From contig NZ_LJYG01000094.1 of assembly GCF_001440035.1 (NCBI RefSeq), positions 154,767-218,766 of the forward strand: 64,000 nt of DNA, written 5' to 3'. Under the pieces are notes generated by a model that saw only the letters and a program-made list of their open reading frames with translations, was not told where the DNA came from and made no database searches. This DNA comes from Bradyrhizobium manausense (GTDB taxonomy: Bacteria > Pseudomonadota > Alphaproteobacteria > Rhizobiales > Xanthobacteraceae). The translations under genes were made by a program, and so were the position numbers. Of this stretch, positions 1-64,000 are shown piece after piece; the first letter of the stretch is position 1, and each line of letters begins with the position of its first letter.

Positions 1-14
1 CCGCTCGCGGGTGG

Positions 15-842
15 CTACTGAACTGTGAAGGGAACGCCGGGGACCGAGTCCGGGAAGATCGGCACGGGCGCCTTCATCCATTTGGCGTAGAAGCTGGCCA
101 GCTTGCCGTTCGACTTGATCTGGTCGATGAACTTGTTGGCCGTCTCGTTCCACTCCTTATCGCCGAGGCGGGTGCAGGCCCCGTTATACAGAGCGGTGAA
201 GTGAAGCTTGGGCTCGAACCCGAGCTCCGGCTTTGCGGCGTTCAGGCGCTGCGGGTAGAAGCTGTTCGCGCCGACGGCCTGCACCTGGCCCGAGAGCAGC
301 GCCTGGATCGTGGCCGCATCATCATCAAACCTGCGGATTTCAGTGCCCGCCGGAGCATTGTTGGTGACCTGGGTGTCCTGCGTGGAGGATCGGGGAACGC
401 CGATCACGAACTTGGCCATGTCGGCATTGCTGTTGATCGGGGTTGCCTGGGCCGCCACCAGCGTAATCTCGTTGGCGACATATGGCTTGGAATATTGCAC
501 CGCCTTTGCGCGCTCGGGCAGCATGGCCATTGTCGCGAACAGAATGTCGACGCGGCCCGTGGTCAGCGCCGGAATACGATTGGCCACCGCGAGCGGAACG
601 AACTCGGCCTTCACGCCGAGATAGTCGGCGAAGGCGCGGCCCATGTCGGCGTCGATGCCATCCTGCTTTCCCGAGCTGTCGACATAGCCCCAGGGAGGAT
701 TGTCGCCCTGAATGCCGATGACGACGACACCCTTCTTCTTCACATCGTCCAACGTGCCGGCCTGCGATTTGCCCGCGATGGCGACGGCCGCCAACGCCAG
801 CAGCGCGGCTCCGAACTGGCGACGATTGGGTGAAAACAACAT
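15..842 (-). CDS. Amino-acid-type ABC transporter substrate-binding protein (family 3)
   Basis: Periplasmic solute receptor of 275 residues, the normal length for the family 3 (polar amino acid) class. The N-terminus has an arginine pair (NRRQFG) followed by a hydrophobic Ala/Leu stretch ending near AGKSQAG, which is a Tat- or Sec-type signal peptide. The mature part begins LDDVKKKGVVVIGIQGDNPPWG and contains the family's GxDADMGRAFADYLG and GRVDILFATMAMLPERA segments. The start at 842 is preceded by AGGAGGAG. Two permease genes lie directly upstream on the same strand, so this is the receptor of that importer. No ATPase gene is visible; the operon runs toward the left edge, so one may lie outside. 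The ligand cannot be told from sequence; the neighbours suggest an organic acid or amino acid derivative. Confidence 0.9.
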   Translation of the reverse strand: MLFSPNRRQFGAALLALAAVAIAGKSQAGTLDDVKKKGVVVIGIQGDNPPWGYVDSSGKQDGIDADMGRAFADYLGVKAEFVPLAVANRIPALTTGRVDILFATMAMLPERAKAVQYSKPYVANEITLVAAQATPINSNADMAKFVIGVPRSSTQDTQVTNNAPAGTEIRRFDDDAATIQALLSGQVQAVGANSFYPQRLNAAKPELGFEPKLHFTALYNGACTRLGDKEWNETANKFIDQIKSNGKLASFYAKWMKAPVPIFPDSVPGVPFTVQ

Positions 843-893
843 AAGTATCTCCTCCTGGTGATGGCTGTTTGTGATTGAATAGGTGCGCCGTTG

Positions 894-1550
894 CTACCTT
901 TGGCTGGCCAGGGCGAGCCTGGCCTCCATCCGGCTGCCCCACCATGACAGGGGCCAGCAGAGGATGAAATACATCGCGCCGACCACGCCGAACACGAGCA
1001 ACGGCTGGAAAGTCTGGTTCGATACGATTTGACCGGCGCGGGCGAGTTCGATGAAACCGACGATGGCGGCGAGCGACGTGCCCTTGATGAGCTGCACGAG
1101 ATAGCCGATCGTCGCGGGCAGCGAGATGCGGATTGCCTGTGGCAGCACGATGTCGCGCATGCGGGACGAATAGTGCAATCCGAGCGCCATCGCCGCCTCG
1201 GTCTGGCCACGCGGCACGGCCTCAATCGCGCCGCGCCAGATCTCGCCAAGGAACGCGGAGGCATTCACGGTGAAGCCGATCGCCACCGCGACGAAGGCGT
1301 CGAGCTTCAGCCCGGTGAGCGCCAAGCCATAATACACGACGAAAAGCTGCAGCAGCAGTGGCGTGCCCTGGAATATCCCGATGTAGATGCGGGTGGCCCA
1401 TTCCACGCCCTTGTGACCACAGGTGCGCAGCAATGCGACGGCCAGCCCCGCCGTGCAGCCGCCAGCGAATGCGACCAGCGTCAGCAGCACCGTCCATTGC
1501 AGCCCACGCAGCAGGAAGCCGAACTCGGGAAGACCAAAATGCGGTGTCAT
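894..1550 (-). CDS. Amino-acid-type ABC transporter permease (HisM/GlnP family)
   Basis: Inner-membrane permease of 218 residues. An early hydrophobic segment is followed by the EAA-loop region (GQTEAAMALGLHYSSRMRDIVLPQAIR), which is diagnostic of the His/Glu/Gln permease family and contacts the ATPase. The start at 1550 (MTPHFGLPEF) is preferred over an upstream in-frame one because a GAGGGGGCG ribosome site precedes it and it clears the stop of the previous permease by about 10 bases. It pairs with the permease at 1561-2229 and the receptor at 15-842. Confidence 0.9.
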   Translation of the reverse strand: MTPHFGLPEFGFLLRGLQWTVLLTLVAFAGGCTAGLAVALLRTCGHKGVEWATRIYIGIFQGTPLLLQLFVVYYGLALTGLKLDAFVAVAIGFTVNASAFLGEIWRGAIEAVPRGQTEAAMALGLHYSSRMRDIVLPQAIRISLPATIGYLVQLIKGTSLAAIVGFIELARAGQIVSNQTFQPLLVFGVVGAMYFILCWPLSWWGSRMEARLALASQR

Positions 1551-1560
1551 GATCGCCCCC

Positions 1561-2229
1561 TCAGCGTGTCGGATAAGAGAAGAAGCGGTGAGAGATCGCC
1601 GCAAAGCCCAGCATCAACAGCCAGGAGATCGCGAGATAGAGGAAGGTGACGGAGAAATACACCTCGAAGCTACGGAAGGTATCGCTTTCGATGCGCTGGG
1701 CAACCGACGTCAATTCGTAGGCTGATACCGCCGAACAGATCGACGAGGTCAGCGTCAGCATGATGAACTGGCCCGTGAGCGAGGGGTAGATCGCGCGAAG
1801 CGCGGGCTTGAGCACAATGAACCGGAACACCTGTCCTTTGTGCAGTCCGAGCGCGTAGCCGGCCTCCACCTGCCCTTTATGAATGGACTGCACCCCGCCG
1901 CGGATGATCTCGATGGCATAGGCACCGCCATTGACACCGAGAGCGATAATGGCGGTCGCGGTTGGATTGAGCTTCAACCCGATCAGCGGCAGCGCGAAGA
2001 ACAGAAAGAAGATCTGCACCAGGAAAGGCGTATTGCGCACGACCTCGACGAAGCCGATCACGATGGCCCGCAACCAGGCCGCTTTCGAATCGCGTGCCGC
2101 GACGCCGGCGACGCCGATCACCATCGCGAGCGTCATGCCGGCGAGCGCCAGGCCCAATGTCCCCACGCACCCCCACAGCAGGGCGGGCATCGCATGCCAA
2201 ACCACCGAGAAATCGAGCGTATAGCCCAT
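1561..2229 (-). CDS. Amino-acid-type ABC transporter permease (HisQ/GlnP family)
   Basis: Second permease of the importer, 222 residues, with several membrane segments and the EAA-type loop (KGQVEAGYALGLHKGQVFRF). GAGAGGAAA lies just ahead of the ATG. It is first of the three transporter genes and sits about 50 bases after the dehydrogenase gene at 2281, so the importer is probably co-transcribed with the enzyme genes to its right. That makes the imported solute a likely substrate, or precursor of a substrate, of those enzymes. Confidence 0.9.
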   Translation of the reverse strand: MGYTLDFSVVWHAMPALLWGCVGTLGLALAGMTLAMVIGVAGVAARDSKAAWLRAIVIGFVEVVRNTPFLVQIFFLFFALPLIGLKLNPTATAIIALGVNGGAYAIEIIRGGVQSIHKGQVEAGYALGLHKGQVFRFIVLKPALRAIYPSLTGQFIMLTLTSSICSAVSAYELTSVAQRIESDTFRSFEVYFSVTFLYLAISWLLMLGFAAISHRFFSYPTR

Positions 2230-2280
2230 TAAGCGTTTCCTCTCGGGCGTTGTGCGTGCCGCTCGCCCATCGGCCAGACA

Positions 2281-3135
2281 TCACCCACCCAGGGATGCAA
2301 AAGTGGCGAAGAAGACGTCCGGATCAGGTGAGATGTCCGTGAACAGGCGAAATGCTTCGGTGCCCTGGAAGATCGCCATGCCACCACCGTCGACGGTGCG
2401 GCAGCCGCGGCTACGTGCCGTGCGCAGCAGGGCGGTTTCCAGCGGGAAATAGACGATCTCCGCGACCCACAGATCGGGACGCAGCAGATCCGTCGGCAGC
2501 GGCGTGCCTGGATACTTGTCCATGCCGATCGGCGTCGCGTTGACGATTCCATCGGCGGCAGCGACGTACGCGGCAACATCCTGGCCAGCCCTCAAGCGCC
2601 CCTCCGCAAATCGGGGAGACAAGCTATTTACCAAACTCTGCGCTTTGGCCAAGTCGACATCGACAATGGTCAGTTCCCGCACGCCGAGCTTCATGAGCGC
2701 GAACGCAACCGCCGCGCCCGCTCCGCCCGCGCCAAACTGGACGACCCGACCGAGCGGCGCACCCTGCATGTTGCGGCGAAAGTTCTCGGCAAAGCCGAAC
2801 CAGTCGGTGTTGTGGCCGGTCATCCGACCGTTCCTGATGACCACGGTGTTCACGGCACCGAGCGCCTCGGCGTCGGGCGAAAGCTCGTCCAGGAGTGGGA
2901 TGATGGCCTGCTTGCAGGGATGGGTCACGTTCAGCCCGTCAAAGCCCATCCGCTTTGCCGCCATCAGCAATTCCGGCAGCGCTTCTGCTCCAAGTTTCAA
3001 CTCAGTCAAGTCAATCTTCTTGTAGAGATAGCGGATGCCGGCGGCGTCAGCAGCCGCTTCGTGCATGGGCGGAGTGCGCGACGCAGCAATGCCGCTGCCG
3101 ATCAGGCCGACAAGGAAGCTGGGTTTGGGATGCAT
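2281..3135 (-). CDS. Shikimate/quinate dehydrogenase, NAD-type paralogue
   Basis: A 284-residue member of the shikimate dehydrogenase family, which interconverts 3-dehydroshikimate or 3-dehydroquinate with shikimate or quinate. Visible residues: SRT near 19-21 (substrate carboxylate), the catalytic lysine in NVTHPCK (K75), N96 in GAVNT, and D111 in GHNTD. A glycine-rich nucleotide loop (GAGGAGAA) lies near 135-142. The strand after it reads TIVDVD, with acidic residues where NADP-specific AroE proteins have NRT. In this family that usually means NAD preference and a catabolic quinate/shikimate role, as in QsuD-type enzymes. A second AroE paralogue follows 15 bases away. Substrate choice is inferred. 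Confidence 0.85.
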   Translation of the reverse strand: MHPKPSFLVGLIGSGIAASRTPPMHEAAADAAGIRYLYKKIDLTELKLGAEALPELLMAAKRMGFDGLNVTHPCKQAIIPLLDELSPDAEALGAVNTVVIRNGRMTGHNTDWFGFAENFRRNMQGAPLGRVVQFGAGGAGAAVAFALMKLGVRELTIVDVDLAKAQSLVNSLSPRFAEGRLRAGQDVAAYVAAADGIVNATPIGMDKYPGTPLPTDLLRPDLWVAEIVYFPLETALLRTARSRGCRTVDGGGMAIFQGTEAFRLFTDISPDPDVFFATFASLGG

Positions 3136-3150
3136 ATTCGGTATCGCCCT

Positions 3151-3978
3151 TCAGCTCAAGGGGATGGTCAGTTCGGCGATGACCTGAGCCGTACTCGGCC
3201 GAACGCCGCGCCACCAGGCAAAAGCTTCAGCGGCCTGCTCGACCAGCATGCCGACGCCGTCGGCCAGCTTGGCGACGCTTTCGGCGCGGGCCGCTTGCAG
3301 AAAGGGAGTTAGCCCCTTGCCGTAGGCAAGTTCGTAGGCCAGTTTTGCACCGCGAAAGACATTGCGCGGAAGCGGCGGCATCTCGCCGCGCAGGCTGGCC
3401 GACGTCGCGTTGACCACGACGTCATAGCCCTCGGCAAGGTCGGCCAGCTCAGCGTAGCCGCTGACCATCAGGGGGCCGCAGCCCGCAAACTCTTCGGCCA
3501 ATGCGACCGCCTTCGACAGCGTTCGGTTGACGAGAACCAGCTCGGACGGCTCCTGGCGCAGGAACGGCAGCAGCGCGCCACGCGCCGCCCCTCCAGCCCC
3601 GAGCATCAGGACGCGGCGGCCGGCCATCGAGACGCCGAGATTGACCGTGATGTCCCGTACAAGGCCGATCCCGTCGAAATTCTCGCCAATGATCCGATCG
3701 CCGACGAACTTCAGGCAGTTTACGGCGCCAGCTCGGTCGGCGCTCTCTGAAAGCTCGTTTGCGTAGGCGAAGGCATCGAGCTTGAACGGCGCGGTGATGT
3801 TCAGGCCCTTGGCGCCCTCTGTCCGGAACTGATCAACCCGTTCGTTGAAGCCATTGAGGGGCCCCTCGATCGCCTCATAGACAAGGTCCTGTCCTGTCAT
3901 CCTGGCGAAAGTGCCATGGATGAGAGGTGATTTGCTGAAGCCGATCGGATTGCCGATCACCGCATAACGGTCGCTCAT
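3151..3978 (-). CDS. aroE: Shikimate dehydrogenase family protein, NADP-type paralogue
   Basis: A 275-residue AroE-family protein. It has the substrate-binding SKS (15-17), catalytic K66 in NITAPFK, N87 in GAVN, D102, the GAGGAARG loop near 127-134 and an NRT motif typical of NADP binding. The usual NTD triad ahead of the catalytic Asp reads NFD here (F101), a substitution in the substrate pocket. A GGAG site precedes the start, and the gene lies 3 bases after the CoA-transferase stop, so translation may be coupled. Because it sits in a catabolic operon beside a second paralogue, it is probably not the housekeeping aroE; it may act on a shikimate-like or differently substituted ring acid. Confidence 0.85.
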   Translation of the reverse strand: MSDRYAVIGNPIGFSKSPLIHGTFARMTGQDLVYEAIEGPLNGFNERVDQFRTEGAKGLNITAPFKLDAFAYANELSESADRAGAVNCLKFVGDRIIGENFDGIGLVRDITVNLGVSMAGRRVLMLGAGGAARGALLPFLRQEPSELVLVNRTLSKAVALAEEFAGCGPLMVSGYAELADLAEGYDVVVNATSASLRGEMPPLPRNVFRGAKLAYELAYGKGLTPFLQAARAESVAKLADGVGMLVEQAAEAFAWWRGVRPSTAQVIAELTIPLS

Positions 3979-3981
3979 CGC

Positions 3982-5208
3982 TCACTCCTGCACTGCGACT
4001 TCGTTGTAGAGCACGCCGTCACGCACCATCGCCTCAACGAGATCGGCCGACAGGCCCAGCGACTGTGCAATCCGGCGATTGTCCTGGCCCAGCAGCGGCG
4101 CCGGCGTACGCACGGTGGTATCGCAATCGGAGAACCGGAACGGCAGGTTCGGCAACGTCACCTTGCCGAGCACGGGATGCTCCTGCTCGACCAGCATGCC
4201 GCGCGCCTGAATCTGCGGATCCTTCACGACCTCCTCGATGGTCTGCACGGGAGCCGACGGCACACCTGCTTCGTCGAGTGCGGCAAGACAGGCGTCCCGA
4301 GAGGGTTGCGACAGCGTCCAGGTGCGCACAATCTCCATCGCTTCGGCGTAATGCGCGTTGCGCGCAGCAGGCGTGGTGAAGCGTTGGTCGGATGCCAAAT
4401 TGTCTCCCCCGATCAGGCTCGCCAATCGTCGCCAAGCATCGTCGACTTGCGCAGCGATGACAAGATTGCCGTCCTTGGCCGGAAACACGCCGTAGACGGT
4501 CGAGTCCGGCTGACCGCTGCCGGTCTGCTTCGGCAGGTCGGTCCCGCCGGAGAGGAAGTAGCGCTGCACGGCATAGTCGTGCATCGAGACCATGCAGTCG
4601 TACAGCGCGAGATCGATATGCTGGCCGCGACCGGACGACGCGCGGCCGACCAGCGCGGCATTGATCGCAGCCACGCCGTGAATGCCGGTATACATGTCGG
4701 CCAATGGCATCCGCAGCAGCGGCGGCGATTCGCCGGGATTGCCCAGTTGCGCCAGAGCGCCCGACATCGCCTCTGCGATCAGGCCGAAGCCCGGACGATC
4801 GGCATAAGGACCGGTGTGGCCATAGGCGGAGACCGAGCAGTAGATCAGTTTGGGATTGCGCGCCGACAGCGCCTTGTAGCCAAGCCCGAGGCGATCGAGC
4901 GCGCCGGGGCGATAGTTCTCGATGAAGACATCGGCCGTGTCGACCAGCTTCATCATCATGTCCAGACCGCGCTTGTCGCGCAGGTCGATGCACAGGCCCT
5001 GCTTGCCCATGTTCTGCTGCAGGAAGTAGCCGGATTGTCCGTCCTTGAAATAGCCATGGGCGCGGCCCGCATCGCCTTGCTTGGGACGCTCCACCTTGAT
5101 GACCTCAGCGCCCATCGCGGCGAGGCAACGCCCCATGAACGGGCCTGCCAGGAAATGGCTGTAGTCGATGACGCGAATGCCTTTGAGAGGCAGATCTTGT
5201 GCGGTCAT
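3982..5208 (-). CDS. CaiB/BaiF family (type III) CoA-transferase
   Basis: A 408-residue class III CoA-transferase, which moves CoA between two carboxylic acids. The N-terminus (LPLKGIRVIDYSHFLAGPF), GAEVIKVERPKQGD and the catalytic-Asp region in RGLDMMMKLVDTADVFIENYRPG are typical. The start at 5208 is chosen because ATGA overlaps the stop of the MaoC gene. A longer in-frame start at 5328 would lie inside MaoC and adds an arginine-rich, non-family stretch. Together with the MaoC hydratase it suggests activation of a dicarboxylic or hydroxy acid to its CoA ester followed by hydration or dehydration. The exact acid is not evident. Confidence 0.9.
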   Translation of the reverse strand: MTAQDLPLKGIRVIDYSHFLAGPFMGRCLAAMGAEVIKVERPKQGDAGRAHGYFKDGQSGYFLQQNMGKQGLCIDLRDKRGLDMMMKLVDTADVFIENYRPGALDRLGLGYKALSARNPKLIYCSVSAYGHTGPYADRPGFGLIAEAMSGALAQLGNPGESPPLLRMPLADMYTGIHGVAAINAALVGRASSGRGQHIDLALYDCMVSMHDYAVQRYFLSGGTDLPKQTGSGQPDSTVYGVFPAKDGNLVIAAQVDDAWRRLASLIGGDNLASDQRFTTPAARNAHYAEAMEIVRTWTLSQPSRDACLAALDEAGVPSAPVQTIEEVVKDPQIQARGMLVEQEHPVLGKVTLPNLPFRFSDCDTTVRTPAPLLGQDNRRIAQSLGLSADLVEAMVRDGVLYNEVAVQE

Positions 5209-5675
5209 GCCTGCTCTCCCGCGGCGTTGGTCTTCGGGCGCATCGGAATCATCAGGCGGTGCTCGCCGAGCTGCACCACTTCGCCGCGCTGATTGATCAG
5301 CTCCGAGGGCAGCACCACGATGCCCCACCCTTCGCGCTTCGTGGCGCGCATCGAGCCAACGCGGAACTTGACGTGCACGGTGTCACCGAGCTTGATCGGC
5401 AGCTTGAAGTCCCAGGTCCAGCCCAGCGACATTCCCGGAAGGAAGCGGTAGTCGGCGCGGGTCTTCAAACCGTCGGCCAGCGACAGGCCAAACAGCCCGT
5501 GCGCGACGCGCGTGCCGAAGGGCGTGGTCTTGGCGTATTCCTCGTCGACATGAACAGGCGTGAAATCGCCTGTCAGTTCGGCATAGGCATTCACCATTGC
5601 TTCGGTGACCGTCACCGCGGGGGTGACGCATTCGTCGCCGACCTTGGCATCGTCCCAGTAGCGCTCATCGCTCAT
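5205..5675 (-). CDS. MaoC-like hot-dog dehydratase
   Basis: A 156-residue single hot-dog-fold protein of the MaoC / (R)-specific enoyl-CoA hydratase class. The hydratase motif is visible as AELTGDFTPVHVDEEYAKTT, with the conserved Asp and His, followed by AHGLFGLSLADGL. It acts on an enoyl- or hydroxyacyl-CoA. Its stop overlaps the CoA-transferase start by four bases (ATGA), so the two are translationally coupled and probably consecutive steps. Confidence 0.9.
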   Translation of the reverse strand: MSDERYWDDAKVGDECVTPAVTVTEAMVNAYAELTGDFTPVHVDEEYAKTTPFGTRVAHGLFGLSLADGLKTRADYRFLPGMSLGWTWDFKLPIKLGDTVHVKFRVGSMRATKREGWGIVVLPSELINQRGEVVQLGEHRLMIPMRPKTNAAGEQA

Positions 5676-5688
5676 GTCGCGTGTTCCT

Positions 5689-6075
5689 TTAGGCCCGTGG
5701 ATTGATCGCCAGCGCCGCTTCCACGGTGCCCGCGCTGGCTTGCAAGATTTCGACGTTCAGCCCGCCCGGCAGTTCGAGCCAGTTCGGCCCGGCGGGCAGC
5801 GCTTTGGCGCCCCACGCAGCAGCACGGGCGAGCACACCTTCGTAGTCGTCGACCATGATGCCGAGATGGGCGAGACGCCCCTCCGGTCCGACGAAGTTCG
5901 GATCCTCGATGAGTTGCACGCTTCCGAGCACCCATACCTGGCGCGGGCGCCCGCCTTCGGCCGCTTGCTCGTCGCGGATACCGAGGCCGAGCACCTGGCG
6001 GAAAAAATCGACGTGGCGGTCGACATCCGGCACCCGGATGGCAACGTGTTCGACATAGGCGCGGGGGAGCGTCAT
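5689..6075 (-). CDS. VOC superfamily (glyoxalase/dioxygenase-fold) protein
   Basis: A 128-residue vicinal-oxygen-chelate protein, starting MTLPRAYVEHVAIRVPDVDR. The first beta-alpha-beta unit has the metal-ligand His (EHVAIRV), the second AHLGIMVDDYEGV. Such proteins act as lyases, isomerases, epimerases (for example methylmalonyl-CoA epimerase) or dioxygenases, and this sequence does not decide between them. The start at 6075 lies 4 bases after the reductase stop; the longer in-frame start would sit inside that gene. Setting next to CaiB and MaoC makes a CoA-ester epimerase or a ring-modifying enzyme reasonable guesses. Confidence 0.8.
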   Translation of the reverse strand: MTLPRAYVEHVAIRVPDVDRHVDFFRQVLGLGIRDEQAAEGGRPRQVWVLGSVQLIEDPNFVGPEGRLAHLGIMVDDYEGVLARAAAWGAKALPAGPNWLELPGGLNVEILQASAGTVEAALAINPRA

Positions 6076-6079
6076 CGCC

Positions 6080-7024
6080 TCAGGCCTTTCCAGGATAGTC
6101 GGTGCGGGCATATTCCAGGCCCTTGACCAACGCAACGATGGTGGAATTCACGGGGGTGGGCATGTTGAGCTTGGCGCCCCAGCGCACGACCGAGCCGTGA
6201 ATGTAATCGACCTCGGTCAGATTGCCCGATTGCAGGCTCTGCAGCATCGACGTCTTGAACTCGGGCGGCAGCCCGGCAGATGCCATGGTCCACGCGCGGC
6301 GCGGATCGGTGATCGAAATCTTCACGCCTGCGGCCTGCGCCACCATGATGCCCTCGGAAATCGCCGCGAGCGCACACTCTTCCAGGACCGGCAGTGAATA
6401 GAGGCCGCCATAAGTCAGCCCGGTAACGGCGGTGATTCCTCCTCCGGCGACGTTGATGAACAGCTTGTCCCACATCGTGCCCAGGATGTTGTCGCTGAGC
6501 AGCGTGAGAATGCCGGCACGATTGAACGTCTCGGAAATCCGCTGTGCGCGTTCGGTCAAGCGTCCATCGAGCTCGCCGATGATGGTTTCCTTGCCGACCA
6601 CTCCGGAGCGAACATGACCCGGGCCGAGCAGCACGCCGCCAACATAGGTCTTTCCTGCCATGACCCTGTTACGACCGACTTCCTCCGCAAGGATGTCTTC
6701 GTGGCCAAGGCCGTTCTGCAGCGACATCACGACCGTCTGCGGCCCGATGATCGGCGCGGCCGCCCGGATCGCATCCCGCGTATGGTAGGATTTGACGAGG
6801 ACGATGACGAGGTCCGCCACCCCACCGACCTCGGCCGCGGAGGTGCACGCGGTGACCTTTGCAATGCTCTCGACATCGCCTTCCAGCATGCGGAGGCCAT
6901 GCGCATTGATCGCTTCGACGTGTGCACGGAACGGATCGATCAGGAAGACGTCTGCCCCGCCCCGCGCCAGCGTGCCGCCGATCGTCGAGCCCAAAGCCCC
7001 CGCTCCGACAAAGCAGATTCTCAT
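6080..7024 (-). CDS. Ketopantoate reductase family (PanE/ApbA) oxidoreductase
   Basis: A 314-residue NADP-dependent 2-oxoacid reductase. The N-terminal Rossmann motif (RICFVGAGALGSTIGGTLARGG), the SYHT/QNGLGHED substrate region with the conserved lysine before SYHT, and the helical C-terminal ApbA domain (LFINVAGGGITAVTG) are all present. True PanE makes pantoate for CoA synthesis. A paralogue in a catabolic operon divergent from a LysR gene more likely reduces, or oxidises the product of, another 2-oxo acid. It is the first gene of the leftward operon. Confidence 0.85.
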   Translation of the reverse strand: MRICFVGAGALGSTIGGTLARGGADVFLIDPFRAHVEAINAHGLRMLEGDVESIAKVTACTSAAEVGGVADLVIVLVKSYHTRDAIRAAAPIIGPQTVVMSLQNGLGHEDILAEEVGRNRVMAGKTYVGGVLLGPGHVRSGVVGKETIIGELDGRLTERAQRISETFNRAGILTLLSDNILGTMWDKLFINVAGGGITAVTGLTYGGLYSLPVLEECALAAISEGIMVAQAAGVKISITDPRRAWTMASAGLPPEFKTSMLQSLQSGNLTEVDYIHGSVVRWGAKLNMPTPVNSTIVALVKGLEYARTDYPGKA

Positions 7025-7128
7025 CCGAACGCTTCTCCCTGCGCAACTTTTGGCGTTGGAAGCCCGGATAGCAGCCGGCGGAACATTTTGCTATTCTATG
7101 GGACTTATATTGATTATTGTGAATCGCA
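7025..7128. promoter_or_regulatory. Divergent promoter region with LysR-type box
   Basis: The 104 bases between the oppositely oriented reductase and LysR genes are clearly richer in A/T than their surroundings. They hold an imperfect inverted repeat, ATTGATT followed by AATCGCAAT (about 7109-7130), which overlaps the LysR start codon. That is the usual place for a LysR protein both to control the divergent operon and to repress itself. The site is a prediction from position and symmetry. Confidence 0.45.
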
Positions 7129-8097
7129 ATGACGCGTCGTGACCTGCCCCACACCAACCTGCTCGACCCCCGCCTGCTCAGGCTGTTCGACGCGCTTTTC
7201 ACCACGGGCAGCGTCACCAAGGCGGCCGAGAGGCTGGGTCAAAGCCAGCCGACGGTGTCGATCTGGCTTGCCCGCCTGCGGCAGGAACTCGACGATCCGC
7301 TGTTCGTCCGTTCGCCGGAAGGAATGCTGCCGACGCCTCGGGCCGAGGCGCTTATCGGCACCGCAAGGCAGGCACTGGAAATGCTGCGGCGGCTGGCCGA
7401 GCTGCGCACGGACTTCGATCCTGCCACCGCCAAACGGCGCTTCAGCATCTGCATGACGGACGCGAGCCATGTGACGCTGCTTCCAGCCATCCTCGCCCAT
7501 GTTCGCCGCGTCGCGCCGGGCATCCGGATCGAGGCGGCGCAGATCGGCACGGATACTCCTCACATGCTTCAATCCGGCGAGGGCGATCTCGCGCTCGGCT
7601 ACATCTCCGATCTTGATGCCGGCCATTTCCAGCAGGCGCTGTTTCCGCAGGATTGGGTCTGTTTGGCGAACGCTCAACATCCTCGCATCAAGGACCGCAT
7701 CACGCTAAGAGATTTCAGGCGTGAGGCTCACGTGCTCATTCGGTCCGGCACGGGGCATCAGCTGCTCGCTGACGCCTCCCGCGAACAGGGGATCGAGCGG
7801 GACATCGCGCTGGAGCTGCCGGGCTTTCTCGGCCTACCCGCGATCGTCGGAACCACCGACCTGATCGCCACGCTGCCGCGCCACATCGGCGAAACCCTGG
7901 CACACTATTACGGGCTGCGCGTGCTCGCGTGCCCGCTACCAATCCCCAGCTTTACAGTCAAACAATACTGGCACGCCCGATTCCATCATGATCCCGCAAG
8001 CCAATGGTTGCGCGGGGTTTGCGCCGAGCTTTTCCAGCAACAGGACGTCCGCGGCCTGCATCGCTCAAGCCGACCGCCGAGACGCAAGCCGACTTGA
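7129..8097 (+). CDS. LysR family transcriptional regulator
   Basis: A 322-residue LysR-type regulator. The winged helix-turn-helix is at about 10-68 (LFDALFTTGSVTKAAERLGQSQPTVSIWLARLR...DPLFVRS), followed by the periplasmic-binding-protein-like effector domain. The N-terminal LLDPRLLRLFDALF style is seen in the NodD/NahR/PcpR branch, which responds to aromatic or related effectors. It is divergent from the operon at 15-7024 and is its likely activator. The C-terminal 25 residues are Arg/Pro rich and look like a tail beyond the domain. Confidence 0.92.
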   Translation: MTRRDLPHTNLLDPRLLRLFDALFTTGSVTKAAERLGQSQPTVSIWLARLRQELDDPLFVRSPEGMLPTPRAEALIGTARQALEMLRRLAELRTDFDPATAKRRFSICMTDASHVTLLPAILAHVRRVAPGIRIEAAQIGTDTPHMLQSGEGDLALGYISDLDAGHFQQALFPQDWVCLANAQHPRIKDRITLRDFRREAHVLIRSGTGHQLLADASREQGIERDIALELPGFLGLPAIVGTTDLIATLPRHIGETLAHYYGLRVLACPLPIPSFTVKQYWHARFHHDPASQWLRGVCAELFQQQDVRGLHRSSRPPRRKPT

Positions 8098-8176
8098 CTG
8101 GCGGCCATCGTGCCGATCGCGGAATGGGTCGTCTAGCATGGGAATTGCATAGTTCCTGAGCAAAACGGATTGCCTT

Positions 8177-9076
8177 ATGAACCTGATCAGTCTCGATATC
8201 CGTATGCTCAGATCGTTGATCTCGGTTGTCGAGACCGGCAGCATCACCGAGACTGCGCGCCGGCTCGGCCGCACTCAACCGGCCATCACCTTGCAGCTGC
8301 AGCGGCTGGAGGAGCTGACCGGCAAGCAGCTCTTTCTCCATGGCGGGCGCCGGCTCACGCTGACCGAGGATGGCACCACGGTCCTGACCTACGCCAAGTC
8401 CATCCTGCGGCTGCACGACGAGCTGATCTCGCAGCTGGCCTCGCAGGAGATCGAGGGCCAGGTCGTCCTCGGCACGCCGGATCTCTACGCGGCCTTCATG
8501 CTGCCGTCGATACTCAGCGTATTTCGCAAATCCTTTCCGCGTGTACAGGTCGAGCTCAACTGTGCGCTCTCGACGCCGCTGGTCGGCCTCGTCAAGCGCG
8601 GCGACGTCGACATCGCGCTCGTCACCCGCATGAATGATTTCACCGGCGGCCAGGTGGTGCGCCGCGAGCAGCTCGTCTGGATGACCGGCGAGCAATCCGC
8701 CGCGCATCAGGAACGGCCGATTCCGCTCGCTCTGCTGCCCCCGGGCAACATCTATCGCGACTACGCGATCGACACGCTCGAGCGCGCGAACCTGCGCTGG
8801 CGCGTCGCCTGCGTCAGCGAAAGTGTCGGCGGCCTGCAGGCCGCGGCCTTCGCTGGCATGGCCGTCACCGTGCTCGGCCGCAGCGCGCTGGTCCCGGCGA
8901 TGCGCGAGATCGGATCCAGCGAGGGATTGCCGCCGCTGCCGAAGATCGAGCTGCTGCTCTACAAATCGAGCGGCGCCACCTCAAAGGCGGCGACCGCGCT
9001 GCATGACTACCTCGCGCACTATTTGCGCCTCGACGAAGAGCTCAGCGGCCGCGGCATTCCGATCGAGCTGGGCTAG
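8177..9076 (+). CDS. LysR family transcriptional regulator
   Basis: A 299-residue LysR regulator with its HTH at about 8-66 (LRSLISVVETGSITETARRLGRTQPAITLQLQRLEE) and a substrate-binding effector domain to the end. It lies 79 bases after the first LysR gene, on the same strand, and converges with the amidase gene of the molybdenum-hydroxylase operon, which it may control. Upstream, GGAA and TTCC half-sites bracket 8141-8156 and could be an autoregulatory site. It closes with a hairpin and T-run at 9119-9141. Confidence 0.9.
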   Translation: MNLISLDIRMLRSLISVVETGSITETARRLGRTQPAITLQLQRLEELTGKQLFLHGGRRLTLTEDGTTVLTYAKSILRLHDELISQLASQEIEGQVVLGTPDLYAAFMLPSILSVFRKSFPRVQVELNCALSTPLVGLVKRGDVDIALVTRMNDFTGGQVVRREQLVWMTGEQSAAHQERPIPLALLPPGNIYRDYAIDTLERANLRWRVACVSESVGGLQAAAFAGMAVTVLGRSALVPAMREIGSSEGLPPLPKIELLLYKSSGATSKAATALHDYLAHYLRLDEELSGRGIPIELG

Positions 9077-9118
9077 GCCGCCCAACGCTCGAAAACAACC
9101 CCATGCACAGTAGAACGG

Positions 9119-9141
9119 CCCTTGATTGCAAAGGGGTTTTT
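9119..9141 (+). terminator. Probable intrinsic terminator after the second LysR gene
   Basis: A CCCTT/AAGGG stem with a 7-base loop is followed by G and five T residues, 42 bases after the LysR stop and 26 bases before the end of the convergent amidase gene. The stem is short (5 pairs) but position and T-run fit a rho-independent terminator. Confidence 0.5.
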
Positions 9142-9166
9142 CGCGCGCTGGCGCTTCCCCCTCCGA

Positions 9167-10633
9167 CTAGCGCAACGCAACCCGCGGCCAGAATTTTGCC
9201 CAGGGCTGCGCCTGCTCGAAGGCGGCCGCGATACGGAAGATTGTCGGCTCGTCGAGCCAGGGCGCGATGACCTGAAGCCCGATCGGCATGCCGTCGCGGT
9301 CGAAGCCGCAGGGCAGCGTCGCCGCCGGCAGACCGGCGAGATTGATCGGCCAGGTGAAAGGCGACCAGCCGAGATGCGGATCGACCTCGCGACCGTCGAT
9401 CTTGCCGACGCCGATCTGCCCAGCCTCGAAGGCGGTGACAGCGACGGTCGGCGTCACCAGCGCATCGACGCGCTCGAACAGCTTGACGAAGGCACTGCGC
9501 GCCTGGCCGCGGCGGTAGCTCGCTTCGATATAATCCGTGCCGCTGTAGCGGCGGCCGGCGCTGACGATATTGCGATAATCCGCTTCGGAGCTGGCGAGAT
9601 CGGCCGTCGTCTTGGTCGCGACCGCAGCGGCTTGTTCGGTGAAAGCGATGGGCTTCAGAGTATGCTCCAGGATGCCGGGGTCGAGACCGGGGCCATCCAT
9701 GGTGACCTGCGCGCCCCAGGAATCGAGAATGGCGAGCGCCTTGCCAAAGGCCGCGCAGACGTCAGGGCTAACGGCGGCATAGCCGAGATCGGCGCTGGCG
9801 CCGATGCGAATGCCGTCCAGCCGGCCCGCATCCGTATCGAAACGGCGCGCGGACACCGGAAGGCTTGCGGCATCGCGCAAATCGTAAGCAGCGATGATCT
9901 CCAATGTCAGCGCGGCATCCGCGACCGTGCGCGTGATCGGCCCGGTATGAGCGAGCGAGGCCCAGGACGGCGGCGAGAATCCCGGCGAGCGCGGCACGAG
10001 GCCGAATGTCGGCTTGAACCCGAACACGCCGCAGAAGGACGACGGTACCCGGATCGAGCCGACGCCGTCGGTGCCGATCGCGATCGGTCCGCAGCCGGCA
10101 GCAACAGCTGCCGCCGCGCCGCCGCTCGACCCGCCGCTGGTACGACCGGGATTCCAGGGATTGCGCGTAACGCCGGTGACCGGGCTGTCGGCCGTCAGCT
10201 TGTAGCCGGACTCGCACGTGGTTGTCTTGCAGGTGATGATCGCGCCTGATGCCTTCAGCGCCGAGACCACGGCGGCATCGGCGTCGGGCACGAACGCCGT
10301 GTTCATCGGCGAGCCGGCATAGGCGGGCACGCCCGCGACGAAGACGAGATCCTTGATCGTAACCGGCACGCCTGCAAGAGGTCCCCTGGCGTCGCCCGCA
10401 CGCATCTCCTTGGTGAGACGATCGGCCTCCGCCCTCGCCTGCTCATACATCGGCGTCACCACCGCATTGCAGGCTTCATCCGTGGCTTTGAGCGCGGCAA
10501 TGGTGTCATCGACGACATCGCGCGGGGTGAATGCCTTGCGCCGATAGCCGGCCATGATCTCGGTTGCAGAAAGCGCGCCAAGGCCAGTCGGCGCCGGCGG
10601 GAACGCCGCTCGGCCGGAACCATCAATCATCAT
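9167..10633 (-). CDS. Amidase signature family hydrolase
   Basis: A 488-residue amidase of the GatA/AtzF-type amidase-signature family, which cleaves amide bonds with a Ser-cisSer-Lys triad. The lysine is in PVTIKDL (about K94), the cis-Ser in TSGGSSGG (about S169) and the nucleophile in GTDGVGSIR (about S193). ATG-ATG with AAGGG upstream gives the start; a TTG one codon earlier is less likely. It is the last gene of the operon running from 18692. A hydroxylase followed by an amidase is expected when a hydroxylated N-heterocycle or carboxamide has to lose nitrogen; the true substrate is unknown. Confidence 0.9.
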   Translation of the reverse strand: MMIDGSGRAAFPPAPTGLGALSATEIMAGYRRKAFTPRDVVDDTIAALKATDEACNAVVTPMYEQARAEADRLTKEMRAGDARGPLAGVPVTIKDLVFVAGVPAYAGSPMNTAFVPDADAAVVSALKASGAIITCKTTTCESGYKLTADSPVTGVTRNPWNPGRTSGGSSGGAAAAVAAGCGPIAIGTDGVGSIRVPSSFCGVFGFKPTFGLVPRSPGFSPPSWASLAHTGPITRTVADAALTLEIIAAYDLRDAASLPVSARRFDTDAGRLDGIRIGASADLGYAAVSPDVCAAFGKALAILDSWGAQVTMDGPGLDPGILEHTLKPIAFTEQAAAVATKTTADLASSEADYRNIVSAGRRYSGTDYIEASYRRGQARSAFVKLFERVDALVTPTVAVTAFEAGQIGVGKIDGREVDPHLGWSPFTWPINLAGLPAATLPCGFDRDGMPIGLQVIAPWLDEPTIFRIAAAFEQAQPWAKFWPRVALR

Positions 10634-10647
10634 CAACCCTTAGAGAG

Positions 10648-11445
10648 CTAGCTGAGCGCCGCGTCGACGGCGCGCTTGGCCATCACCGTGACGAGATGCG
10701 CACGGTAATCGGCTTCGGCATGGATATCGGAGGTGAGGCCGTCGGTATTGATCTTGATCGCCGCAATCGCGGACGGATCGAAATTCTCCGACAACGCCGA
10801 CTCCATCGGCGGCACGCGGAACACGCCCGGACCCGCGCCTGTTACGGCGACGCGGACGCCATCGGCGAATTTCGCGACGAACACGCCGACCAGCGCATAA
10901 CGCGACGCCGGCGCCTTGAACTTTGCGTAACCCGCTTTCAGCGGCATCGGAAAACGGATCGCCGTGATGATCTCGCCCGGCTCGAGCGCCGTCTCGAACA
11001 GGCCCAGGAAGAACTTGTCGGCCGCGATCTCGCGCTTGCTGGTGATGATGGTGGCGCCGAGGCCGAGCACGCCGGCGGGATAGTCCGCCGCAGGATCGTT
11101 GTTGGCGACGGAACCGCCGATGGTGCCACGGCTGCGCACGGCGGGATCGCCGATCATCGAAGCCAGCGCCGCAAGGCCCGGGATTTTCGTTTGCACCAAT
11201 TTTGATGCGGCCACCACCGCATGCGGCGTCATTGCGCCGATGGTGATCGTGGTGCCGCCGTCGGCAAGGCCCTTGAGCGAGCCCAGCTTCGACAGATCGA
11301 CAAGTGCCGCGGGACTCGCCAGCCGCTGCTTCAGCGTCGGGATCAGCGTCATGCCGCCGGCGACGAGCTTGCTGTCCTCGATCGAGATCAGCAGCTTGGC
11401 GGCATCCGGGATCCCATCGGGCTGGTGATAGGCGAATGGTTTCAT
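10648..11445 (-). CDS. Molybdenum hydroxylase FAD-binding subunit (CoxM/CutM type)
   Basis: A 265-residue medium subunit of the xanthine oxidase / CO dehydrogenase family, which passes electrons from the iron-sulfur subunit to an acceptor through FAD. Its FAD-binding motif AGGMTLIPTLKQRL is near 30-45, and the second FAD loop (TIGGSVANNDPAADYP) near 108-123. GGAGG precedes the ATG. Length and position just after the large subunit are normal for the three-subunit enzymes. Confidence 0.92.
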   Translation of the reverse strand: MKPFAYHQPDGIPDAAKLLISIEDSKLVAGGMTLIPTLKQRLASPAALVDLSKLGSLKGLADGGTTITIGAMTPHAVVAASKLVQTKIPGLAALASMIGDPAVRSRGTIGGSVANNDPAADYPAGVLGLGATIITSKREIAADKFFLGLFETALEPGEIITAIRFPMPLKAGYAKFKAPASRYALVGVFVAKFADGVRVAVTGAGPGVFRVPPMESALSENFDPSAIAAIKINTDGLTSDIHAEADYRAHLVTVMAKRAVDAALS

Positions 11446-11456
11446 TGTTGTCCTCC

Positions 11457-13850
11457 CTATTCCGCCGCGACCGGCAGCGACGCGTTTTGCAGCAGGCGCC
11501 AGATCCGGTTCGGCGTCGCCGGCATGTCCACGTGAGTCACGCCGAGATGCGACAGCGCGTCGACGACCGCGTTGATGACGGCGGCCGGCGAGCCGATGGT
11601 GCCGACCTCGCCGCAGCCCTTCACGCCCATCGGCGTGTGCGTGCAGAGCGTCGAGTGGGTCGCAACCTTCATCATCGGCAGATGATCGGCGCGCGGCATG
11701 CAGTAATCCATCAGCGAGCCCGACAATAGCTGGCCGGAGCCTTCGTCATAGACCGCGTTCTCGAACAGCGCCTGGCCGACGCCCTGGACAATGCCGCCGT
11801 GAAGCTGCCCCTCCACGATCATCGGGTTGATGACCGTCCCGACGTCATCGACCGCGGTGTAATTGACCAGCGTCACCGTGCCGGTCTCCGGATCGACCTC
11901 GACCTCGGCGATGTGGCAGCCGCCGGGATAGGTGAAGTTGACGGGGTCGTAATAGGCCTGCTCTTCGAGTCCCGGCTCCAGCACTTCGAGCGGATAATTG
12001 TGGGGCACGTAGGCGGCGCCTGCGATCTCCTCGAAGGTCTTCATGCGGTCGGTACCGGCGACGGAGAACTTTCCGCTTTCGAAGTGAATGTCGGCTTCCG
12101 CCGCCTCGAGCAGATGTGAGGCGATCTTCTTGCCCTTGGCGATCACCTTGTCGGTCGCCTTCGACAGCGCCGCGCCTCCGACCACGAGGGAGCGCGAGCC
12201 ATAGGTGCCCATCCCGAACTGCACGCGATCGGTATCGCCGAACACGATGTCGACATTCTCGAAGGCGACGCCGAGCTTGTCCGAGACGATCTGCGCAAAG
12301 GTCGTCTCGTGGCCCTGGCCGTGATTGTGGGTGCCGATCATGACCGTGACCTGGCCGGTCGGATGCACGCGTACGGTGGCGCTCTCGTAGAGGCCACCGC
12401 GCGCACCGAGGCGTCCGGCGAAGCGCGACGGCGCCAGGCCGCAAGCCTCGACATAGGTGGAGTAGCCGAGCCCGCGGAACCTGCCCTTGCGCGCGGAAGC
12501 CGCCTTGCGCGCACCGAAGCCCTTCACGTCGGCTGCGACCAACGCGCCGTCGAGGCAGCCCATGGGATCGCCGGAATCGTACTGCACCAGAACAGGCGTC
12601 TGATAAGGATACGCCTCTTTCGGGATCATGTTGCGACGGCGGATCTCGACGCGGTCGATCCCCATCTCGCTCGCTGCAACATCGACGATGCGTTCCAGCA
12701 CGAAGGTCGCCTCGGGCCGGCCCGCGCCGCGATAGGCGTCGACGGGGACGGTGTTGGTGAAGACCACCTTCACGTTGCAGTAGATCGCCGGCGTGGTGTA
12801 GACGCCGCTGAGCAGCGGGCCGTAGAGATTGGTCGGAATGTTCGGCCCGAAGGTCGAGAGATAGCCGCCCATATTGGCAAGCGTGTTGACGCGGAAGGCG
12901 AGGAATTTTCCGTTTTCATCCAGCGCCAGCTCGGCCTCGGTGACGTGGTCGCGGCCGTGGCGATCGGAGACATAGCCCTCCGAGCGGCTCGCGACCCATT
13001 TCACCGGCCGCTTGACCCGCTTGGCGGCCCAGGTGATCACGGCCTCCTCGCCGTAATGGAACTGCTTGACGCCGAAGCCGCCGCCGACGTCGGGTGCGAC
13101 CACGCGCAACTTGTGCTGCGGGATGTTCAGCACCAGCGCGCCCATCAGGAAGCGCACGACGTGCGGAAACTGGCTGGTGGTCCACAGCGTGAAACGGTCC
13201 GTGCCAGGCTCATACTCCGCGATCGCTGCGCGCGGCTCCATGGGATTGCCGATCAGGCGGTTGTTGACGAGGCTGAGCTTGGCGACATGCGCCGCTTTCC
13301 GGAACGCGGCCTCCACCGCGGCCTTGTCGCCGAGCTCCCAGTTGCAGCAGATGTTATCAGGCACGTCGTCGAACAGCTGCGGCGCACCGGGCCTGACGGC
13401 CTCGAGCACGCCGACCACGGACGGCAGCACCTCGTAATCGATCTTGAGCAGCTCGGCGCCCGCATTGGCCTGCTCCGGCGTCTCGGCAATCACGAAGGCG
13501 ACCATGTCACCGACGAAGCGCACCTTGCCCTGCGCCAGCATCGGGAATGGCGGCTCCTTCATCGGCGTGCCCTTGGCGTCCGTGATACCCCAGCCGCAAG
13601 GCAGCGAACCCAGGCTGTCAGCCTTGACGTCGTCGCCGGTCAAGACCGCAATCACGCCAGGTGAGGCCAGCGCCGCGCTCTTGTCGATGCCTCGCAGCAC
13701 CGCATGCCCGTGCGGCGAGCGTACGAACACGCCTGACGTCATGCCGGGGCGCTTGATGTCGGAGACGTAATTGCCGCGGCCGGTGAGGAAGCGCTGGTCT
13801 TCTTTCCGCTTCGGTGCAGCGCCGATGCCGATCACATTGCCCATGGTCAC
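11457..13850 (-). CDS. Molybdenum hydroxylase large (molybdopterin) subunit
   Basis: The 797-residue catalytic subunit of a xanthine-oxidase-family hydroxylase, which inserts water-derived oxygen next to ring nitrogen or into aldehydes. The active-site loop reads AYRGAGR at about 371-377, not the AYxCSFR of true aerobic CO dehydrogenase, so this is a form II enzyme and probably not a CO oxidiser. The catalytic glutamate is in GCGEVG near 746. GTG at 13850 overlaps the stop of the small subunit by four bases; an ATG two codons later (13844) is also possible. No XdhC/CoxD-type maturation gene is next to it. Confidence 0.93.
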
Positions 13851-14338
13851 TCTCCCTTGGCGGCGTTCATGGCGGCAGCGCCTGCCATCACCGAGACGAC
13901 GATGTTCTGGTAGCCGGTGCAGCGGCAGATATTGCCTTCAAGGCCATGGCGAACGTCGGCCTCGGTCAGATCAGGCTTCTCGGTCGCGAGTGCGACCGCC
14001 GTCATCAACATGCCCGGCGTACAGAAGCCGCATTGCAGACCATGATGCTCGCGGAATGCCTCCTGCATCGGATGCATCTGGTTCGAGCCGGGCGCGCCTT
14101 GCAGGCCCTCGATGGTGAGCAGTGTCGCGCCGTCGAGCGCGGGCGCCAGCAGCGTGCAGCTCTTCACCGGAAGCCCATCGAGATGGACCACACAGGCGCC
14201 GCACTGGCTGGTATCGCAGCCGATATGGGTGCCCGTGAGATTGAGCTGTTCGCGCAGCAACTCGGCAACGAGCGTCGCTGGCTCGACATCGACAGTGGTC
14301 GGCCGGCCGTTAAGTGTGAAGGATATCTGCACGGTCAT
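13847..14338 (-). CDS. Molybdenum hydroxylase 2Fe-2S subunit (CoxS type)
   Basis: A 163-residue small subunit with two [2Fe-2S] clusters. The plant-ferredoxin-like domain has cysteines in GCDTSQCGACVVHLDG and the following KSC, and the C-terminal helical domain has QCGFCTPGM and GNICRCTGY. It carries electrons from the molybdenum site to the FAD subunit. It is first of the three subunit genes and overlaps the large-subunit gene. Confidence 0.95.
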   Translation of the reverse strand: MTVQISFTLNGRPTTVDVEPATLVAELLREQLNLTGTHIGCDTSQCGACVVHLDGLPVKSCTLLAPALDGATLLTIEGLQGAPGSNQMHPMQEAFREHHGLQCGFCTPGMLMTAVALATEKPDLTEADVRHGLEGNICRCTGYQNIVVSVMAGAAAMNAAKGE

Positions 14339-14359
14339 ACTCCTGTGCGCGACGAGGCT

Positions 14360-15460
14360 TTAGGCGAGTGGCAACGCGCTGCCGGTGGCCCATGTGGCCA
14401 TCACGACATCGCCGACGGTGAAGGGATCTGCGAAGAAGGTTTTTTCCGGCACGTAGGCGACGAACTCGTCATCGGGCACGGTGTCGAGCATGACCTTGAC
14501 GAAATAGCCCTGGTATTCGATCGCGAGCACGCGGCTCGGCAGGGACGTGGTATAGCCTGATGGCAAGTCCCTGCCCGGCCTGACAAGTGCGACATCGTCG
14601 CGGCGCACTGCGATATCGACCTGGTCGCCGACGTTGACGGTGGGCCGAGCCTGGAGCGGCACCTCGATGCCGGAAGGTGCCGCGAGCGTGAAGCTGGCAC
14701 CGTTGACCTTCTCGACCCGGCCCGACAGCACATTCTGGCCACCCATGAACTCGGCGACATAGCGGTCGTGTGGATGGGCGTAGACATCGCGCGCGGCACC
14801 CGCCTGCTTGATCCTGCCCTGCTCCATCACCACCACGAGGTCGGCAAGCGCGATCGCCTCGAGCTGGGTGTGGGTGACATGGATGAAGGTGATGCCGAGC
14901 TCCTGCTGCATCCGCCTGAGCTCCTGGCGCATCTGGACGCGGAGCTGCTCGTCGAGCGCGGAGAGCGGCTCATCGAGCAGCAGCACGCGCGGCTCGGTGA
15001 TGGCAGCGCGCGCCAGCGCGACACGCTGCTGCTGGCCGCCGGAGAGCTGCGCCGGCAGACGATCGGCGAACTGCGTCAGCCGCACCTTTTCGATCATGGC
15101 ATCGGCCGCACGCAGGCGATCGGCCTTGGACTGGCCGCGGACACGCAAGGCAAAGGCGATGTTCTCGCGCACGGTCAGATGCGGGAACAGGGCGTAGGAC
15201 TGGAACATCATCGCAGTGCGGCGCTGCACCGGCGCGAGCCCCACAACGTTCTGGCCGCCGATCACGATCTCGCCGGCTGTGGGGTCCTCGTGGCCGGCAA
15301 TCATGCGCAGGATCGTGGTCTTGCCGCAGCCGGACGGGCCGATGAAGCAACAATAGGCACCGTCGTCGATCCTGAGATTGACGCCGTCGACCACGTTAGT
15401 CACGCCGTCAAAGCTCTTGCAGACACCCGCCAGTTCGATATCGCCGCGATCGTTCTTCAT
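14360..15460 (-). CDS. Spermidine/putrescine-type ABC transporter ATPase
   Basis: The 366-residue ATP-binding subunit of a PotA-like importer: Walker A GPSGCGKTT, Q-loop MMFQSYALFPHLTV, signature LSGGQQQRVALARA, Walker B LLLDEPLSALD and a C-terminal TOBE domain from about 270. The four transporter genes (ATPase, two permeases, binding protein) are consecutive and nearly touching. The class imports polyamines, but also many other amines and organic acids, so the substrate is better judged from the hydroxylase and amidase next door. Confidence 0.93.
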   Translation of the reverse strand: MKNDRGDIELAGVCKSFDGVTNVVDGVNLRIDDGAYCCFIGPSGCGKTTILRMIAGHEDPTAGEIVIGGQNVVGLAPVQRRTAMMFQSYALFPHLTVRENIAFALRVRGQSKADRLRAADAMIEKVRLTQFADRLPAQLSGGQQQRVALARAAITEPRVLLLDEPLSALDEQLRVQMRQELRRMQQELGITFIHVTHTQLEAIALADLVVVMEQGRIKQAGAARDVYAHPHDRYVAEFMGGQNVLSGRVEKVNGASFTLAAPSGIEVPLQARPTVNVGDQVDIAVRRDDVALVRPGRDLPSGYTTSLPSRVLAIEYQGYFVKVMLDTVPDDEFVAYVPEKTFFADPFTVGDVVMATWATGSALPLA

Positions 15461-15462
15461 TC

Positions 15463-16368
15463 CTAACCCTTTGCCCGGCTGCCGCGCTTCTTCTGGATCA
15501 GTACGATGGTGCCGAGGCTTGCACCGATGACGATGAAGGAGACGATTGTGGTCACCGTGCCCAGCGCGTAGAGCGAGGGCGAGGTGACGTTCAGCGTCAT
15601 GCTCCAGATCTCCAGCGGCAGCGTGTTCAGCGAGCCCGCGGTCTGGAGACTGCGAGCGAATTCGTCGTAGGACAGCGTGAAGCCGAACAAGGCCACCGCG
15701 ACGAGGCCGGGCGCCAGGACCGGGATCATCACCAGCCGGACCGACTGCCAGCGGCTGGCGCCGAGATCATAGGCCGCCTCCTCCCAGGCATGGTTGAAGC
15801 GCGACATCACCGCGAACATCACCAGCACGCCGAACGGCAAGGTCCAGGATAGTTGTGCGCCAAGCGCCGAGGTGTACCAGCTCGCGTTCAGCCCCAAGGC
15901 CTGGAACAACAGACCCGTGCCAAGGCCGAGCACGAGGCCGGGCGCCACCAGGCTGCCGATCATCATGTAGAAGACGACGGTGTCGCCGCGGAAGCGCTTG
16001 CGAAAGCCGAGACCGGCCAAGAACGACACCACCACCGTGATGATGGTGACGATGACCGCGAGCTTGATCGAACGGTCGAAAGAGCCTTTGACGTCTCCGG
16101 TCCGCACCTGGGTGAAGAGATCGACGAACCAGTGCAGCGATTGTCCCTTCATCGGGAACACGAGGCCGCCGCGGATGTCCTGGAACGACAGGACGTAGAT
16201 GCAGAACATCGGGCCGTAGAGCGCGATCACGTAGGCCGCGAACAGCGTCGCCAGCGCGTAGAAGGTCCAGGGACGACCGCCCTTGCTCGGCGCAATGGCC
16301 TTGGTCGATGCCGGCACCACCGTCTTGGAGGTCTCGGTCTTGGGCATGTCGGCAAGAACCGCGCTCAT
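15463..16368 (-). CDS. Spermidine/putrescine-type ABC transporter permease (PotC-like)
   Basis: A 301-residue inner-membrane permease with a long cytoplasmic N-terminus before the first membrane segment (about 35-57) and the EAA loop (EEAAYDLGASRWQSVRLVMIPVLAPG). It is one of two permeases of the importer; its start overlaps the stop of the other permease by four bases. Confidence 0.92.
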   Translation of the reverse strand: MSAVLADMPKTETSKTVVPASTKAIAPSKGGRPWTFYALATLFAAYVIALYGPMFCIYVLSFQDIRGGLVFPMKGQSLHWFVDLFTQVRTGDVKGSFDRSIKLAVIVTIITVVVSFLAGLGFRKRFRGDTVVFYMMIGSLVAPGLVLGLGTGLLFQALGLNASWYTSALGAQLSWTLPFGVLVMFAVMSRFNHAWEEAAYDLGASRWQSVRLVMIPVLAPGLVAVALFGFTLSYDEFARSLQTAGSLNTLPLEIWSMTLNVTSPSLYALGTVTTIVSFIVIGASLGTIVLIQKKRGSRAKG

Positions 16369-17243
16369 CGCGTGATCTCCTGCCTGATGTCGACGGTGCG
16401 CAGGATCAGCGAGACGATCGCAACCAACACCAGTGTCAACAGCACGGCGCTCGCCGCTGCGGTCGGATATTGCAGCACGCCGACGTCCTCATAGAACGCG
16501 CTGACCACGGAAGCCGAGCCGCCGCCGGACATCACCTTGACCACGAAGAAGTCGCCCATCACGATCGAGACCACGAAAATGGTGCCGAGTGCGATGCCGC
16601 TCTTGGACATCGGCACCACGATCAGGCGCATGATGTCGAGGCGGCTGGCGCCGGCGTCGATCGCCGCCTCGATCAGCTTCTTGTCGATCCGCGCCATGGA
16701 ATTGAAGATCGGCACGATCATGAAGATCGTGAGCTGATGGACATAGGCAATGACGACAGCGAGGTCGGAGAACAGCAGGATTTCCAGCGGCTGACGGATC
16801 ACGCCCATGGCGAGCAGCACCTGGTTGATCAGGCCTTCCTTGCCGAGCAGCGGGATCCAGGAAATCATTCGGATGATGTTCGAGGTCCAGAACGGCACGG
16901 TGCAGAGCAGGAACAGGCCGATCGCCAGCAATTGGTTGCGGACGTGAAACACCAGGAAATAGGCGACGAAGAAGCCGATGATCAGCGTGAAGATCCAGGT
17001 CAGCACCGTGAACTTGATGGTCGCCAGATACAACTTCAGCGTCAGTGCCGAATGCAGCACCTCGACATAGCTTGCCAGCGTGAAGCCGGGCGTCAGCCCG
17101 CCAAACCCATCGGTGGCAAAGAAGCTCGCGGCCAGCACGACCAGGATCGGCGCGACGAAGAACGGCACGAGCACCAGGACCAGCGGCGACACATAAAGCC
17201 AGCCGGCGAAATTGACGCGTGATGGGGTTTGACTGGGCTGCAT
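16365..17243 (-). CDS. Spermidine/putrescine-type ABC transporter permease (PotB-like)
   Basis: A 292-residue permease with about six hydrophobic segments and the EAA loop (EAAIDAGASRLDIMRLIVVPMSKSG). It is the upstream member of the permease pair; 75 bases separate it from the binding-protein gene, a common gap where the receptor is made in excess. Confidence 0.92.
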   Translation of the reverse strand: MQPSQTPSRVNFAGWLYVSPLVLVLVPFFVAPILVVLAASFFATDGFGGLTPGFTLASYVEVLHSALTLKLYLATIKFTVLTWIFTLIIGFFVAYFLVFHVRNQLLAIGLFLLCTVPFWTSNIIRMISWIPLLGKEGLINQVLLAMGVIRQPLEILLFSDLAVVIAYVHQLTIFMIVPIFNSMARIDKKLIEAAIDAGASRLDIMRLIVVPMSKSGIALGTIFVVSIVMGDFFVVKVMSGGGSASVVSAFYEDVGVLQYPTAAASAVLLTLVLVAIVSLILRTVDIRQEITR

Positions 17244-17318
17244 CTCGACAAACGCCTTCGGTCCTTGCCGCCGGCGCGTCGCCGCGCCGGCTCTCGCTTA
17301 CGTCAGGGAAAGCAGGTT

Positions 17319-18692
17319 TCAGGCCACTTTGAAGTCGTTCCAGCGCTTGTTCATGTAAGCCGCCTCGTCCATCAGCGTGTTCCAGCACGAGATGTTCTTG
17401 ACGCGGTCGAGGAACGAGCCGCCGTCACGCTTGGTGCCGGCCTTCTCCATCGCAACACCGTAGGGATCATTGACGACTTCAGGTGCGGGCTGGCCCTCGT
17501 ACCAGAACGCCCATTCGGCCGGCGTGAGGAATTTCTTCGCGGTCGACGGCACCGGACTGTAGTAGCCGTAGCGTGCGACGAAGCCGCCCTGCCAGCCGGA
17601 CAGATACCAGTTGAGATATTCGTAGGCGGCGTCGAGCTTCTTGCCGGAAAGGTGCTTCATCAGGCCCATGCCGTTGCACCAGCCGCGATAACCTTCCTTG
17701 CCGTTCTTGACGTTCACGGGCGCGTAGACGCAGGGGATTTCCTTGACGCGCACCGCGGCGACTGCCGGCGACCACATCGACTGGATCACCACCTCGCCCG
17801 CGGCCATCAGCTGCACCGACTGGTCGAAGGTGGTCCAGGTCGCGCGAAACTGGCCCTGCTTCTTCAACTCGATCAGCTTGTTGCAGGTAAAGTCGATCTC
17901 CTCCTTGGTCATGTTGCCCTTGTTGCCGTACTTGATCAGCCCGGCACTCTCGAAGCAGAGCGCGGCGTCCATGATGCCGATCGCGGGCACGTCGAGGATC
18001 GCCGCCTTGCCCTTGAATTTAGGATCGATCAGGTCCTTCCACTCGGTCACTTCGTGGCCGACGAGGTCGGGACGATAGCCGATGGAGTCGGCGTTGTAGA
18101 CCTGCGGCAGGAAGGTCGCCCATTCGGTGACGCCGTCGTTCAAATCGGTCGCATCAGGCTTGGCGATATACATGGCCTCATAGGGCGAGATGCCCTGGCG
18201 CGGGATCTTGTGGCCGTCGATCTCGCCCTTGGTGAAGATCGGCAGGATGTTGTCGAATTCCTTGATCTTCTTGACCTCGATGCCCTGGATGACGCCACGC
18301 TTTGCGGCGAGCTTGGCCTGCCAGCCCTCGAGGTCGGCGATGTCGACCGTATTAGGCTGGCTTATGAAGCGGTTGATGGCGGCTGAGGTGTCGAGGTTCT
18401 GCATCGTCACCTTGAAGCCGAGATCCTTGGCGGCCTGGTCGCCGATCGCCTTCACCACCGAATAGGAGACGCCGACATGGCGCAGCTCGATGTCCTTGAT
18501 CTCCTGCGCCCAGATGGTCGGGAATCCGCGGATCGCGTCCGACCCCGCGGCTGCGCCCGCAACTGCAGCCGCACCCTTCAACAGCGTGCGCCGGCTCAGC
18601 TTTTTCGCAGACTTGACGTTAGCCTTGCCCCCCGTCTTGGCCCCCGTTCCCGCCGGATCGGAAGTGAACGTGCCCTTCGTCTCATCAGACAT
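17319..18692 (-). CDS. Extracellular solute-binding protein of the PotD-like importer
   Basis: A 457-residue periplasmic receptor of the spermidine/putrescine-binding type. The unusually long N-terminus (about 33 polar residues) precedes a clear Tat motif, SRRTLLKG, and an Ala-rich hydrophobic stretch, so it is probably exported folded. It has the two-lobe pattern with YNADSIGYRPD and DVPAIGIMDAAL regions. GAGGG lies ahead of the start. It is the first gene of the operon, so its promoter is the region 18693-19066. Confidence 0.92.
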   Translation of the reverse strand: MSDETKGTFTSDPAGTGAKTGGKANVKSAKKLSRRTLLKGAAAVAGAAAGSDAIRGFPTIWAQEIKDIELRHVGVSYSVVKAIGDQAAKDLGFKVTMQNLDTSAAINRFISQPNTVDIADLEGWQAKLAAKRGVIQGIEVKKIKEFDNILPIFTKGEIDGHKIPRQGISPYEAMYIAKPDATDLNDGVTEWATFLPQVYNADSIGYRPDLVGHEVTEWKDLIDPKFKGKAAILDVPAIGIMDAALCFESAGLIKYGNKGNMTKEEIDFTCNKLIELKKQGQFRATWTTFDQSVQLMAAGEVVIQSMWSPAVAAVRVKEIPCVYAPVNVKNGKEGYRGWCNGMGLMKHLSGKKLDAAYEYLNWYLSGWQGGFVARYGYYSPVPSTAKKFLTPAEWAFWYEGQPAPEVVNDPYGVAMEKAGTKRDGGSFLDRVKNISCWNTLMDEAAYMNKRWNDFKVA

Positions 18693-19066
18693 GGCAACCC
18701 TCGCTGGTTACGATGAACGCTTGCACCGATCGCCATTGATCGGCTGCGGATGTGATCCATGCGCGCGAGGCTAGGGGCGGGCATTTGCGAAGTAAAATTG
18801 GAAGTAAAAATTCGCGACATAAGCGCCGCTAATGGCTCAACTCTCTGCACGTCATCACGGCACGCGGCCCACGAAGGCAGCAGCGGTCGCGGGTCATCGA
18901 TCACTCGCTCGCTTGCCAATTACCGCGCCGATCCGTTCGCCGCGGCGGGCATCTGGGAGAAGGTCACGATCACGGGATTTCTGCGGCGACAGGGCCGAAC
19001 GTGACACGTCCTTGAGCTGGGCTACGCGATCACCTCCTCGCCGGTCACGCCTGAACGCGGATTCGC
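18693..19066 (-). promoter_or_regulatory. Upstream region of the importer/hydroxylase operon with tandem repeat
   Basis: A 374-base gap without a convincing gene; the short open frames in it match no family I know. The A/T-rich core holds GAAGTAAAA twice, at 18789-18797 and 18801-18809, 12 bases apart start to start, flanked by GCGAA and TTCGC. It lies about 100 bases upstream of the receptor start, where a regulator of this operon would bind. The remainder of the gap is GC-rich and featureless to my eye. Confidence 0.45.
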
Positions 19067-20392
19067 TTAAGCCGTCTCACACGCGAGCGACGAAACCGGA
19101 TCGCCTGGCCGCAATTGCCAGTACACGACAAGGAGACAGAGCCCGCCGATCGCCGCCAGCGCGCCGCCGACGATCGCGAGAGCCGAGCCGAGAGTGCCCT
19201 GGAAGAATTGCGCGGCAACAACGGCGACCAGCGTCGGCGCGATCGCCGTTCCGGTAATGCCGACCCAGGCGAAATGGACCGCCGTGATCTTGCCGATCGC
19301 AGCTCCAGGCGACAGATGCACGATCGTCGATGTGCCGATGGTGAACAGGCTCGCGGCCAGAAGATTGAAGACAGCGAGCAGCATCCAGACCGCAACGATG
19401 GACCCCGCGACCGGAACAAGGACTGCCGGTAGGAAGATCAGCGCCGAGATCCCCACACCCAGGGCCGGGATCGCCGGCAATCCGAACCGGCGATAGACGG
19501 CATCGACGAGAAAGCCGGCGATGAACTGGCTGGCTGTGCTGAGAAACAGGACGATGAGACCATAGGTCAGTCCGATCTCGCCGGCCGGAAGCTTCCACAC
19601 GCGCCCGAGAAAGGCCGGTATCCAGGACGAGTACGCCACCGACAACATGATCGTTGCGGCATTCGCCAGAAACAGCGGGACGAAAACGAGCCAGCGATCG
19701 CGAACGGCTTCGAAGGCGTCCCTGAGCGCGATGGGTTGACCCGTTCCGACGGACCGCCTCGCCGGCTCCTTGAACGTGTAGACGAGCAAGGCGACCGGTA
19801 GCGCAATCGCGCCGCACATGATCAGCACGAGCTGCCATGAGCGAACGGTGATCCCCAGCAAGGGTAGCACGTAGCTTCCGCTCTCCCCCACGAAGTGAAG
19901 AATTGCGCCGCCGCCCAATAGCGCCAGCCCGCCGCCGATGCTCGCGCCCATGGCCCAGATCGCGACGGCCCGCCCGCGAAACCGGGGATGGAAGGCGTCT
20001 CTGACCAGCGACATGCTCGAAGGTCCGCAGGTGGCTTCACCTGCTCCAACGCCGCAGCGGCCAAGAAAGAGGCCTGCATAGGTGGTGACGGAGCCGCAGA
20101 GCATCGTCGAGATGCCCCACACGGTCATCCCCATGGCCAGGACCCGCCGACGCGGGAAACGATCGACCAGCATGCCGACGAACCATCCGCCGACCGCGTA
20201 GGTGATGATGAAGGCCGCTCCGATCAGTAAGCTCATCAGCGTGTCTGAAATCTGCAGGTCGCGCTTGATCGGCTGCACCAAGAGCGGCAGTGCTGCGCGA
20301 TCGATGAACGCAACAGCATTCACGAGACACAGGACGCCAACCAACCACCAATCACCGAGTTGAGGCCGCTCGACTTCTTGTTCGGTTTCCAT
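19067..20392 (-). CDS. Major facilitator superfamily transporter (ACS-like)
   Basis: A 441-residue MFS carrier with twelve predicted membrane segments. The loop 2-3 motif is present (GMLVDRFPRRRVLAMG), and FLGRCGVGAGEATCGPSSMS resembles the anion:cation symporter branch that takes up organic acids and aromatic compounds. It is the last gene of the 19-24 kb operon and probably imports its substrate. GAGAAGGAAA lies before the ATG. Confidence 0.9.
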   Translation of the reverse strand: METEQEVERPQLGDWWLVGVLCLVNAVAFIDRAALPLLVQPIKRDLQISDTLMSLLIGAAFIITYAVGGWFVGMLVDRFPRRRVLAMGMTVWGISTMLCGSVTTYAGLFLGRCGVGAGEATCGPSSMSLVRDAFHPRFRGRAVAIWAMGASIGGGLALLGGGAILHFVGESGSYVLPLLGITVRSWQLVLIMCGAIALPVALLVYTFKEPARRSVGTGQPIALRDAFEAVRDRWLVFVPLFLANAATIMLSVAYSSWIPAFLGRVWKLPAGEIGLTYGLIVLFLSTASQFIAGFLVDAVYRRFGLPAIPALGVGISALIFLPAVLVPVAGSIVAVWMLLAVFNLLAASLFTIGTSTIVHLSPGAAIGKITAVHFAWVGITGTAIAPTLVAVVAAQFFQGTLGSALAIVGGALAAIGGLCLLVVYWQLRPGDPVSSLACETA

Positions 20393-20428
20393 GCGTTTCC
20401 TTCTCTCCCTGACGTCATTGCGCCCGTT

Positions 20429-21307
20429 TCACTTCGCTTGAGCGGCCATCTCGCGAACGACCGCGTTGAATTTCGAGGGAGCTTCAAGCTTGAGAATGTG
20501 ACCGCAATCCTCGAATGGATACGATGTCGCCCGAGGTGCGGCGGCGAGGAGCCGTTCGGCGTGATCCTGCTGCGGCGCGACCTGATCGCGCGTGCCGGAG
20601 AGGATGGCGATCGGGCAGCGCACCTCGGAGATGATGTCGGGCGTGTAAACGGTGAACGTTGACCGGATCGCCTGTCGCCAACCCTCGGTCGTCATTGCGT
20701 CGCGCAGGCGCTCAACGTGCTGCCGGACCAGTGCCGGCGTGTCCGGTGTCAGCAGCCTGTCCGCGATGGTCGCACGCGGCACCGGGATGTTGACGTCCGC
20801 CGTACGAAGCCAGGCGTTGAGCTCGGCGGTACGCGTATCGCCGACGAGATGACCTCTGGCGGTGTTGGGTGCCGATAGAACAAGGCTGCCGACCAGCGCG
20901 GGATATCGTCTGGCGAAAGCCGTCGCGACAATGCTCCCCCAGGAGCTGCCGACCAGCGCCGCCAGCCGGCGCACGCCGAGCGCACGCAGCAAACCTTCCA
21001 CTGCGCTCGCGTAGTCGTCGATCTTTGCGTCCTGCCCCGGGATTGGTGAGCTTCCACCGAAGCCGGGGGCGTTCCAGGCGATCACGTGGAAATCGCGTGA
21101 TAGCCCGGCGAACTGCGCGCGGTATCCTGCCGAACTGGAGCCCAGCCCGTGCAGCATCAGCACCGCAGGATTGTTCGGGTCTCCGGCGGCGCGATATTCG
21201 ATCTGGCCCTGCTGCCCGGAATAGATCGATGACGCGACATCGACCCGGGCGAGCGCCGGCAGCTCCTGTCTGAGCAGCTCGGCATCGGCCGGAGACAAAT
21301 CAGCCAT
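20429..21307 (-). CDS. Alpha/beta-fold hydrolase
   Basis: A 292-residue serine hydrolase. The oxyanion strand LMLHGLGSSSAGY, nucleophile elbow GSSWGS, acid region SGTRDQVAP and catalytic His in EDCGHILKLE are all visible. Such enzymes in flavin-monooxygenase operons usually cleave the ester, lactone or C-C bond formed after oxygenation. Stop, GTG and ATG run together at 21313-21305 (TGAGTGATG), so the gene is coupled to the reductase upstream; I take the ATG. Confidence 0.9.
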   Translation of the reverse strand: MADLSPADAELLRQELPALARVDVASSIYSGQQGQIEYRAAGDPNNPAVLMLHGLGSSSAGYRAQFAGLSRDFHVIAWNAPGFGGSSPIPGQDAKIDDYASAVEGLLRALGVRRLAALVGSSWGSIVATAFARRYPALVGSLVLSAPNTARGHLVGDTRTAELNAWLRTADVNIPVPRATIADRLLTPDTPALVRQHVERLRDAMTTEGWRQAIRSTFTVYTPDIISEVRCPIAILSGTRDQVAPQQDHAERLLAAAPRATSYPFEDCGHILKLEAPSKFNAVVREMAAQAK

Positions 21308-21310
21308 CAC

Positions 21311-22411
21311 TCAAGCCCCGACCACGAGATCGAGCCGTCTGGCGGCCTCGGCAGAACGCTCAGCTTCGTAGCCAAGCCGGTGCGACAGATCCTTCGCAGC
21401 GTCGCGCAGGGCGCGGGCGAATGCGCCGTCGAGCTCGGCGCGGAATCGGCCCGCCTCACCCACCGCGGTCAGCGCCAGCACCGCGCGGCCATCCGCATCA
21501 AGCACGGGCGCGCTGAGGGCGTTGATGACCGTCTCGCTGCGATAGAAGGTCTCCAGCCCCTGCCTGGCGAGTCCCTGGCGGCGCACCTCCGCGAGGCGTT
21601 CGTGCCAATCGCTCTCCGCCCTCGCCAGGTCCTGACCCGGCAAGGCCGTCTCAGCAATTGCTTCAGGAGGAAGGTACGCAGCGAAGGCCAGACCAGTCGC
21701 CGTCGATGTCACCGGGAGGATCAACCCCACGGGAAGCGCTTCGCTCACCGGAGCGGATGCCGGCTCCCAATGGGTGATGGTCGGACCGTGGGCGCCCCAG
21801 ACGGCGAGCGCCATCGTCTCGTCGAACCGCCTGACCAGACGCTCGATCGCACGCCTGCCGAGCCGCATCGCCGAGAGCTGGACCTGCCTGCGATCGGACG
21901 ACAGCGTGCTGTCGGCCAGATCATGCGGATCCGCCAGCAGATACCGGCCATTGCCGAAGACGAGCGGCTTCCGCTCGGCTTGGTCGATCGCGACGACCTC
22001 ACCGACATAGATCGTGTGGTCGCCGCCCGGCACCCGGGACACGACCCGACATTGCAGCCGGGCGCTGCAATCGCGAAGCAGCGGCACGCCGCCGGCGCCG
22101 AGATCGACCTCGATGCCGGCGAACTTCGCATGCGAGGATTTCGCAAACCGCCTCGACAGCTCGATCTGGTCCTCAGCCAGGATATTCACGGCAAAGCGCT
22201 CGGCCTCAAAGAAGGCCGGATGGCTGCCGCTTTTCACGGCCTGGCTCCAGAGCACCAGCGGCGGATCGAGCGACACCGAGCTGAACGAATTGGCCGTCAC
22301 GCCGTGGAATTGGCCGGCGCCATCGACCGTCGTGACAACAGTCACGCCCGTGACGAAGCTTGCGAGCACGCGCCTGAGGTCGCGGCTGTCGAACAAAGGA
22401 GCATCGGGCAT
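21311..22411 (-). CDS. Flavin reductase domain fused to an IclR-type effector domain
   Basis: A 366-residue fusion. About residues 1-165 are a flavin reductase-like FMN-binding split barrel (RRVLASFVTGVTVVTT, TANSFSSVSLDPPLVLW, FAVNILAEDQ). About 190-350 match the ligand-binding domain of IclR regulators (LPVTSTATGLAFAAYLPPEA, RRQGLARQGLETF, SAPVLDADGRAVLALTAVG), but no HTH is present. The reductase should supply reduced flavin to the luciferase-like oxygenase next door, and the C-terminal domain probably senses the substrate. A precedent for an effector-gated reductase is the C1 component of p-hydroxyphenylacetate hydroxylase. The start at 22411 has GAGGAGG; an ATG seven codons earlier lacks one. 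Confidence 0.85.
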   Translation of the reverse strand: MPDAPLFDSRDLRRVLASFVTGVTVVTTVDGAGQFHGVTANSFSSVSLDPPLVLWSQAVKSGSHPAFFEAERFAVNILAEDQIELSRRFAKSSHAKFAGIEVDLGAGGVPLLRDCSARLQCRVVSRVPGGDHTIYVGEVVAIDQAERKPLVFGNGRYLLADPHDLADSTLSSDRRQVQLSAMRLGRRAIERLVRRFDETMALAVWGAHGPTITHWEPASAPVSEALPVGLILPVTSTATGLAFAAYLPPEAIAETALPGQDLARAESDWHERLAEVRRQGLARQGLETFYRSETVINALSAPVLDADGRAVLALTAVGEAGRFRAELDGAFARALRDAAKDLSHRLGYEAERSAEAARRLDLVVGA

Positions 22412-22446
22412 TTCCACCTCCTCAGCGTTCATCCGTTCTTTTGCGT

Positions 22447-23472
22447 TTACGCGGCAACTGCTTCGGCCGACTCCACCGCCGGCATGACATGCTCGGCAAA
22501 GCGGCGGATCGAGGCCGCGGCCTCGGCGTGCGGCATGGTCCCGAACATGAAGCTTCCGATCACATAGTTCAGTCCACCCGACGCGACCTGGTCGGACAGG
22601 ATTTGCGTCACCGTCCGGGCCGAGCCGGCAATCGCATGGCCGGATTCGACGAGTTGGTCGAACGCGGGCGGCAGCTTCGCATTCACGGGCTGCGTGCCGT
22701 GCTTGCGCCAGAGCTTGATGAAATTCTCGTAGAACGTCGGCCAGGCCTTCCGACCGAGCTCATGGGCCTCACGGTCGGTCTCGCCGACGATGATGTAGCG
22801 ATTGACGCCGATGAGCGGCGAGCTGTCTTGCAAGCCGGCCGTGGCCATTTCCTCGCGATAGCGATCCGAAATCGCACGCACGCGCGAGACCTGCCCTCCG
22901 CAGACCACGTTCACGCCGTTGCGCGCCGGCCAGACCACGGAATCGGGCGAGCCAACCGCGTACCACATCGGCGGACGCGGCCGCTGCAGCGGCTTCATTT
23001 CCACCGTATAATCATTCAGGCTCCAGAACTCGCCCGTCGTCGTGACGGACTCCTGCGTAAAGCAGCGCTGGATCGTCTCAAAGGCCTCCGCATACATCTT
23101 CGCCGCCTTCGCGGAGTCGATCCCGATTGCGTCGAGCTCGTGCGGTGAGGCGCCGCGCCCGATCCCGAACTCGAACCGGCCGCCGCTCAGATGATCGAGC
23201 ATGCAGATCTCTTCGTAGAGGCGCGCCGGATTGTAGGTCGGCAGCAGATAGACGAGCGGACATAGCCTCAGCCTCTCGGTGCGCTGCGACAGCGCGGCCA
23301 TCCACACGCTGGGCGACGGCGTCGTGCTCAGCGGCGTGCCGTGATGCTCGCTCATGTGGAAGCAATGAAAGCCGAGACGATCGTAGAGTTCGGCGAGCTG
23401 AAGCCGGTTCTCGTACTGCTCCGCCAGCGCAAGGCCGCAACGGTCATTCTGGTCGAAGACGCCGAATTTCAT
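22447..23472 (-). CDS. Luciferase-like (LLM class) flavin-dependent monooxygenase
   Basis: A 341-residue bacterial-luciferase-family protein that uses free reduced flavin and oxygen. It starts MKFGVFDQNDRCG behind GAGGAG; a longer in-frame start at 23514 adds a stretch overlapping the VOC gene. The characteristic segments LAELYDRLGFHCFHMSEHH, LLPTYNPARLYEEICMLD and SGGRFEFGIGRG are present. It forms a two-component monooxygenase with the reductase fusion downstream. Confidence 0.92.
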   Translation of the reverse strand: MKFGVFDQNDRCGLALAEQYENRLQLAELYDRLGFHCFHMSEHHGTPLSTTPSPSVWMAALSQRTERLRLCPLVYLLPTYNPARLYEEICMLDHLSGGRFEFGIGRGASPHELDAIGIDSAKAAKMYAEAFETIQRCFTQESVTTTGEFWSLNDYTVEMKPLQRPRPPMWYAVGSPDSVVWPARNGVNVVCGGQVSRVRAISDRYREEMATAGLQDSSPLIGVNRYIIVGETDREAHELGRKAWPTFYENFIKLWRKHGTQPVNAKLPPAFDQLVESGHAIAGSARTVTQILSDQVASGGLNYVIGSFMFGTMPHAEAAASIRRFAEHVMPAVESAEAVAA

Positions 23473-23510
23473 GATGGATCTCCTCGTTGGATTGATGTGC
23501 GCAGGCCGAG

Positions 23511-23873
23511 TCAAGCCGAGGGGCCGGGCCGGACATGAAGCTGAAACCGATTGCCTTCGGGGTCGGCGAAGGTTGCGACGCTGCCGTGCGCGCCCATGTC
23601 GCGGCTTGCCAGATGCCGGCCGCCGAGCCGCTCGATCCTTGCTGCAACGGACGCAAGGTCGGACGCGTCGAACACGATCACGCTGCCGCGCGCGTCCTTC
23701 GCCGCCTCAGCTGCCGAACTCAGTGCAAACGCAAGCGGCCCGGCCTTGAACTGGCACCATCTGTCGTGATCGCGAAACGACAGCGGCAGCTCCAGCGCCT
23801 CGGCGTAGAAGGCCTGCATGCGATCCATGTCGTTGACGACCGTGTAGACGCTGCTGATGGCACCAAGGGGCAT
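23511..23873 (-). CDS. VOC superfamily (glyoxalase-fold) protein
   Basis: A 120-residue VOC protein with the pattern AISSVYTVVNDMDRMQAFY and a C-terminal FADPEGNRFQLHVRPG. It is the first gene of the operon. The first metal-ligand position is not a histidine (SSVYTVV), so it may be a binding or resistance protein and not a metalloenzyme. Confidence 0.8.
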   Translation of the reverse strand: MPLGAISSVYTVVNDMDRMQAFYAEALELPLSFRDHDRWCQFKAGPLAFALSSAAEAAKDARGSVIVFDASDLASVAARIERLGGRHLASRDMGAHGSVATFADPEGNRFQLHVRPGPSA

Positions 23874-23894
23874 CTCCTTTTCCTCCTCTCCATG

Positions 23895-23928
23895 TATTCA
23901 ATATTGTTGAATATATGCGCTATTGTTG
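23895..23928. promoter_or_regulatory. Palindromic operator candidate for the monooxygenase operon
   Basis: A perfect inverted repeat, TATTCAA - 5 bases - TTGAATA (23895-23913), lies 22 bases upstream of the VOC start. TATTGTTG occurs inside it (23902-23909) and again at 23921-23928, 19 bases on. It sits between the operon and the broken IclR gene on the other strand, the expected place for an IclR-type operator. Confidence 0.55.
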
Positions 23929-23996
23929 TATCATGCTCCCCGTCTTCATTTGTGTCAATCTCGATTCCCTGAGCGGGTCGAAGGAAGCAGATCTGG

Positions 23997-24140
23997 AGAA
24001 GAAGCCGCGCCGAGGCATTCGGTCGGTCGAAATTGCCTTTCGGACTCCCGCGTTATGCAGGCGAGCCAGCAGGCCATGGCCTCGAAGGAAGATCGCGCCG
24101 CTGGCGGGCCTGACGACGAGCGCGGCACATCTGATCGAGC
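23997..24140 (+). pseudogene. Remnant of an IclR family regulator (HTH part, frameshifted)
   Basis: Reading three successive frame segments gives an IclR-type DNA-binding domain: RRGIRSVEIAFR in one frame (to about 24044), VMQASQQAMASKE in the next (about 24052-24091), then IAPLAGLTTSAAH back in the first frame. Intact IclR proteins read RGIxSVE...LxALxxxxxPMxLKEIAxxAGLxxSxAH. At least two frameshifts are needed, and nothing resembling the effector domain follows. Divergent placement from the monooxygenase operon suggests it was once that operon's regulator. Confidence 0.65.
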
Positions 24141-24623
24141 GGGAGTGGGGCGCGGTGTTCGGCGGCAAGACCGAAAGCCGTGACTAACCGACCCGGCTTC
24201 TAGTTGGTGCCCTATCTCTTGAAGCTGCCCTTAGAGCAGTTCACGCGGCGGCTTGGAGCCTTTTCCGTTCCGATTGATCGGATCCTCGGCTACCCTATTC
24301 TAGCCGCGTCGGCGGAACTGCTGAAGTTGATGGATGGCTGCATGAGAGCGGAGATGGGCAGGCTCGATAAGCAGATGGATCCCTTCCACCCTGCCGGTCA
24401 TCTGACGGCGGCGGATCGCGACCCTGAGAACCTAGGTGAGCAAGTCGACGCGGCCTCGTTCGTTGACGCGGCCCGAGAAGAAGCCGCCTCGTCGCCCGCG
24501 CATTTTGGGTCGGGCCAGGCGGCGACCGGCGTCACGGGCTCTACCAATTGGATCGACCGAGCAGGTCGCATCTGGCGACGCCATCTCCAGCGCGATCAAC
24601 TCCCCCGGACGACCGGAGGGTCG
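24141..24623. other. Non-coding stretch downstream of the IclR remnant
   Basis: An open frame runs in from 24204 to join the membrane protein at 24624, but its first 140 codons show no family resemblance and the gene's own ribosome site lies later. No repeat, RNA gene or further IclR-like sequence is recognisable here. It may be decayed remains of the regulator and adjoining DNA. Confidence 0.4.
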
Positions 24624-25121
24624 ATGGGAAACTTGGAGCGGTGGTTGATCGCACTGCTGAGCGTCGGCTTGGTCGTGAGTTGCGTCTGCGTAATCATTGT
24701 CTTCATGCAGGTCAACGCGCGCAAATTGGAGATCGCAACACTGCAACGTGATATCATCGCGCTCAAGCTACGCGTAGCCAGGCTCGATCAGATCGCAAGC
24801 GCCAATGAGATACGCGAAAAGGCAAGCAGTGGAACACCCAAGCCGCCGTTGGAGACCCAACCTGACCAGGCGCCGCTCATCCTGTCACGTGAAGAGATTC
24901 AGTTTGTCCGGGACTATATCAAGCCTGCACCTGCTGCCGGCCCCGCGACTGAGACGATAAAGGTCGGCGATCCCGTCGTGGGAGAAACCGTTCCCTTTCC
25001 CTCTGCGATCACGGACAAGGTGCGGAAACTGCTCGGCGCACGATTTACCGTTCGCAATGGCGTTGTTGTCATCGTCCGCAGCGGCAGCCGTCAAGCTGAC
25101 GCTGTGATTGGGCCAAATTGA
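24624..25121 (+). CDS. Single-pass membrane protein with C-terminal DUF1236-like region
   Basis: A 165-residue protein starting MGNLERW behind GGAGGG. Residues about 7-29 form one membrane segment (WLIALLSVGLVVSCVCVII), followed by a short coiled-coil-like stretch (30-60), a Pro-rich linker and a C-terminal region (about 85-165). The latter, with IxxVRDYI, KVGDPVVGETVPFP and a final RNGVVVIVRSGSR...AVI, resembles the small rhizobial DUF1236 domain (function unknown). It converges on the pilus operon and is separated from tadD by 37 bases. Resemblance is by eye only. Confidence 0.6.
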   Translation: MGNLERWLIALLSVGLVVSCVCVIIVFMQVNARKLEIATLQRDIIALKLRVARLDQIASANEIREKASSGTPKPPLETQPDQAPLILSREEIQFVRDYIKPAPAAGPATETIKVGDPVVGETVPFPSAITDKVRKLLGARFTVRNGVVVIVRSGSRQADAVIGPN

Positions 25122-25158
25122 CGAGAACTGGCCGCGATCGCAGGAGCCGATCGCCGCC

Positions 25159-25695
25159 TTAAGGCTGATTGTTTGGCGGCCTTTCGATGAAGCGCCGGCT
25201 GCCGTTGAGAAGTTCGAGGTTATTGGCGATGACCGGGTTGCCTGGATCGAGCGAATAAGCCTTCTCAAACTTTCGGCGCGCCGCATTCAGATTGCCGCGC
25301 AGCATGTACGAATATCCCTGGTCATTCAGGATCTGAACCGTCTCGCCTCCCAGCCGGATCGCCTGGGCGTAGGCCTGGTCGGCAAGGTCGAAACGACGGA
25401 GCTTGTCGTAGCTCGCCGCGAGCCCAATCCAGGCAGTGACGTCCTTGGGTGATTTCTCGACGGCATCCTTGAAATAGCGCTGCGAGAGTCCGTAACTGCC
25501 GCGATTGTAATGCTCCAGGCCCAGCCGCACAGGCTCGTCCGACGGGTAGTACTTGACGTCGGTCGGCTCCTGCACGGGGTCCCCGCCCGGCGGGTCAACG
25601 GGAGCCACGATGGCGGCTTCCCTCGTTGTGTAGTCGCAACCCGCAAGTCCTGGCGCCAACCAGCAACAGGTCAGCAATACAATGGCACGTCGCAT
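25159..25695 (-). CDS. tadD: Tetratricopeptide-repeat pilus lipoprotein (TadD-like)
   Basis: A 178-residue protein with a lipoprotein signal (LAPGLAGC; Cys20) and at least three TPR units from about residue 50 (LEHYNRGSYGLSQRYFKDAVEKSP; VTAWIGLAASYDKLRRFDLADQAYAQAI; ILNDQGYSYMLRGNLNAARRKFEKA). TadD lipoproteins help assemble the outer-membrane secretin of Flp pili. It is the last gene of the pilus operon, 82 bases after the small lipoprotein. Confidence 0.85.
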   Translation of the reverse strand: MRRAIVLLTCCWLAPGLAGCDYTTREAAIVAPVDPPGGDPVQEPTDVKYYPSDEPVRLGLEHYNRGSYGLSQRYFKDAVEKSPKDVTAWIGLAASYDKLRRFDLADQAYAQAIRLGGETVQILNDQGYSYMLRGNLNAARRKFEKAYSLDPGNPVIANNLELLNGSRRFIERPPNNQP

Positions 25696-25777
25696 AACCC
25701 TCGTCTCCCGCTCGGTTCAGCGCATTCACTGCACCAAGCGCAAATGCCCGTCGCTCAACTCACTTGCAAAAACACCG

Positions 25778-26182
25778 CTACCTGGTCCCTGCCGCTGGCC
25801 CGCCGACCGGCACCGAGATTCCCGACGATGCTCCCGCTCCCAATCCAGTTACATTGACATTCTGGGTGACAGGAGGGCGCTGGCCCATCTGTTTCGTCGG
25901 ATCACCGTTATCAGGAAGCTGATCGATCGGCTGTTGCGAATTGCCGTAACGCGTTACGGCAGCACCCACGCGACGCGCGTCGTATGCGATCCGGCGATCG
26001 CCGACATATCGCGGCCAGGGATGGATGGTATGAGTGACGGCGTTCACCTCCTTGGCGTTGCCGGCACTCATCGTGATGGTGTCGGAACGCTGGAAGTAGC
26101 GGTCCACCTCGTCATGACCGGCGAGGCCGTAACATCCGCCGAGCAGGATGGGCGCGAACACAGCCAGGTATCTGATGATCAT
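25778..26182 (-). CDS. Small lipoprotein of the Tad locus (CpaD position)
   Basis: A 134-residue protein with a lipobox (ILLGGC; Cys17), the phrase DEVDRYFQRSDTITMSAGNA, and a conserved-looking HTIHPWPRYVGDRRIAYDARR. The C-terminal 45 residues are Gly/Pro/Val rich and low complexity. It lies 12 bases after the secretin gene, where other loci have cpaD, but is shorter than CpaD and I cannot confirm homology. Probably an outer-membrane partner of the secretin. Confidence 0.7.
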   Translation of the reverse strand: MIIRYLAVFAPILLGGCYGLAGHDEVDRYFQRSDTITMSAGNAKEVNAVTHTIHPWPRYVGDRRIAYDARRVGAAVTRYGNSQQPIDQLPDNGDPTKQMGQRPPVTQNVNVTGLGAGASSGISVPVGGPAAGTR

Positions 26183-26194
26183 CTCGCGCGTCCT

Positions 26195-27844
26195 CTAGTT
26201 GAGGGTTTTGACGACCGGCTGGTCGGCAGCAGAGGCTGGAGCCACGACGGGCGCCCTGATTTCGGGAGCGATGATATGTCCGTACGGTCCCTTCACCTCG
26301 CCACCGGAATTGACGTAGTCATCGTAGCGCTTGCGAACTTCCATCTGGCCGTTGAGGAAGAAATCGACGTCGTTAGCCGGCAGGCGCGAGTCGAGTGGCG
26401 AAGCCAATTGCTGACCGGGCGCCGCCGGCGCCACCAGGCGCGGCGTCACGATGATCACCAGATCCGTTTCTTCCTGCTGGTACGATTTGCTGCCGAACAG
26501 GGTTCCAAGTACGGGCACCGAGCCGATCCATGGCAATTGCGACACGTCCTGCCGGTTGCGCGTCTGGAGCAGGCCGGCAATTGCAAAGCTCTGGCCATCG
26601 CGTAATTCGACCGTGGTGCGGGCGTCGCGTCGGGTAAGTGCCGGCACGGTGGTGCCCTGAATGGTAATCGCATTGGTGAAATCAAGCTCGCTGACCGACG
26701 GCTCAACCCGAAGGTTGATCACGCCGCGCGAGAGCACGGTAGGGACGAAGGCGAGCTCAACACCGAACTTCTTGTAATCGATCGTGATGGTGGGAAAACC
26801 ATTAGTCGTCTGAGTCGGGATGGGAACTGGAAACTCGCCGCCGGCCAGGAAGCGGGCGGCATCGCCGGAAAGCGTGGTCAAGTTGGGCTCCGCCAGCCGG
26901 CGAGCCAATCCCTTGGTTTCCAACGCCGAAATCAACAAGTCCACCGAGCCGCCGTTGCTTGTTCGGACGATGCTGGTCAACAAGCTTCCGAACGGTATCG
27001 GAGCCACACCGCCCGCGGTGCCAATAAGGGTATTCAATGTTCCGAGTACCGGAAGACTGCCGGTCGGGGGATCGCCGACAGGTCCTCCCCCAGCACCGAG
27101 GGGACCGTTGGCGGTATTGATACCACCGATCGGAGCTCGACCGGCGCGTGTCACACCCCCCAACCCGGTATTACCGACGTTCGTGCCATTGGCATTGGCC
27201 GCATAAAGGTTCACACCGAGGTCGCGGCCAGCCTGCCTAAAGACCTCGAGAAAGCGCACCTCCAGCATCACCTGCTGCGGGGCCGCGACGCTCATTGCGT
27301 TGACGACAGTGCCTCCCTTCGCAACCGTGCTGGTGGCGATCGCCATGGCCCGCTCGGCCGTAACCGCGTCGGCCGCCGTTCCGCTGAGGACCACTTGCCC
27401 CTCGGAAGCGGAGACGCGGATCCCGTTCCCGCCAGTGCTGCTGCGGATGTTCTGCTGGAGATTACCGGTATCGATCACGACCTCGACGTCGAGAATGCCG
27501 ATCTGCTTCATCGAGGAGTCGAGCAGGATGACATTGGTGGTGCCGGTCTGCTTGCCCTGGACGTAGATCAGGTGATCGCTGAGCGACTTCACGTCGACGA
27601 TGTCAGGCGAGCCGGCCACGATGGTCGCGAAGGCCGTATCGACCTTGAACGTACGCGACTTGTTGACGACGACCTTGACCCGCTGGACGTCATTCATTTC
27701 GCTGACGAACACCCCGCCCGAGGTATTCCGCCGGTCAGCCGCAGTTGCGCGATCACCGGAATTCAACACCGTCAGCGCAGCAGCCAGGACGCTCAAGGCG
27801 AGGAGCCCTGCTCCCGTCCAACTCGAAACGCGACCGCCATCCAT
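26195..27844 (-). CDS. cpaC: Type II/Tad secretin (CpaC/RcpA)
   Basis: A 549-residue outer-membrane secretin through which the Flp pilus passes. The start at 27844 (MDGGRVSSW) is taken because a signal-peptide-like hydrophobic run follows at 9-28 and a GGGGGGAAA site precedes it; the longer frame to 27949 adds a charged non-family stretch. The N-terminal pilus/secretin domain (VNKSRTFKVDTAFATIVAGSPDIVDV) and BON-like region come first. The C-terminal secretin domain (LRVEPSVSELDF, LTRRDARTTVELRDGQSFAIAGL) ends with the SLPWIGSVPVLGTLF-type motif. A Gly/Asn/Pro-rich insert lies about 220-290. Confidence 0.92.
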   Translation of the reverse strand: MDGGRVSSWTGAGLLALSVLAAALTVLNSGDRATAADRRNTSGGVFVSEMNDVQRVKVVVNKSRTFKVDTAFATIVAGSPDIVDVKSLSDHLIYVQGKQTGTTNVILLDSSMKQIGILDVEVVIDTGNLQQNIRSSTGGNGIRVSASEGQVVLSGTAADAVTAERAMAIATSTVAKGGTVVNAMSVAAPQQVMLEVRFLEVFRQAGRDLGVNLYAANANGTNVGNTGLGGVTRAGRAPIGGINTANGPLGAGGGPVGDPPTGSLPVLGTLNTLIGTAGGVAPIPFGSLLTSIVRTSNGGSVDLLISALETKGLARRLAEPNLTTLSGDAARFLAGGEFPVPIPTQTTNGFPTITIDYKKFGVELAFVPTVLSRGVINLRVEPSVSELDFTNAITIQGTTVPALTRRDARTTVELRDGQSFAIAGLLQTRNRQDVSQLPWIGSVPVLGTLFGSKSYQQEETDLVIIVTPRLVAPAAPGQQLASPLDSRLPANDVDFFLNGQMEVRKRYDDYVNSGGEVKGPYGHIIAPEIRAPVVAPASAADQPVVKTLN

Positions 27845-28282
27845 TCCGGTTTCCCCCCGCCGCCTTCTGCAGCTGTCCCGTAAATCTACGTCCTCGGCAG
27901 CCTCACAACTCCACCTCGCGCCCATCGTAGAGTTTACGGTCTCTCCCACTACAAATCCGTTACCGTTATTTCCCGGCGCACATCAGTTGAGACGGAACCT
28001 TACCTCCCGCTCGCGCGGGACACCCCCAGCTGAGCTGCGAATGATGCGGCAGATCATCGTCCTTCATACCAACTGCGTGCAAGGAAAGACGTTTGCCGCA
28101 GTGCCGCAAGACCCGAAAAACCTTACGGATGTTGCCCCCGCGCACCACTTTTCCGTCGGTCAGGAGGTATTGCACGCAGGCGTGGAAGATCGGGTTCCGC
28201 TGCCGGCCCTTGCCCGCTGCTGCGTGGGCCACCAGACCTGATCCTGATGATCTTTGTCGGCACCGCATGCAGGCCGGCGCCG
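27845..28282 (-). other. 438-base gap inside the pilus locus
   Basis: It separates the TadE-like gene from the secretin gene. A 100-codon minus-strand frame (27966-28268) matches nothing I know and has no good ribosome site. A GC-rich hairpin (TCCCGC/GCGGGA, 28005-28020) has no T-run. The part next to cpaC is A/T richer and may hold a promoter for cpaC, the lipoprotein and tadD. Confidence 0.4.
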
Positions 28283-28702
28283 CTAAAACGGAATGCTCGT
28301 GGAGGCGCTCGGCGCGTTCAATCCCGTGCCCCAGATCGGCATCAGCATCTTAAAGTTTGCTTGGGAAGCTGTAACCGTCAAATTGTTGCTGCTGGACCCA
28401 GCGGTCATCGTCGGCGTGAGACCACCGAAATACAGGAAAGGCGCAACATTTTGCCTCTGTGGGTCAGGCAGGTAGGTATTGATATCGATACAGCCGGAGG
28501 GCGCCGTGTTGTTGGTTACGTTAGGTGTGTAGCACTTGATCATCGTTGCCCGGGCGCCGGCGCTCGCGAGCGTCCGCAAGGATTGCATGGTGATCGCATA
28601 GCGTCCGAGGTCGAAGATGGCGAATATCAATGTGAAAAACGCTATGAAGACGAGGACAAATTCGAACGCCGCGGCACCGCGATTGTCGAGCTTTCTCATC
28701 AT
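28283..28702 (-). CDS. TadE-like minor pilin
   Basis: A 139-residue TadE-family pseudopilin. The N-terminus reads MMRKLDNRGAAAFEFVLVFIAFFTLIFAIFD: a positive leader, G-A processing site, glutamate at +5 and a membrane helix. The rest is exposed, with two cysteines in a Thr/Asn/Pro-rich segment. ATGATGA at 28702 overlaps the stop of the TadG gene, so the longer frame to 28807 is rejected. Confidence 0.85.
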   Translation of the reverse strand: MMRKLDNRGAAAFEFVLVFIAFFTLIFAIFDLGRYAITMQSLRTLASAGARATMIKCYTPNVTNNTAPSGCIDINTYLPDPQRQNVAPFLYFGGLTPTMTAGSSSNNLTVTASQANFKMLMPIWGTGLNAPSASTSIPF

Positions 28703-30117
28703 CGCACCAAAGCGACAACTTGGGTGTAAGCGATAGGACCACACCCTTGCGTACTCAGGAAGCCGCCGCCGCTCATGGTGAGCGTTTTGGCGATCACCTC
28801 TGAACACGTCGTGTTCGAACTTTGAGTCCCTCCGTTCCAGGTCACGTCGACCTTTGGGAAATACGTCGCTCCCCCAAGTGCGACCGTACCACCACCGTTG
28901 ATCGTGACAGCATTCTTGGACTTCGTCGGCGCCTGATCATCGATCAAAACGCCGTTCAGATCTGACGAAAAACTGTTGGTGACGGGAGCAGAGAGAGCGA
29001 CCGTGCCACCGCTGATGGAAAGGCTCGAATCCCCCAACAACACCAGGGTTACGCCCAGACCTGTGCCAGCAGGCGGCCACTTTGTGCAGGCGTTGCAGGT
29101 GACTGTTCCGCCATTGATCTTTATTGTCGCATTGTAAAAGACGTACGTGCCGGGAGCGAAATCCAGCCAGTCCCCGGTCGTCACGCTCAGGCTTCCGTAC
29201 GCCCCCGTGGCAGGGGGAGCATTCGGGGACGCCGTAAAACAAGTCTTGGTGCCGGCGGGCGGCGCTGGCGAGGTGGGACACGATGTTAGCTTTGTTTCTG
29301 GATTGGAGCTGCCAGTCCTGCTGTTGAACGATTCGCTGTCCAGCTTGCTAAGTGGATTGGTTGCGTTCGGCATGAAATAGTTGTGCGTCACGCCAGGATT
29401 GCTACAGGTCCCTGAAGGGGTGCAGCCACTTACACCATAAATGGCCCATCCCGAACCCGTGAAAGTTGGCGTGCTGGCAAACTGAACGGTGGTGTCCGAC
29501 ATCATCCCGCAGCCAGTTCCGTTGTTGCTGAGGTTACCACCGAGCTTGAGCGCGCCCGTGTCAGGCCCGAGTGCCAACGCACACAGCTTCGTCGGGTTCT
29601 GGACCAAAGCAATGGCTTGGGCGGGGATGGTGACGGTTTTAAAACCCAGCACTGCCGCCAGGTAGGCCGGCTGTTGCTGCCTGACTATGGCGCGAACAGC
29701 ATTACCGGTGCCTGCAGGGGGCGTTGTGAACGTGCCCGCATTGGAGTCGCCGACATAATCGCCGATATCGATCTGCACGACCCGCGAGATTCCGCTCGGA
29801 AGACTCGTCGCACACCGGCTGTCGGGATAGGCCGTGTTGTCCGCTGGACTTGAGTTGCAAAACGCATTCTGTGCCGCGAATTCCTTGCCGCGATAATCCA
29901 CCGATTGTGGATCGCAGTTCGTCGCACCAGCTATCGTGCATGCAAGCCGCAAGGCGCCCGAATAGGCTGCCGCATCGGCCGCGTTCTGCGCGTTCTTCTG
30001 GGTGACGTACCACGATCCGGCCTCGGCCCCGAGCGAGACCACGCCGATGAGCGGCACGAGCGCGATGACTGTTGCAAATGCGACCGAGCCTCGTCGTGAG
30101 TGGAGCAGATCACGCAT
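28699..30117 (-). CDS. TadG-like pilus assembly protein with beta-rich C-terminal domain
   Basis: A 472-residue protein starting MRDLLHSRRGSVAFATVIALVP. The first 60 residues are a TadG-type N-terminal anchor (GAEAGSWYVTQKNAQNAADAAAYSGAL), shared by proteins of Tad loci. In place of a von Willebrand A domain, the remaining 350 residues are Gly/Ser/Thr/Asn rich with several Cys and repeated short strands (INGGTV, ISGGTV, INGGGTVALGG, MSGGGF), as in a beta-helix or stacked-strand fold. It may be a surface-exposed tip or adhesive component. The longer frame to 30342 overlaps the TadE gene and is not used. Confidence 0.8.
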   Translation of the reverse strand: MRDLLHSRRGSVAFATVIALVPLIGVVSLGAEAGSWYVTQKNAQNAADAAAYSGALRLACTIAGATNCDPQSVDYRGKEFAAQNAFCNSSPADNTAYPDSRCATSLPSGISRVVQIDIGDYVGDSNAGTFTTPPAGTGNAVRAIVRQQQPAYLAAVLGFKTVTIPAQAIALVQNPTKLCALALGPDTGALKLGGNLSNNGTGCGMMSDTTVQFASTPTFTGSGWAIYGVSGCTPSGTCSNPGVTHNYFMPNATNPLSKLDSESFNSRTGSSNPETKLTSCPTSPAPPAGTKTCFTASPNAPPATGAYGSLSVTTGDWLDFAPGTYVFYNATIKINGGTVTCNACTKWPPAGTGLGVTLVLLGDSSLSISGGTVALSAPVTNSFSSDLNGVLIDDQAPTKSKNAVTINGGGTVALGGATYFPKVDVTWNGGTQSSNTTCSEVIAKTLTMSGGGFLSTQGCGPIAYTQVVALVR

Positions 30118-30125
30118 GGAAGCAC

Positions 30126-30557
30126 CTATTGGAAGCGCTCTGAGTAAAGCAGCGTGTATGTACAACTCGTGGGACACAGCACCGGTCGCCAGACAATCGG
30201 GGACAAGGTGACCGTTGTCGTGAATGAAAAATATTTCGGGGTAGCAATATTGCTCGACGAGCAGGCAACACGTGCGTCTCCGCATATCACCTGGATGTTG
30301 CTGATCGGATAGCCGGCGACTGTTGTCTGTAGCCCCGAGCAACAGATCACCGTCCCGTCAGGTCCGAGCGGATTATGGTACTGCAAGTATTGCCCGAAGC
30401 CGCGCAGCGCCGCCCAGGCGGAGCTAAACTGCAAGCCCGCGATGGCCACCTCGGCGAGCGACATCAGCAGGAACGCCACCAGGACTGGATAGACGATCAA
30501 TGTCTCAAGCGCGACGGCACCGCGCTGATCCGCCATGAAAGACTTCTTGTGGCTCAT
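30126..30557 (-). CDS. tadE: TadE-like minor pilin
   Basis: A 143-residue TadE-type pseudopilin. The leader MSHKKSFMADQRG is followed by AVALETLIVYPVLVAFLLMSLAEVAIAG, with the TadE glutamate five residues after the probable cleavage. Cysteine pairs in the exposed part (ICCSG, CPTSC) suggest disulfides. The start at 30557 has GAGGTGGGG; a GTG three codons earlier is weaker. It is 8 bases upstream of the TadG-like gene. Confidence 0.85.
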   Translation of the reverse strand: MSHKKSFMADQRGAVALETLIVYPVLVAFLLMSLAEVAIAGLQFSSAWAALRGFGQYLQYHNPLGPDGTVICCSGLQTTVAGYPISNIQVICGDARVACSSSNIATPKYFSFTTTVTLSPIVWRPVLCPTSCTYTLLYSERFQ

Positions 30558-30613
30558 GAGCCCCACCTCGACCGATACTCACGGTTCTGGGTCGTCGACC
30601 GGATCAATAGCAC

Positions 30614-31261
30614 TCACCAAACATGCGGGATCAATCTCCAGCGCGAGGTCTCGTAACTGGAATATTCAGGACAGTTGCGTCGGAGCAGGTCCTCTTCGTA
30701 ATAAATCCGGCAAACCTGGACACCAATATGCAGGACGAGCAACGCTGCTGTCAGGGGCGTCGGATTTCTAAGCACCACACCCAAAACCGCGACTTCTTCC
30801 GCGAGGTAGAGCGGATGCTTGATCCATCGATAAGGGCCCGTTTGCACGACGTTGCGCGCCTGCGGCACCAAACTGAACGATCTGCCAAGATGTCTGATGG
30901 TGACCAGCATCATGATCATGCCGATCAGCACGCAAGCGGTGGATGCCAGGTTTGGCAACGCTTCGTCGGTCTTGCCGAAGAACGCGATCGTCCACGGCAT
31001 ATAGGTGCCGACGAACGCCGCGATCCTTGGGAGAAGACCGTCCGCCTGCGCCTTTGCTGGCGGCCGCGTGATGGTCAACAGCGCCAGCAGGACATAGAAG
31101 GTCGCAAGGCACACACTCGACAAGAGCGAGGGCCAAGGATCATGGGGCGACGAGCCAATCCTGATGGCGACGCCAAGTGCCAGCAACATGAACCACATGC
31201 CGCCGAACAGCTGCATCGTCCGATCGTAAGAGGAGGTTTTCGACAGGACAACGGTGCTCAT
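30614..31261 (-). CDS. ICMT/PEMT-family integral membrane methyltransferase
   Basis: A 215-residue polytopic protein with about five hydrophobic segments. The C-terminal half has the isoprenylcysteine-carboxyl-methyltransferase-type SAM-binding pattern: ARNVVQTGPYRWIKHPLY, then QVCRIYYEEDLLR and YSSYETSRWRLIPHVW. Members methylate lipids or protein carboxyl groups at the membrane; the substrate here is unknown. It lies 2 bases after tadC and 56 before tadE, so it is inside the pilus operon. Modification of a pilin, pilus lipid environment or a surface lipid is possible. This gene is not part of the standard Tad set. Confidence 0.8.
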   Translation of the reverse strand: MSTVVLSKTSSYDRTMQLFGGMWFMLLALGVAIRIGSSPHDPWPSLLSSVCLATFYVLLALLTITRPPAKAQADGLLPRIAAFVGTYMPWTIAFFGKTDEALPNLASTACVLIGMIMMLVTIRHLGRSFSLVPQARNVVQTGPYRWIKHPLYLAEEVAVLGVVLRNPTPLTAALLVLHIGVQVCRIYYEEDLLRRNCPEYSSYETSRWRLIPHVW

Positions 31262-31263
31262 GG

Positions 31264-32172
31264 CTATTTACCGAAGCTGGCAAACGAACGTACTAGATGC
31301 AGAATGGGGCTTCCTCCCAAGATGACGAACATGGCCGGAAGCAGGAACAGGACCATGGGAATGGTCAGCTTGGCGCCCAACTTGTGCGCTCTTTCTTCCA
31401 GCTTGGTAATGCGTTCACGCCGCAGGTCGACAGCGATGTTCCGCAGAGCCTGGCCGACTGGCGTTCCGTATTGCAGGCTTTGAGCGATCATGGTGCCGAA
31501 CCGACGAAGCCCGTCTGACGTGGATCCCAATTTCTCGAAGGCGTCGCTGCGGTTTGGCAGTATCCTGAGATCATCAAGAAGACCGTGCAACACCCGGGCT
31601 ATCGAGGGATTGGTCTCGTTCATTTCTTGCGCGACACGTGCCAGCCCGCTCTCCAGGCCCATTCCCGCTTCGCTGCACACAACCAGCAAATCGATCATAT
31701 CTGGCGTGCCCAGCCGAACAGCAGCATCAAACCGCCGCTTCAGCACCCCCAGTATCAATCGCGGCGCTACAATTCCGATCGCCAGGCCCATGAGGGTGAA
31801 GACCAACACATCCGTCGGTGCCTTTCCCGAGAGCTGAGCGGCCCCCCCGGCGATAATTGGGCACAGGAACATGCTGACGGTTTTGATACCGATCCAGGTC
31901 GGCAAGGTTCGATGATGATTGAAACCTGACGATTGAAGGATGGCTCGCAGTTGATCCAGATTTTCCTCGGCGTAGAAGCGGCGCCACCGCATGCCGAGCG
32001 ATGAAACCCAACTGGTCATGTCCTTGAAAGTTGCCGCCTCGCCGGCAATTCCCAGCACGGCGCTTGACACACGCGCGTCCAATTCGCGCAGGTGTATTTC
32101 GCGGATGATCAACAGGCTCGTCGCAGTCCCAGCTGCTATTGCGAGGGCCACCAGACCGAGACCAAACGTCAT
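31264..32172 (-). CDS. tadC: Tad inner-membrane platform protein TadC
   Basis: A 302-residue type II secretion F-domain protein. The start at 32172 (MTFGLGLVAL) overlaps the tadB stop as ATGA. Membrane segments lie near 5-22, about 90-135 and at the C-terminus (IPMVLFLLPAMFVILGGSPILH). The F-domain DMIDLLVVCSEAGMGLESGLARVA and GTMIAQSLQYGTPVGQALR are typical. With TadB it forms the platform driven by the TadA ATPase. Confidence 0.92.
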   Translation of the reverse strand: MTFGLGLVALAIAAGTATSLLIIREIHLRELDARVSSAVLGIAGEAATFKDMTSWVSSLGMRWRRFYAEENLDQLRAILQSSGFNHHRTLPTWIGIKTVSMFLCPIIAGGAAQLSGKAPTDVLVFTLMGLAIGIVAPRLILGVLKRRFDAAVRLGTPDMIDLLVVCSEAGMGLESGLARVAQEMNETNPSIARVLHGLLDDLRILPNRSDAFEKLGSTSDGLRRFGTMIAQSLQYGTPVGQALRNIAVDLRRERITKLEERAHKLGAKLTIPMVLFLLPAMFVILGGSPILHLVRSFASFGK

Positions 32173-33101
32173 AGTGTTGTTTCCCTTCTGACCATCCAAC
32201 TGATCACCACGGCTCCGACAAGCACCGAGGCGACCGCGTAAGCCAGCAGCTTGTTTCCGACTGGATCGGTGAACAACAGATCAACCGTTTGCGGATTGGC
32301 CGCGTATAGGACTCCGCCGCCGATCAAGGGCGAGACTGTCAGTGCGCGTGAGGAAAAGATCACCTCTCCCGCCAACGCCTTGGCTCGAGCAGCCAGCGCA
32401 ACACGCTGTCTCACAGTCTCTCCCAGGTTCTGTAAGGTTTCGGCCAGGCTGCCGCCGGACTTCAATTGAACTGCAAGTGTCACTGCAAACATCGCATACT
32501 CTTGGACTTGTGTTCGTCGATAGACAGCTTGGACCGCCTCCTCCGGAGGTCTCCCCAGACTCACTTCGCTGCATACGATGGCAAACTGCCCAGCCGTTGG
32601 TTCCGGCATGTCGCGCGCGAGGGCGCGAAATGCTTCGTTCACAGGCAGGCCCGTTCGAACTGTACTTGTCACCAACTGGATGGCATCCGGCAGCTGCCGA
32701 AACAGTCGAAGGGCGAAGCGACGTTGCTGCCATCCGAACAGGCCTCGCATCACGATGATGGCTACGATTGCGGCGACGATGGACGCGTAAACAAGGGGAT
32801 ATCCCAGCTGGCTATTCGCATAAAAGATTGCCGCTGCCGCGAGGGCGCCCGCAAGCAACACATAGGCCGGATGCCAGGCGTAAGGTATCTCGGGCCTGTA
32901 ATTGGCGAGGCGATAGAGAAGCAGAGACCGGGACCCAGTCTCCGAACGGCGAATGGATGGCAAGCTAGCTGGATGTGAATCCGGCAGGGAAACCGCAAGC
33001 TGGCGATCGAAGCGTCTTTCCCGAGCGTCGAGCCACAACGAAATCGCTGCTGCGCACATCGCAAGCGCCAGAACGGCGACGATCACGGACTCCGGCATCA
33101 T
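32169..33101 (-). CDS. tadB: Tad inner-membrane platform protein TadB
   Basis: A 310-residue T2SSF-domain protein: an N-terminal membrane helix, two central segments (about 80-120), the F domain (LPDAIQLVTSTVRTGLPVNEAF, LAVQLKSGGSLAETLQNLGETVR) and a C-terminal pair of helices. It overlaps both cpaF upstream and tadC downstream by four bases, so tight translational coupling is expected. Confidence 0.92.
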   Translation of the reverse strand: MMPESVIVAVLALAMCAAAISLWLDARERRFDRQLAVSLPDSHPASLPSIRRSETGSRSLLLYRLANYRPEIPYAWHPAYVLLAGALAAAAIFYANSQLGYPLVYASIVAAIVAIIVMRGLFGWQQRRFALRLFRQLPDAIQLVTSTVRTGLPVNEAFRALARDMPEPTAGQFAIVCSEVSLGRPPEEAVQAVYRRTQVQEYAMFAVTLAVQLKSGGSLAETLQNLGETVRQRVALAARAKALAGEVIFSSRALTVSPLIGGGVLYAANPQTVDLLFTDPVGNKLLAYAVASVLVGAVVISWMVRRETTL

Positions 33102-34543
33102 ATTTGCCTCATCGCCTCGGCCCAGACGCCATCCAGCCCGTAATAGACAAGACGACTCTTGAATTTCGGGGTAGCAAGGTTGGACCTATAGGTGCCGGAT
33201 AGTCGCCCATGCACATCCTCCTCCTGGTACTCGAAGGCTGCGATGTCATTGGTGGTGATCACCTCGCCCTCCAGGCCGATGACCTCGCTGATCTGAACGA
33301 TACGGCGCTGTCCGTCCCGCATCCGTTCGACCTGCACAATGAGATCCAGTGCAGCGACGATCTGAGCTCGAATGGCGCGCGACGGTAGATTGACCTGTCC
33401 CATCTGGACCATGTTTTCGATGCGGGTCAGGGCATCCCGGGTACTATTCGCGTGGACCGTGGAAATCGAACCGTCATGGCCGGTGTTCATCGCCTGCAGC
33501 ATGTCGAAAGCTTCCGCACTGCGGACCTCGCCAACGACGATCCGGTCGGGCCGCATGCGCAGGGCATTCACCAGCAGATCCCGTTGCGTCACCTGCCCTG
33601 TGCCTTCCAGACTGGGAGGCCGGGTCTCCAGGCTAATCACGTGCGGCTGCTGAAGCTGCAACTCTGCCGCATCTTCGATCGTGACAATGCGTTCGTTGTG
33701 ATCGATGAATTGACTCATCGCGTTCAAGAGCGTCGTCTTGCCGGATCCCGTACCGCCGGAAACCAGAACATTGAGCCGGGACCGGGCGGCGATCTCCAGC
33801 AGTTGTCCGATGGCCGCGGTCATTGAGCCATTTTCAATCAATCCGGCGATATCCAGGCGGCGACTTGGAAATTTCCGGATGGAGATGCACGGACTATGGA
33901 TCGCAAGCGGCGGCAGGATGATGTTGACGCGGCTGCCATCCAGCAGGCGACAATCCACCATCGGACTGGATTCGTCGACGCGCCGGCCGACCTGCGCGGC
34001 AATTTTCTGAGCGACGGAGGTGATGTGATCATTGTCGCGGAATCGCACCGCAATTCGTTCCAGCCTGCCGTTTCGCTCCACGTAAACGTTACTCGGACCG
34101 TTCACCATGATATCGCTGATCGATTGATCCAGCAGCAGCGGACGAAGCGGCCCGTAGCCCGTCATGTCGTCGGCAATCTCGTCCGCAAGCTGAAGCTGCT
34201 CGCGCCCCGACAGCTCGAGCCGTTCCTGGTTGGCGATTTGATGGATGATCTCTTCGATCTGCCGCCGAAGAACCTCGCGCGAAACGGTTGCGGCCACCGA
34301 TGGCTCGATCTGCTCAATGACCCGTTCACGCAACGAAGCCGGTATCAGCGGATGGTGGATCGGGAGTTCGTCGCGCTTGGGCGCGGATGCGAACACGTTT
34401 GAGGCGGGTGGAGGCCCGCTCGGTCCGGATGCGGCAACGTTGGGCATCGACAGAGGCGAGCCTGTCGCAGGACCAGGCAGCTCAGTCCCCAAAGCAGCTA
34501 CGAAAATGGGCGCGTCGTCATCACGCCTGCCGAACTTTTTCAT
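33098..34543 (-). CDS. cpaF: Tad pilus assembly ATPase (TadA/CpaF)
   Basis: A 481-residue VirB11-like secretion ATPase that powers Flp pilus extrusion. The disordered N-terminus (1-75) is Pro/Ala rich. The core has the Walker A VSGGTGSGKTTLLNA near 260-270, Asp box (IVTIEDAAELQL), Walker B-like RPDRIVVGEVRSAEAFDMLQAMNTGHDGS and the His box (STVHANST). The start at 34543 (MKKFGRRDDD) overlaps the cpaE stop; a longer frame to 34576 is not needed. Confidence 0.95.
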   Translation of the reverse strand: MKKFGRRDDDAPIFVAALGTELPGPATGSPLSMPNVAASGPSGPPPASNVFASAPKRDELPIHHPLIPASLRERVIEQIEPSVAATVSREVLRRQIEEIIHQIANQERLELSGREQLQLADEIADDMTGYGPLRPLLLDQSISDIMVNGPSNVYVERNGRLERIAVRFRDNDHITSVAQKIAAQVGRRVDESSPMVDCRLLDGSRVNIILPPLAIHSPCISIRKFPSRRLDIAGLIENGSMTAAIGQLLEIAARSRLNVLVSGGTGSGKTTLLNAMSQFIDHNERIVTIEDAAELQLQQPHVISLETRPPSLEGTGQVTQRDLLVNALRMRPDRIVVGEVRSAEAFDMLQAMNTGHDGSISTVHANSTRDALTRIENMVQMGQVNLPSRAIRAQIVAALDLIVQVERMRDGQRRIVQISEVIGLEGEVITTNDIAAFEYQEEDVHGRLSGTYRSNLATPKFKSRLVYYGLDGVWAEAMRQI

Positions 34544-35745
34544 CGCAGATGTGCTTTGAGCACCCTCCTCCACCATCCACTCCGCTCGGCACCGACACCG
34601 CTGATCTCCCGCACAATCGGCGCCAGGTGACGTCGCAACTTCCTGACGTGCTTCAGAGCCGGAATTCCGAGATTGACTGCCTGGGTCATCCCCTTACCCA
34701 GATCCGGAACGATCATGTCGGGTTCTGCGCCCAATGCCTTGACGACCGCCGCCCTCGGAAGGCCGCCAGGACGATCGGCCCGGTTGAGCAAGGTAAAAAC
34801 CCGGTCTTTGCCGGCGATGTTGATCACGGCGGCGCGCAGCGCGTGGGCATTGCGAAGTCCGGTCACCTCCGCTTCGAGCAGCACCATCACGTGACGGGAC
34901 AGCGTAATCACCGGGTAGATTGATGGCGGGAACGGGACCGGTACGTCGACTACGATGTAGTTGAACCGTTGGCGGAGGAGACCCAGCACGTGTCGCACGC
35001 CAGCTTCCGTGATTTCGAGCTGCGCATCGAGGTCCTCGTCGGCCGAGACCAGGCAAACGCGTTCGTTGACCTCGATTGCGGCGCGCTCGAGGAAGAGTGT
35101 GTCCGCCCGTGCCGGATTTTCCAGTGCTATGCGCAACCCCGGCCCGGGACGAACCCCCAACATCACTGCGGCCTCTCCACCCTGCAGATGAAGGTCAAGC
35201 AGCGCCACTTTGGCCTTGGTGGTCTCGGCCAGCTGCAGTGCCAGATTGATCGCGATGCTCGTGGCACCGGCGCCGCCCTGTGCGCCGCAGATCGACACCA
35301 CGTGCCCACCACGATCGATCTGGTTGGCCGCCATGTCGCCGAGTAATTTCGGGCGGAGCTGGTCCAGCACCAGATCGCGCGTGAGCGGCCGTGGCAGGTA
35401 CTCGGTCAAGCCGAGCTCCAAAAGCTCACGGTAGAAGGTGATCTCCCTGTTTTCGCCGATCAGAGCAACGCGGACATCGGGTGGACAGACCCCGGCCAGC
35501 CTTTCCAGTTCGGTGAAGGGATCATCGATGCCGCTGATGTCCGTCACCAGCGCGAACAGGTCAGTATCGGTTTCAAGCATCCGTATCGCATGGCGGATGG
35601 TACCGCGCCTGATCAAAAGGTTGGCGCCTTCGAGCCCCTTGCGCAAAGCCGCGGCGCTGATCTCGTCGTTTACGAAGCAGACGACGCGGTTACGCGTGAC
35701 GATCGATATCGATTCTTCGGGCGGAGTGGCTATGGCAATGTTCAT
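34540..35745 (-). CDS. cpaE: Pilus assembly localisation ATPase (CpaE/TadZ)
   Basis: A 401-residue MinD/ParA-like protein that positions the Tad machine. An N-terminal receiver-like domain (about 20-130; VRVALIGENREITFYRELLELGLTEYLPRPLTRD) precedes the ATPase domain. The Walker A is deviant: GAQGGAGATSIA near 152-163, lacking the usual lysines of KGGVGKT. ATG at 35745 shares one base with the cpaB stop (TGATG); a TTG just before it is unlikely. Confidence 0.92.
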   Translation of the reverse strand: MNIAIATPPEESISIVTRNRVVCFVNDEISAAALRKGLEGANLLIRRGTIRHAIRMLETDTDLFALVTDISGIDDPFTELERLAGVCPPDVRVALIGENREITFYRELLELGLTEYLPRPLTRDLVLDQLRPKLLGDMAANQIDRGGHVVSICGAQGGAGATSIAINLALQLAETTKAKVALLDLHLQGGEAAVMLGVRPGPGLRIALENPARADTLFLERAAIEVNERVCLVSADEDLDAQLEITEAGVRHVLGLLRQRFNYIVVDVPVPFPPSIYPVITLSRHVMVLLEAEVTGLRNAHALRAAVINIAGKDRVFTLLNRADRPGGLPRAAVVKALGAEPDMIVPDLGKGMTQAVNLGIPALKHVRKLRRHLAPIVREISGVGAERSGWWRRVLKAHLR

Positions 35746-36710
35746 CAACGTTTCTCCGGCAACTTGCTAACGTCACCCATAGCGGTTGCAGTCTGGCGGA
35801 CGATTCCCGACGACCCATCGCAGCTGACGAGAGCATCTTCGTCTTGCTTCCTGACCGTGTATTGCTTGACCTCTCCGCCCGAATGAATGACGATCGCCGT
35901 TCTCTGCGCTGCAATTGCATTCTGTCGAGCAAGTTCCGGCGACACATCGCAGCTGGACATCGCGCCCGTGTCCGACTTGTCCCACTGATCGACTGCCGCG
36001 CGCACGGCCAACGACAGCGTTCCGAGCTGCTTTGCGACAGTGATCTTTTTGACCTGCTCCTGTGCAAGCTCCAGTGACACGGTTTGCGATTGCTTGCCTG
36101 CCATCCCGCTAGAGGGCCGCCCGCCCTCCGCGATCTCCTGGTCAATCGCGATGACTCGAACATTGCGCAGAACGGTTTCGCTCAGCGCGCGCCGCGCGGG
36201 ATCGGCCTTCTCGAAGACCTGGGTCAGCACGACATCGACATGATCTCCCGGCCTGATCAAGCCCGAGACACCCGCCTCTTCGTCAACCTTGATGCTGATG
36301 GCGCGGCTGTCCGGTGCCAGGACACTGGCAAGGAATCCCCGATCTCGCGGACGCAGAATGTCTTGCAACGTGACAGGGCTGCCCGCTTCGACGAACCTGC
36401 GGATGAGAGAGCCGGGGAGTCCGGTCTTGGATTCGGGCGTCTCTAGGATAGCCCCCTGTGGAACGTGCTCCGGCGACACCGATCGCACGGTGAAATCTTC
36501 TTCGCGGGCCAATGTGCCCTTCGGCAAGGGATGTGCCGCGACAAAGTATCCAATGGTTGACGGCGCCGCCGGCGGTGGAGCCGTCTCTATGGCCTGTACC
36601 GGGCCCGGCGGCGGCGCCTTCGGGAGGTTCATGTTATAGGCAATCAGCCCGAACGCAGTGGTTGCGAGCAGAAGCACCATGATGATCGACAGACGCAACG
36701 CGGATGACAT
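35745..36710 (-). CDS. cpaB: Flp pilus assembly protein CpaB/RcpC
   Basis: A 321-residue periplasmic protein with an N-terminal membrane anchor (LSIIMVLLLATTAFGLIAYNM). A SAF-like domain follows (AAHPLPKGTLAREEDFTVRSV, about 55-80), then the RcpC/CpaB domain (DSRAISIKVDEEAGVSGLIRPGDHVDVVL). It is thought to act with the secretin. It lies one base from cpaA. Confidence 0.93.
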   Translation of the reverse strand: MSSALRLSIIMVLLLATTAFGLIAYNMNLPKAPPPGPVQAIETAPPPAAPSTIGYFVAAHPLPKGTLAREEDFTVRSVSPEHVPQGAILETPESKTGLPGSLIRRFVEAGSPVTLQDILRPRDRGFLASVLAPDSRAISIKVDEEAGVSGLIRPGDHVDVVLTQVFEKADPARRALSETVLRNVRVIAIDQEIAEGGRPSSGMAGKQSQTVSLELAQEQVKKITVAKQLGTLSLAVRAAVDQWDKSDTGAMSSCDVSPELARQNAIAAQRTAIVIHSGGEVKQYTVRKQDEDALVSCDGSSGIVRQTATAMGDVSKLPEKR

Positions 36711-36711
36711 C

Positions 36712-37218
36712 TCATAATCCTTTGCTCAATACCGTCCAAATGCCGCCGCAGGCTATGGCAACCCCATAAGGCAGCGGCGCGTGCCGCAAATTGCGCCAGC
36801 GCTCGATCGCGTAAACGCGACGCGCGAGCGACGATCCGGCCGGCGCCAGCTTGGGATATGGCAGGAGGCGCATCAGCAGATGCACCAGGGCAAGTATGCC
36901 GCCGGCCAGCGCCGTGATGGTCAGCAGGTCAATCACGCCGGTCAGCGGGAGACCAACCGCAAGCGCAACCAGCAGCTTGACGTCGCCGCCGCCCATCCAT
37001 CCCCGCATGTAGACGACCAACAGCAACAGAAACAGGATCGCAGCTGATAACAGTGATTGGGCAAGTAGCGCGGGGCTGGTCAATTGCGCGGCGATCCCGA
37101 GCAGCGCCAAGGCCAGACACAATTCGTTCCGGATCAACCGCGTGGCGAGGTCGATCGTCGCTACATATAGCAACAATAGGATTTCCAGAAGCGAGGTTGC
37201 GGGAGCAATCCAATTCAT
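36712..37218 (-). CDS. cpaA: Prepilin peptidase CpaA/TadV
   Basis: A 168-residue inner-membrane aspartyl protease of the short type without the methylase domain. The two catalytic aspartates are in TIDLATRLIRNEL and MGGGDVKLL. Several membrane helices follow. It should process the Flp and TadE-type prepilins encoded around it. The ATG at 37218 has GAGG ten bases upstream; a GTG at 37227 (three codons longer) is nearer to that site than usual. Confidence 0.9.
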   Translation of the reverse strand: MNWIAPATSLLEILLLLYVATIDLATRLIRNELCLALALLGIAAQLTSPALLAQSLLSAAILFLLLLVVYMRGWMGGGDVKLLVALAVGLPLTGVIDLLTITALAGGILALVHLLMRLLPYPKLAPAGSSLARRVYAIERWRNLRHAPLPYGVAIACGGIWTVLSKGL

Positions 37219-37319
37219 GAAATGCACGCCTCAAAAAAAGGTCGAACGCGCACGAAAAAATGGGTGAGCTAGCGAGAGGGGGCAACTTGGATTGTCCCCT
37301 CCAGCATTAGATGGCCGTA

Positions 37320-37535
37320 TCAACCAGCAATGGCCGTATTGAAAGCAGTGACGATGGCGGTGATCCCGGTCGTCAGCGCTGCCCCAATCTGGCCACCAGC
37401 CCCACCACCGAACACAGCACCTACTGCGCCGACGATGCAAACGGCGACGATAATGTACTCGAACGACACCACGCCGCCCTCGTCGGCACGCAGGTGCTTC
37501 AAAGCTTCCCTGGTTACAACGTAATATCTCAACAT
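37320..37535 (-). CDS. Flp-type major pilin (copy 2)
   Basis: A 71-residue Flp pilin. The leader ends in a Gly pair and the Flp motif VVSFEYIIVAV gives cleavage G/V with Glu at +5 and Tyr at +6. The mature part is a hydrophobic Gly/Ala-rich helix ending in NTAIAG. AAGGAGG precedes the ATG. It is nearly identical in the last 50 residues to the pilin upstream, so the two are a recent tandem duplication. Confidence 0.95.
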   Translation of the reverse strand: MLRYYVVTREALKHLRADEGGVVSFEYIIVAVCIVGAVGAVFGGGAGGQIGAALTTGITAIVTAFNTAIAG

Positions 37536-37628
37536 GTGAGAACGCCTCCTTGTAAGCCCCCTCCGTCGCCAGACAAAGCCTTGCCGACGGTGGGGCGCAC
37601 TCTTTTTTTCGCTCGAACGATGGCCGTG

Positions 37629-37844
37629 TCAGCCGGCGATCGCTGTGTTGAAAGCAGTGACGATGGCGGTGATCCCGGTCGTCAGTGCTTTTCCGATCTG
37701 GCCGCCAGCGCCACCGCCGAACACGGCACCCACTGCGCCAACGATGCAAACCGCGACGATGATGTACTCGAATGACACCACGCCGTCCTGGTCCGTCCGC
37801 AGACGCTTCAAAGCTTCCTTGGTCTCGATGAAATGATGCAACAT
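37629..37844 (-). CDS. Flp-type major pilin (copy 1)
   Basis: A 71-residue Flp pilin starting MLHHFIETKEALKRL, with the same VVSFEYIIVAV processing region and C-terminus as its neighbour, differing mainly in the leader (RTDQDG for RADEGG) and IGKAL for IGAAL. It is the first gene of the pilus operon. Its ribosome site is weak compared with copy 2, so the copies may be made in different amounts. A TTG seven codons upstream is unlikely. Confidence 0.93.
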   Translation of the reverse strand: MLHHFIETKEALKRLRTDQDGVVSFEYIIVAVCIVGAVGAVFGGGAGGQIGKALTTGITAIVTAFNTAIAG

Positions 37845-38391
37845 AGGAAGAATCCCTTGTTTCAAGATGGATTTGCAGACACCTCGGCAATTTCAGCGGC
37901 TGCGGATTTATGTCCGGCCCCGCCAGCGATAAACTATCCATTAAACATTTATTATCGTCAACATTTAATGTATTAATGCCGTTCTTGAATTAACCCGTCG
38001 CGAAACTGCAAAAACGCCGTAGTAAAAGGACGTTAGTTGGTCGAATCCTGGGCAGAGCGCCGGCTGAGAAACCAAAGAATCACCGGATTAATACGGGTAA
38101 AGCGGGGGTAATAATTCGATTATTTGGACATTCGATTATTATGAATTATCGTGGTGCATCAACCTGTCAACCCACTCAGATCGGGCGGATGCTGCGACCC
38201 GTCCGGCGTGCATGGAGAGCAAAGTGCAACACATCTGCCCACCACTGGTGAGGTGATCCCTTCCGAAGATTCCAATCGCGCTGATCGCAATTCGAGCGAG
38301 ATTCGGTCAAGCCCCGCGAGATACCAGATATTCAAAATCGGCCGGATGCATTCAACGCAGCCAGCATAGCGTTGAGAGGTTGCTTGATGGG
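37845..38391 (-). promoter_or_regulatory. A/T-rich pilus-operon promoter region
   Basis: A 547-base gap between the HlyD gene and the first pilin, the most A/T-rich part of the window near 37930-38150. It contains ACATT-T-AATGT (37961-37971), the direct repeat ATTCGATTATT at 38114-38124 and 38130-38140 (16 bases start to start), and AATAAT-TCG-ATTATT around the first copy. No TTAA-N7-TTAA CtrA box with correct spacing was found. A plus-strand 72-codon frame at 38151 shows nothing recognisable. Confidence 0.5.
38352..38375 (-). terminator. Hairpin downstream of the type I secretion operon
   Basis: TCAACGC and GCGTTGA form a 7-pair stem with a 10-base loop, starting 17 bases after the HlyD stop. 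There is no T-run on the minus strand, so it could be a factor-dependent stop or 3' stabiliser and not a textbook terminator. Confidence 0.35.
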
Positions 38392-39759
38392 CTACTTCTG
38401 CCGAAACGACTGGTTGAACGACATTGCGAGTGGTCCAACGATGTATTCAAAGGCGGTTCGTTGGACCGTCGGAATCATGACGGTCGCGGGCATGCCAGGG
38501 TACAGTCGGATGTTTGGCATGCCCGCCAATTCGCGCTGATCAATCCGGACGAAGGCCGTGTAGTACGGCGCATTCGTTTTCGGATCCGTAAGGCGGTCAG
38601 CGGAGACCTGGATAACGTCGCCATGAATGATTGGCACGATGCGCTGCTTGTAGGCCGTAAGATGGACTTCGGCGCGCATATCCGGGTGCACGTCGCTGAT
38701 GTCTTCGACGGCGACCTGCGCCTCGATGGTCAGCGAGTCCTCGTCCGGAACGATGTCGAGGATCTTATCGCCGCGCTGTATGACGCCGCCCACCGAAAAC
38801 ACGTTCAAGCCCACGACGTGGCCGGTATAGGGCGCCCGGATTTCCATGCGACCGAGTACCGACTTTGCGCTCAGCGCTTTAGGAATGACTTCGAGCAATT
38901 TGGCCTGCGTGTCTCGCAAGTCCTTGGTGATATCCGTCATTCGATCATTATCGAGTTGGGCGATCTGCTGCTCCTGCTCGGCGATCGCCTGCCTTGCTTT
39001 GGCAATGTTGGCATTGGTATCGGCAATCTGTCCATCTAGACCGTACGCAGTCCGCTCCAATTGGAGGATGCGCGGGCGCGCGATCAGGCCCCGCTCCACC
39101 AAGGGCGCAATATCCTTCGACTCGCTGCGGACGGAGTTGATCTGATCAGTAAACGACTTGACCTGCGCCTCCGCACCGAGGATCTGCGACCGAAGCTGGT
39201 TGATCTTCTCGCGAATGACGCTTCTTTGCCCTTCCAGTGATGCCCGTCGGCTTTCGAACTGGCTAATTTGACCGTTCCAGACACTCCTGAAATACGGATC
39301 GTCCGAGCGCGCCTTCAGGTCCAACGGCATGTTGAGATCGGACCTATGATCCAGCTCCGTCAGGAGCCGGACTTCCGTCGCACGAAGCACGGCGTACTGC
39401 TGGCTGAGCACCTCATATTCGGCGCGCGCCTGGGTTTCGTCGAGAACGATCAGGAGATCGCCGGCAAGCACCCGCTCGCCTTCTCTGACATGCAGTTCCT
39501 TGACGATGCCGCCATCCAGGTGCTGGACGCTCTTGCGGTTGCCATCGACCTTCACGACTGCGTTGGCGACCACAGCGCCGTTCAGCGGCGCGGTTAGCGC
39601 CCAGGTGCCGATGCCGCCGAAAAAGCTCGCGATGATCAGCCATCCGGCGAACGCCACATAGCGGATGGAATCGAGCGGCGCATTGTCATTCTCACGTCTC
39701 ACCCAGCTCGGAGCCGGAGCGGGTCGTTCCGTTTTAAGCGCAAAATCCGACAGCGCCAT
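38392..39759 (-). CDS. Type I secretion periplasmic adaptor (HlyD family)
   Basis: A 455-residue membrane fusion protein. It has a cytoplasmic N-terminus (1-35), a membrane helix (VAFAGWLIIASFFGGIGTWAL), a biotinyl-lipoyl-like half (NRKSVQHLDGGIVKELHVREGE), long coiled coils (about 130-280) and the second lipoyl half with the HlyD beta-barrel (IRAPYTGHVVGLNVFSVGGVI). It bridges the ABC exporter to an outer-membrane channel. AGGAG lies before the ATG, and the exporter stop is 10 bases upstream. No TolC-like gene is in the window. Confidence 0.93.
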   Translation of the reverse strand: MALSDFALKTERPAPAPSWVRRENDNAPLDSIRYVAFAGWLIIASFFGGIGTWALTAPLNGAVVANAVVKVDGNRKSVQHLDGGIVKELHVREGERVLAGDLLIVLDETQARAEYEVLSQQYAVLRATEVRLLTELDHRSDLNMPLDLKARSDDPYFRSVWNGQISQFESRRASLEGQRSVIREKINQLRSQILGAEAQVKSFTDQINSVRSESKDIAPLVERGLIARPRILQLERTAYGLDGQIADTNANIAKARQAIAEQEQQIAQLDNDRMTDITKDLRDTQAKLLEVIPKALSAKSVLGRMEIRAPYTGHVVGLNVFSVGGVIQRGDKILDIVPDEDSLTIEAQVAVEDISDVHPDMRAEVHLTAYKQRIVPIIHGDVIQVSADRLTDPKTNAPYYTAFVRIDQRELAGMPNIRLYPGMPATVMIPTVQRTAFEYIVGPLAMSFNQSFRQK

Positions 39760-39769
39760 CTGTAGTCTC

Positions 39770-41500
39770 CTAGGTGGTCACTTCCCGCACTGCGTGAATC
39801 GGTACCGGGCGCGTCAGGCGCGCCAGAACTTCGGCACGAGGTCCGAACATTTCGACGACGCCTTCGCGGAGCATCAGTATCTTGTCGACAATGCCGATAG
39901 TGGACGGCCGATGGGAAATGATCACGACCGTTGTTCCGCGTTTCTTGAGCTGCATGATGCAGTTGGCGAGAGCGGCGTCGCCATCGGAATCCAGATTTGA
40001 ACTTGGCTCGTCCAGCACCACCAGGCTGGGATTGCCATAGACTGCCCGAGCCAGCCCAATGCGCTGACGGTATCCCCCTGAAAGGGTCGCGCCCCCCTCC
40101 CCGATTTGCGTGTCGTAGCCCTCGGGCAGTCGCAGGATCATCTCGTGCACCCCGGCCATGCGCGCCGCCAGGATAATCTCCCTGTCCTCTCCGTCGCTGA
40201 ACCTGCCGATGTTGGCCGCGACGCGATCGGCAAACAATTCGACGTCCTGCGGTAGATAGCCAAGATGCTGGCCGAGCGAGGTTCTGATCCAGCTGGATAC
40301 ATCCGCCCCGTCAATGCGAACGGCGCCTGCCGATGGCACCTGCACACCCACGATGTGGCGCGCCAGTGTTGATTTGCCAGCACCGGACGGCCCGATGATT
40401 CCCAGCACCTCGCCTGGCTCGATCTGAAACGAGACATTCCGCAGAATCGGCTTCGAGAAGCCGGGCGGTACACACGAAAGTGCTTCGACAGAAAGGCGGC
40501 CCTCGGGGCGCGGAAGCGTGAGGCGAGGATCCTGCGTTTGGGCGGCTGCCAGCAGTTCGCGGAGCCGGAAGAACGCGCCGCGCGCCGAGACAAGACCGCG
40601 CCATGATCCCACAATCTGCTCGACCGGCTGCAAGGCGCGGCCAAGCAGGATGCTGGCGGCGAACATCGCGCCGGCCGTCGACAGGCGCTCGATCACAAGA
40701 TAGGCGCCAAGGCCAAGGATCAAGGACTGCATCGAAAGGCGCAAGAAACGGATCATGCTCTGGATCGTCGCAGCGCGGTCGCTTGCGGCGACCTGGCGCT
40801 CGAGCATCCGCTTGCGGTCCCTGCCCCACCGTTTCAGCAGGCCTGCCGTCATCCCCATTGCCCGCACCACTTCGGTGTTGCGCAAGCTCATCTCGGAAAA
40901 GTTGTAGTTCCTGCTTGCCGCTTCATTGGACTCCAACAGTGGAGGCTTGACGAACCACTCATTGAAGAGAGCCATCAGGATCAAAATGATCGCGCTGCCC
41001 AGCGCAAATGCGCCCAAGAGTGGATGCAACGCGAAGATCACCGCGAGATACACCGGCGTCCACGGCAAATCGAGGATGGCGTGGACCCCCGTGCCGGTTA
41101 TGAACTGGCGGAAAGTATCGAAATCGCGCAGCAGCTGGCTGCGCGCTCCGCCGGAAGCCGCCGAACGATCGATCACGGCACTCATGACGCGAGGCGCGAT
41201 ATTCCGGTCGAGGCGGATGCTCGCGCGCGTGAGCACCCGTGCGCGCACCATGTCGAGACTGGCGAGTGCAGCGAATGCCAGCAGCAGCGCGATCGTGAGC
41301 ATGAGAAGCGTGACCTCGCTCGCACTCGAGATCACGCGGTCGTAGACTTGCAGCATGTACAGCGGTCCCGCCAGATAAAGTAGATTGATCGCCAGGCTGA
41401 AGATGGCGGCGGTGACGAAATAGCCATGCGAAGGCGTCAGCAGTCGCCGCAACTCATCATGTCGTTTGGACGGTTTCGTCAAGGCTGATTCCTCACGCAA
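39770..41500 (-). CDS. Type I secretion ABC exporter (PrtD-like ATPase/permease)
   Basis: A 576-residue fused membrane/ATPase half-transporter. The membrane domain is about 20-310; the ATPase has Walker A GPSGAGKST, signature LSGGYRQRIGLARA and Walker B LVVLDEPSSNLD. There is no N-terminal C39-like domain, as in PrtD/LipB exporters that handle C-terminal-signal substrates. No ATG fits: TTG at 41500, or TTG at 41482 which has GAGGA at better spacing, is the probable start. The giant adhesin gene ends 66 bases upstream and is the likely cargo. Confidence 0.92.
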   Translation of the reverse strand: MREESALTKPSKRHDELRRLLTPSHGYFVTAAIFSLAINLLYLAGPLYMLQVYDRVISSASEVTLLMLTIALLLAFAALASLDMVRARVLTRASIRLDRNIAPRVMSAVIDRSAASGGARSQLLRDFDTFRQFITGTGVHAILDLPWTPVYLAVIFALHPLLGAFALGSAIILILMALFNEWFVKPPLLESNEAASRNYNFSEMSLRNTEVVRAMGMTAGLLKRWGRDRKRMLERQVAASDRAATIQSMIRFLRLSMQSLILGLGAYLVIERLSTAGAMFAASILLGRALQPVEQIVGSWRGLVSARGAFFRLRELLAAAQTQDPRLTLPRPEGRLSVEALSCVPPGFSKPILRNVSFQIEPGEVLGIIGPSGAGKSTLARHIVGVQVPSAGAVRIDGADVSSWIRTSLGQHLGYLPQDVELFADRVAANIGRFSDGEDREIILAARMAGVHEMILRLPEGYDTQIGEGGATLSGGYRQRIGLARAVYGNPSLVVLDEPSSNLDSDGDAALANCIMQLKKRGTTVVIISHRPSTIGIVDKILMLREGVVEMFGPRAEVLARLTRPVPIHAVREVTT

Positions 41501-41566
41501 TCGACTTCATTGAGAAGACCCAAAGCATTGCAGCAACCGACTCCTACTGGCCTCGAGTCATACCGC

Positions 41567-44500
41567 TCAGGCGATGTGGTGCGGGTCATAGCTGATCACC
41601 GTTCCGTTCGTTGTGTCCGCCTTCTCGGTAAAGCCCGTCGGATCATATTGCCCTAGGAGGACGATGTTTGCGGTGTGAGCACCGTCCGAGACCGTCAGAG
41701 TGCCGCCCGTCCCCGCCTGAGTTTCCGTGAAGCTCACCGTGGTGCCAGCGCCAAAGCTGATGCCCTTGATGTCGATGTCGTCGTTGCCATCGAGACCGCT
41801 CACCGTGCCCGAGAAGTGGAAGGCGTCATCGAGGATCAGGTGGCCGGCGGCAGTCGCGTCGAAGTTGATCTTTGCCGCTGCTCCCGCCTCGAACTCGATG
41901 GTGCCAGCCCCACTGATCAGGGCATTGCCGTTGCCGGTGACCTCGCCCATTGCGGTGACGGTGCCGCCATTGGCCCAGATCAGTCCGCTGTTGGCGACCG
42001 CACTGTCGAGGACAAGCCCGCCCGGGCCGGTCGCCTCCAGCGTCCCGATGTTGACCATTGCGTTGACGCCGGTGTCGATCACCAGGGCATGGACGCCCGT
42101 GGCATCAATCGTGCCCTGGTTGCTCAGCGTCAGACTGCCCTGCCCGATCTGGCCGGCGCCGGAGATCACGTTGTCGACGTTGTCGAGCGTGACGTTGGGA
42201 GCCGTGCCAGCGATGACGTTATGGTCATCATCGGACAGGATTACCTGACCGCCGCCCTTCAGAACAATGCCGGTCTGGATCAGTTGCAGCAGAGTCTCAT
42301 CGCCGGAACCCTGCAATTCGATCGTGCCGGTATTGTCGATGATGCCAGACAGCGGCAGCATCGCGCCATCGCCGACGGTCATCATGCCCGGATTTTCGGT
42401 CGTCGGGGCCATGTCGAACTCGAAATTGGTCGCCGTGAGGTCCGCTGCATGTACGCCATCCAGCGTAATCGTCTGGCCAGCAGCCAATGTGATCACCGCA
42501 TTGCCGTTGGCGTCGTCAGCGGTGTGGGCCTGAACGTCGCTGAAGCTGTGCCAGCCGTAGCTGATGAGGTCGATCGTATCCGATGACACTTCGAAGCTGT
42601 GCAACACATCATTCCCGATCGGTCGTGAGAATACGAACGTGTCGTGACCACTCGAGCCGGTCAGGGTGTCGTCGCCAGACCACGCGAAGATCGGAGAGCC
42701 TGGAGCGAAAGCTTCGATATTGTCAGAAATGACCGCCGTTCCGGCTTTACCATCTGCATTGATCCAAGTCTCCGTTACGGTCACTACGTGTGCGCCGCTG
42801 TATGTTGACGGCGTCGAAATGGTTAGCTCCCCGATATCGCTGGTCGTCATGCTCCATGAGCCGTCCGAACTCTTAAAAGCCCCACTTACGGTCCAGTCGG
42901 ATGGGGTGTTGCTGATTTGCAGAGTAACCTGGGTGTTACTGCCGGTAGGATCTGAGAGAGCCAAATTTATTGGAGCTCCCGCGACACCCGCGGGGTTTTT
43001 GGCCACAGTGACCTGCTTTGTACTTACTGCACTATCTAGAGTGCCGTCATTAACGGTAAAGCTGATCGTGCGCGTGCCCGTATTGATGTTATTCCCACTG
43101 TTCGTGTCGTTGTAGGTCACCGCCTCCAGCGCCGCCTGCCACTGCGCCAGCGTCGCCGTCGCTCCCGACGAAGTCAGCGTCAGCACCCCGGTGCTGGCGT
43201 TGTAGCTGCCGGCGATGTTGCCCATCGTGCTGCCGTTGTTGGTGAACGCCAGCACGTCTTCCGCCGACTGGAAACCGCCCGTGATCTGCACCTTCGCCGA
43301 CGCCAGCGTTGCGTTGTCCGCGTCTGTAACTGTCAAGCCAGTATCGATCTTCACGGGACCGGTGGAGTTCCCTCCTTGTTTTATGAACGAAGTCTGCCCA
43401 GAGCTATCCGTTACTACGGGAGCCGTATCCACAGCCGTGATGATGACCGTCTTGGTGCTCGCCACGCTGTCCAGCGTGCCGTCGTTCACGGTGAAGCTGA
43501 TCGTGCGCGAACCCGTGTTCGGGTTGTGCGAGGTGTCGTTGTAGGTTACCGCATCCAGCGCCGCTTGCCACTGCGCCAGCGTCGCCGTCGCTCCTGACGA
43601 GGTCAGCGTCAGCACCCCGGTGCCGGCGTTGTAGCTGCCGGCGATGTTGCCCATCGTGCTGCCGTTGTTGGTGAACGCCAGCACGTCTTCCGCCGAGTGG
43701 AAACCGCCGGTGATCTGCACCTTCGCCGACGCCAGCGTCGTATTGTCGACGTCGCTCACGGTCACGCCGCTGTCGATCACCACAGGCGTGTTCGCGCCGG
43801 TGCCGGAGGCCTCCGTCCAGGTCGTCGAGCCACCGGTGCCGGTCACCACCGGCGCCGTGTCGGTTGCCGTGATGATGACCGTCTTGGTGCTCGCCACGCT
43901 GTCCAGCGTGCCGTCGTTCACGGTGAAGCTGATCGTGCGCGAACCCGTGTTCGGGTTGTGCGAGGTGTCGTTGTAGGTTACCGCATCCAGCGCCGCTTGC
44001 CACTGCGCCAGCGTCGCCGTCGCTCCTGACGAGGTCAGCGTCAGCACCCCGGTGCCGGCGTTGTAGCTGCCGGCGATGTTGCCCATCGTGCTGCCGTTGT
44101 TGGTGAACGCCAGCACGTCTTCCGCCGAGTGGAAACCGCCGGTGATCTGCACCTTCGCTGACGCCAGCGTCGTATTGTCGACGTCGCTCACGGTCACGCC
44201 GCTGTCGATCAACACAGGCGTGTTCGCGCCGGTGCCGGAGGCCTCCGTCCAGGTCGTCGAGCCACCGGTGTCGGTCACCACCGGCGCATCGTTGGTCCCG
44301 GTCACCGTCACCACCACGTTCTGGCTGGTGGTACCGCCGTGGCCGTCCTCAACCGCGACCGCATAGGTCACCGTCAGGGTCTGACCCGCGGCCAGGAAGT
44401 CGAACGTCTTGTCCTGCGCCGAGTAAGTCCACGCCACCGAGCCAGAACCCGTTCCGGTCGAGTCGGTCTTGGTCAGCGCCAGCGTGCTGGCACTGGTCAG

Positions 44501-47239
44501 CGCACTGATCTGGCCCGCAGAGAGCGTGCCGCCCGACCAGCTAAAGGTCGGAGCCGCCTGGCTCACCGTATGCGCGTCACTAAGGTCAACATCGGCAAAC
44601 CCAATGCTGCCGCTGGCGCTGTCCGTGCTGGTCGAGCCGGTGGTGTTGCTCGCCTCGCTAAATGCACCGGTCGCGATGGTCGAACCCGCCACGATCGTCG
44701 GCTGATCGTTAGTCCCGGTCACCGTCACCACCACGTTCTGGCTGGTGGTGCCGCCGTGGCCGTCGTCAACCGTGACCGCATAGGTCACCGTCAGGGTCTG
44801 ACCCGCGGCTAGGAAGTCGAACGTCTTGTCCTGCGCCGAGTAAGTCCACGCCACCGAGCCGGAACCCGTTCCGGTCAAGTCGGTCTTGGTCAGCGTTAGC
44901 GTGCTGGCGCTCGTCAGCGCGCTCTGCTGCCCAGCCGTCAGTTTGCCGCCGGACCAGACAAAGCTCGGCGTGCCCTGGCTGATCATGTGCGCATCCGACA
45001 GGTCGACATCGGCAATGGCAATCGTGCCGTTTGCACTGTCCGTGGCGGTCGAGCCGGTCTGCCCGGCAGCCTCATTGAAGGCGCCGGTCGCCGTGGTCGA
45101 GCCGGCGACGATGACCGGCGTGTCATTGGTGCCGGTGACGGTGATGGTGACGGGCTGCGAAACGACGCCGCCATGGCCGTCATCGACCTGCACGGTGTAG
45201 GTCAGCGTGACGCTCTCGCCGGCGGCGAGATAGTCGAAGCTCTTGTCGGCGGCCGCGAAGCTCCAGGCGTCCGAGCCGGTCTTGCCGCCGGTGGCATCGC
45301 TCAGCGTGCCGAGCGAGAGCCAGCTCTTGACGGTGGCGTTGTCGGCCAGGCCGGAGGTGACGCCGCTGGCGACCACCCCCGTGATGGTGACGGTGTGCGT
45401 GTCGGACAGATCGGCATCGGTGAAGGTGACCGCGCCGCTGGCCTGATCGGCACTGTTCGAGCCGGTGGTGTTGGCGAGCTCGGTGAGCGCGGCGCCCTGG
45501 GCACTGGAGGTGATGACCGGCGTGTCATTGGTGCCGGTGACGGTGATGGTGACGGGCTGCGAAACGACGCCGCCATGGCCGTCATCGACCTGCACGGTGT
45601 AGGTCACCGCGAGCGTCTGGGCGGCCGCCAGGAAGTCGAACGTCTTATCCTGGGCACTGTAGGTCCAGGCCACGCTGCCCGAACCCGAGCTGGTCGAGTC
45701 AGTCTTGGTCAGCGCCAGCGTGCTGGCACTGGTCAGCGCACTGATCTGACCGCCGCTCAGCGGTCCGCCCGACCAGCTAAAGGTCGGAGCCGCCTGGCTC
45801 ACCGTATGCGCGTCACTGAGGTCAACATCGGCAAACCCAATGCTGCCGCTGGTGCTGTCCGTGCCGGTCGAGCCGGTGGTGTTGCTCGCCTCACTAAATG
45901 CACCGGTCGCGGTGGTGGAGCCCGCCACGATCGTCGGCGCATCGTTGGTCCCGGTCACCGTCACCACCACGTTCTGGCTGGTAGTGCCGCCATGATTGTC
46001 GGCCACCTGGACCCTGTAGGTGAGCGTAACGGTCTGGCCCGCAGCCAAGTAATCGAAGCTCTTGTCTTTGGCCGAGAAATTCCAGGCTTGCGTGCCGGTC
46101 GCACCATTGCTGGAATCGGTCTCCGCCCCCAGGCTGAACCAGCTCAGCAGCGTGCTGGGTGCCGGCAGCCCAGACGTGGTGCCGCTCGTAGTGACACCGG
46201 TGACGCTGGTCGTGTGCGTATCGGAGAGGTCGACATCAGCAAACGCAATCGAACCCGAGGCGATATCGGCCGTGCTCGAGCCAGTGGCGTTGGCCGCCTC
46301 GGTGATCGAACCGCTCGCCGTGGTCGAGCCCGCCACGATGGTGGGCATGTCATTGGTGCCGGTGACAGTGACGGTGACGGGCTGTGAAACGACGCCACCG
46401 TGGCCATCATCGATGGTCACTGTGTAGGTGACCGTAAGTGTTTCGCCCGCGGCAAGGAAATCGAATGCCTTGTCCGCAGCGCTATACGTCCACTTAACCG
46501 ATCCCATCGCCGTCGCTGAATTGGTGCTGTCCGTCGTGACGAGATTGAGGTTGCTCGCAGCGGTTAAGGCGGCGGTCTGTGCTGAGGTGAGCGCCCCTGA
46601 CGCCCACGCGAAACTCGGCCCAGCCTTCGAAACGGCGTGGGTATCGTGAGCATCGATGTCCGAAAACACAATCGTTCCGGTCGCTTGATCCGAAGTCGAT
46701 GACCCCGTGGTGTTCGCAGCCTCGCTGAATGCGCCGTTGGCCGTTGTCGAACCCAAGACGATCGTGGGAGCATCATTCAGTCCGGTGAACTGGAGCGTGA
46801 CGGTCGCCCAGCTGAGCGTGCCATTGCCGAGCTGAATGGCGTAGGTGAAGGTATCGGTTAAAGCTTCTCCGACGCCCAGCGCCTGAAGCTTGGCATTGAT
46901 ATCGCCCTTGTCGTAGTGAACCGTGCCATCCGACTCGATCCAAATCCTCGCTCCCAGCGCACTATGATCGCTCGTTCCGGCCGCACCAGCTGCGTCATTG
47001 CTGTAGGTTACGTCTTTGACCAGCAGATCCGCAGGTGCATAGGACTTGGTCGACGCCGAGGCACTCGTTCCATCATCCAGGGAAAACAGCGTTTTGGCTG
47101 CGCCTCCTAAATCATTAGCCATCACGTTTAGAACGAGGATGTTGGCGGCGTCTTCTGTAAAGGAGAAGATGTCGTTATTGGCTTGCGGAGTATTCCCGAA
47201 CGAAACTGTGCTGCCACCGCCCGTCGCCTGCGTTGCCAT
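41567..47239 (-). CDS. Giant VCBS/cadherin-like repeat adhesin, probable type I secretion substrate
   Basis: A 1,890-residue, Thr/Ser/Gly/Asp-rich protein with few Cys and no Sec signal. Order: an N-terminal domain (about 1-155, NNDIFSFTEDAANILVLNVMANDLGG), six VCBS-type modules of about 133-140 residues each ending VTVTGTNDxP (DNA 46770 to 44285), three cadherin-like repeats of about 144 residues (44284 to about 42995), a linker, then an RTX-like end. The end has one nonapeptide-like run, GDDTLTGSSGHDTFVF, and ITLAAGQTITLDGVHAADL, then repetitive beta strands to the C-terminus. Start at 47239 (MATQATGGG) has GAGG ahead. It probably binds calcium and works in attachment or biofilm. Confidence 0.9.
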   Translation of the reverse strand: MATQATGGGSTVSFGNTPQANNDIFSFTEDAANILVLNVMANDLGGAAKTLFSLDDGTSASASTKSYAPADLLVKDVTYSNDAAGAAGTSDHSALGARIWIESDGTVHYDKGDINAKLQALGVGEALTDTFTYAIQLGNGTLSWATVTLQFTGLNDAPTIVLGSTTANGAFSEAANTTGSSTSDQATGTIVFSDIDAHDTHAVSKAGPSFAWASGALTSAQTAALTAASNLNLVTTDSTNSATAMGSVKWTYSAADKAFDFLAAGETLTVTYTVTIDDGHGGVVSQPVTVTVTGTNDMPTIVAGSTTASGSITEAANATGSSTADIASGSIAFADVDLSDTHTTSVTGVTTSGTTSGLPAPSTLLSWFSLGAETDSSNGATGTQAWNFSAKDKSFDYLAAGQTVTLTYRVQVADNHGGTTSQNVVVTVTGTNDAPTIVAGSTTATGAFSEASNTTGSTGTDSTSGSIGFADVDLSDAHTVSQAAPTFSWSGGPLSGGQISALTSASTLALTKTDSTSSGSGSVAWTYSAQDKTFDFLAAAQTLAVTYTVQVDDGHGGVVSQPVTITVTGTNDTPVITSSAQGAALTELANTTGSNSADQASGAVTFTDADLSDTHTVTITGVVASGVTSGLADNATVKSWLSLGTLSDATGGKTGSDAWSFAAADKSFDYLAAGESVTLTYTVQVDDGHGGVVSQPVTITVTGTNDTPVIVAGSTTATGAFNEAAGQTGSTATDSANGTIAIADVDLSDAHMISQGTPSFVWSGGKLTAGQQSALTSASTLTLTKTDLTGTGSGSVAWTYSAQDKTFDFLAAGQTLTVTYAVTVDDGHGGTTSQNVVVTVTGTNDQPTIVAGSTIATGAFSEASNTTGSTSTDSASGSIGFADVDLSDAHTVSQAAPTFSWSGGTLSAGQISALTSASTLALTKTDSTGTGSGSVAWTYSAQDKTFDFLAAGQTLTVTYAVAVEDGHGGTTSQNVVVTVTGTNDAPVVTDTGGSTTWTEASGTGANTPVLIDSGVTVSDVDNTTLASAKVQITGGFHSAEDVLAFTNNGSTMGNIAGSYNAGTGVLTLTSSGATATLAQWQAALDAVTYNDTSHNPNTGSRTISFTVNDGTLDSVASTKTVIITATDTAPVVTGTGGSTTWTEASGTGANTPVVIDSGVTVSDVDNTTLASAKVQITGGFHSAEDVLAFTNNGSTMGNIAGSYNAGTGVLTLTSSGATATLAQWQAALDAVTYNDTSHNPNTGSRTISFTVNDGTLDSVASTKTVIITAVDTAPVVTDSSGQTSFIKQGGNSTGPVKIDTGLTVTDADNATLASAKVQITGGFQSAEDVLAFTNNGSTMGNIAGSYNASTGVLTLTSSGATATLAQWQAALEAVTYNDTNSGNNINTGTRTISFTVNDGTLDSAVSTKQVTVAKNPAGVAGAPINLALSDPTGSNTQVTLQISNTPSDWTVSGAFKSSDGSWSMTTSDIGELTISTPSTYSGAHVVTVTETWINADGKAGTAVISDNIEAFAPGSPIFAWSGDDTLTGSSGHDTFVFSRPIGNDVLHSFEVSSDTIDLISYGWHSFSDVQAHTADDANGNAVITLAAGQTITLDGVHAADLTATNFEFDMAPTTENPGMMTVGDGAMLPLSGIIDNTGTIELQGSGDETLLQLIQTGIVLKGGGQVILSDDDHNVIAGTAPNVTLDNVDNVISGAGQIGQGSLTLSNQGTIDATGVHALVIDTGVNAMVNIGTLEATGPGGLVLDSAVANSGLIWANGGTVTAMGEVTGNGNALISGAGTIEFEAGAAAKINFDATAAGHLILDDAFHFSGTVSGLDGNDDIDIKGISFGAGTTVSFTETQAGTGGTLTVSDGAHTANIVLLGQYDPTGFTEKADTTNGTVISYDPHHIA
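43421..44284 (-). repeat. Two near-identical 432-bp direct repeats in the adhesin gene
   Basis: Copies at about 43421-43852 and 43853-44284 match almost base for base, with an exact period of 432 bases (144 codons, in frame). A third, more diverged copy lies at about 42995-43420. Synonymous as well as coding positions agree, so duplication was recent or homogenised by gene conversion. Confidence 0.85.
44285..46770 (-). repeat. Six VCBS-type modules of two alternating classes
   Basis: Module boundaries (the TGTNDxP turn) fall near 46770, 46350, 45940, 45520, 45120, 44705 and 44285. Modules 1, 3, 5 and 6 share a FxWSGGxLxxxQxxALTSAS segment (class A); modules 2 and 4 share VTGVxxSGxTSGL and a longer WFSLG/WLSLG loop (class B), giving the order A-B-A-B-A-A. 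Modules 3 and 6 are especially alike, which suggests duplication of whole segments. Confidence 0.8.
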
Positions 47240-48346
47240 AACTAAAATCCTCGAGCTAATGATCCGAATAAATCGCAAATGGCGCAGTGATGGTCGGCCA
47301 CCACGTCGTTCCTATTCCGGAAGAAAATGCCGTGTCGTTGAGGAGTGCTCGCGATCATGGCAGCGAACTCAATCAGTGGCACTCGGAACTGGCGCTATCT
47401 CGCCCGGCGCGATGTCTTGGCGCGGTCGTCGCGGCTCGACAGAACCAAGCGGCGGTGTTGAGCGTCGGGCCGTGCACGAAGGCTCGCAAGTCGTTCGCTA
47501 CGACTCGCTCGAGCGAAGGATCGCAATTGGACAAAGGAGAATACGAGATGGCCTCGGAACGCGCTTCGACTTGAGACCAGTCGAATGTTGGCTCGGACTG
47601 CCACATAAAATGCACGCAACTCATTTACGTCCCTCGTCTGCGAGTGCAGAGCAAGGAGGTTCTGCAGGATCAATTCACGCAAAGCACGAGCGCTCGGACG
47701 GACGAACCACGTCACCTCCGCCCACAAGCAACTATCGCCTGTCTGCTAAGCTATGCGAAAAGGATCCTCGGCCCCCCTGCCGCCCGTGTCCGGCCCGCGG
47801 TCGGGACACGCACTCATGGTTCTTGTCATCAAATACTTTCGCCTCTTCGGCTCTGAGGACTGACGCAGCGATGAGGAGCGGTCATATCCCGCGGCCTGGA
47901 GCGAATTAAATCTGCCTTAGATTTCCATCTCCGTCCATTTAATTTTAAATGTCAACTGATTTAAGAATTAACGCCACTAAATCCACTAAAAAGACACGCC
48001 GACGTCCAGTGAAGAGACGTCTCGCGGAAAGAAGACTCGAAAATTTCTCATTGGGGCCGTGCTTTTACGGGGTTTGTTGATGCGCGAGCGCCACGGACCA
48101 TGTCGGCAGGCCGGAGAAACGCGTCCGCTAAAGCCCGATCCGGCTCCGGGCGAGGCTATTTCTAATTTAATCTTCAAAATAATTTTGTCGCTTGAGCGCC
48201 AGCGCTATCATAGACGCCGAAACCTGAATGTCGGCCCGCCGATGCAGGGGGCGTACGTTGCGCGCGGAGCGACTGCAGCGAGTCGCTCACCCCACGTCGC
48301 ACAATCGAAAGAACGCGCCACGATCGTGGACTATGGCGGGCAGAAC
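47240..48346. promoter_or_regulatory. Gene-poor upstream region of the adhesin with palindromes
   Basis: About 1.1 kb without a gene I can support; the open frames of 60-110 codons on both strands show no family pattern. Around 47900-48000 it is A/T rich and has two perfect inverted repeats: AAATCT-5-AGATTT (47908-47924) and CATTTAA-2-TTAAATG (47936-47951). These are plausible operator sites for the minus-strand adhesin/secretion operon, though about 670 bases from its start. Confidence 0.4.
48267..48288. other. Strong hairpin downstream of the hypothetical gene
   Basis: GAGCGACT and AGTCGCTC form a perfect 8-pair stem with a 6-base loop, about 60 bases past the stop of the gene at 48347. 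No T-run follows on the minus strand, so its role (factor-dependent terminator or protein site) is open. Confidence 0.4.
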
Positions 48347-48805
48347 CTAGGTCTCCAGCTCGACGTACTGCCGAAGCCTGTGGACAATATCGGGTAAGGC
48401 CTCGCGCAGCCGTGCCGCGTTCTGGAGTGTGGTCGAGAACGGCGCGAACCTGATCATGGCGTTCCAATTCCGGTATCCGTAGATAGTGATCGAGACGCCG
48501 GATCTCGGAAAGCCATCCACTTTGCGCAGCTCACCAAGCACGAGGTCACCGACCGCCACGGCGGGCAATCGCGCTCGTTTTTCGTCGAGACCGCCGAGAG
48601 ATATGAGAGGCTTGGTTCGCGGCGCTGCCGGGACCATGGACTTCCGTTGAAGCGCTGCCTCCATCTCCGGCGGCGGGGCAGGAGTTGCGGGCGCGCTCGT
48701 CGGCGCCGGCGGCGCAGCCTCAGCGGGCGGCTCCTCCGTGCGCGTGGCGCCCAGAATACCGCTGATCAGCCCCATAAGGCCTGCATCCTTCGCGCGATCG
48801 GCCAT
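48347..48805 (-). CDS. Hypothetical protein with Pro/Ala-rich linker
   Basis: A 152-residue protein behind a GGGGAG ribosome site. The N-terminal 20 residues (LMGLISGILGATRTE) are mildly hydrophobic, 25-60 is a Pro/Ala linker, and 80-150 looks folded (VAVGDLVLGELRKVDGFPRSGVSITIYGYRNWNAMIRFAPF, continuing to LREALPDIVHRLRQYVELE). I do not recognise the family. Composition and codon pattern look coding, unlike other frames nearby. It stands alone between the adhesin and the VCBS remnant. Confidence 0.55.
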   Translation of the reverse strand: MADRAKDAGLMGLISGILGATRTEEPPAEAAPPAPTSAPATPAPPPEMEAALQRKSMVPAAPRTKPLISLGGLDEKRARLPAVAVGDLVLGELRKVDGFPRSGVSITIYGYRNWNAMIRFAPFSTTLQNAARLREALPDIVHRLRQYVELET

Positions 48806-48909
48806 CACCGCTCCCCGGTTGCGGCCACCAGCCTAGCACTTTCCGGAAAGAGAGCCACCAAGCCGAGCGGACGAGCCGGAGCGGAAGCTGCGGCAGCTTC
48901 CATGGCGCA

Positions 48910-49260
48910 TCAGAGGTCGCCGTAGCCGCCGTGCGCATTGCCCTGCGCCACGACACGGGCTTCCGTTATCCGGGCCGGTGATGCTGAGCTGGCCGCTGGT
49001 ATTGAGCGCCGCCGCGGTATGCCTTTGGTGACGAACCTCGCCTCGGAAGGGACCGTGGCCGCATCGTTTGTGCCTGCGATCGTGCCAACTACGTCCGGCG
49101 ATCTGTCGAGCCCTGGCCGTCGAGCTTTGGCCGTCATTGATCGTCGCCACGAAGCTCTCGGGGATCATCTGGCCCGCAGCGAAGTGGTGGGCGGCCGCGT
49201 TGGCCAGATCCTAGTTCCGTTGCACCGAGCCCTTGGCGGCGTAGCGCGCTCCAGGACCGC
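48910..49260 (-). pseudogene. Decayed VCBS-repeat fragment
   Basis: Minus-strand frames read in turn give one VCBS module in pieces: AAKGSVQRN, an in-frame TAG, DLANAAAHHFAAGQMIPESFVATINDGQSST, then after a frame change VVGTIAGTNDAATV, then ALNTSGQLSITGPDNG, and finally ARVVAQGNAHGGYGDL before a stop. Intact VCBS modules read NAxAQxLAAGQTxTESFVATIxDGxGGT...IxGTNDAATV...LxTSGxLxIxDxD...FVAQ...GxYG. One stop and at least two frameshifts are present. It is the same strand as the adhesin but of a different VCBS subtype, so it is a relic of another adhesin. Confidence 0.65.
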
Positions 49261-49627
49261 GGCGCGTCGCCAGAGCGCTGACGCGATCCAGTGACGGACT
49301 ATGGCTTGCTATCCGGCACACGTGCCCCGAGTGCGACGAGAAGAGACCCCATTGGCCTTTCCGACATTGCGATGTTCGCGCACGAAGCTTCGCATATCCT
49401 GTTGCTGTCCCGCGCACGTTCTCGTTCGCTTTAATGCGCGACAGAGCCCCGGTAAGCCAGCATTCGCAATCCATGTGAAGCTAAAACCGAAACCAATTTC
49501 CGACTGACTCGCGAAGTCGACCAGATCGACTGCCATTAAATGATATATTTGATTATTGTATAGAATGATGATGACTCCATCGTGAAATTGAAAAATATCT
49601 TGGGGAAAAGAAACATGGGAGGTTGGA
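49261..49627. other. Gap between the VCBS relic and a small ORF
   Basis: No supported gene. The right part (about 49535-49600) is A/T rich (for example TGATATATTTGATTATTG near 49541) and probably holds the promoter of the small ORF that follows. The left part may be further decayed adhesin sequence but I could not align it. Confidence 0.35.
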
Positions 49628-49765
49628 ATGGAAGCTGCCCGCCGCTTTCGCGCAATGGCGTTGCTTTGCCGACAGACTGCCGGACTGCAACCTGAGAGAA
49701 GCTGGAAACTGCTTGCAGAGGCAGAGTACTGGGAGCATCTGGCGGCTGCGGCTTTAGCTCATTGA
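49628..49765 (+). CDS. Small hypothetical protein (45 residues)
   Basis: An ORF too short for usual gene finders: MEAARRFRAMALLCRQTAG, then a middle and LLAEAEYWEHLAAAALAH at the end. It is predicted all-helical with a regular amphipathic pattern, has GGGAGG six bases ahead of its ATG and an A/T-rich promoter-like stretch upstream. Small helical proteins of this style (RFRxMAxLCRQxA ... WKLLAEAExWE) occur in rhizobia; function unknown. Confidence 0.5.
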   Translation: MEAARRFRAMALLCRQTAGLQPERSWKLLAEAEYWEHLAAAALAH

Positions 49766-50274
49766 GCTTGGGTCGAACGTTCTTTGTCTCTCGCTTTTCG
49801 TCGACTTCTTACTTCAAGTCGTTTTCTGAGGTATGCGATGTCGAGTACGCGTCGGGTTTTTTCGAGTGCTGTTCTGAGCGAACGGCACCAGGTGCTGCTG
49901 GAGGAGCTTCGAGCGTTGGAGAAGCTTCGAAGTAAGCTCAGGCATGTAGAAGCAAAAACAATCGGCAGACGACGGCGGAGCAAAGCGAGCGACAGAGCAA
50001 GAGCCGTTTAGAGACCTGTGGGGTCCGGAGACCCACTCACGCGCGCGGTTCGATGAACAGATTGCCCACGTTCGGCGCGGCGCCTCGCCGTCTGCTCGTC
50101 AATGCAGTCGAGCTTTGCAGCGCAGATCACTTGCCGGCTGCCGTCCACCACGAACTCCTTGTACCGGAATGATGGTGCGCGCCCCTTCCTCGGCGCCCAG
50201 AAGCCCACCTGCTGAACGGAGATGTGGTTGCCGCCCGTATCGCTGGTTCATCCGAACTGTGCACGATAGCGACC
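49766..50274. other. Intergenic stretch with a possible degenerate small gene
   Basis: On the minus strand, 50208-50008 can be read as a 66-residue frame with the phrase VVDGSRQVICAAKLDCIDEQTARRRAE, which looks like the middle of a small rhizobial protein. The end after ARRRAE (GQSVHRTARV) looks out of frame, so it may be broken. A GGGTC/GACCC hairpin lies at 50021-50034. Opposing 75-codon frames at 49759-50011 have no recognisable content. Confidence 0.35.
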
Positions 50275-51909
50275 TCAGGCCGCCACTGGCGTTCGTCCGC
50301 GCTCGAACACGAAATCGCGATAACCCGCTTGCGCGGCGGCGGCACAATAGTCCCTGTACTTCGGAAATCCACCCGTGAAAAGCGTAAGCCCGAGCGGCTT
50401 GTCCTTGACGTTGGCGCCGAGATACCAGGTCTTCGCCTTGTTGAGCAGCGAGCGCTGCGCGAGCCGCGCGACGAGCTCCATCCAGCCGTCTTCCGCCGCC
50501 TTGGTCGGCTCGACGGTCGCAAGGCCCCGATCGGCCATGTGCGTGATCAGGTTCGCGATCCAGTCGACGTCGTTCTCGCTGATCCTGACGATGTTGGCGA
50601 GCGCCGCCGGCCCGTTCGGCCCGGTGGTCATGAACAGGTTCGGGAAACCTTCCATCATCAGGCCGAGATACGACTTCGCCCCATACTTCCATTTATCGTT
50701 CACCTTGCCACCATGACGGCCGACAACGTCGAAGGCCGTCAGCGCACCGGTGAGCCCATCATAGCCGGTCGCGAGGATCAGCATGTCGAGCTCGGTTTCT
50801 CCGGCCTCCGTCCGCACACCCTTCTCGGTGACTTCGAGGATCGGTTCGGTGACGCAGTCCATCAGATGGACATTGGGCAGATTGAACGTCTCGTAATATT
50901 CGGTGTCGAGACACGGCCGCCGCGCGAAGATGGGATAGCCGCGGGGCTTGAGCTTTTCCGCGGTAACGGGGTCCTTGACGACCTCGCTGACCTTGCCGCG
51001 CACGAACTCGGCGACCTGCTCATTGGCCTCCTCGTTGCTCAGGAGATCGGTGAAGGTCCCGAGCATCGCAAGGCCGCCGGCCTTCCAGGCGTCTTCCAGG
51101 AGTTCGCGACGCCGTACCGGCGTCACGCTGAAGAAAGCGCGCGTGGTCCACGGACGCACGCCGCCATTCGGGCTGTTACGGGCGGCCTCGCGGATCCCGG
51201 CGTAGTTGCGCTTGACCTCGGCTACGTAGTCCGGCTCCAGCGTCTGATTGCGCATGGGCATGGTGAAGCTTGGCGTGCGCTGGAAGACGAAGAGCTCGCC
51301 GGCCTTCCGGCCGACCTCCTGGACGATCTGGATGCCGGTCGACCCCGTGCCGATCACCCCGACGCGCTTGCCGGCGAAGCTGACCGGATGGTGCGGCCAC
51401 TTGCCGGCGCGCAGCAACTCGCCCTTGTAGCGCGCAAGGCCCGGAATCTGGGGATCCATGGGGATCGACAACGGGCCCGTCGCCATCACGCAGTAAGTCG
51501 CCTCGACGGTCTCACCGCGATCGGTCGTCACCTTCCACAGCTTGCGCGTCTCGTCCCAGATAGCGCTGATGACGCGGGTGTTGAACTGATAGTGCTTTCG
51601 CAGGTCGAGCCGGTCAGCCACGAAGTTGAAGTAGGCGAGAAGCTCCGGTTGTGACGCGAACTCCTCCGACCAGGTCCACTCCTGTTCGATCTCGGGACAG
51701 AACGAATAGCTGTAGTCGATACTCGGAAGGTCTACGCGCGCCCCGGGGTAGCGATTCCAGTACCACACACCGCCGACATCGCCGCCCGCCTCGAATGCCG
51801 CGAGCTTGAGGCCCATCTCCCGGAATTTGTACACGGCGTACAAGCCGCCGAAGCCGGCGCCCACGACGACGACGTCCAGGCGTCGTGCGCCCACCTCACT
51901 GCTGCTCAT
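50275..51909 (-). CDS. Flavoprotein monooxygenase of the Baeyer-Villiger (CHMO-like) class
   Basis: A 544-residue FAD/NADPH monooxygenase. FAD Rossmann motif VVGAGFGG (15-22), GGDVGGVWYWNRYPGARVD as in cyclohexanone/phenylacetone monooxygenases, NADPH motif GTGSTG (187-192), and a late ATGYDG. The fingerprint FxGxxxHxxxW(P/D) is at 161-172 but reads YKGELLRAGKWP, with Arg167 in place of the His. The enzyme would insert oxygen next to a ketone to give an ester or lactone, if still active in that mode. GAGGAA precedes the start at 51909; a longer frame to 52014 lacks a site. Confidence 0.88.
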   Translation of the reverse strand: MSSSEVGARRLDVVVVGAGFGGLYAVYKFREMGLKLAAFEAGGDVGGVWYWNRYPGARVDLPSIDYSYSFCPEIEQEWTWSEEFASQPELLAYFNFVADRLDLRKHYQFNTRVISAIWDETRKLWKVTTDRGETVEATYCVMATGPLSIPMDPQIPGLARYKGELLRAGKWPHHPVSFAGKRVGVIGTGSTGIQIVQEVGRKAGELFVFQRTPSFTMPMRNQTLEPDYVAEVKRNYAGIREAARNSPNGGVRPWTTRAFFSVTPVRRRELLEDAWKAGGLAMLGTFTDLLSNEEANEQVAEFVRGKVSEVVKDPVTAEKLKPRGYPIFARRPCLDTEYYETFNLPNVHLMDCVTEPILEVTEKGVRTEAGETELDMLILATGYDGLTGALTAFDVVGRHGGKVNDKWKYGAKSYLGLMMEGFPNLFMTTGPNGPAALANIVRISENDVDWIANLITHMADRGLATVEPTKAAEDGWMELVARLAQRSLLNKAKTWYLGANVKDKPLGLTLFTGGFPKYRDYCAAAAQAGYRDFVFERGRTPVAA

Positions 51910-52063
51910 CTCGGCATTTCCTCGCTTGCCTATTGGTTCGATTGACGCGGCGATCGCGCTGACGTTGAAAACCATCTCATGAGTTCTGCGGCGCCACCAC
52001 GGCTTTGAGGCCACGCAGGGTGAGTTTCACATCCATGAAAGACCCGAGCCTGCCCCGCCGTCT

Positions 52064-53644
52064 TCAACCGCTCGCGGTGCTCGCATCGCCGGCATCGCCG
52101 AACGAGGTCCAGCCGCCGTCGACATAGAGGATCGAGCCGTTGACGTAGGACGCTTCCGGCGAGGCCAGGAAATATGCCGCGTTTGCGATCTCCGCCGGCT
52201 CGCCGAAGCGGCCGAGCGGAACGCGGCGGCGGATCCGCGCGCTGTCGATGCGCCCCGATTCCTGAAGCGCAGCCACGCCCGGCGTGCGGACATAGCCTGG
52301 CGCAATGGTGGCGGTGCGCACGCCGGCAGGGCCGAGCTCAGCCGCCATGCACCGCGTCAGAATGTCGACGGCGGCCTTCGACGCGCCGTAGGCGTGGCGC
52401 GGCGCGAAAGGCAGGAATGTGTTGATCGATCCGAGATTGAGAATAACGCCGCCGCTCCCCATCAGCTTGATTGCCTCTCGCGCGCAGAGAAAGGCGCCCA
52501 CGAGATTGACCTCCAAGACCTTGTCGAGCTCCGCTGCGGACTGCGCGAGCGCCGGCACGAAACCGTCGGCCACCGCGGCATCGTTGACCAGCACGTCGAC
52601 GCGACCGAAGCGCTGCCGGATCGCGGCAAACACCGCCAGCACCTCCTGTTCGGAGGAGACGTCCAAGACGAAGGCCATGTGTTTCGTGCCGAGCGCGCGC
52701 ACGAGCTCGGCAGCGCGATCGCCATCCTTGTCGGCGACGACCACGGTATCGCCGGCGGACGCAAATCGTTGGACGATCGCCGCCCCGATGCCGTTGGCGC
52801 CGCCGGTCACGACCACGATACGCTCCTTCAGCGCCGGCTCGGGCTTTTTCAGTTCGGCGTCCGGCGCCCCCATGACCGGAGGATGCGCGTCGCCGGGCTG
52901 ATTGAAGGATTGCCAGCCGCCGTCGACGGCAAGGACTGCGCCCGTGACATACCCTGCGTCCGGCGAAGCGAGGAAGCGCGCCGCTGCGGCGATCTCGTCC
53001 GGGCGTCCCATGCGCCCCAGTGGAACGCGCCGCCGGACCAGTTCGAGGTTCGCCTTGCCGGAGCGCTCCAACTCCGCAACCATGGGCGTGCGGACATAGC
53101 CGGGCGCCACCGCCACGACGCGAATGCCATGTTTTGCCCATTCGCAAGCGAGCGACCGCGTCGCCGAAATCAACCCCGCCTTGGACGCCGCATAGGCGTT
53201 GCGCTTGGGATTGCCGAGAACGCCGGCCAGCGACGCGATGTTCACGATCACGCCGCCCTGCCCCATCATGCGCCTCGCCGCCTCGCGCGCCAGCACGAAG
53301 GGGCCGCGCAGGTTGACGCTCAACGCCTTGCGAAACGAGGCGACGTCCGTGTCTGTCGTCGCCGCCATGGTCGGCCCGAGCGCGGCGTTGTTGACGAGAA
53401 CGTCAATCCGTCCAAACCGCCGCTCGATCGCGGCGACGAGCTCCACAACCTCGTCTTCAGAAGCCACGTCGCAATAGAACGCCGCATGCTCGCCGCCGAG
53501 CGCAACCGTGATATCGCCGACGTCGGTGCCAGGCAGATCGACGGCCGCAATGACATCACGGTCCCGATGGAAGGCCTCGAGCAGCGCCCGGCCGACGCCA
53601 CCGGCCGCTCCGGTGATGATGACAACGCGCCTTGGCTTTTGCAT
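52064..53644 (-). CDS. Tandem fusion of two short-chain dehydrogenases (SDR-SDR)
   Basis: A 526-residue protein with two complete classical SDR domains. Domain 1 (1-250): TGAAGGVG at 11-18, NNAA, and YAASK with Tyr151/Lys155. A short linker (PGDAHPPVMGAPDAEL) leads to domain 2 (271-520): TGGANGIG near 279-286, NDAA, and YGASK with Tyr419/Lys423. Both keep the active-site Tyr/Lys and the C-terminal FLASPxAxYVxGxxLxVDGGW. It probably oxidises hydroxyl groups; the two domains could act on consecutive intermediates. The start follows a spaced ribosome site, 25 bases after the SnoaL-like gene. Confidence 0.92.
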   Translation of the reverse strand: MQKPRRVVIITGAAGGVGRALLEAFHRDRDVIAAVDLPGTDVGDITVALGGEHAAFYCDVASEDEVVELVAAIERRFGRIDVLVNNAALGPTMAATTDTDVASFRKALSVNLRGPFVLAREAARRMMGQGGVIVNIASLAGVLGNPKRNAYAASKAGLISATRSLACEWAKHGIRVVAVAPGYVRTPMVAELERSGKANLELVRRRVPLGRMGRPDEIAAAARFLASPDAGYVTGAVLAVDGGWQSFNQPGDAHPPVMGAPDAELKKPEPALKERIVVVTGGANGIGAAIVQRFASAGDTVVVADKDGDRAAELVRALGTKHMAFVLDVSSEQEVLAVFAAIRQRFGRVDVLVNDAAVADGFVPALAQSAAELDKVLEVNLVGAFLCAREAIKLMGSGGVILNLGSINTFLPFAPRHAYGASKAAVDILTRCMAAELGPAGVRTATIAPGYVRTPGVAALQESGRIDSARIRRRVPLGRFGEPAEIANAAYFLASPEASYVNGSILYVDGGWTSFGDAGDASTASG

Positions 53645-53669
53645 CGCCCACTTCCTTCGATGCGTTTAC

Positions 53670-54215
53670 CTACATGCGCAGAGCGCGCGCATCGGCCAGA
53701 ACTTCATAGATGGGATCCTCGGGGTGCCGCGTTCCGATCGGCGTCCGCGGGCCAAAACGCACCTCCTCGCCCTCGGTCGGCACGGCCTGCTCTTCCACCC
53801 AGTCAAACGTCACGATGCGCCGCGCGACCCGCCATTCCCCGCCGCGCTTCTCGAACAGGTCGCAGTAGCGCCCGGCCATCACGTACTGCCGTACGACGCC
53901 GTCCTTGCCGTGAGCGCGCTGCATGGCGAGGAAGTAGGTCTCAACCACGGCTCGCGTCGGGCCGACGAATTCGATCAGAAGGTTGCCGACCTGATGGACG
54001 TTGCGCGCGCCGCTCTTGAAGATCTCGCGGGCCCAAAGGAAGAAGCCCTCCACCGGCCCGGAATAGATGCCATGCTGATCGGTGGCGTCGGGCCAATAGG
54101 TGCCGCGCAGCGTGGCCTCATCGGCCCTGTCGACTCCGCGGCAATAGCGATAGATGCAATCGCGGATCGCCTCGCGGTCCAGGAGTTCGGTGAGCTTCGC
54201 TGCATCGATCGTCAT
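53670..54215 (-). CDS. SnoaL/NTF2-like fold protein
   Basis: A 181-residue protein starting MTIDAAKLTELLDREAIRDCIYRYCRGVDRAD, the standard opening of SnoaL_4-type proteins. Core strands include VGPTRAVVETYFLAMQRAH and EWRVARRIVTFDWVEEQ. Relatives are small isomerases, dehydratases or dioxygenase beta-subunit-like partners; nothing here fixes the reaction. The start at 54215 has GGGGGAAGAG; a longer frame to 54281 runs into the synthetase. Confidence 0.85.
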   Translation of the reverse strand: MTIDAAKLTELLDREAIRDCIYRYCRGVDRADEATLRGTYWPDATDQHGIYSGPVEGFFLWAREIFKSGARNVHQVGNLLIEFVGPTRAVVETYFLAMQRAHGKDGVVRQYVMAGRYCDLFEKRGGEWRVARRIVTFDWVEEQAVPTEGEEVRFGPRTPIGTRHPEDPIYEVLADARALRM

Positions 54216-54246
54216 ATATCTCTTCCCCCAACCAGAATCGCCATGC

Positions 54247-56364
54247 TCAAGACCCGGATCTGCACGGGACCAGCAGCGCATCGAGCGGCATGACGCCCTC
54301 GCCGCGCGGCATCGCCAGAACCGGGTTGAGATCGATGCTCTCGATCAGTTCGGCATTGTCGGCAGCGAATTGCGACAGCCGCGACAGCATCTCCGCCAGT
54401 GCATCGATATCGGTGGGAGGCGCACCGCGAACGCCCTCCAGCAGCGCAAACCCACGGATCTCGTGGATCATTCGCTGCGCCTCGGCAACGTCGAATGGCG
54501 CTGCGCGGAACGTCACATCCTTGAGCACCTCGACGAAAACGCCGCCGAGCCCGAACATGACCACAGGACCAAAGGTCGGATCGCGCACCACACCGGCAAT
54601 GGTCTCCACCCCGCCCTTGATCATTGGTGAGGCGATGACGCCGTCAATCCGCGCGTCCGGCCGCTGGTCGCGCGCGCGGGCCAGAATGGTTCGCGCGGCA
54701 TCGCGGGCCTCCGCCTCATTCCGCACTCCGACGATGACGCCGCCGATCTCGGTCTTGTGCGCGATGTCAGGGGAGCAGATCTTGACCACCACCGGAAAGC
54801 CGATCGCTGCCGCGGCGGCGCCGGCGTCCTCGTCGGGCCGCACCAGCGCTTCCTTCGGAAACGCAATGCCGGCCGCCGCGCGCAACAGCGATTTCGCCTC
54901 GTGCTCGCTGAGCGCGCCGTGCGGTGGCGCGATGCGCATCGCGGCCGGCGCGGCCGGGCGCGTCGCTTTCGCCGCATCGAAGCTGCGGCGAAACCAGACC
55001 AGTGCCGCCAGCGCGTTCACCAGCGCCGAGCCATCCTCGAAGACCAGGAAACCGTCGTTCTCGTAGGCGCGAACGATCTCCGCCGGCGCCGACATGGACA
55101 GCGCCAGGACCCGGCCTTCATGTCCGGCTGTTGCGGTCCGCAGCGTCTGGCGCAGCTTGGCCGAGAAGGTGGGGCTGGCCGGTCCGCTGCCGAAAATGCC
55201 GGCGAAGAGGTGATAGCCGCCCTTCTCGAGCATCGCGGCGATATAGCTCGTCATCAGCGGCAGGTCGGTAAGCGCCTGCGCCGTCGCATCCACGGGATTG
55301 CGGGGCGATGCGTAAGGAAGCATCGCCTTCAATTCCTCCTGCGCCGCCTCAGGCATCGGTGCGGCGTCGAGCCCGCACGCCGAAGCGTCATCGGCCATCT
55401 GAATGCCGAAGCCGCCGGACAGCGTGAAGATGCCGAACCTGTTGCCCGCGGGATAAAGCCCGCGCGCGCAGGCATAGGCCACGTCGAGGTGCTCGGCGGT
55501 GGTCCGCGCCCGATAGGCGCCATACTGCCGCAGCACCGCGTCGAACACGGCGTCCGATCCCGCCAGCGCCGCGGTGTGCGAACTCACAGCCTGCGCGCCG
55601 ACGTCGGAGCGGCCGACCTTCAGGAAGACGATGGCCTTTTCCCGTGCGCGCGCGACCTCCAGCGCCTCGACGAATGTGTCGCGATCGCGAATGCCTTCCG
55701 CATAGGCCATTACGACCTTGACATCCGCCTGATCAATGACCCAGCGCAGCGCTTCGGCGACATCGATGTCGCACTCATTTCCCGTCGTGATCCACTGCCC
55801 GATGCCAAGGCCGCGCTGGCGCGCCAAGTGGGCGATATGCGAGCCGTAGGCCCCGCTCTGCGACACGACCGCGACCGGACCGGGCTCGACGAACGCGGCA
55901 TCGAGGATCGCCGAGAATGTCCCGTAATAGCCGATGCCGGCGTTGAACAATCCGAGGCAGTTCGGGCCGAGAACACGCATGCCGCTCTGGCGAGCGATGC
56001 CGGCGATCTCATCCTGCGCAAGACGCCCCTGCTCGCTTGCCTCGGCAAAACCCGCTGAAAACACCACGGCTGCGTTGACGCCGCGATCCGCGCAGTCCCT
56101 CAGCGCCTGGACCGTGCCTTGCGCCGGCACCGCGAGGATGGCGACATCAGGCACCTCCGGCAGCGCCGCGACGGAGCTGTAGGACCCGATGCCCTGGACG
56201 GTATCCCGCTTCGGGTTGACCGGGTAGACGGCGCCCTTGAAGCCGCCCTCGCGCAAGTACCTCAACGGGCGTCCACCGATGCGCGCGACATCGTCCGAGG
56301 CACCGATCAGGGCAACGGACCGCGGCTTGAAAAGCGGATCGAGCGAGGCTGGGGGCTGACGCAT
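54247..56364 (-). CDS. NDP-forming acyl-CoA synthetase (fused alpha/beta)
   Basis: A 705-residue acetyl-CoA synthetase (ADP-forming)-type enzyme. CoA-binding domain (about 10-135; PRSVALIGASDD, VYPVNPKRD), flavodoxin-like ligase domain (about 150-300; VAVVSQSGAYGSHIA, VSSHTAALAGSD with the phosphohistidine) and C-terminal ATP-grasp domain (about 480-700; IGFPVVVKICSPDIAHKTEIGGV, FGPVVMFGLGGVFVEVLKD). It makes or uses an acyl-CoA at the cost of a nucleoside diphosphate cycle. ATG at 56364 shares a base with the preceding stop. Confidence 0.92.
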   Translation of the reverse strand: MRQPPASLDPLFKPRSVALIGASDDVARIGGRPLRYLREGGFKGAVYPVNPKRDTVQGIGSYSSVAALPEVPDVAILAVPAQGTVQALRDCADRGVNAAVVFSAGFAEASEQGRLAQDEIAGIARQSGMRVLGPNCLGLFNAGIGYYGTFSAILDAAFVEPGPVAVVSQSGAYGSHIAHLARQRGLGIGQWITTGNECDIDVAEALRWVIDQADVKVVMAYAEGIRDRDTFVEALEVARAREKAIVFLKVGRSDVGAQAVSSHTAALAGSDAVFDAVLRQYGAYRARTTAEHLDVAYACARGLYPAGNRFGIFTLSGGFGIQMADDASACGLDAAPMPEAAQEELKAMLPYASPRNPVDATAQALTDLPLMTSYIAAMLEKGGYHLFAGIFGSGPASPTFSAKLRQTLRTATAGHEGRVLALSMSAPAEIVRAYENDGFLVFEDGSALVNALAALVWFRRSFDAAKATRPAAPAAMRIAPPHGALSEHEAKSLLRAAAGIAFPKEALVRPDEDAGAAAAAIGFPVVVKICSPDIAHKTEIGGVIVGVRNEAEARDAARTILARARDQRPDARIDGVIASPMIKGGVETIAGVVRDPTFGPVVMFGLGGVFVEVLKDVTFRAAPFDVAEAQRMIHEIRGFALLEGVRGAPPTDIDALAEMLSRLSQFAADNAELIESIDLNPVLAMPRGEGVMPLDALLVPCRSGS

Positions 56365-57272
56365 CAAGACGTGGTCCTGGTTGGGAAAGAGTTCGGCTGA
56401 ACCCGGAATTGCGCTTCCGGCAGACCGGTAACGCCGAGACCCTCGATCGCGAACAGAAAGCCGCCGTCCGGGTGCCGCGAAACCGCGCGTCCGGATCCTG
56501 AATCCTTGATCGAGGTGACATAGAGCGTCGATAGATCCGGACCGCCGAAAGCGACCGATGAGGGCAAGTCGGTCGGCGCGTCGATCAGACGATCAAGCGT
56601 ACCTTCCGGAGTAAACCGCGCGATTTTGCCCACCTGCACCAGCGCGACCCAAAGGCAGCCGTCGCAATCGACGGTCGCGCCGTCCGGCCCGGAATGATAT
56701 GGCGCGGTGTCGATGACTATCCGGGGTTCTCGATCGGGCTTATCACCGGGCCCATAGCGATAGGCGCGGATTGCGCGGTCGAGACTGTCGGCAAAATACA
56801 TCGTGCGGCCGTCGGGGCTGAAGCAAAGCGCATTCGAAATGCGAATGCCATCGGCAAGCACCGTATGCGCACCGGCAGCGTCCATGCGAAAGAGCTGCCC
56901 CAACGGCTCCGCATATACGCCCATGGTGCCGCAGAGAAACCGTCCCCAACGATCCACCTTGCCGTCATTGAAGCGCACGCGGATATCGCGAGGCTCGGGC
57001 AAGAACAGCGATGTCAGTGAGCCGGAGCCGAGATCGAGCTGGTAAATGCCGTCCACGAGCGCGACGACCAGCGCATCGCCTTGGACAAGCGCGACAGAGC
57101 CGATCATGGACGGGACATCCCAATGCCGCGTGTCATCCCTCGCTGGCTCATAGGCATGCACGCGACGCGCGACGCCATCGACCCAATACAGCCGTTGCCG
57201 CTCGGCATCCCAGAGCGGGCTTTCACCCAACTGGGCAGCTGTCGCCGATATCCGGCTCACTTGCAGCGCCAT
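56364..57272 (-). CDS. SMP-30/gluconolactonase/LRE-family hydrolase
   Basis: A 302-residue six-bladed beta-propeller lactonase. Metal ligands are in GESPLWD, RFNDGKVDRWGRFLCGT, ISNALCFSPDGRTMYFADS and PDGATVDCDGCLWVALV. It opens lactones, so it is a natural partner for a Baeyer-Villiger enzyme in this operon. The start at 57272 (MALQVSRI) is taken; the longer frame to 57434 overlaps the binding-protein gene and adds Arg/Pro-rich sequence. The ribosome site is weak. Confidence 0.9.
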   Translation of the reverse strand: MALQVSRISATAAQLGESPLWDAERQRLYWVDGVARRVHAYEPARDDTRHWDVPSMIGSVALVQGDALVVALVDGIYQLDLGSGSLTSLFLPEPRDIRVRFNDGKVDRWGRFLCGTMGVYAEPLGQLFRMDAAGAHTVLADGIRISNALCFSPDGRTMYFADSLDRAIRAYRYGPGDKPDREPRIVIDTAPYHSGPDGATVDCDGCLWVALVQVGKIARFTPEGTLDRLIDAPTDLPSSVAFGGPDLSTLYVTSIKDSGSGRAVSRHPDGGFLFAIEGLGVTGLPEAQFRVQPNSFPTRTTS

Positions 57273-57300
57273 CAAGCAGTCCCGCTTATACTCTCTTGGT

Positions 57301-58530
57301 TCACTGGGTCTTGAGCAGATCGCAGGTGCTCTCCGAGGCTGGGCGCCAGGCGTCCTCGGCCGGAATGGTCGACGTGATCTCGTAGTAGTCATAAGGATAT
57401 TTCGACTCCGCCGGCGCCTTGATGCGCGCGGCATAGAGCGGCCGCATCACCTGGCCGTCGGCACGGATGCTGACATTCTTCATCTCGAAATCGTTGATGG
57501 GCGTCGTCTTCATCTGCCGCACCACCGCTTCGCCGTCGTCGGTCTGCGTCGCGGCGACCGCCTTGAGATAGTGCGTGATCGCGCTGTAGGTGCTCGCTTG
57601 CGCCTCGTTCGGGACGCGGTCTTTGAATTCCGCCTGAAATCGCTTCGCAAAGGCGCGCGTCTCGTCCGTCATGTCCCAGTAGAAGGGCGTCGTCAGGCGC
57701 ACGTTCTGCAGCGGCTGCAGGCCGATACTATGCGTTTGATTGAGCAACAGACCCAGCGGGGCAAGCTGCTGCTTCTGCGTCAACCCGAATTCCTGTGCCT
57801 GCTTCATGGCATTGGCGAAGTCCGATCCCGAATTGGCGAGCGCAATGACCTTTGCATCACTCGCCTGTGCCGTCAGCAGGAACGAGGAGAAATCCGAGGA
57901 ATTGAGCGGGTGAAGCACGGAGCCGACGACCTTGCCGCCATCGGCCTTGATGAAGTTCGTCGTATCGGCCTGCCAGGCCTTGCCGAACGAATAGTCGACG
58001 GTGACGAAGAACCAGGTGTCGAGCCCTCGTGCGAGCAGCGATTTCACCGTCGCCTTGGGCAACGCATAGGTGTCCATCGTCCATTGCGTCGTCATCGGTG
58101 AGCATTTTTCGTTCGTGAACATTGAGGCCGCGGTTCCCGCCAGGAGATACGGCTTCTTCCGGTTCTTCATGATGTCCTGCACGCCCAGCGCGATCGAGGA
58201 CGCCGAACAGCCGACAATCGCGTCCACCCTCTCGTTGTCCAGCCAGCGCAAGGCAATGGCCATCCCTATATCCGGCTTGTTCTGATCGTCGGCCACAACG
58301 AGCTCGATCTTCTTGCCGTTGATGGCGCCGCCAAAGTCGCTGATCGCGAGACGTGCGGCGACGACCGAACCCGGCCCGCAATTATCCGAATAAGGACCGG
58401 CCTGGTCGTTCATGATGCCGATCTTGATGACGTCCCCGGAAATCCCCTGCGCGCGGACCGGCGTTGCAGGGCAGGAAATTGCGCTCAACAAGATCGCCAC
58501 AGCGGCGATATAGCTAACCGAGAGTCTCAT
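57301..58530 (-). CDS. Branched-chain-amino-acid-type ABC substrate-binding protein
   Basis: A 409-residue LivJ-like periplasmic receptor with a Sec signal (about 1-28, LSVSYIAAVAILLSAISCPATPVRAQ). The mature protein starts ISGDVIKIGIMNDQAGPYSD. GGAGGAG precedes the start at 58530; the longer frame to 58818 has no family sequence. No permease or ATPase gene is adjacent, so it is an orphan receptor that must share membrane components or have them outside the window. Its ligand is probably the compound degraded by this cluster. Confidence 0.9.
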   Translation of the reverse strand: MRLSVSYIAAVAILLSAISCPATPVRAQGISGDVIKIGIMNDQAGPYSDNCGPGSVVAARLAISDFGGAINGKKIELVVADDQNKPDIGMAIALRWLDNERVDAIVGCSASSIALGVQDIMKNRKKPYLLAGTAASMFTNEKCSPMTTQWTMDTYALPKATVKSLLARGLDTWFFVTVDYSFGKAWQADTTNFIKADGGKVVGSVLHPLNSSDFSSFLLTAQASDAKVIALANSGSDFANAMKQAQEFGLTQKQQLAPLGLLLNQTHSIGLQPLQNVRLTTPFYWDMTDETRAFAKRFQAEFKDRVPNEAQASTYSAITHYLKAVAATQTDDGEAVVRQMKTTPINDFEMKNVSIRADGQVMRPLYAARIKAPAESKYPYDYYEITSTIPAEDAWRPASESTCDLLKTQ

Positions 58531-58597
58531 ATGCTCCTCCTTACGGTCCGCGGCTCTTCTTGTTGTGGTGGGCCGCCAATGAACGATTGATGCGCAC

Positions 58598-59359
58598 TCA
58601 AGAGAACGCGTAGGTAATTCCTCCGTCGACAAACAGCATGTCGCCGGTGATGAAGCTCGCCTCATCGCTGGCAAGAAATACGGCTGCGTTCGCCACGTCG
58701 CGCGGCTCGCCCAGACGGCCGATCGGCACGCGTGCGCGGCGCCGCTCCCAGGCTTCCTCGCTGACGACAAGATTGGCGCCGTCCGTCGGCGTCGGCCCGG
58801 GCGCGATCGCGTTGACACGAATCCGGCGCGGCCCGAACTCGGCCGCGGCGGATCGCGTCGCGCCCGCCACCGCGGCCTTCACTGCGCTGTACATCACGCC
58901 ATTCGCCATCGCGAGCACGGCCGATGGCGATCCAATATTCACGATGGCTCCGCCCCCGGCCGCAGTCATTGGCTCGAGCACAGCCTGGTAACCCCAGATC
59001 ACACCCTTCAGGCCGACATCGATCATCCGGCCGATCATCTCTTCGGTTTGCTGCTCCAGCGGCCCGTAGCGATTCCACATCGCGTTGTTGACCAGGACAG
59101 TGGGCGGACCAACGGTCCTGAGGAGACGATCGACTGCCGCAAAAACGTCGGCCCGCAATCCCGCATTGCCGACGATCGCTACGGCCTTGCCACCCTCCGA
59201 GACGATAGAGTGCGCCGCAGCATCTGCGACTTCCGCCTTGAGATCGAGCACCCCGACTGCCGCGCCTTCACGCGCAAAGGCTTCTGCGATGGCGCGGCCG
59301 ATGCCGCGCCCTGCGCCGGTGACGAGCGCCACGCGCCCCTGTAGCCTGCCGCTTCCCAA
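58598..59359 (-). CDS. Short-chain dehydrogenase/reductase
   Basis: A 253-residue classical SDR: TGAGRGIG near 14-21, NNAMWN in the NNAG position, GSPS with catalytic Ser, and YSAVK (Tyr, Lys; the usual YxxxK). It ends with the FLASDEASFITGDMLFVDGG motif. It is divergent from the IclR gene and first on the leftward operon, likely oxidising an alcohol to the ketone used by the monooxygenase. Confidence 0.92.
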   Translation of the reverse strand: MGSGRLQGRVALVTGAGRGIGRAIAEAFAREGAAVGVLDLKAEVADAAAHSIVSEGGKAVAIVGNAGLRADVFAAVDRLLRTVGPPTVLVNNAMWNRYGPLEQQTEEMIGRMIDVGLKGVIWGYQAVLEPMTAAGGGAIVNIGSPSAVLAMANGVMYSAVKAAVAGATRSAAAEFGPRRIRVNAIAPGPTPTDGANLVVSEEAWERRRARVPIGRLGEPRDVANAAVFLASDEASFITGDMLFVDGGITYAFS

Positions 59360-59455
59360 TGACGTCCTCCAGCTCAGCGCCCGCGGCGTCGTATCGCGCC
59401 GTTGGACTTGACTGCGGGCAGCATGTCATGCGCTGTTGGGGCAAACCAAACATAA

Positions 59456-59488
59456 TTCATATGCGAAGCTGACTTTCATATCCGTGAA
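59456..59488. promoter_or_regulatory. Two tandem IclR-type operator half-palindromes
   Basis: Between the SDR and IclR genes lie TTCATATGCGAA (59456-59467) and TTCATATCCGTGAA (59475-59488), 19 bases apart. Each is a TTC(A)-N6-(T)GAA dyad and both begin TTCATAT. Repeated dyads in a divergent promoter are typical of IclR binding. Confidence 0.55.
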
Positions 59489-59515
59489 TTTTGCAGCGAC
59501 GATGAGGACCCAGTG

Positions 59516-60331
59516 ATGCAAGCGGCAGCAACGACGTCCGCAGCGGTACCGGGCGGGACATCCACCGTGAAGTCAGCGCTTCGCGCGCTCGAGATCCTTC
59601 AGTTCTTCATGAACGTCCGCCAGCCGCGCGCCATGTCGGAGATCGGGCTCGCGCTCGGCTATCCGCCGTCAAGCACGACAGTCCTGCTCAAGACCCTCGT
59701 CACCATGGGCTACCTGAATTACGACCGGCGAATGCGCGTCTATTTTCCAACACCAAAGGTGACGTCGCTCGGCGATTGGATTCCGCGTACTCTCTTCGGC
59801 AACAGCCGCACGCTCGAGGCCATGCACGACGTCCATGCGGCGACCGGCGAAACAGTCTCGATCGGCACGACGAACGACGTCTATCTGCAATACGTCAAGA
59901 TCGTCCAATCAATCCACCCGCTCCGCTTCCATGTGGATGAGGGGACACTGCGCCCATTGACTCAGTCGGCGCTTGGCTGGCTCCTGATGTCGACGATGTC
60001 GGACGAGAAGGCCGACAACATCATTCGCCGTGCGAATATCGCCACCCCCAACGCATCGGATCGCGTGAAGCTGTCGGACATGATGGACCGCATTCGGAAG
60101 ATCCGCGGCAAAGGATGGTGCTCGGCCGAAAACATTCCCATTCTCGGTGGCGGGACCATCTGCGTGCTGCTGCCCGTGACGATCCAAAACCAGCCGGTCG
60201 TACTCGGCCTCGGCGGCGCCGCCGAGCGTATCCGGCAGAACTTTGATCGTTACCTCGCCGTCCTTCAGCGCGCGGCGAAGTCGGTCAAGAAGGACAACGA
60301 CCTCGAGCAGCCGGTCGACATCGATTTCTGA
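59516..60331 (+). CDS. IclR family transcriptional regulator
   Basis: A 271-residue IclR protein. The winged HTH is at about 20-80 (SALRALEILQFFMNVRQPRAMSEIGLALGYPPSSTTVLLKTLVTMGYL) and the effector domain at about 100-255 (HAATGETVSIGTTNDVYLQYVKIV, GGGTICVLLPV). It is divergent from the SDR/monooxygenase operon and convergent by 8 bases with the beta-oxidation operon; it probably controls the first and possibly both. GTG one codon earlier is a less likely start. Confidence 0.93.
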   Translation: MQAAATTSAAVPGGTSTVKSALRALEILQFFMNVRQPRAMSEIGLALGYPPSSTTVLLKTLVTMGYLNYDRRMRVYFPTPKVTSLGDWIPRTLFGNSRTLEAMHDVHAATGETVSIGTTNDVYLQYVKIVQSIHPLRFHVDEGTLRPLTQSALGWLLMSTMSDEKADNIIRRANIATPNASDRVKLSDMMDRIRKIRGKGWCSAENIPILGGGTICVLLPVTIQNQPVVLGLGGAAERIRQNFDRYLAVLQRAAKSVKKDNDLEQPVDIDF

Positions 60332-60339
60332 CGCGGCAA

Positions 60340-61497
60340 TCAACCGGGAAGTTGGAGCACTGCCTTGGCCAGGATATTGCGCTGAATCTCGTTGGAGCCG
60401 CCGAAGATCGCGGGCGCGCGGGAGTCGAGAAAGAGATTCATCGCATCGATATCGACGTCTCCGGCGCCGAGATCGTCGGCAAATCTCGCCTCTTCGCCTG
60501 CGACAGTTAGCATTTCCTCCGTGATCCGCTGATAGAGCTCCGTCGTGAATATCTTGAGAGCGGAGACATCGGCGCCAAGTTCTCCGCCCGCACGCAGGAC
60601 TTTCGCATAGCGCTCGAAGGCTGATCCGAGATCGTAGAGGTCTAGCCGCAACCGCGCGAAACGAGACAGAAACGCGGGATCCTCGAACGCGCCACGTGCT
60701 TCTGCAAGCCGCCGCAGACGTTCGAGCGCATATTCCGGCCGCGTCGGCGCGCCGAGAAAGATACGTTCGTGGCCGAGCACCGACTTCGCGACGGTCCAAC
60801 CCTCGTGGATCTTGCCAACCAGGTTCTTCAGCGGCACACGCACGTTATCGAAGAAGACCTCGCAGAAATCTGTCTCGCCGCGCAGATTTTCGATCGGCCG
60901 GACACGAACGCCGGGCGAGGTCAAATCGAGCAAAAGAACGGTGATGCCCTTCTGGCGTACCTTGGCGTCGCGCTCGGTACGGACGAGGACGAAGATCCAG
61001 TTGGCGCAATGGGCGAGCGTGGTCCAGATCTTCTGTCCGTTCACCACGAACACGTCGCCATCCAGCTCAGCGGATGTCCTGAGGCTCGCGAGATCAGATC
61101 CTGCATTGGGTTCGGAATAACCCTGACACCAGACGTGCTCGCCGGACAGGATGCAAGGCAGGTAGTGAGCCTTCTGTTCCTCAGTGCCGTACTGAATCAG
61201 GAGCGGACCGACCAGGCCGATACCATGATCCGGAATGCGTGGACAGCCGAGACGTCCCCATTCCTCGACATAGATCATGTGCTTGGCCGCCGAGAGGCCC
61301 ATGCCGCCATATTGCCGGGGCCAGGTGGGCGCCAGCCACCCCTTGGCGGCCAGCGCATGGTACCATTCGGCGACTTCGTTGAAGAGTGGACGCTGCTTGC
61401 GCATGTACCGGAGATGGGCGGGGCAGTTCTGGTCGACCCACGTACGAAAGACCGACCTGAACTCCTCGTCGGGAACCTCGTTCCAGTCGGGCGCCAT
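60340..61497 (-). CDS. Acyl-CoA dehydrogenase
   Basis: A 385-residue FAD-dependent acyl-CoA dehydrogenase: WPRQYGGMGLS, the flavin-contact WCQGYSEPNAGSDLASL, VNGQKIWTT and the C-terminal IFGGSNEIQRNILAK. In place of the C-terminal catalytic Glu of medium-chain enzymes the site reads FGGSNEIQ, so the base is probably on another helix as in isovaleryl-CoA and steroid-type enzymes. ATG at 61497 shares a base with the hydratase stop. The longer open frame (to 62352) only shadows the hydratase gene. Confidence 0.92.
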   Translation of the reverse strand: MAPDWNEVPDEEFRSVFRTWVDQNCPAHLRYMRKQRPLFNEVAEWYHALAAKGWLAPTWPRQYGGMGLSAAKHMIYVEEWGRLGCPRIPDHGIGLVGPLLIQYGTEEQKAHYLPCILSGEHVWCQGYSEPNAGSDLASLRTSAELDGDVFVVNGQKIWTTLAHCANWIFVLVRTERDAKVRQKGITVLLLDLTSPGVRVRPIENLRGETDFCEVFFDNVRVPLKNLVGKIHEGWTVAKSVLGHERIFLGAPTRPEYALERLRRLAEARGAFEDPAFLSRFARLRLDLYDLGSAFERYAKVLRAGGELGADVSALKIFTTELYQRITEEMLTVAGEEARFADDLGAGDVDIDAMNLFLDSRAPAIFGGSNEIQRNILAKAVLQLPG

Positions 61498-62273
61498 CAA
61501 AGCACGTCCTTGAAAACGGGCGTGCGCTTCTCCATGAAAGCCCGCATCGCTTCCTTGGAATCCTCGTGCTGCGTCATCTCCACCGTGAGGTTCTGCTCGA
61601 AACGATAGCCGTCCTTCAGGCCCATCGTTTCGACCGTATTGATCGCGCGCTTGGCAAGCTTCAGCGCCATCGGGCTCTTCTTGGCGATCTCGGCCGCCAT
61701 CCTCATGGCTGACGGCATCAGCTCTTCCCGAGGCAGGCAGTCCTCGATGATGCCACGGCGATAGAGCTCGGCCGCAGGCACCCGGTAACCGGTCAACACC
61801 ATGCGGCGCGCGAGCGTATGCGGGATGATCCGCATCGTATGCCGCACCCCGCCCATCAGCCCGACATCGATCTCCGGCAGGCCGAAGACCGCATTCTCGG
61901 ACGCCAGGATGATGTCCGAGCAAAGCGCGAGGCCGAGGCCGGCTCCCAGCGCCGGGCCATTCACCGCCGCGATCACCGGCTTGTTGGATTCGATGATGCA
62001 GAAGCCTACCTCGCGAGCGCGCCGCAGATGCCGATAGGTGTCGCCCGGCACCGCGCCGACCTTGCCGCGCGATTTGATGTCGGCTCCCGCCGAAAAGGTC
62101 TTTCCGGCGCCGGTCAACACGATCACCCGCACCGACGGGGTCTCGTTCAGTTCGTCGAAGACCGCGATGAACTCCTCGACGAACTCCTTGGATTGTGCGT
62201 TCACCGGTGGCGCATCCATCGTTACAATCGCGATGTGATCCTTGATCTCGGTCTTGATCAGATTGTTGTCCAT
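61497..62273 (-). CDS. Enoyl-CoA hydratase/isomerase (crotonase family)
   Basis: A 258-residue crotonase-fold protein with the oxyanion-hole segments AGADIKSRG and NGPALGAGLGLALCSD, and both candidate acidic residues in ILASENAVFGLPEIDVG. It would hydrate the double bond made by the dehydrogenases on either side. The start overlaps the preceding stop (TAATG). Confidence 0.93.
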   Translation of the reverse strand: MDNNLIKTEIKDHIAIVTMDAPPVNAQSKEFVEEFIAVFDELNETPSVRVIVLTGAGKTFSAGADIKSRGKVGAVPGDTYRHLRRAREVGFCIIESNKPVIAAVNGPALGAGLGLALCSDIILASENAVFGLPEIDVGLMGGVRHTMRIIPHTLARRMVLTGYRVPAAELYRRGIIEDCLPREELMPSAMRMAAEIAKKSPMALKLAKRAINTVETMGLKDGYRFEQNLTVEMTQHEDSKEAMRAFMEKRTPVFKDVL

Positions 62274-63403
62274 TAAGTCCTCCCGCGGCCATAGCCGCTT
62301 TCGCGTTCGACAAATTCCAGGCGCAGCTGTTCAGGTTGGCCCAGCATGGCATTGAGATTGATGGCGCGTTTCAGATAGAGCCCGATATCGCATTCGTCGG
62401 TGTAGCCCATGGCACCATGAAGGTGCACCGCGCGCCGGCAGATCGAAAACGCGGCTTCGCCAGCGCGCGCCTTGGCCGCCAGCACCGCGAGCTCCGCCGC
62501 ATCGTCATCCTTTGCCTGTAATGCATCGACCGCGTTGACCACGGCGGCAGCCGCAAAATCCGCCTCGATCCACATGTCGACAAGCCGATGCTGAATGGCC
62601 TGGAAGCTGGCGATCGGCTTGCCGAACTGCACGCGGTCGCTCGTGTAGGCAATGGTGAGCTCAAGCGCTTTCGACGCCACTCCGGTCAGCTCGGCGGCGA
62701 GTGCCAAACGCGTATGCAGGATGGCCCGCCGGAGCAGATCCTCGCAGCGGTTCGCGCGCGACAGCACGCGATCCGCCGGCACCGCACAATCGGAAAACGA
62801 GATGGTCGCAAGCGCACCGCCGTCAACTCCGGCCCGTTCCGAAATCGCCAAACCTGGCGCATCGGCAGCGACGCTGAGGAGTATGACGCCGTCGGCGCTC
62901 CGGGCGACCACAAGGAAGTCCGTTGCTGCACGCGCGGCATCGACGAAGCGCATCTCGCCCGACAGCAAGATGCTGCCATTGACGCTGCGTGCGGTCATCG
63001 GCTTCGCACCGGACGTCCATGCCGGTACGGCGATGATCTCGCCGCTGGTCATTCCAGCCGCAAGACGGCTGCGCTCCGCACCCGGCGAAGCTCCACCGAC
63101 CAGCGTCGCAGCGAAGACGGAGGCTGCACCGGTCGGCTCGGCGATCAACGCTCGCCCCAGCGCCTCACTAAGCACGGTCTGCTCGCGCAGCCCGAGGCCC
63201 GCGCCACCGCATTCCTGCGGCAGCAACAATCCGATCCAGCCCGCTTCAGCCATCGCAGACCAGATCAGCGGGTCCATGGTGCCGCCGCGTCCGCGCCTCT
63301 CGCGCATTGCCTTTGCTCCCGGAAAGCGGCCGGCAAAGCCGGTGACGCTGTCGCTAAGCATCACGAGTGTACCATCGGGATCGTCGAGCATCAGTTTGGG
63401 CAT
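62273..63403 (-). CDS. Acyl-CoA dehydrogenase, partner-type
   Basis: A 376-residue acyl-CoA dehydrogenase-like protein with Gly-rich LPQECGGAGLGLREQ and a C-terminal HGAMGYTDECDIGLYLKRA. It lacks the usual Y(S/T)EPxAGSD flavin motif and the GTxEIQ end motif, like the non-catalytic or second subunit of the heteromeric (alpha2beta2) acyl-CoA dehydrogenases seen in sterol and terpenoid degradation. Together with the gene at 60340 it may form one enzyme; this is inferred. Confidence 0.85.
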   Translation of the reverse strand: MPKLMLDDPDGTLVMLSDSVTGFAGRFPGAKAMRERRGRGGTMDPLIWSAMAEAGWIGLLLPQECGGAGLGLREQTVLSEALGRALIAEPTGAASVFAATLVGGASPGAERSRLAAGMTSGEIIAVPAWTSGAKPMTARSVNGSILLSGEMRFVDAARAATDFLVVARSADGVILLSVAADAPGLAISERAGVDGGALATISFSDCAVPADRVLSRANRCEDLLRRAILHTRLALAAELTGVASKALELTIAYTSDRVQFGKPIASFQAIQHRLVDMWIEADFAAAAVVNAVDALQAKDDDAAELAVLAAKARAGEAAFSICRRAVHLHGAMGYTDECDIGLYLKRAINLNAMLGQPEQLRLEFVERESGYGRGRT

Positions 63404-63458
63404 GGTCTCTGCTTTTCTGTGGCACCTTTTTCAGCGGGCGCACAGCGGTGCGCCGGGC

Positions 63459-64000
63459 TCAGTTCGGCAACGCGTGATCCTTGAACAGTTCGCGCAGCTT
63501 GGTCTTTTGCAGCTTTCCGGTTGCGGTGTGGGGCAACTCGTTCACGAAGACGACGTCGTCGGGCAACCACCATTTGGCGACGCGGACGGACATGTAGTCC
63601 AGGATGTCCTCGCGCGCGGGATCGGTGTCTGGCTTTCGGACCACGACCAGGAGCGGCCGCTCCTGCCACTTCGGGTGCGGCAGACCGATGACCGCTGCCT
63701 CCTGTACGGCCGGATGGGCAACCGCGACATTCTCGAGATCGATCGAGGAGATCCATTCGCCGCCGGACTTGATCACGTCCTTCGAGCGATCGGTGATCTG
63801 GATGTAGCCATCGGGATCGATCGTCGCGACATCGCCCGTCGCGAACCAGCCTTCGGCATCCAACACTGCGCCGCCCTCCCCCTTGAAGTAGCCCGCGGCA
63901 ACCCACGGGCCGCGCACCATCAGATTTCCGGCGCTTGCGCCGTCATGCGGAAGCGGTGTTCCGTCTTCGTCGACGATCCTGAGCTCGACGCCATAGATCG
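63459..64000 (-). CDS. AMP-forming acyl-CoA ligase, C-terminal part (cut by window edge)
   Basis: The frame stays open through position 64000, so only the last 180 residues are visible. They contain the adenylation-domain end: [67 protein letters not shown] and the catalytic-lysine region [14 protein letters not shown]. It activates a fatty or other carboxylic acid to its CoA ester, presumably the input of the acyl-CoA dehydrogenases that follow. Confidence 0.92.

Follow-up and report, generated by a model that had tools for sequence, protein, structure and literature searches.

Tad pili are widespread machines for adhesion and surface sensing. Within a Tad operon of Bradyrhizobium manausense lies a gene for a predicted membrane methyltransferase of the ICMT family, and a few described systems offer points of comparison. 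The first is RhlM of Paraburkholderia, an enzyme of the same family which, according to passages of its description, methylates the carboxylate of rhamnolipids; H122 and E162 of RhlM contact SAM in a model, certain of its homologues are encoded near a fatty acid hydroxylase, and its authors call it the first characterized bacterial member of this enzyme class (PMC11069360). The second is bcam0694 of Burkholderia cenocepacia, an ICMT-family gene beside the gene for a collagen-like adhesin, on which, in excerpts of the report, the authors suggest that the enzyme possibly acts (PMC10224339). The third is the N-methyltransferase domain of PilD (PF06750). With regard to pilin methylation, passages of two papers state that the Tad peptidase TadV is without a methylase and that the function of this modification has puzzled the field for over 40 years (PMC10191384), and that its role is not known (PMC4471445).

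In Bradyrhizobium itself, a 2026 Tad study reports, in the sections covered, a second complete Tad cluster in Bradyrhizobium diazoefficiens that occurs sporadically across the genus (PMC12918737). Tad cluster 3 of strain USDA 110, as presented in those sections, is probably of the same operon type as the one described here; the word methyltransferase is absent from the main text of that study, and the gene may be drawn in its Fig. 1B. In the passages covered of this and four other papers (PMC10191384, PMC4471445, PMC4322843 and PMC2928729), methyltransferase and methylation, where mentioned at all, refer either to an rRNA enzyme or to a domain of the PilD type. Across the main texts and passages searched in the open-licence PMC literature, no paper was found that links Tad loci with an ICMT-family enzyme, nor one that joins Tad pili with a fatty acid hydroxylase, and the comparison suggests a standard Tad locus to which a recurrent accessory enzyme, from a superfamily already known but apparently undescribed in this role in that literature, has been added.

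The window, i.e., the whole stretch of 64,000 nucleotides of B. manausense DNA that was analyzed, contains a complete, standard Tad/Flp (type IVc) gene set on the minus strand, in the order flp, flp, cpaA, cpaB, cpaE, cpaF, tadB, tadC, the ICMT gene, tadE-like, tadG, tadE, cpaC, cpaD and tadD (Table 1). All of flp, cpaA, cpaB, cpaC, cpaF, tadB, tadC, tadE and tadG are thus represented, flp by its sequence only. The first-pass annotation had given the ICMT gene its right coordinates, leaving the strand unstated, and its description of a gene located two bases after tadC, and between tadC and tadE in an otherwise standard pilus operon, is accurate: the TAG stop codon of tadC is followed by CC and then by the ATG of an open reading frame of 215 amino acids plus stop. 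Given this 2-nt spacing, translational coupling of the two genes is likely. The same annotation was correct in describing CpaA/TadV as short and devoid of a methylase domain. The PilD methylase domain PF06750 has no Pfam match in either CpaA or the ICMT protein and is absent from the whole 9.1-Mb genome at E<=0.001, a search in which 8 of 14 control genomes were positive. Next to the Tad operon, at positions 38392-47278, the window also holds genes resembling those of type I secretion (HlyD-type and ABC-transporter) along with a gene for a repetitive protein of 1903 amino acids, perhaps a secreted adhesin.

Table 1. Features of the Tad operon in the window, with coordinates as window positions
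Feature	Coordinates	Strand	Basis and remarks
flp pilin 1, inferred mature N-terminus VVSFEY	37629..37865	-	sequence/comparison only
flp pilin 2, inferred mature N-terminus VVSFEY	37320..37535	-	sequence/comparison only
cpaA/tadV prepilin peptidase, 171 aa	36712..37227	-	Pfam: Peptidase_A24 only, 3.7e-19
cpaB/rcpC	35745..36710	-	TIGR03177, 7.8e-66
cpaE/tadZ	34540..35748	-	ParA/AAA_31 slightly below cut-off, and position
cpaF/tadA extension ATPase	33098..34576	-	Pfam T2SSE, 5.4e-65
tadB	32169..33101	-	Pfam T2SSF, 1.7e-16
tadC, T2SSF platform protein	31264..32199	-	Pfam; stop 2 nt before ICMT start
ICMT/PEMT-family integral membrane methyltransferase	30614..31261	-	Pfam, AlphaFold model, structural match
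SAM-site motif GPYRWIKHPLY, codons 142-152, H149 invariant	30806..30838	-	alignment; correspondence to RhlM H122 by spacing/motif
SAM-site EE pair, codons 189-190, invariant	30692..30697	-	alignment; correspondence to RhlM E162 by spacing/motif
tadE-like minor pilin, directly after ICMT gene	30126..30566	-	position and sequence; no Pfam/NCBIfam match; neighbour conserved in genus
tadG-like	28699..30342	-	Pfam Tad 1.1e-9, Tad_C 2.8e-7; mechanical ORF, true start probably further in
tadE	28283..28807	-	Pfam TadE, 9.6e-10
cpaC/rcpA secretin	26195..27949	-	secretin models, best 6.2e-36, all under equivalog cut-offs
cpaD	25778..26182	-	position and sequence only
tadD, TPR protein	25159..25695	-	Pfam TPR

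The 215-aa protein exceeds the curated Pfam cut-offs of both PEMT (E=1.6e-9; 38.6 bits versus 25) and ICMT (E=2.1e-9; 38.1 bits versus 24), while its score of 33.6 bits against NF040696, the NCBIfam equivalog for true isoprenylcysteine methyltransferase, lies far under the cut-off of 160. The earlier assignment to the ICMT family consequently holds at the level of the superfamily, and ICMT activity proper is not implied. An AlphaFold model of the protein (mean pLDDT 89.4, pTM 0.85) found its best structural match by VIA-align in Ma-ICMT (PDB 4a2n; rmsd 2.9 over 174 residues, Z 14.9). A sterol reductase came next, then eukaryotic ICMT and after it steroid reductases, with the first unrelated structure at a Z of only 6.9. 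Foldseek by itself placed eukaryotic ICMT at the top, at E 1.7e-3, with no match reaching E 0.001. The model shares its fold (Z 12.7 and 11.6 for eukaryotic ICMT 5v7p and 5vg9, respectively) and its SAM-site motif with Ma-ICMT and eukaryotic ICMT, although identity in the structural alignments is only 16-17%.

The SAM-binding pattern, which had been reported as intact, proved to be so in the alignment: H149, E189 and E190 are invariant in 65 sequences, i.e., the window's protein and 64 of the best 80 of at least 486 GTDB relatives. H149 and E189 are separated by 40 residues, which equals the distance between H122 and E162 as given in the RhlM passages, so that the two bacterial ICMT-family membrane enzymes have identical spacing of the SAM-contacting His and Glu, a correspondence drawn from spacing and motif. 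RhlM differs in being encoded in a rhamnolipid cluster, whereas the gene in the window has Tad genes on both sides. Similarly, bcam0694 resembles it as an ICMT-family gene adjoining a surface-attachment gene, but belongs to no pilus locus, the words 'Tad pilus' occurring solely in the reference list of PMC10224339 in the parts of that paper covered. By its family and predicted fold the gene product is a SAM-dependent membrane methyltransferase of the ICMT/PEMT superfamily, and family, fold and SAM site together point to a reaction class in which a methyl group would be transferred to an amphiphile at the membrane-cytosol interface. Among characterized relatives, ICMT and RhlM methylate carboxylates and PEMT an amine.

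In named Bradyrhizobium records, the identity of the ortholog reaches 90%. Among 195 Bradyrhizobium genomes, the window's own included, 72 match the ICMT protein at E<=1e-10, and 54 of these possess an ortholog at an identity of at least 64%, separated by a clear gap from the remaining matches, all of which are at 38% or below. The insertion is thus not restricted to one strain, which excludes one of the outcomes that the first-pass annotation had named as refuting its proposal; moreover, relatives occur near Tad genes elsewhere (see below). The ortholog lies directly 3' of tadC in all 54 genomes (30/30 and 24/24) and is followed by tadE in 50 of them, while in the other four, where the tadE probe gave no match, the next gene detected was tadG. 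A search with tadC in the same 195 genomes identified 78 operons of the window's type at an identity of at least 67%, among which 24 are without the ICMT gene and proceed from tadC to tadE or, in two cases where the tadE probe missed, to tadG. Two further orthologs from an order-wide search bring the comparison to 56 operons with the gene versus 24 without, and in 56/56 loci the gap between the tadC stop and the ICMT gene is 2 to 45 nt. On a tree of CpaF, TadB and TadC from these 80 operons, presence or absence of the gene takes 6 changes on the best tree as compared to 20.9 in shuffles, and at least four of the six are forced by supported branches.

The gene is under strong purifying selection, with a median dN/dS of 0.112 in 15 hand-picked close pairs, near that of the ATPase gene cpaF (0.101, 15 pairs) and below those of tadC (0.154, 14 pairs) and cpaA (0.191, 15 pairs); the medians for tadE and tadG are 0.247 (15 pairs) and 0.381 (7 pairs), respectively. 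The ICMT gene is a real, conserved and optional part of this operon type. A plasmid search for the gene returned eight records, every one below 60% identity.

Some Bradyrhizobium loci depart from the common arrangement. For example, L075 and L135 (genome G150) have no ICMT gene between tadC and tadE, and upstream of flp a pair of almost identical ICMT paralogs, accompanied by an FA_hydroxylase and a large multi-TM protein without a Pfam match. A paralog at 36-39% identity (L069 and L070) is not Tad-linked, and the products flanking it look caspase-like by eye. Furthermore, a tadC of the window's operon type carries one internal stop in G095 (TAG), G080 (TAG) and G158 (TGA), which are possibly decaying copies or assembly errors.

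With the Bradyrhizobium copies alone as query, 397 genomes of the order yielded no ortholog outside Bradyrhizobium and only 12 homologues there at 25-36% identity, and 398 genomes of the phylum yielded three more. Four of these 15 are Tad-linked: three come from a single genus, in which the ICMT gene follows cpaA, and the other from G910, in which an inverted ICMT gene stands between tadC and tadG; a further relative (L203) has a secretin-like frame alone beside it and was left out of the linked count. In the family of G910, the gene is found in 8 of 24 genomes and is Tad-linked in three of the eight, the other five having no Tad gene in the flanking DNA, two of them on short contigs or at contig ends. 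In the family of G328, it is present in 5 of 151 genomes at E<=1e-20. In G1016 the ICMT gene heads the series cpaF-tadB-tadC-tadD-cpaA, while no Tad genes were found within about 9 kb of the gene in G1086 and G1094.

From a GTDB-wide scan, the best 80 of at least 486 confirmed relatives were taken, corresponding to 34 Bradyrhizobium and 46 other loci. Among the former, 24 are Tad-linked, with both tadC and tadE, and the other 10 have no such genes nearby. Among the 46 others, 16 have at least two Tad core genes within 10 kb and three more are weaker cases, a count that represents an upper view, given that the query alignment held Tad-linked members and relatives were ranked by likeness to one of them; in four of the 16 (L242, L245, L253 and L265) the distance to the closest Tad gene is 2.4 to 6.2 kb. 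At a limit of 1.5 kb, 15/46 have a Tad gene, whereas no Tad gene was found in 27/46, of which 21 have at least 3 kb of sequence on both sides. As a control, the ICMT-family genes of ten genomes, each picked for a linked copy, were considered: of 36 PF04140 matches, 30 were cut out, of which 11 belong to the subfamily, seven of these having a match to flp or a Tad gene no more than about 1.5 kb away, while none of the 19 outside the subfamily stands beside Tad genes at that distance, one TPR-only match not being counted as Tad.

The linked lineages comprise Mesorhizobium, Rhodoblastus, Rhodospirillales, a Caulobacteraceae MAG and a Pyrinomonadaceae MAG (Acidobacteriota, with MAG contamination possible), and the position of the gene in their Tad loci usually differs from the Bradyrhizobium slot. 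In the family tree, the Bradyrhizobium slot copies form one clade, which joins L251, where the ICMT gene is beside tadE, and L303, with the order tadE-tadE-ICMT-tadG, at a support of 98/90. A wider group of 21 rows, Tad-linked in 20, has weak support (84/88) under a midpoint root, and the Tad label takes 11 changes on the tree as a whole. Several junctions look like those of operons, to judge from their sequence: in L303 a tadG frame opens at the ICMT stop, its exact start being unsure; in L239 tadC is followed by the ICMT gene, whose stop abuts a hydroxylase frame; and in L271 the ICMT stop and the likely start of the following cpaA are 8 nt apart. In three MAGs, a MarR-like regulator was also noted close to the Tad and ICMT genes (by Pfam in L251, by eye in L303 and L271). 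The Tad-ICMT association recurs in several lineages, inside or near Tad loci.

A second recurrent neighbour is a fatty-acid-hydroxylase. A PF04116 FA_hydroxylase is present in 11 of the 46 non-Bradyrhizobium loci among the best 80 of at least 486, as detected with a profile built from five sequences, three of which come from those 46 loci, and in eight of the 11 the two frames overlap or are one. In Fuscibacter oryzae (L258:9005-10561), a single open frame of 519 residues combines an FA_hydroxylase (about 24-273) with an ICMT domain (326-497); no Tad gene was seen near this locus, and the fusion is a possible Rosetta stone for what the ICMT subfamily works with. The hydroxylases fall into two subfamilies, one (A or B) with the Rhodospirillales and Caulobacteraceae copies and the other with those of Mesorhizobium and Rhodobacter. 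Within the window's operon type, a hydroxylase lies in the flanking DNA of 5/56 operons with the ICMT gene versus 0/24 without it. Among the 195 Bradyrhizobium genomes, subfamily A was detected in 21 at E<=1e-40, of which 17 have the ICMT ortholog, and subfamily B in 27, of which 21 are at an identity of at least 73% and 18 of those 21 have the ortholog; all of these 17 and 18 genomes belong to a single clade of 21 rows in the operon tree. At E<=1e-40 both subfamilies are absent from the window's genome, for which the data therefore do not show a shared lipid pathway, and a partner hydroxylase that would be obligatory in Bradyrhizobium, a possibility also considered, is not supported given this absence and the confinement mostly to one clade. 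Several relatives of the ICMT gene adjoin an FA_hydroxylase gene and a single one is fused to it; the pairing and the fusion suggest a lipid substrate.

The reading tentatively preferred here, to which just under an even chance is assigned, is that of a Tad-associated SAM-dependent membrane methyltransferase of the ICMT superfamily, which would act on the polar head of a membrane amphiphile and so tune the membrane or surface for the Tad machine. The enzyme would work on the cytoplasmic side of the inner membrane during assembly of the pilus machine, and the methyl group would most likely go to a carboxylate, hydroxyl or amine of a lipid or isoprenoid, a compound that in many relatives may be the product of the partner fatty-acid-hydroxylase/sterol-desaturase. 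The methylated lipid would then tune the membrane or surface where the Tad machine works, and the enzyme would be dispensable for the operon type, as is consistent with the 24 operons without it. As substrate, a membrane lipid is more likely than pilin, at about one half for the former and about a quarter for the latter. The suggestion in the first-pass annotation that a lipid near the machine is modified accordingly fits somewhat better than its pilin proposal with regard to the hydroxylase neighbours and the one fusion, but is weakened by the lack of both hydroxylase subfamilies in the window's genome.

That pilin proposal, as a rival reading, holds that the ICMT protein is a stand-alone N-methyltransferase which, once CpaA has removed the leader, would modify the alpha-amine of cleaved Flp and/or TadE/TadG, in trans, in the manner of the PilD domain. 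It would thereby share with PilD the reaction and the type IV pilus context, yet the two belong to different families, PF06750, with its four-Cys zinc site, having no match in the ICMT protein, CpaA or the genome. The setting is suggestive, in that the gene sits among pilin and platform genes, no methylase domain is available in CpaA or elsewhere in the genome as PF06750, and in L238, L243, L246, L271 and L311 no more than 150 nt separate the ICMT gene from the cpaA frame; cpaA is, however, often at the cluster edge, so this adjacency may be an edge effect. The chemistry would also allow it, as the cleaved N-terminus would be an amine on a hydrophobic helix at the cytoplasmic face, and PEMT, of the same superfamily, methylates an amine. 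Cleavage of the prepilin on the cytoplasmic side is stated in a passage of PMC4471445.

The pilins themselves do not bear this out. The inferred mature N-terminus is VVSFEY in 85/86 pilins of loci with the gene and in 41/45 of loci without it, where the G|xxxxE site served to infer mature pilins and the letters FEY to select them, which left just the first three residues free to vary; an FEY-type pilin was found in 55/56 loci with the gene and none in L095. No N-terminus co-varying with the ICMT gene was thus seen. One column of the pilin body is Gly/Ala in 96% of loci with the gene versus 12.5% of those without, but this best column does not follow the gene once ancestry is taken into account: the tree gives four supported independent pairs (median sign-test p 1), in a test where fewer than six differing pairs could not reach 0.05. 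As a separate observation, a cysteine in the hydrophobic helix of Flp (window 37320-37865 and related loci) is found in 86/86 pilins of loci with the gene and 39/45 of those without, the losses occurring in 6/24 loci, five of which are in one clade. A C-terminal carboxyl methylation of the pilin, by analogy with ICMT, was set aside by reasoning, because the pilin C-terminus is outside while SAM is inside.

Nothing in these comparisons shows a pilin to be the substrate: the N-termini do not co-vary, 24 operons of the same type have no such gene, and ICMT relatives pair with a lipid-type hydroxylase. A pilin N-methyltransferase is possible, although rather unlikely, and it is slightly more doubtful still that some Tad pili have their Flp, TadE or TadG methylated at the membrane by a trans-acting ICMT-family enzyme, which would be a convergent substitute, unrelated to PilD, for the N-methylase missing from Tad prepilin peptidases and would form a one-gene switch between operons of one type.

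Alternatively, a lipid enzyme may merely travel with Tad loci in surface-colonization islands and have no mechanistic connection with the pilus. Such co-travel would account for the positions and orientations that differ among lineages, including the inverted gene between tadC and tadG in L189, for the many relatives away from Tad genes, and for islands that are shared with a hydroxylase and, in L073 and L075, with large multi-TM proteins without a Pfam match. The same in-operon slot in 54/54 orthologs speaks against it. In the family of G910, tadC is found in 18/24 genomes, namely in 7/8 with the ICMT gene, the single exception being a genome that is 63% complete, but also in 11/16 without it, so that this co-occurrence weighs only weakly against co-travel. 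On balance, co-travel without any functional link appears unlikely. Least probable is that the protein has the ICMT fold without catalysis and serves as a structural subunit of the Tad platform, for which the precedent is AtTam46, the top PDB match by sequence (E 9.5e-8), one chain in the Ycf2-FtsHi motor complex of Arabidopsis (8xku) that has an ICMT-like fold (Z 10.9) within a membrane machine, but it is a plant protein with no pilus, the invariance of the SAM-site residues in 65 sequences would be unexpected without catalysis, and 24 operons of the same type manage without the gene.

A recurrent and selected methyltransferase in or beside Tad loci hints at a modification that is apparently undescribed. 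If its substrate is a lipid, the locus would represent a membrane lipid modification tied to the pilus machine; if it is a pilin, Bradyrhizobium gives a natural presence/absence series in which to test the role of methylation. In either case, a second substrate for the enzyme class to which RhlM belongs, as that class is presented in the passages of PMC11069360, would help to understand the class.
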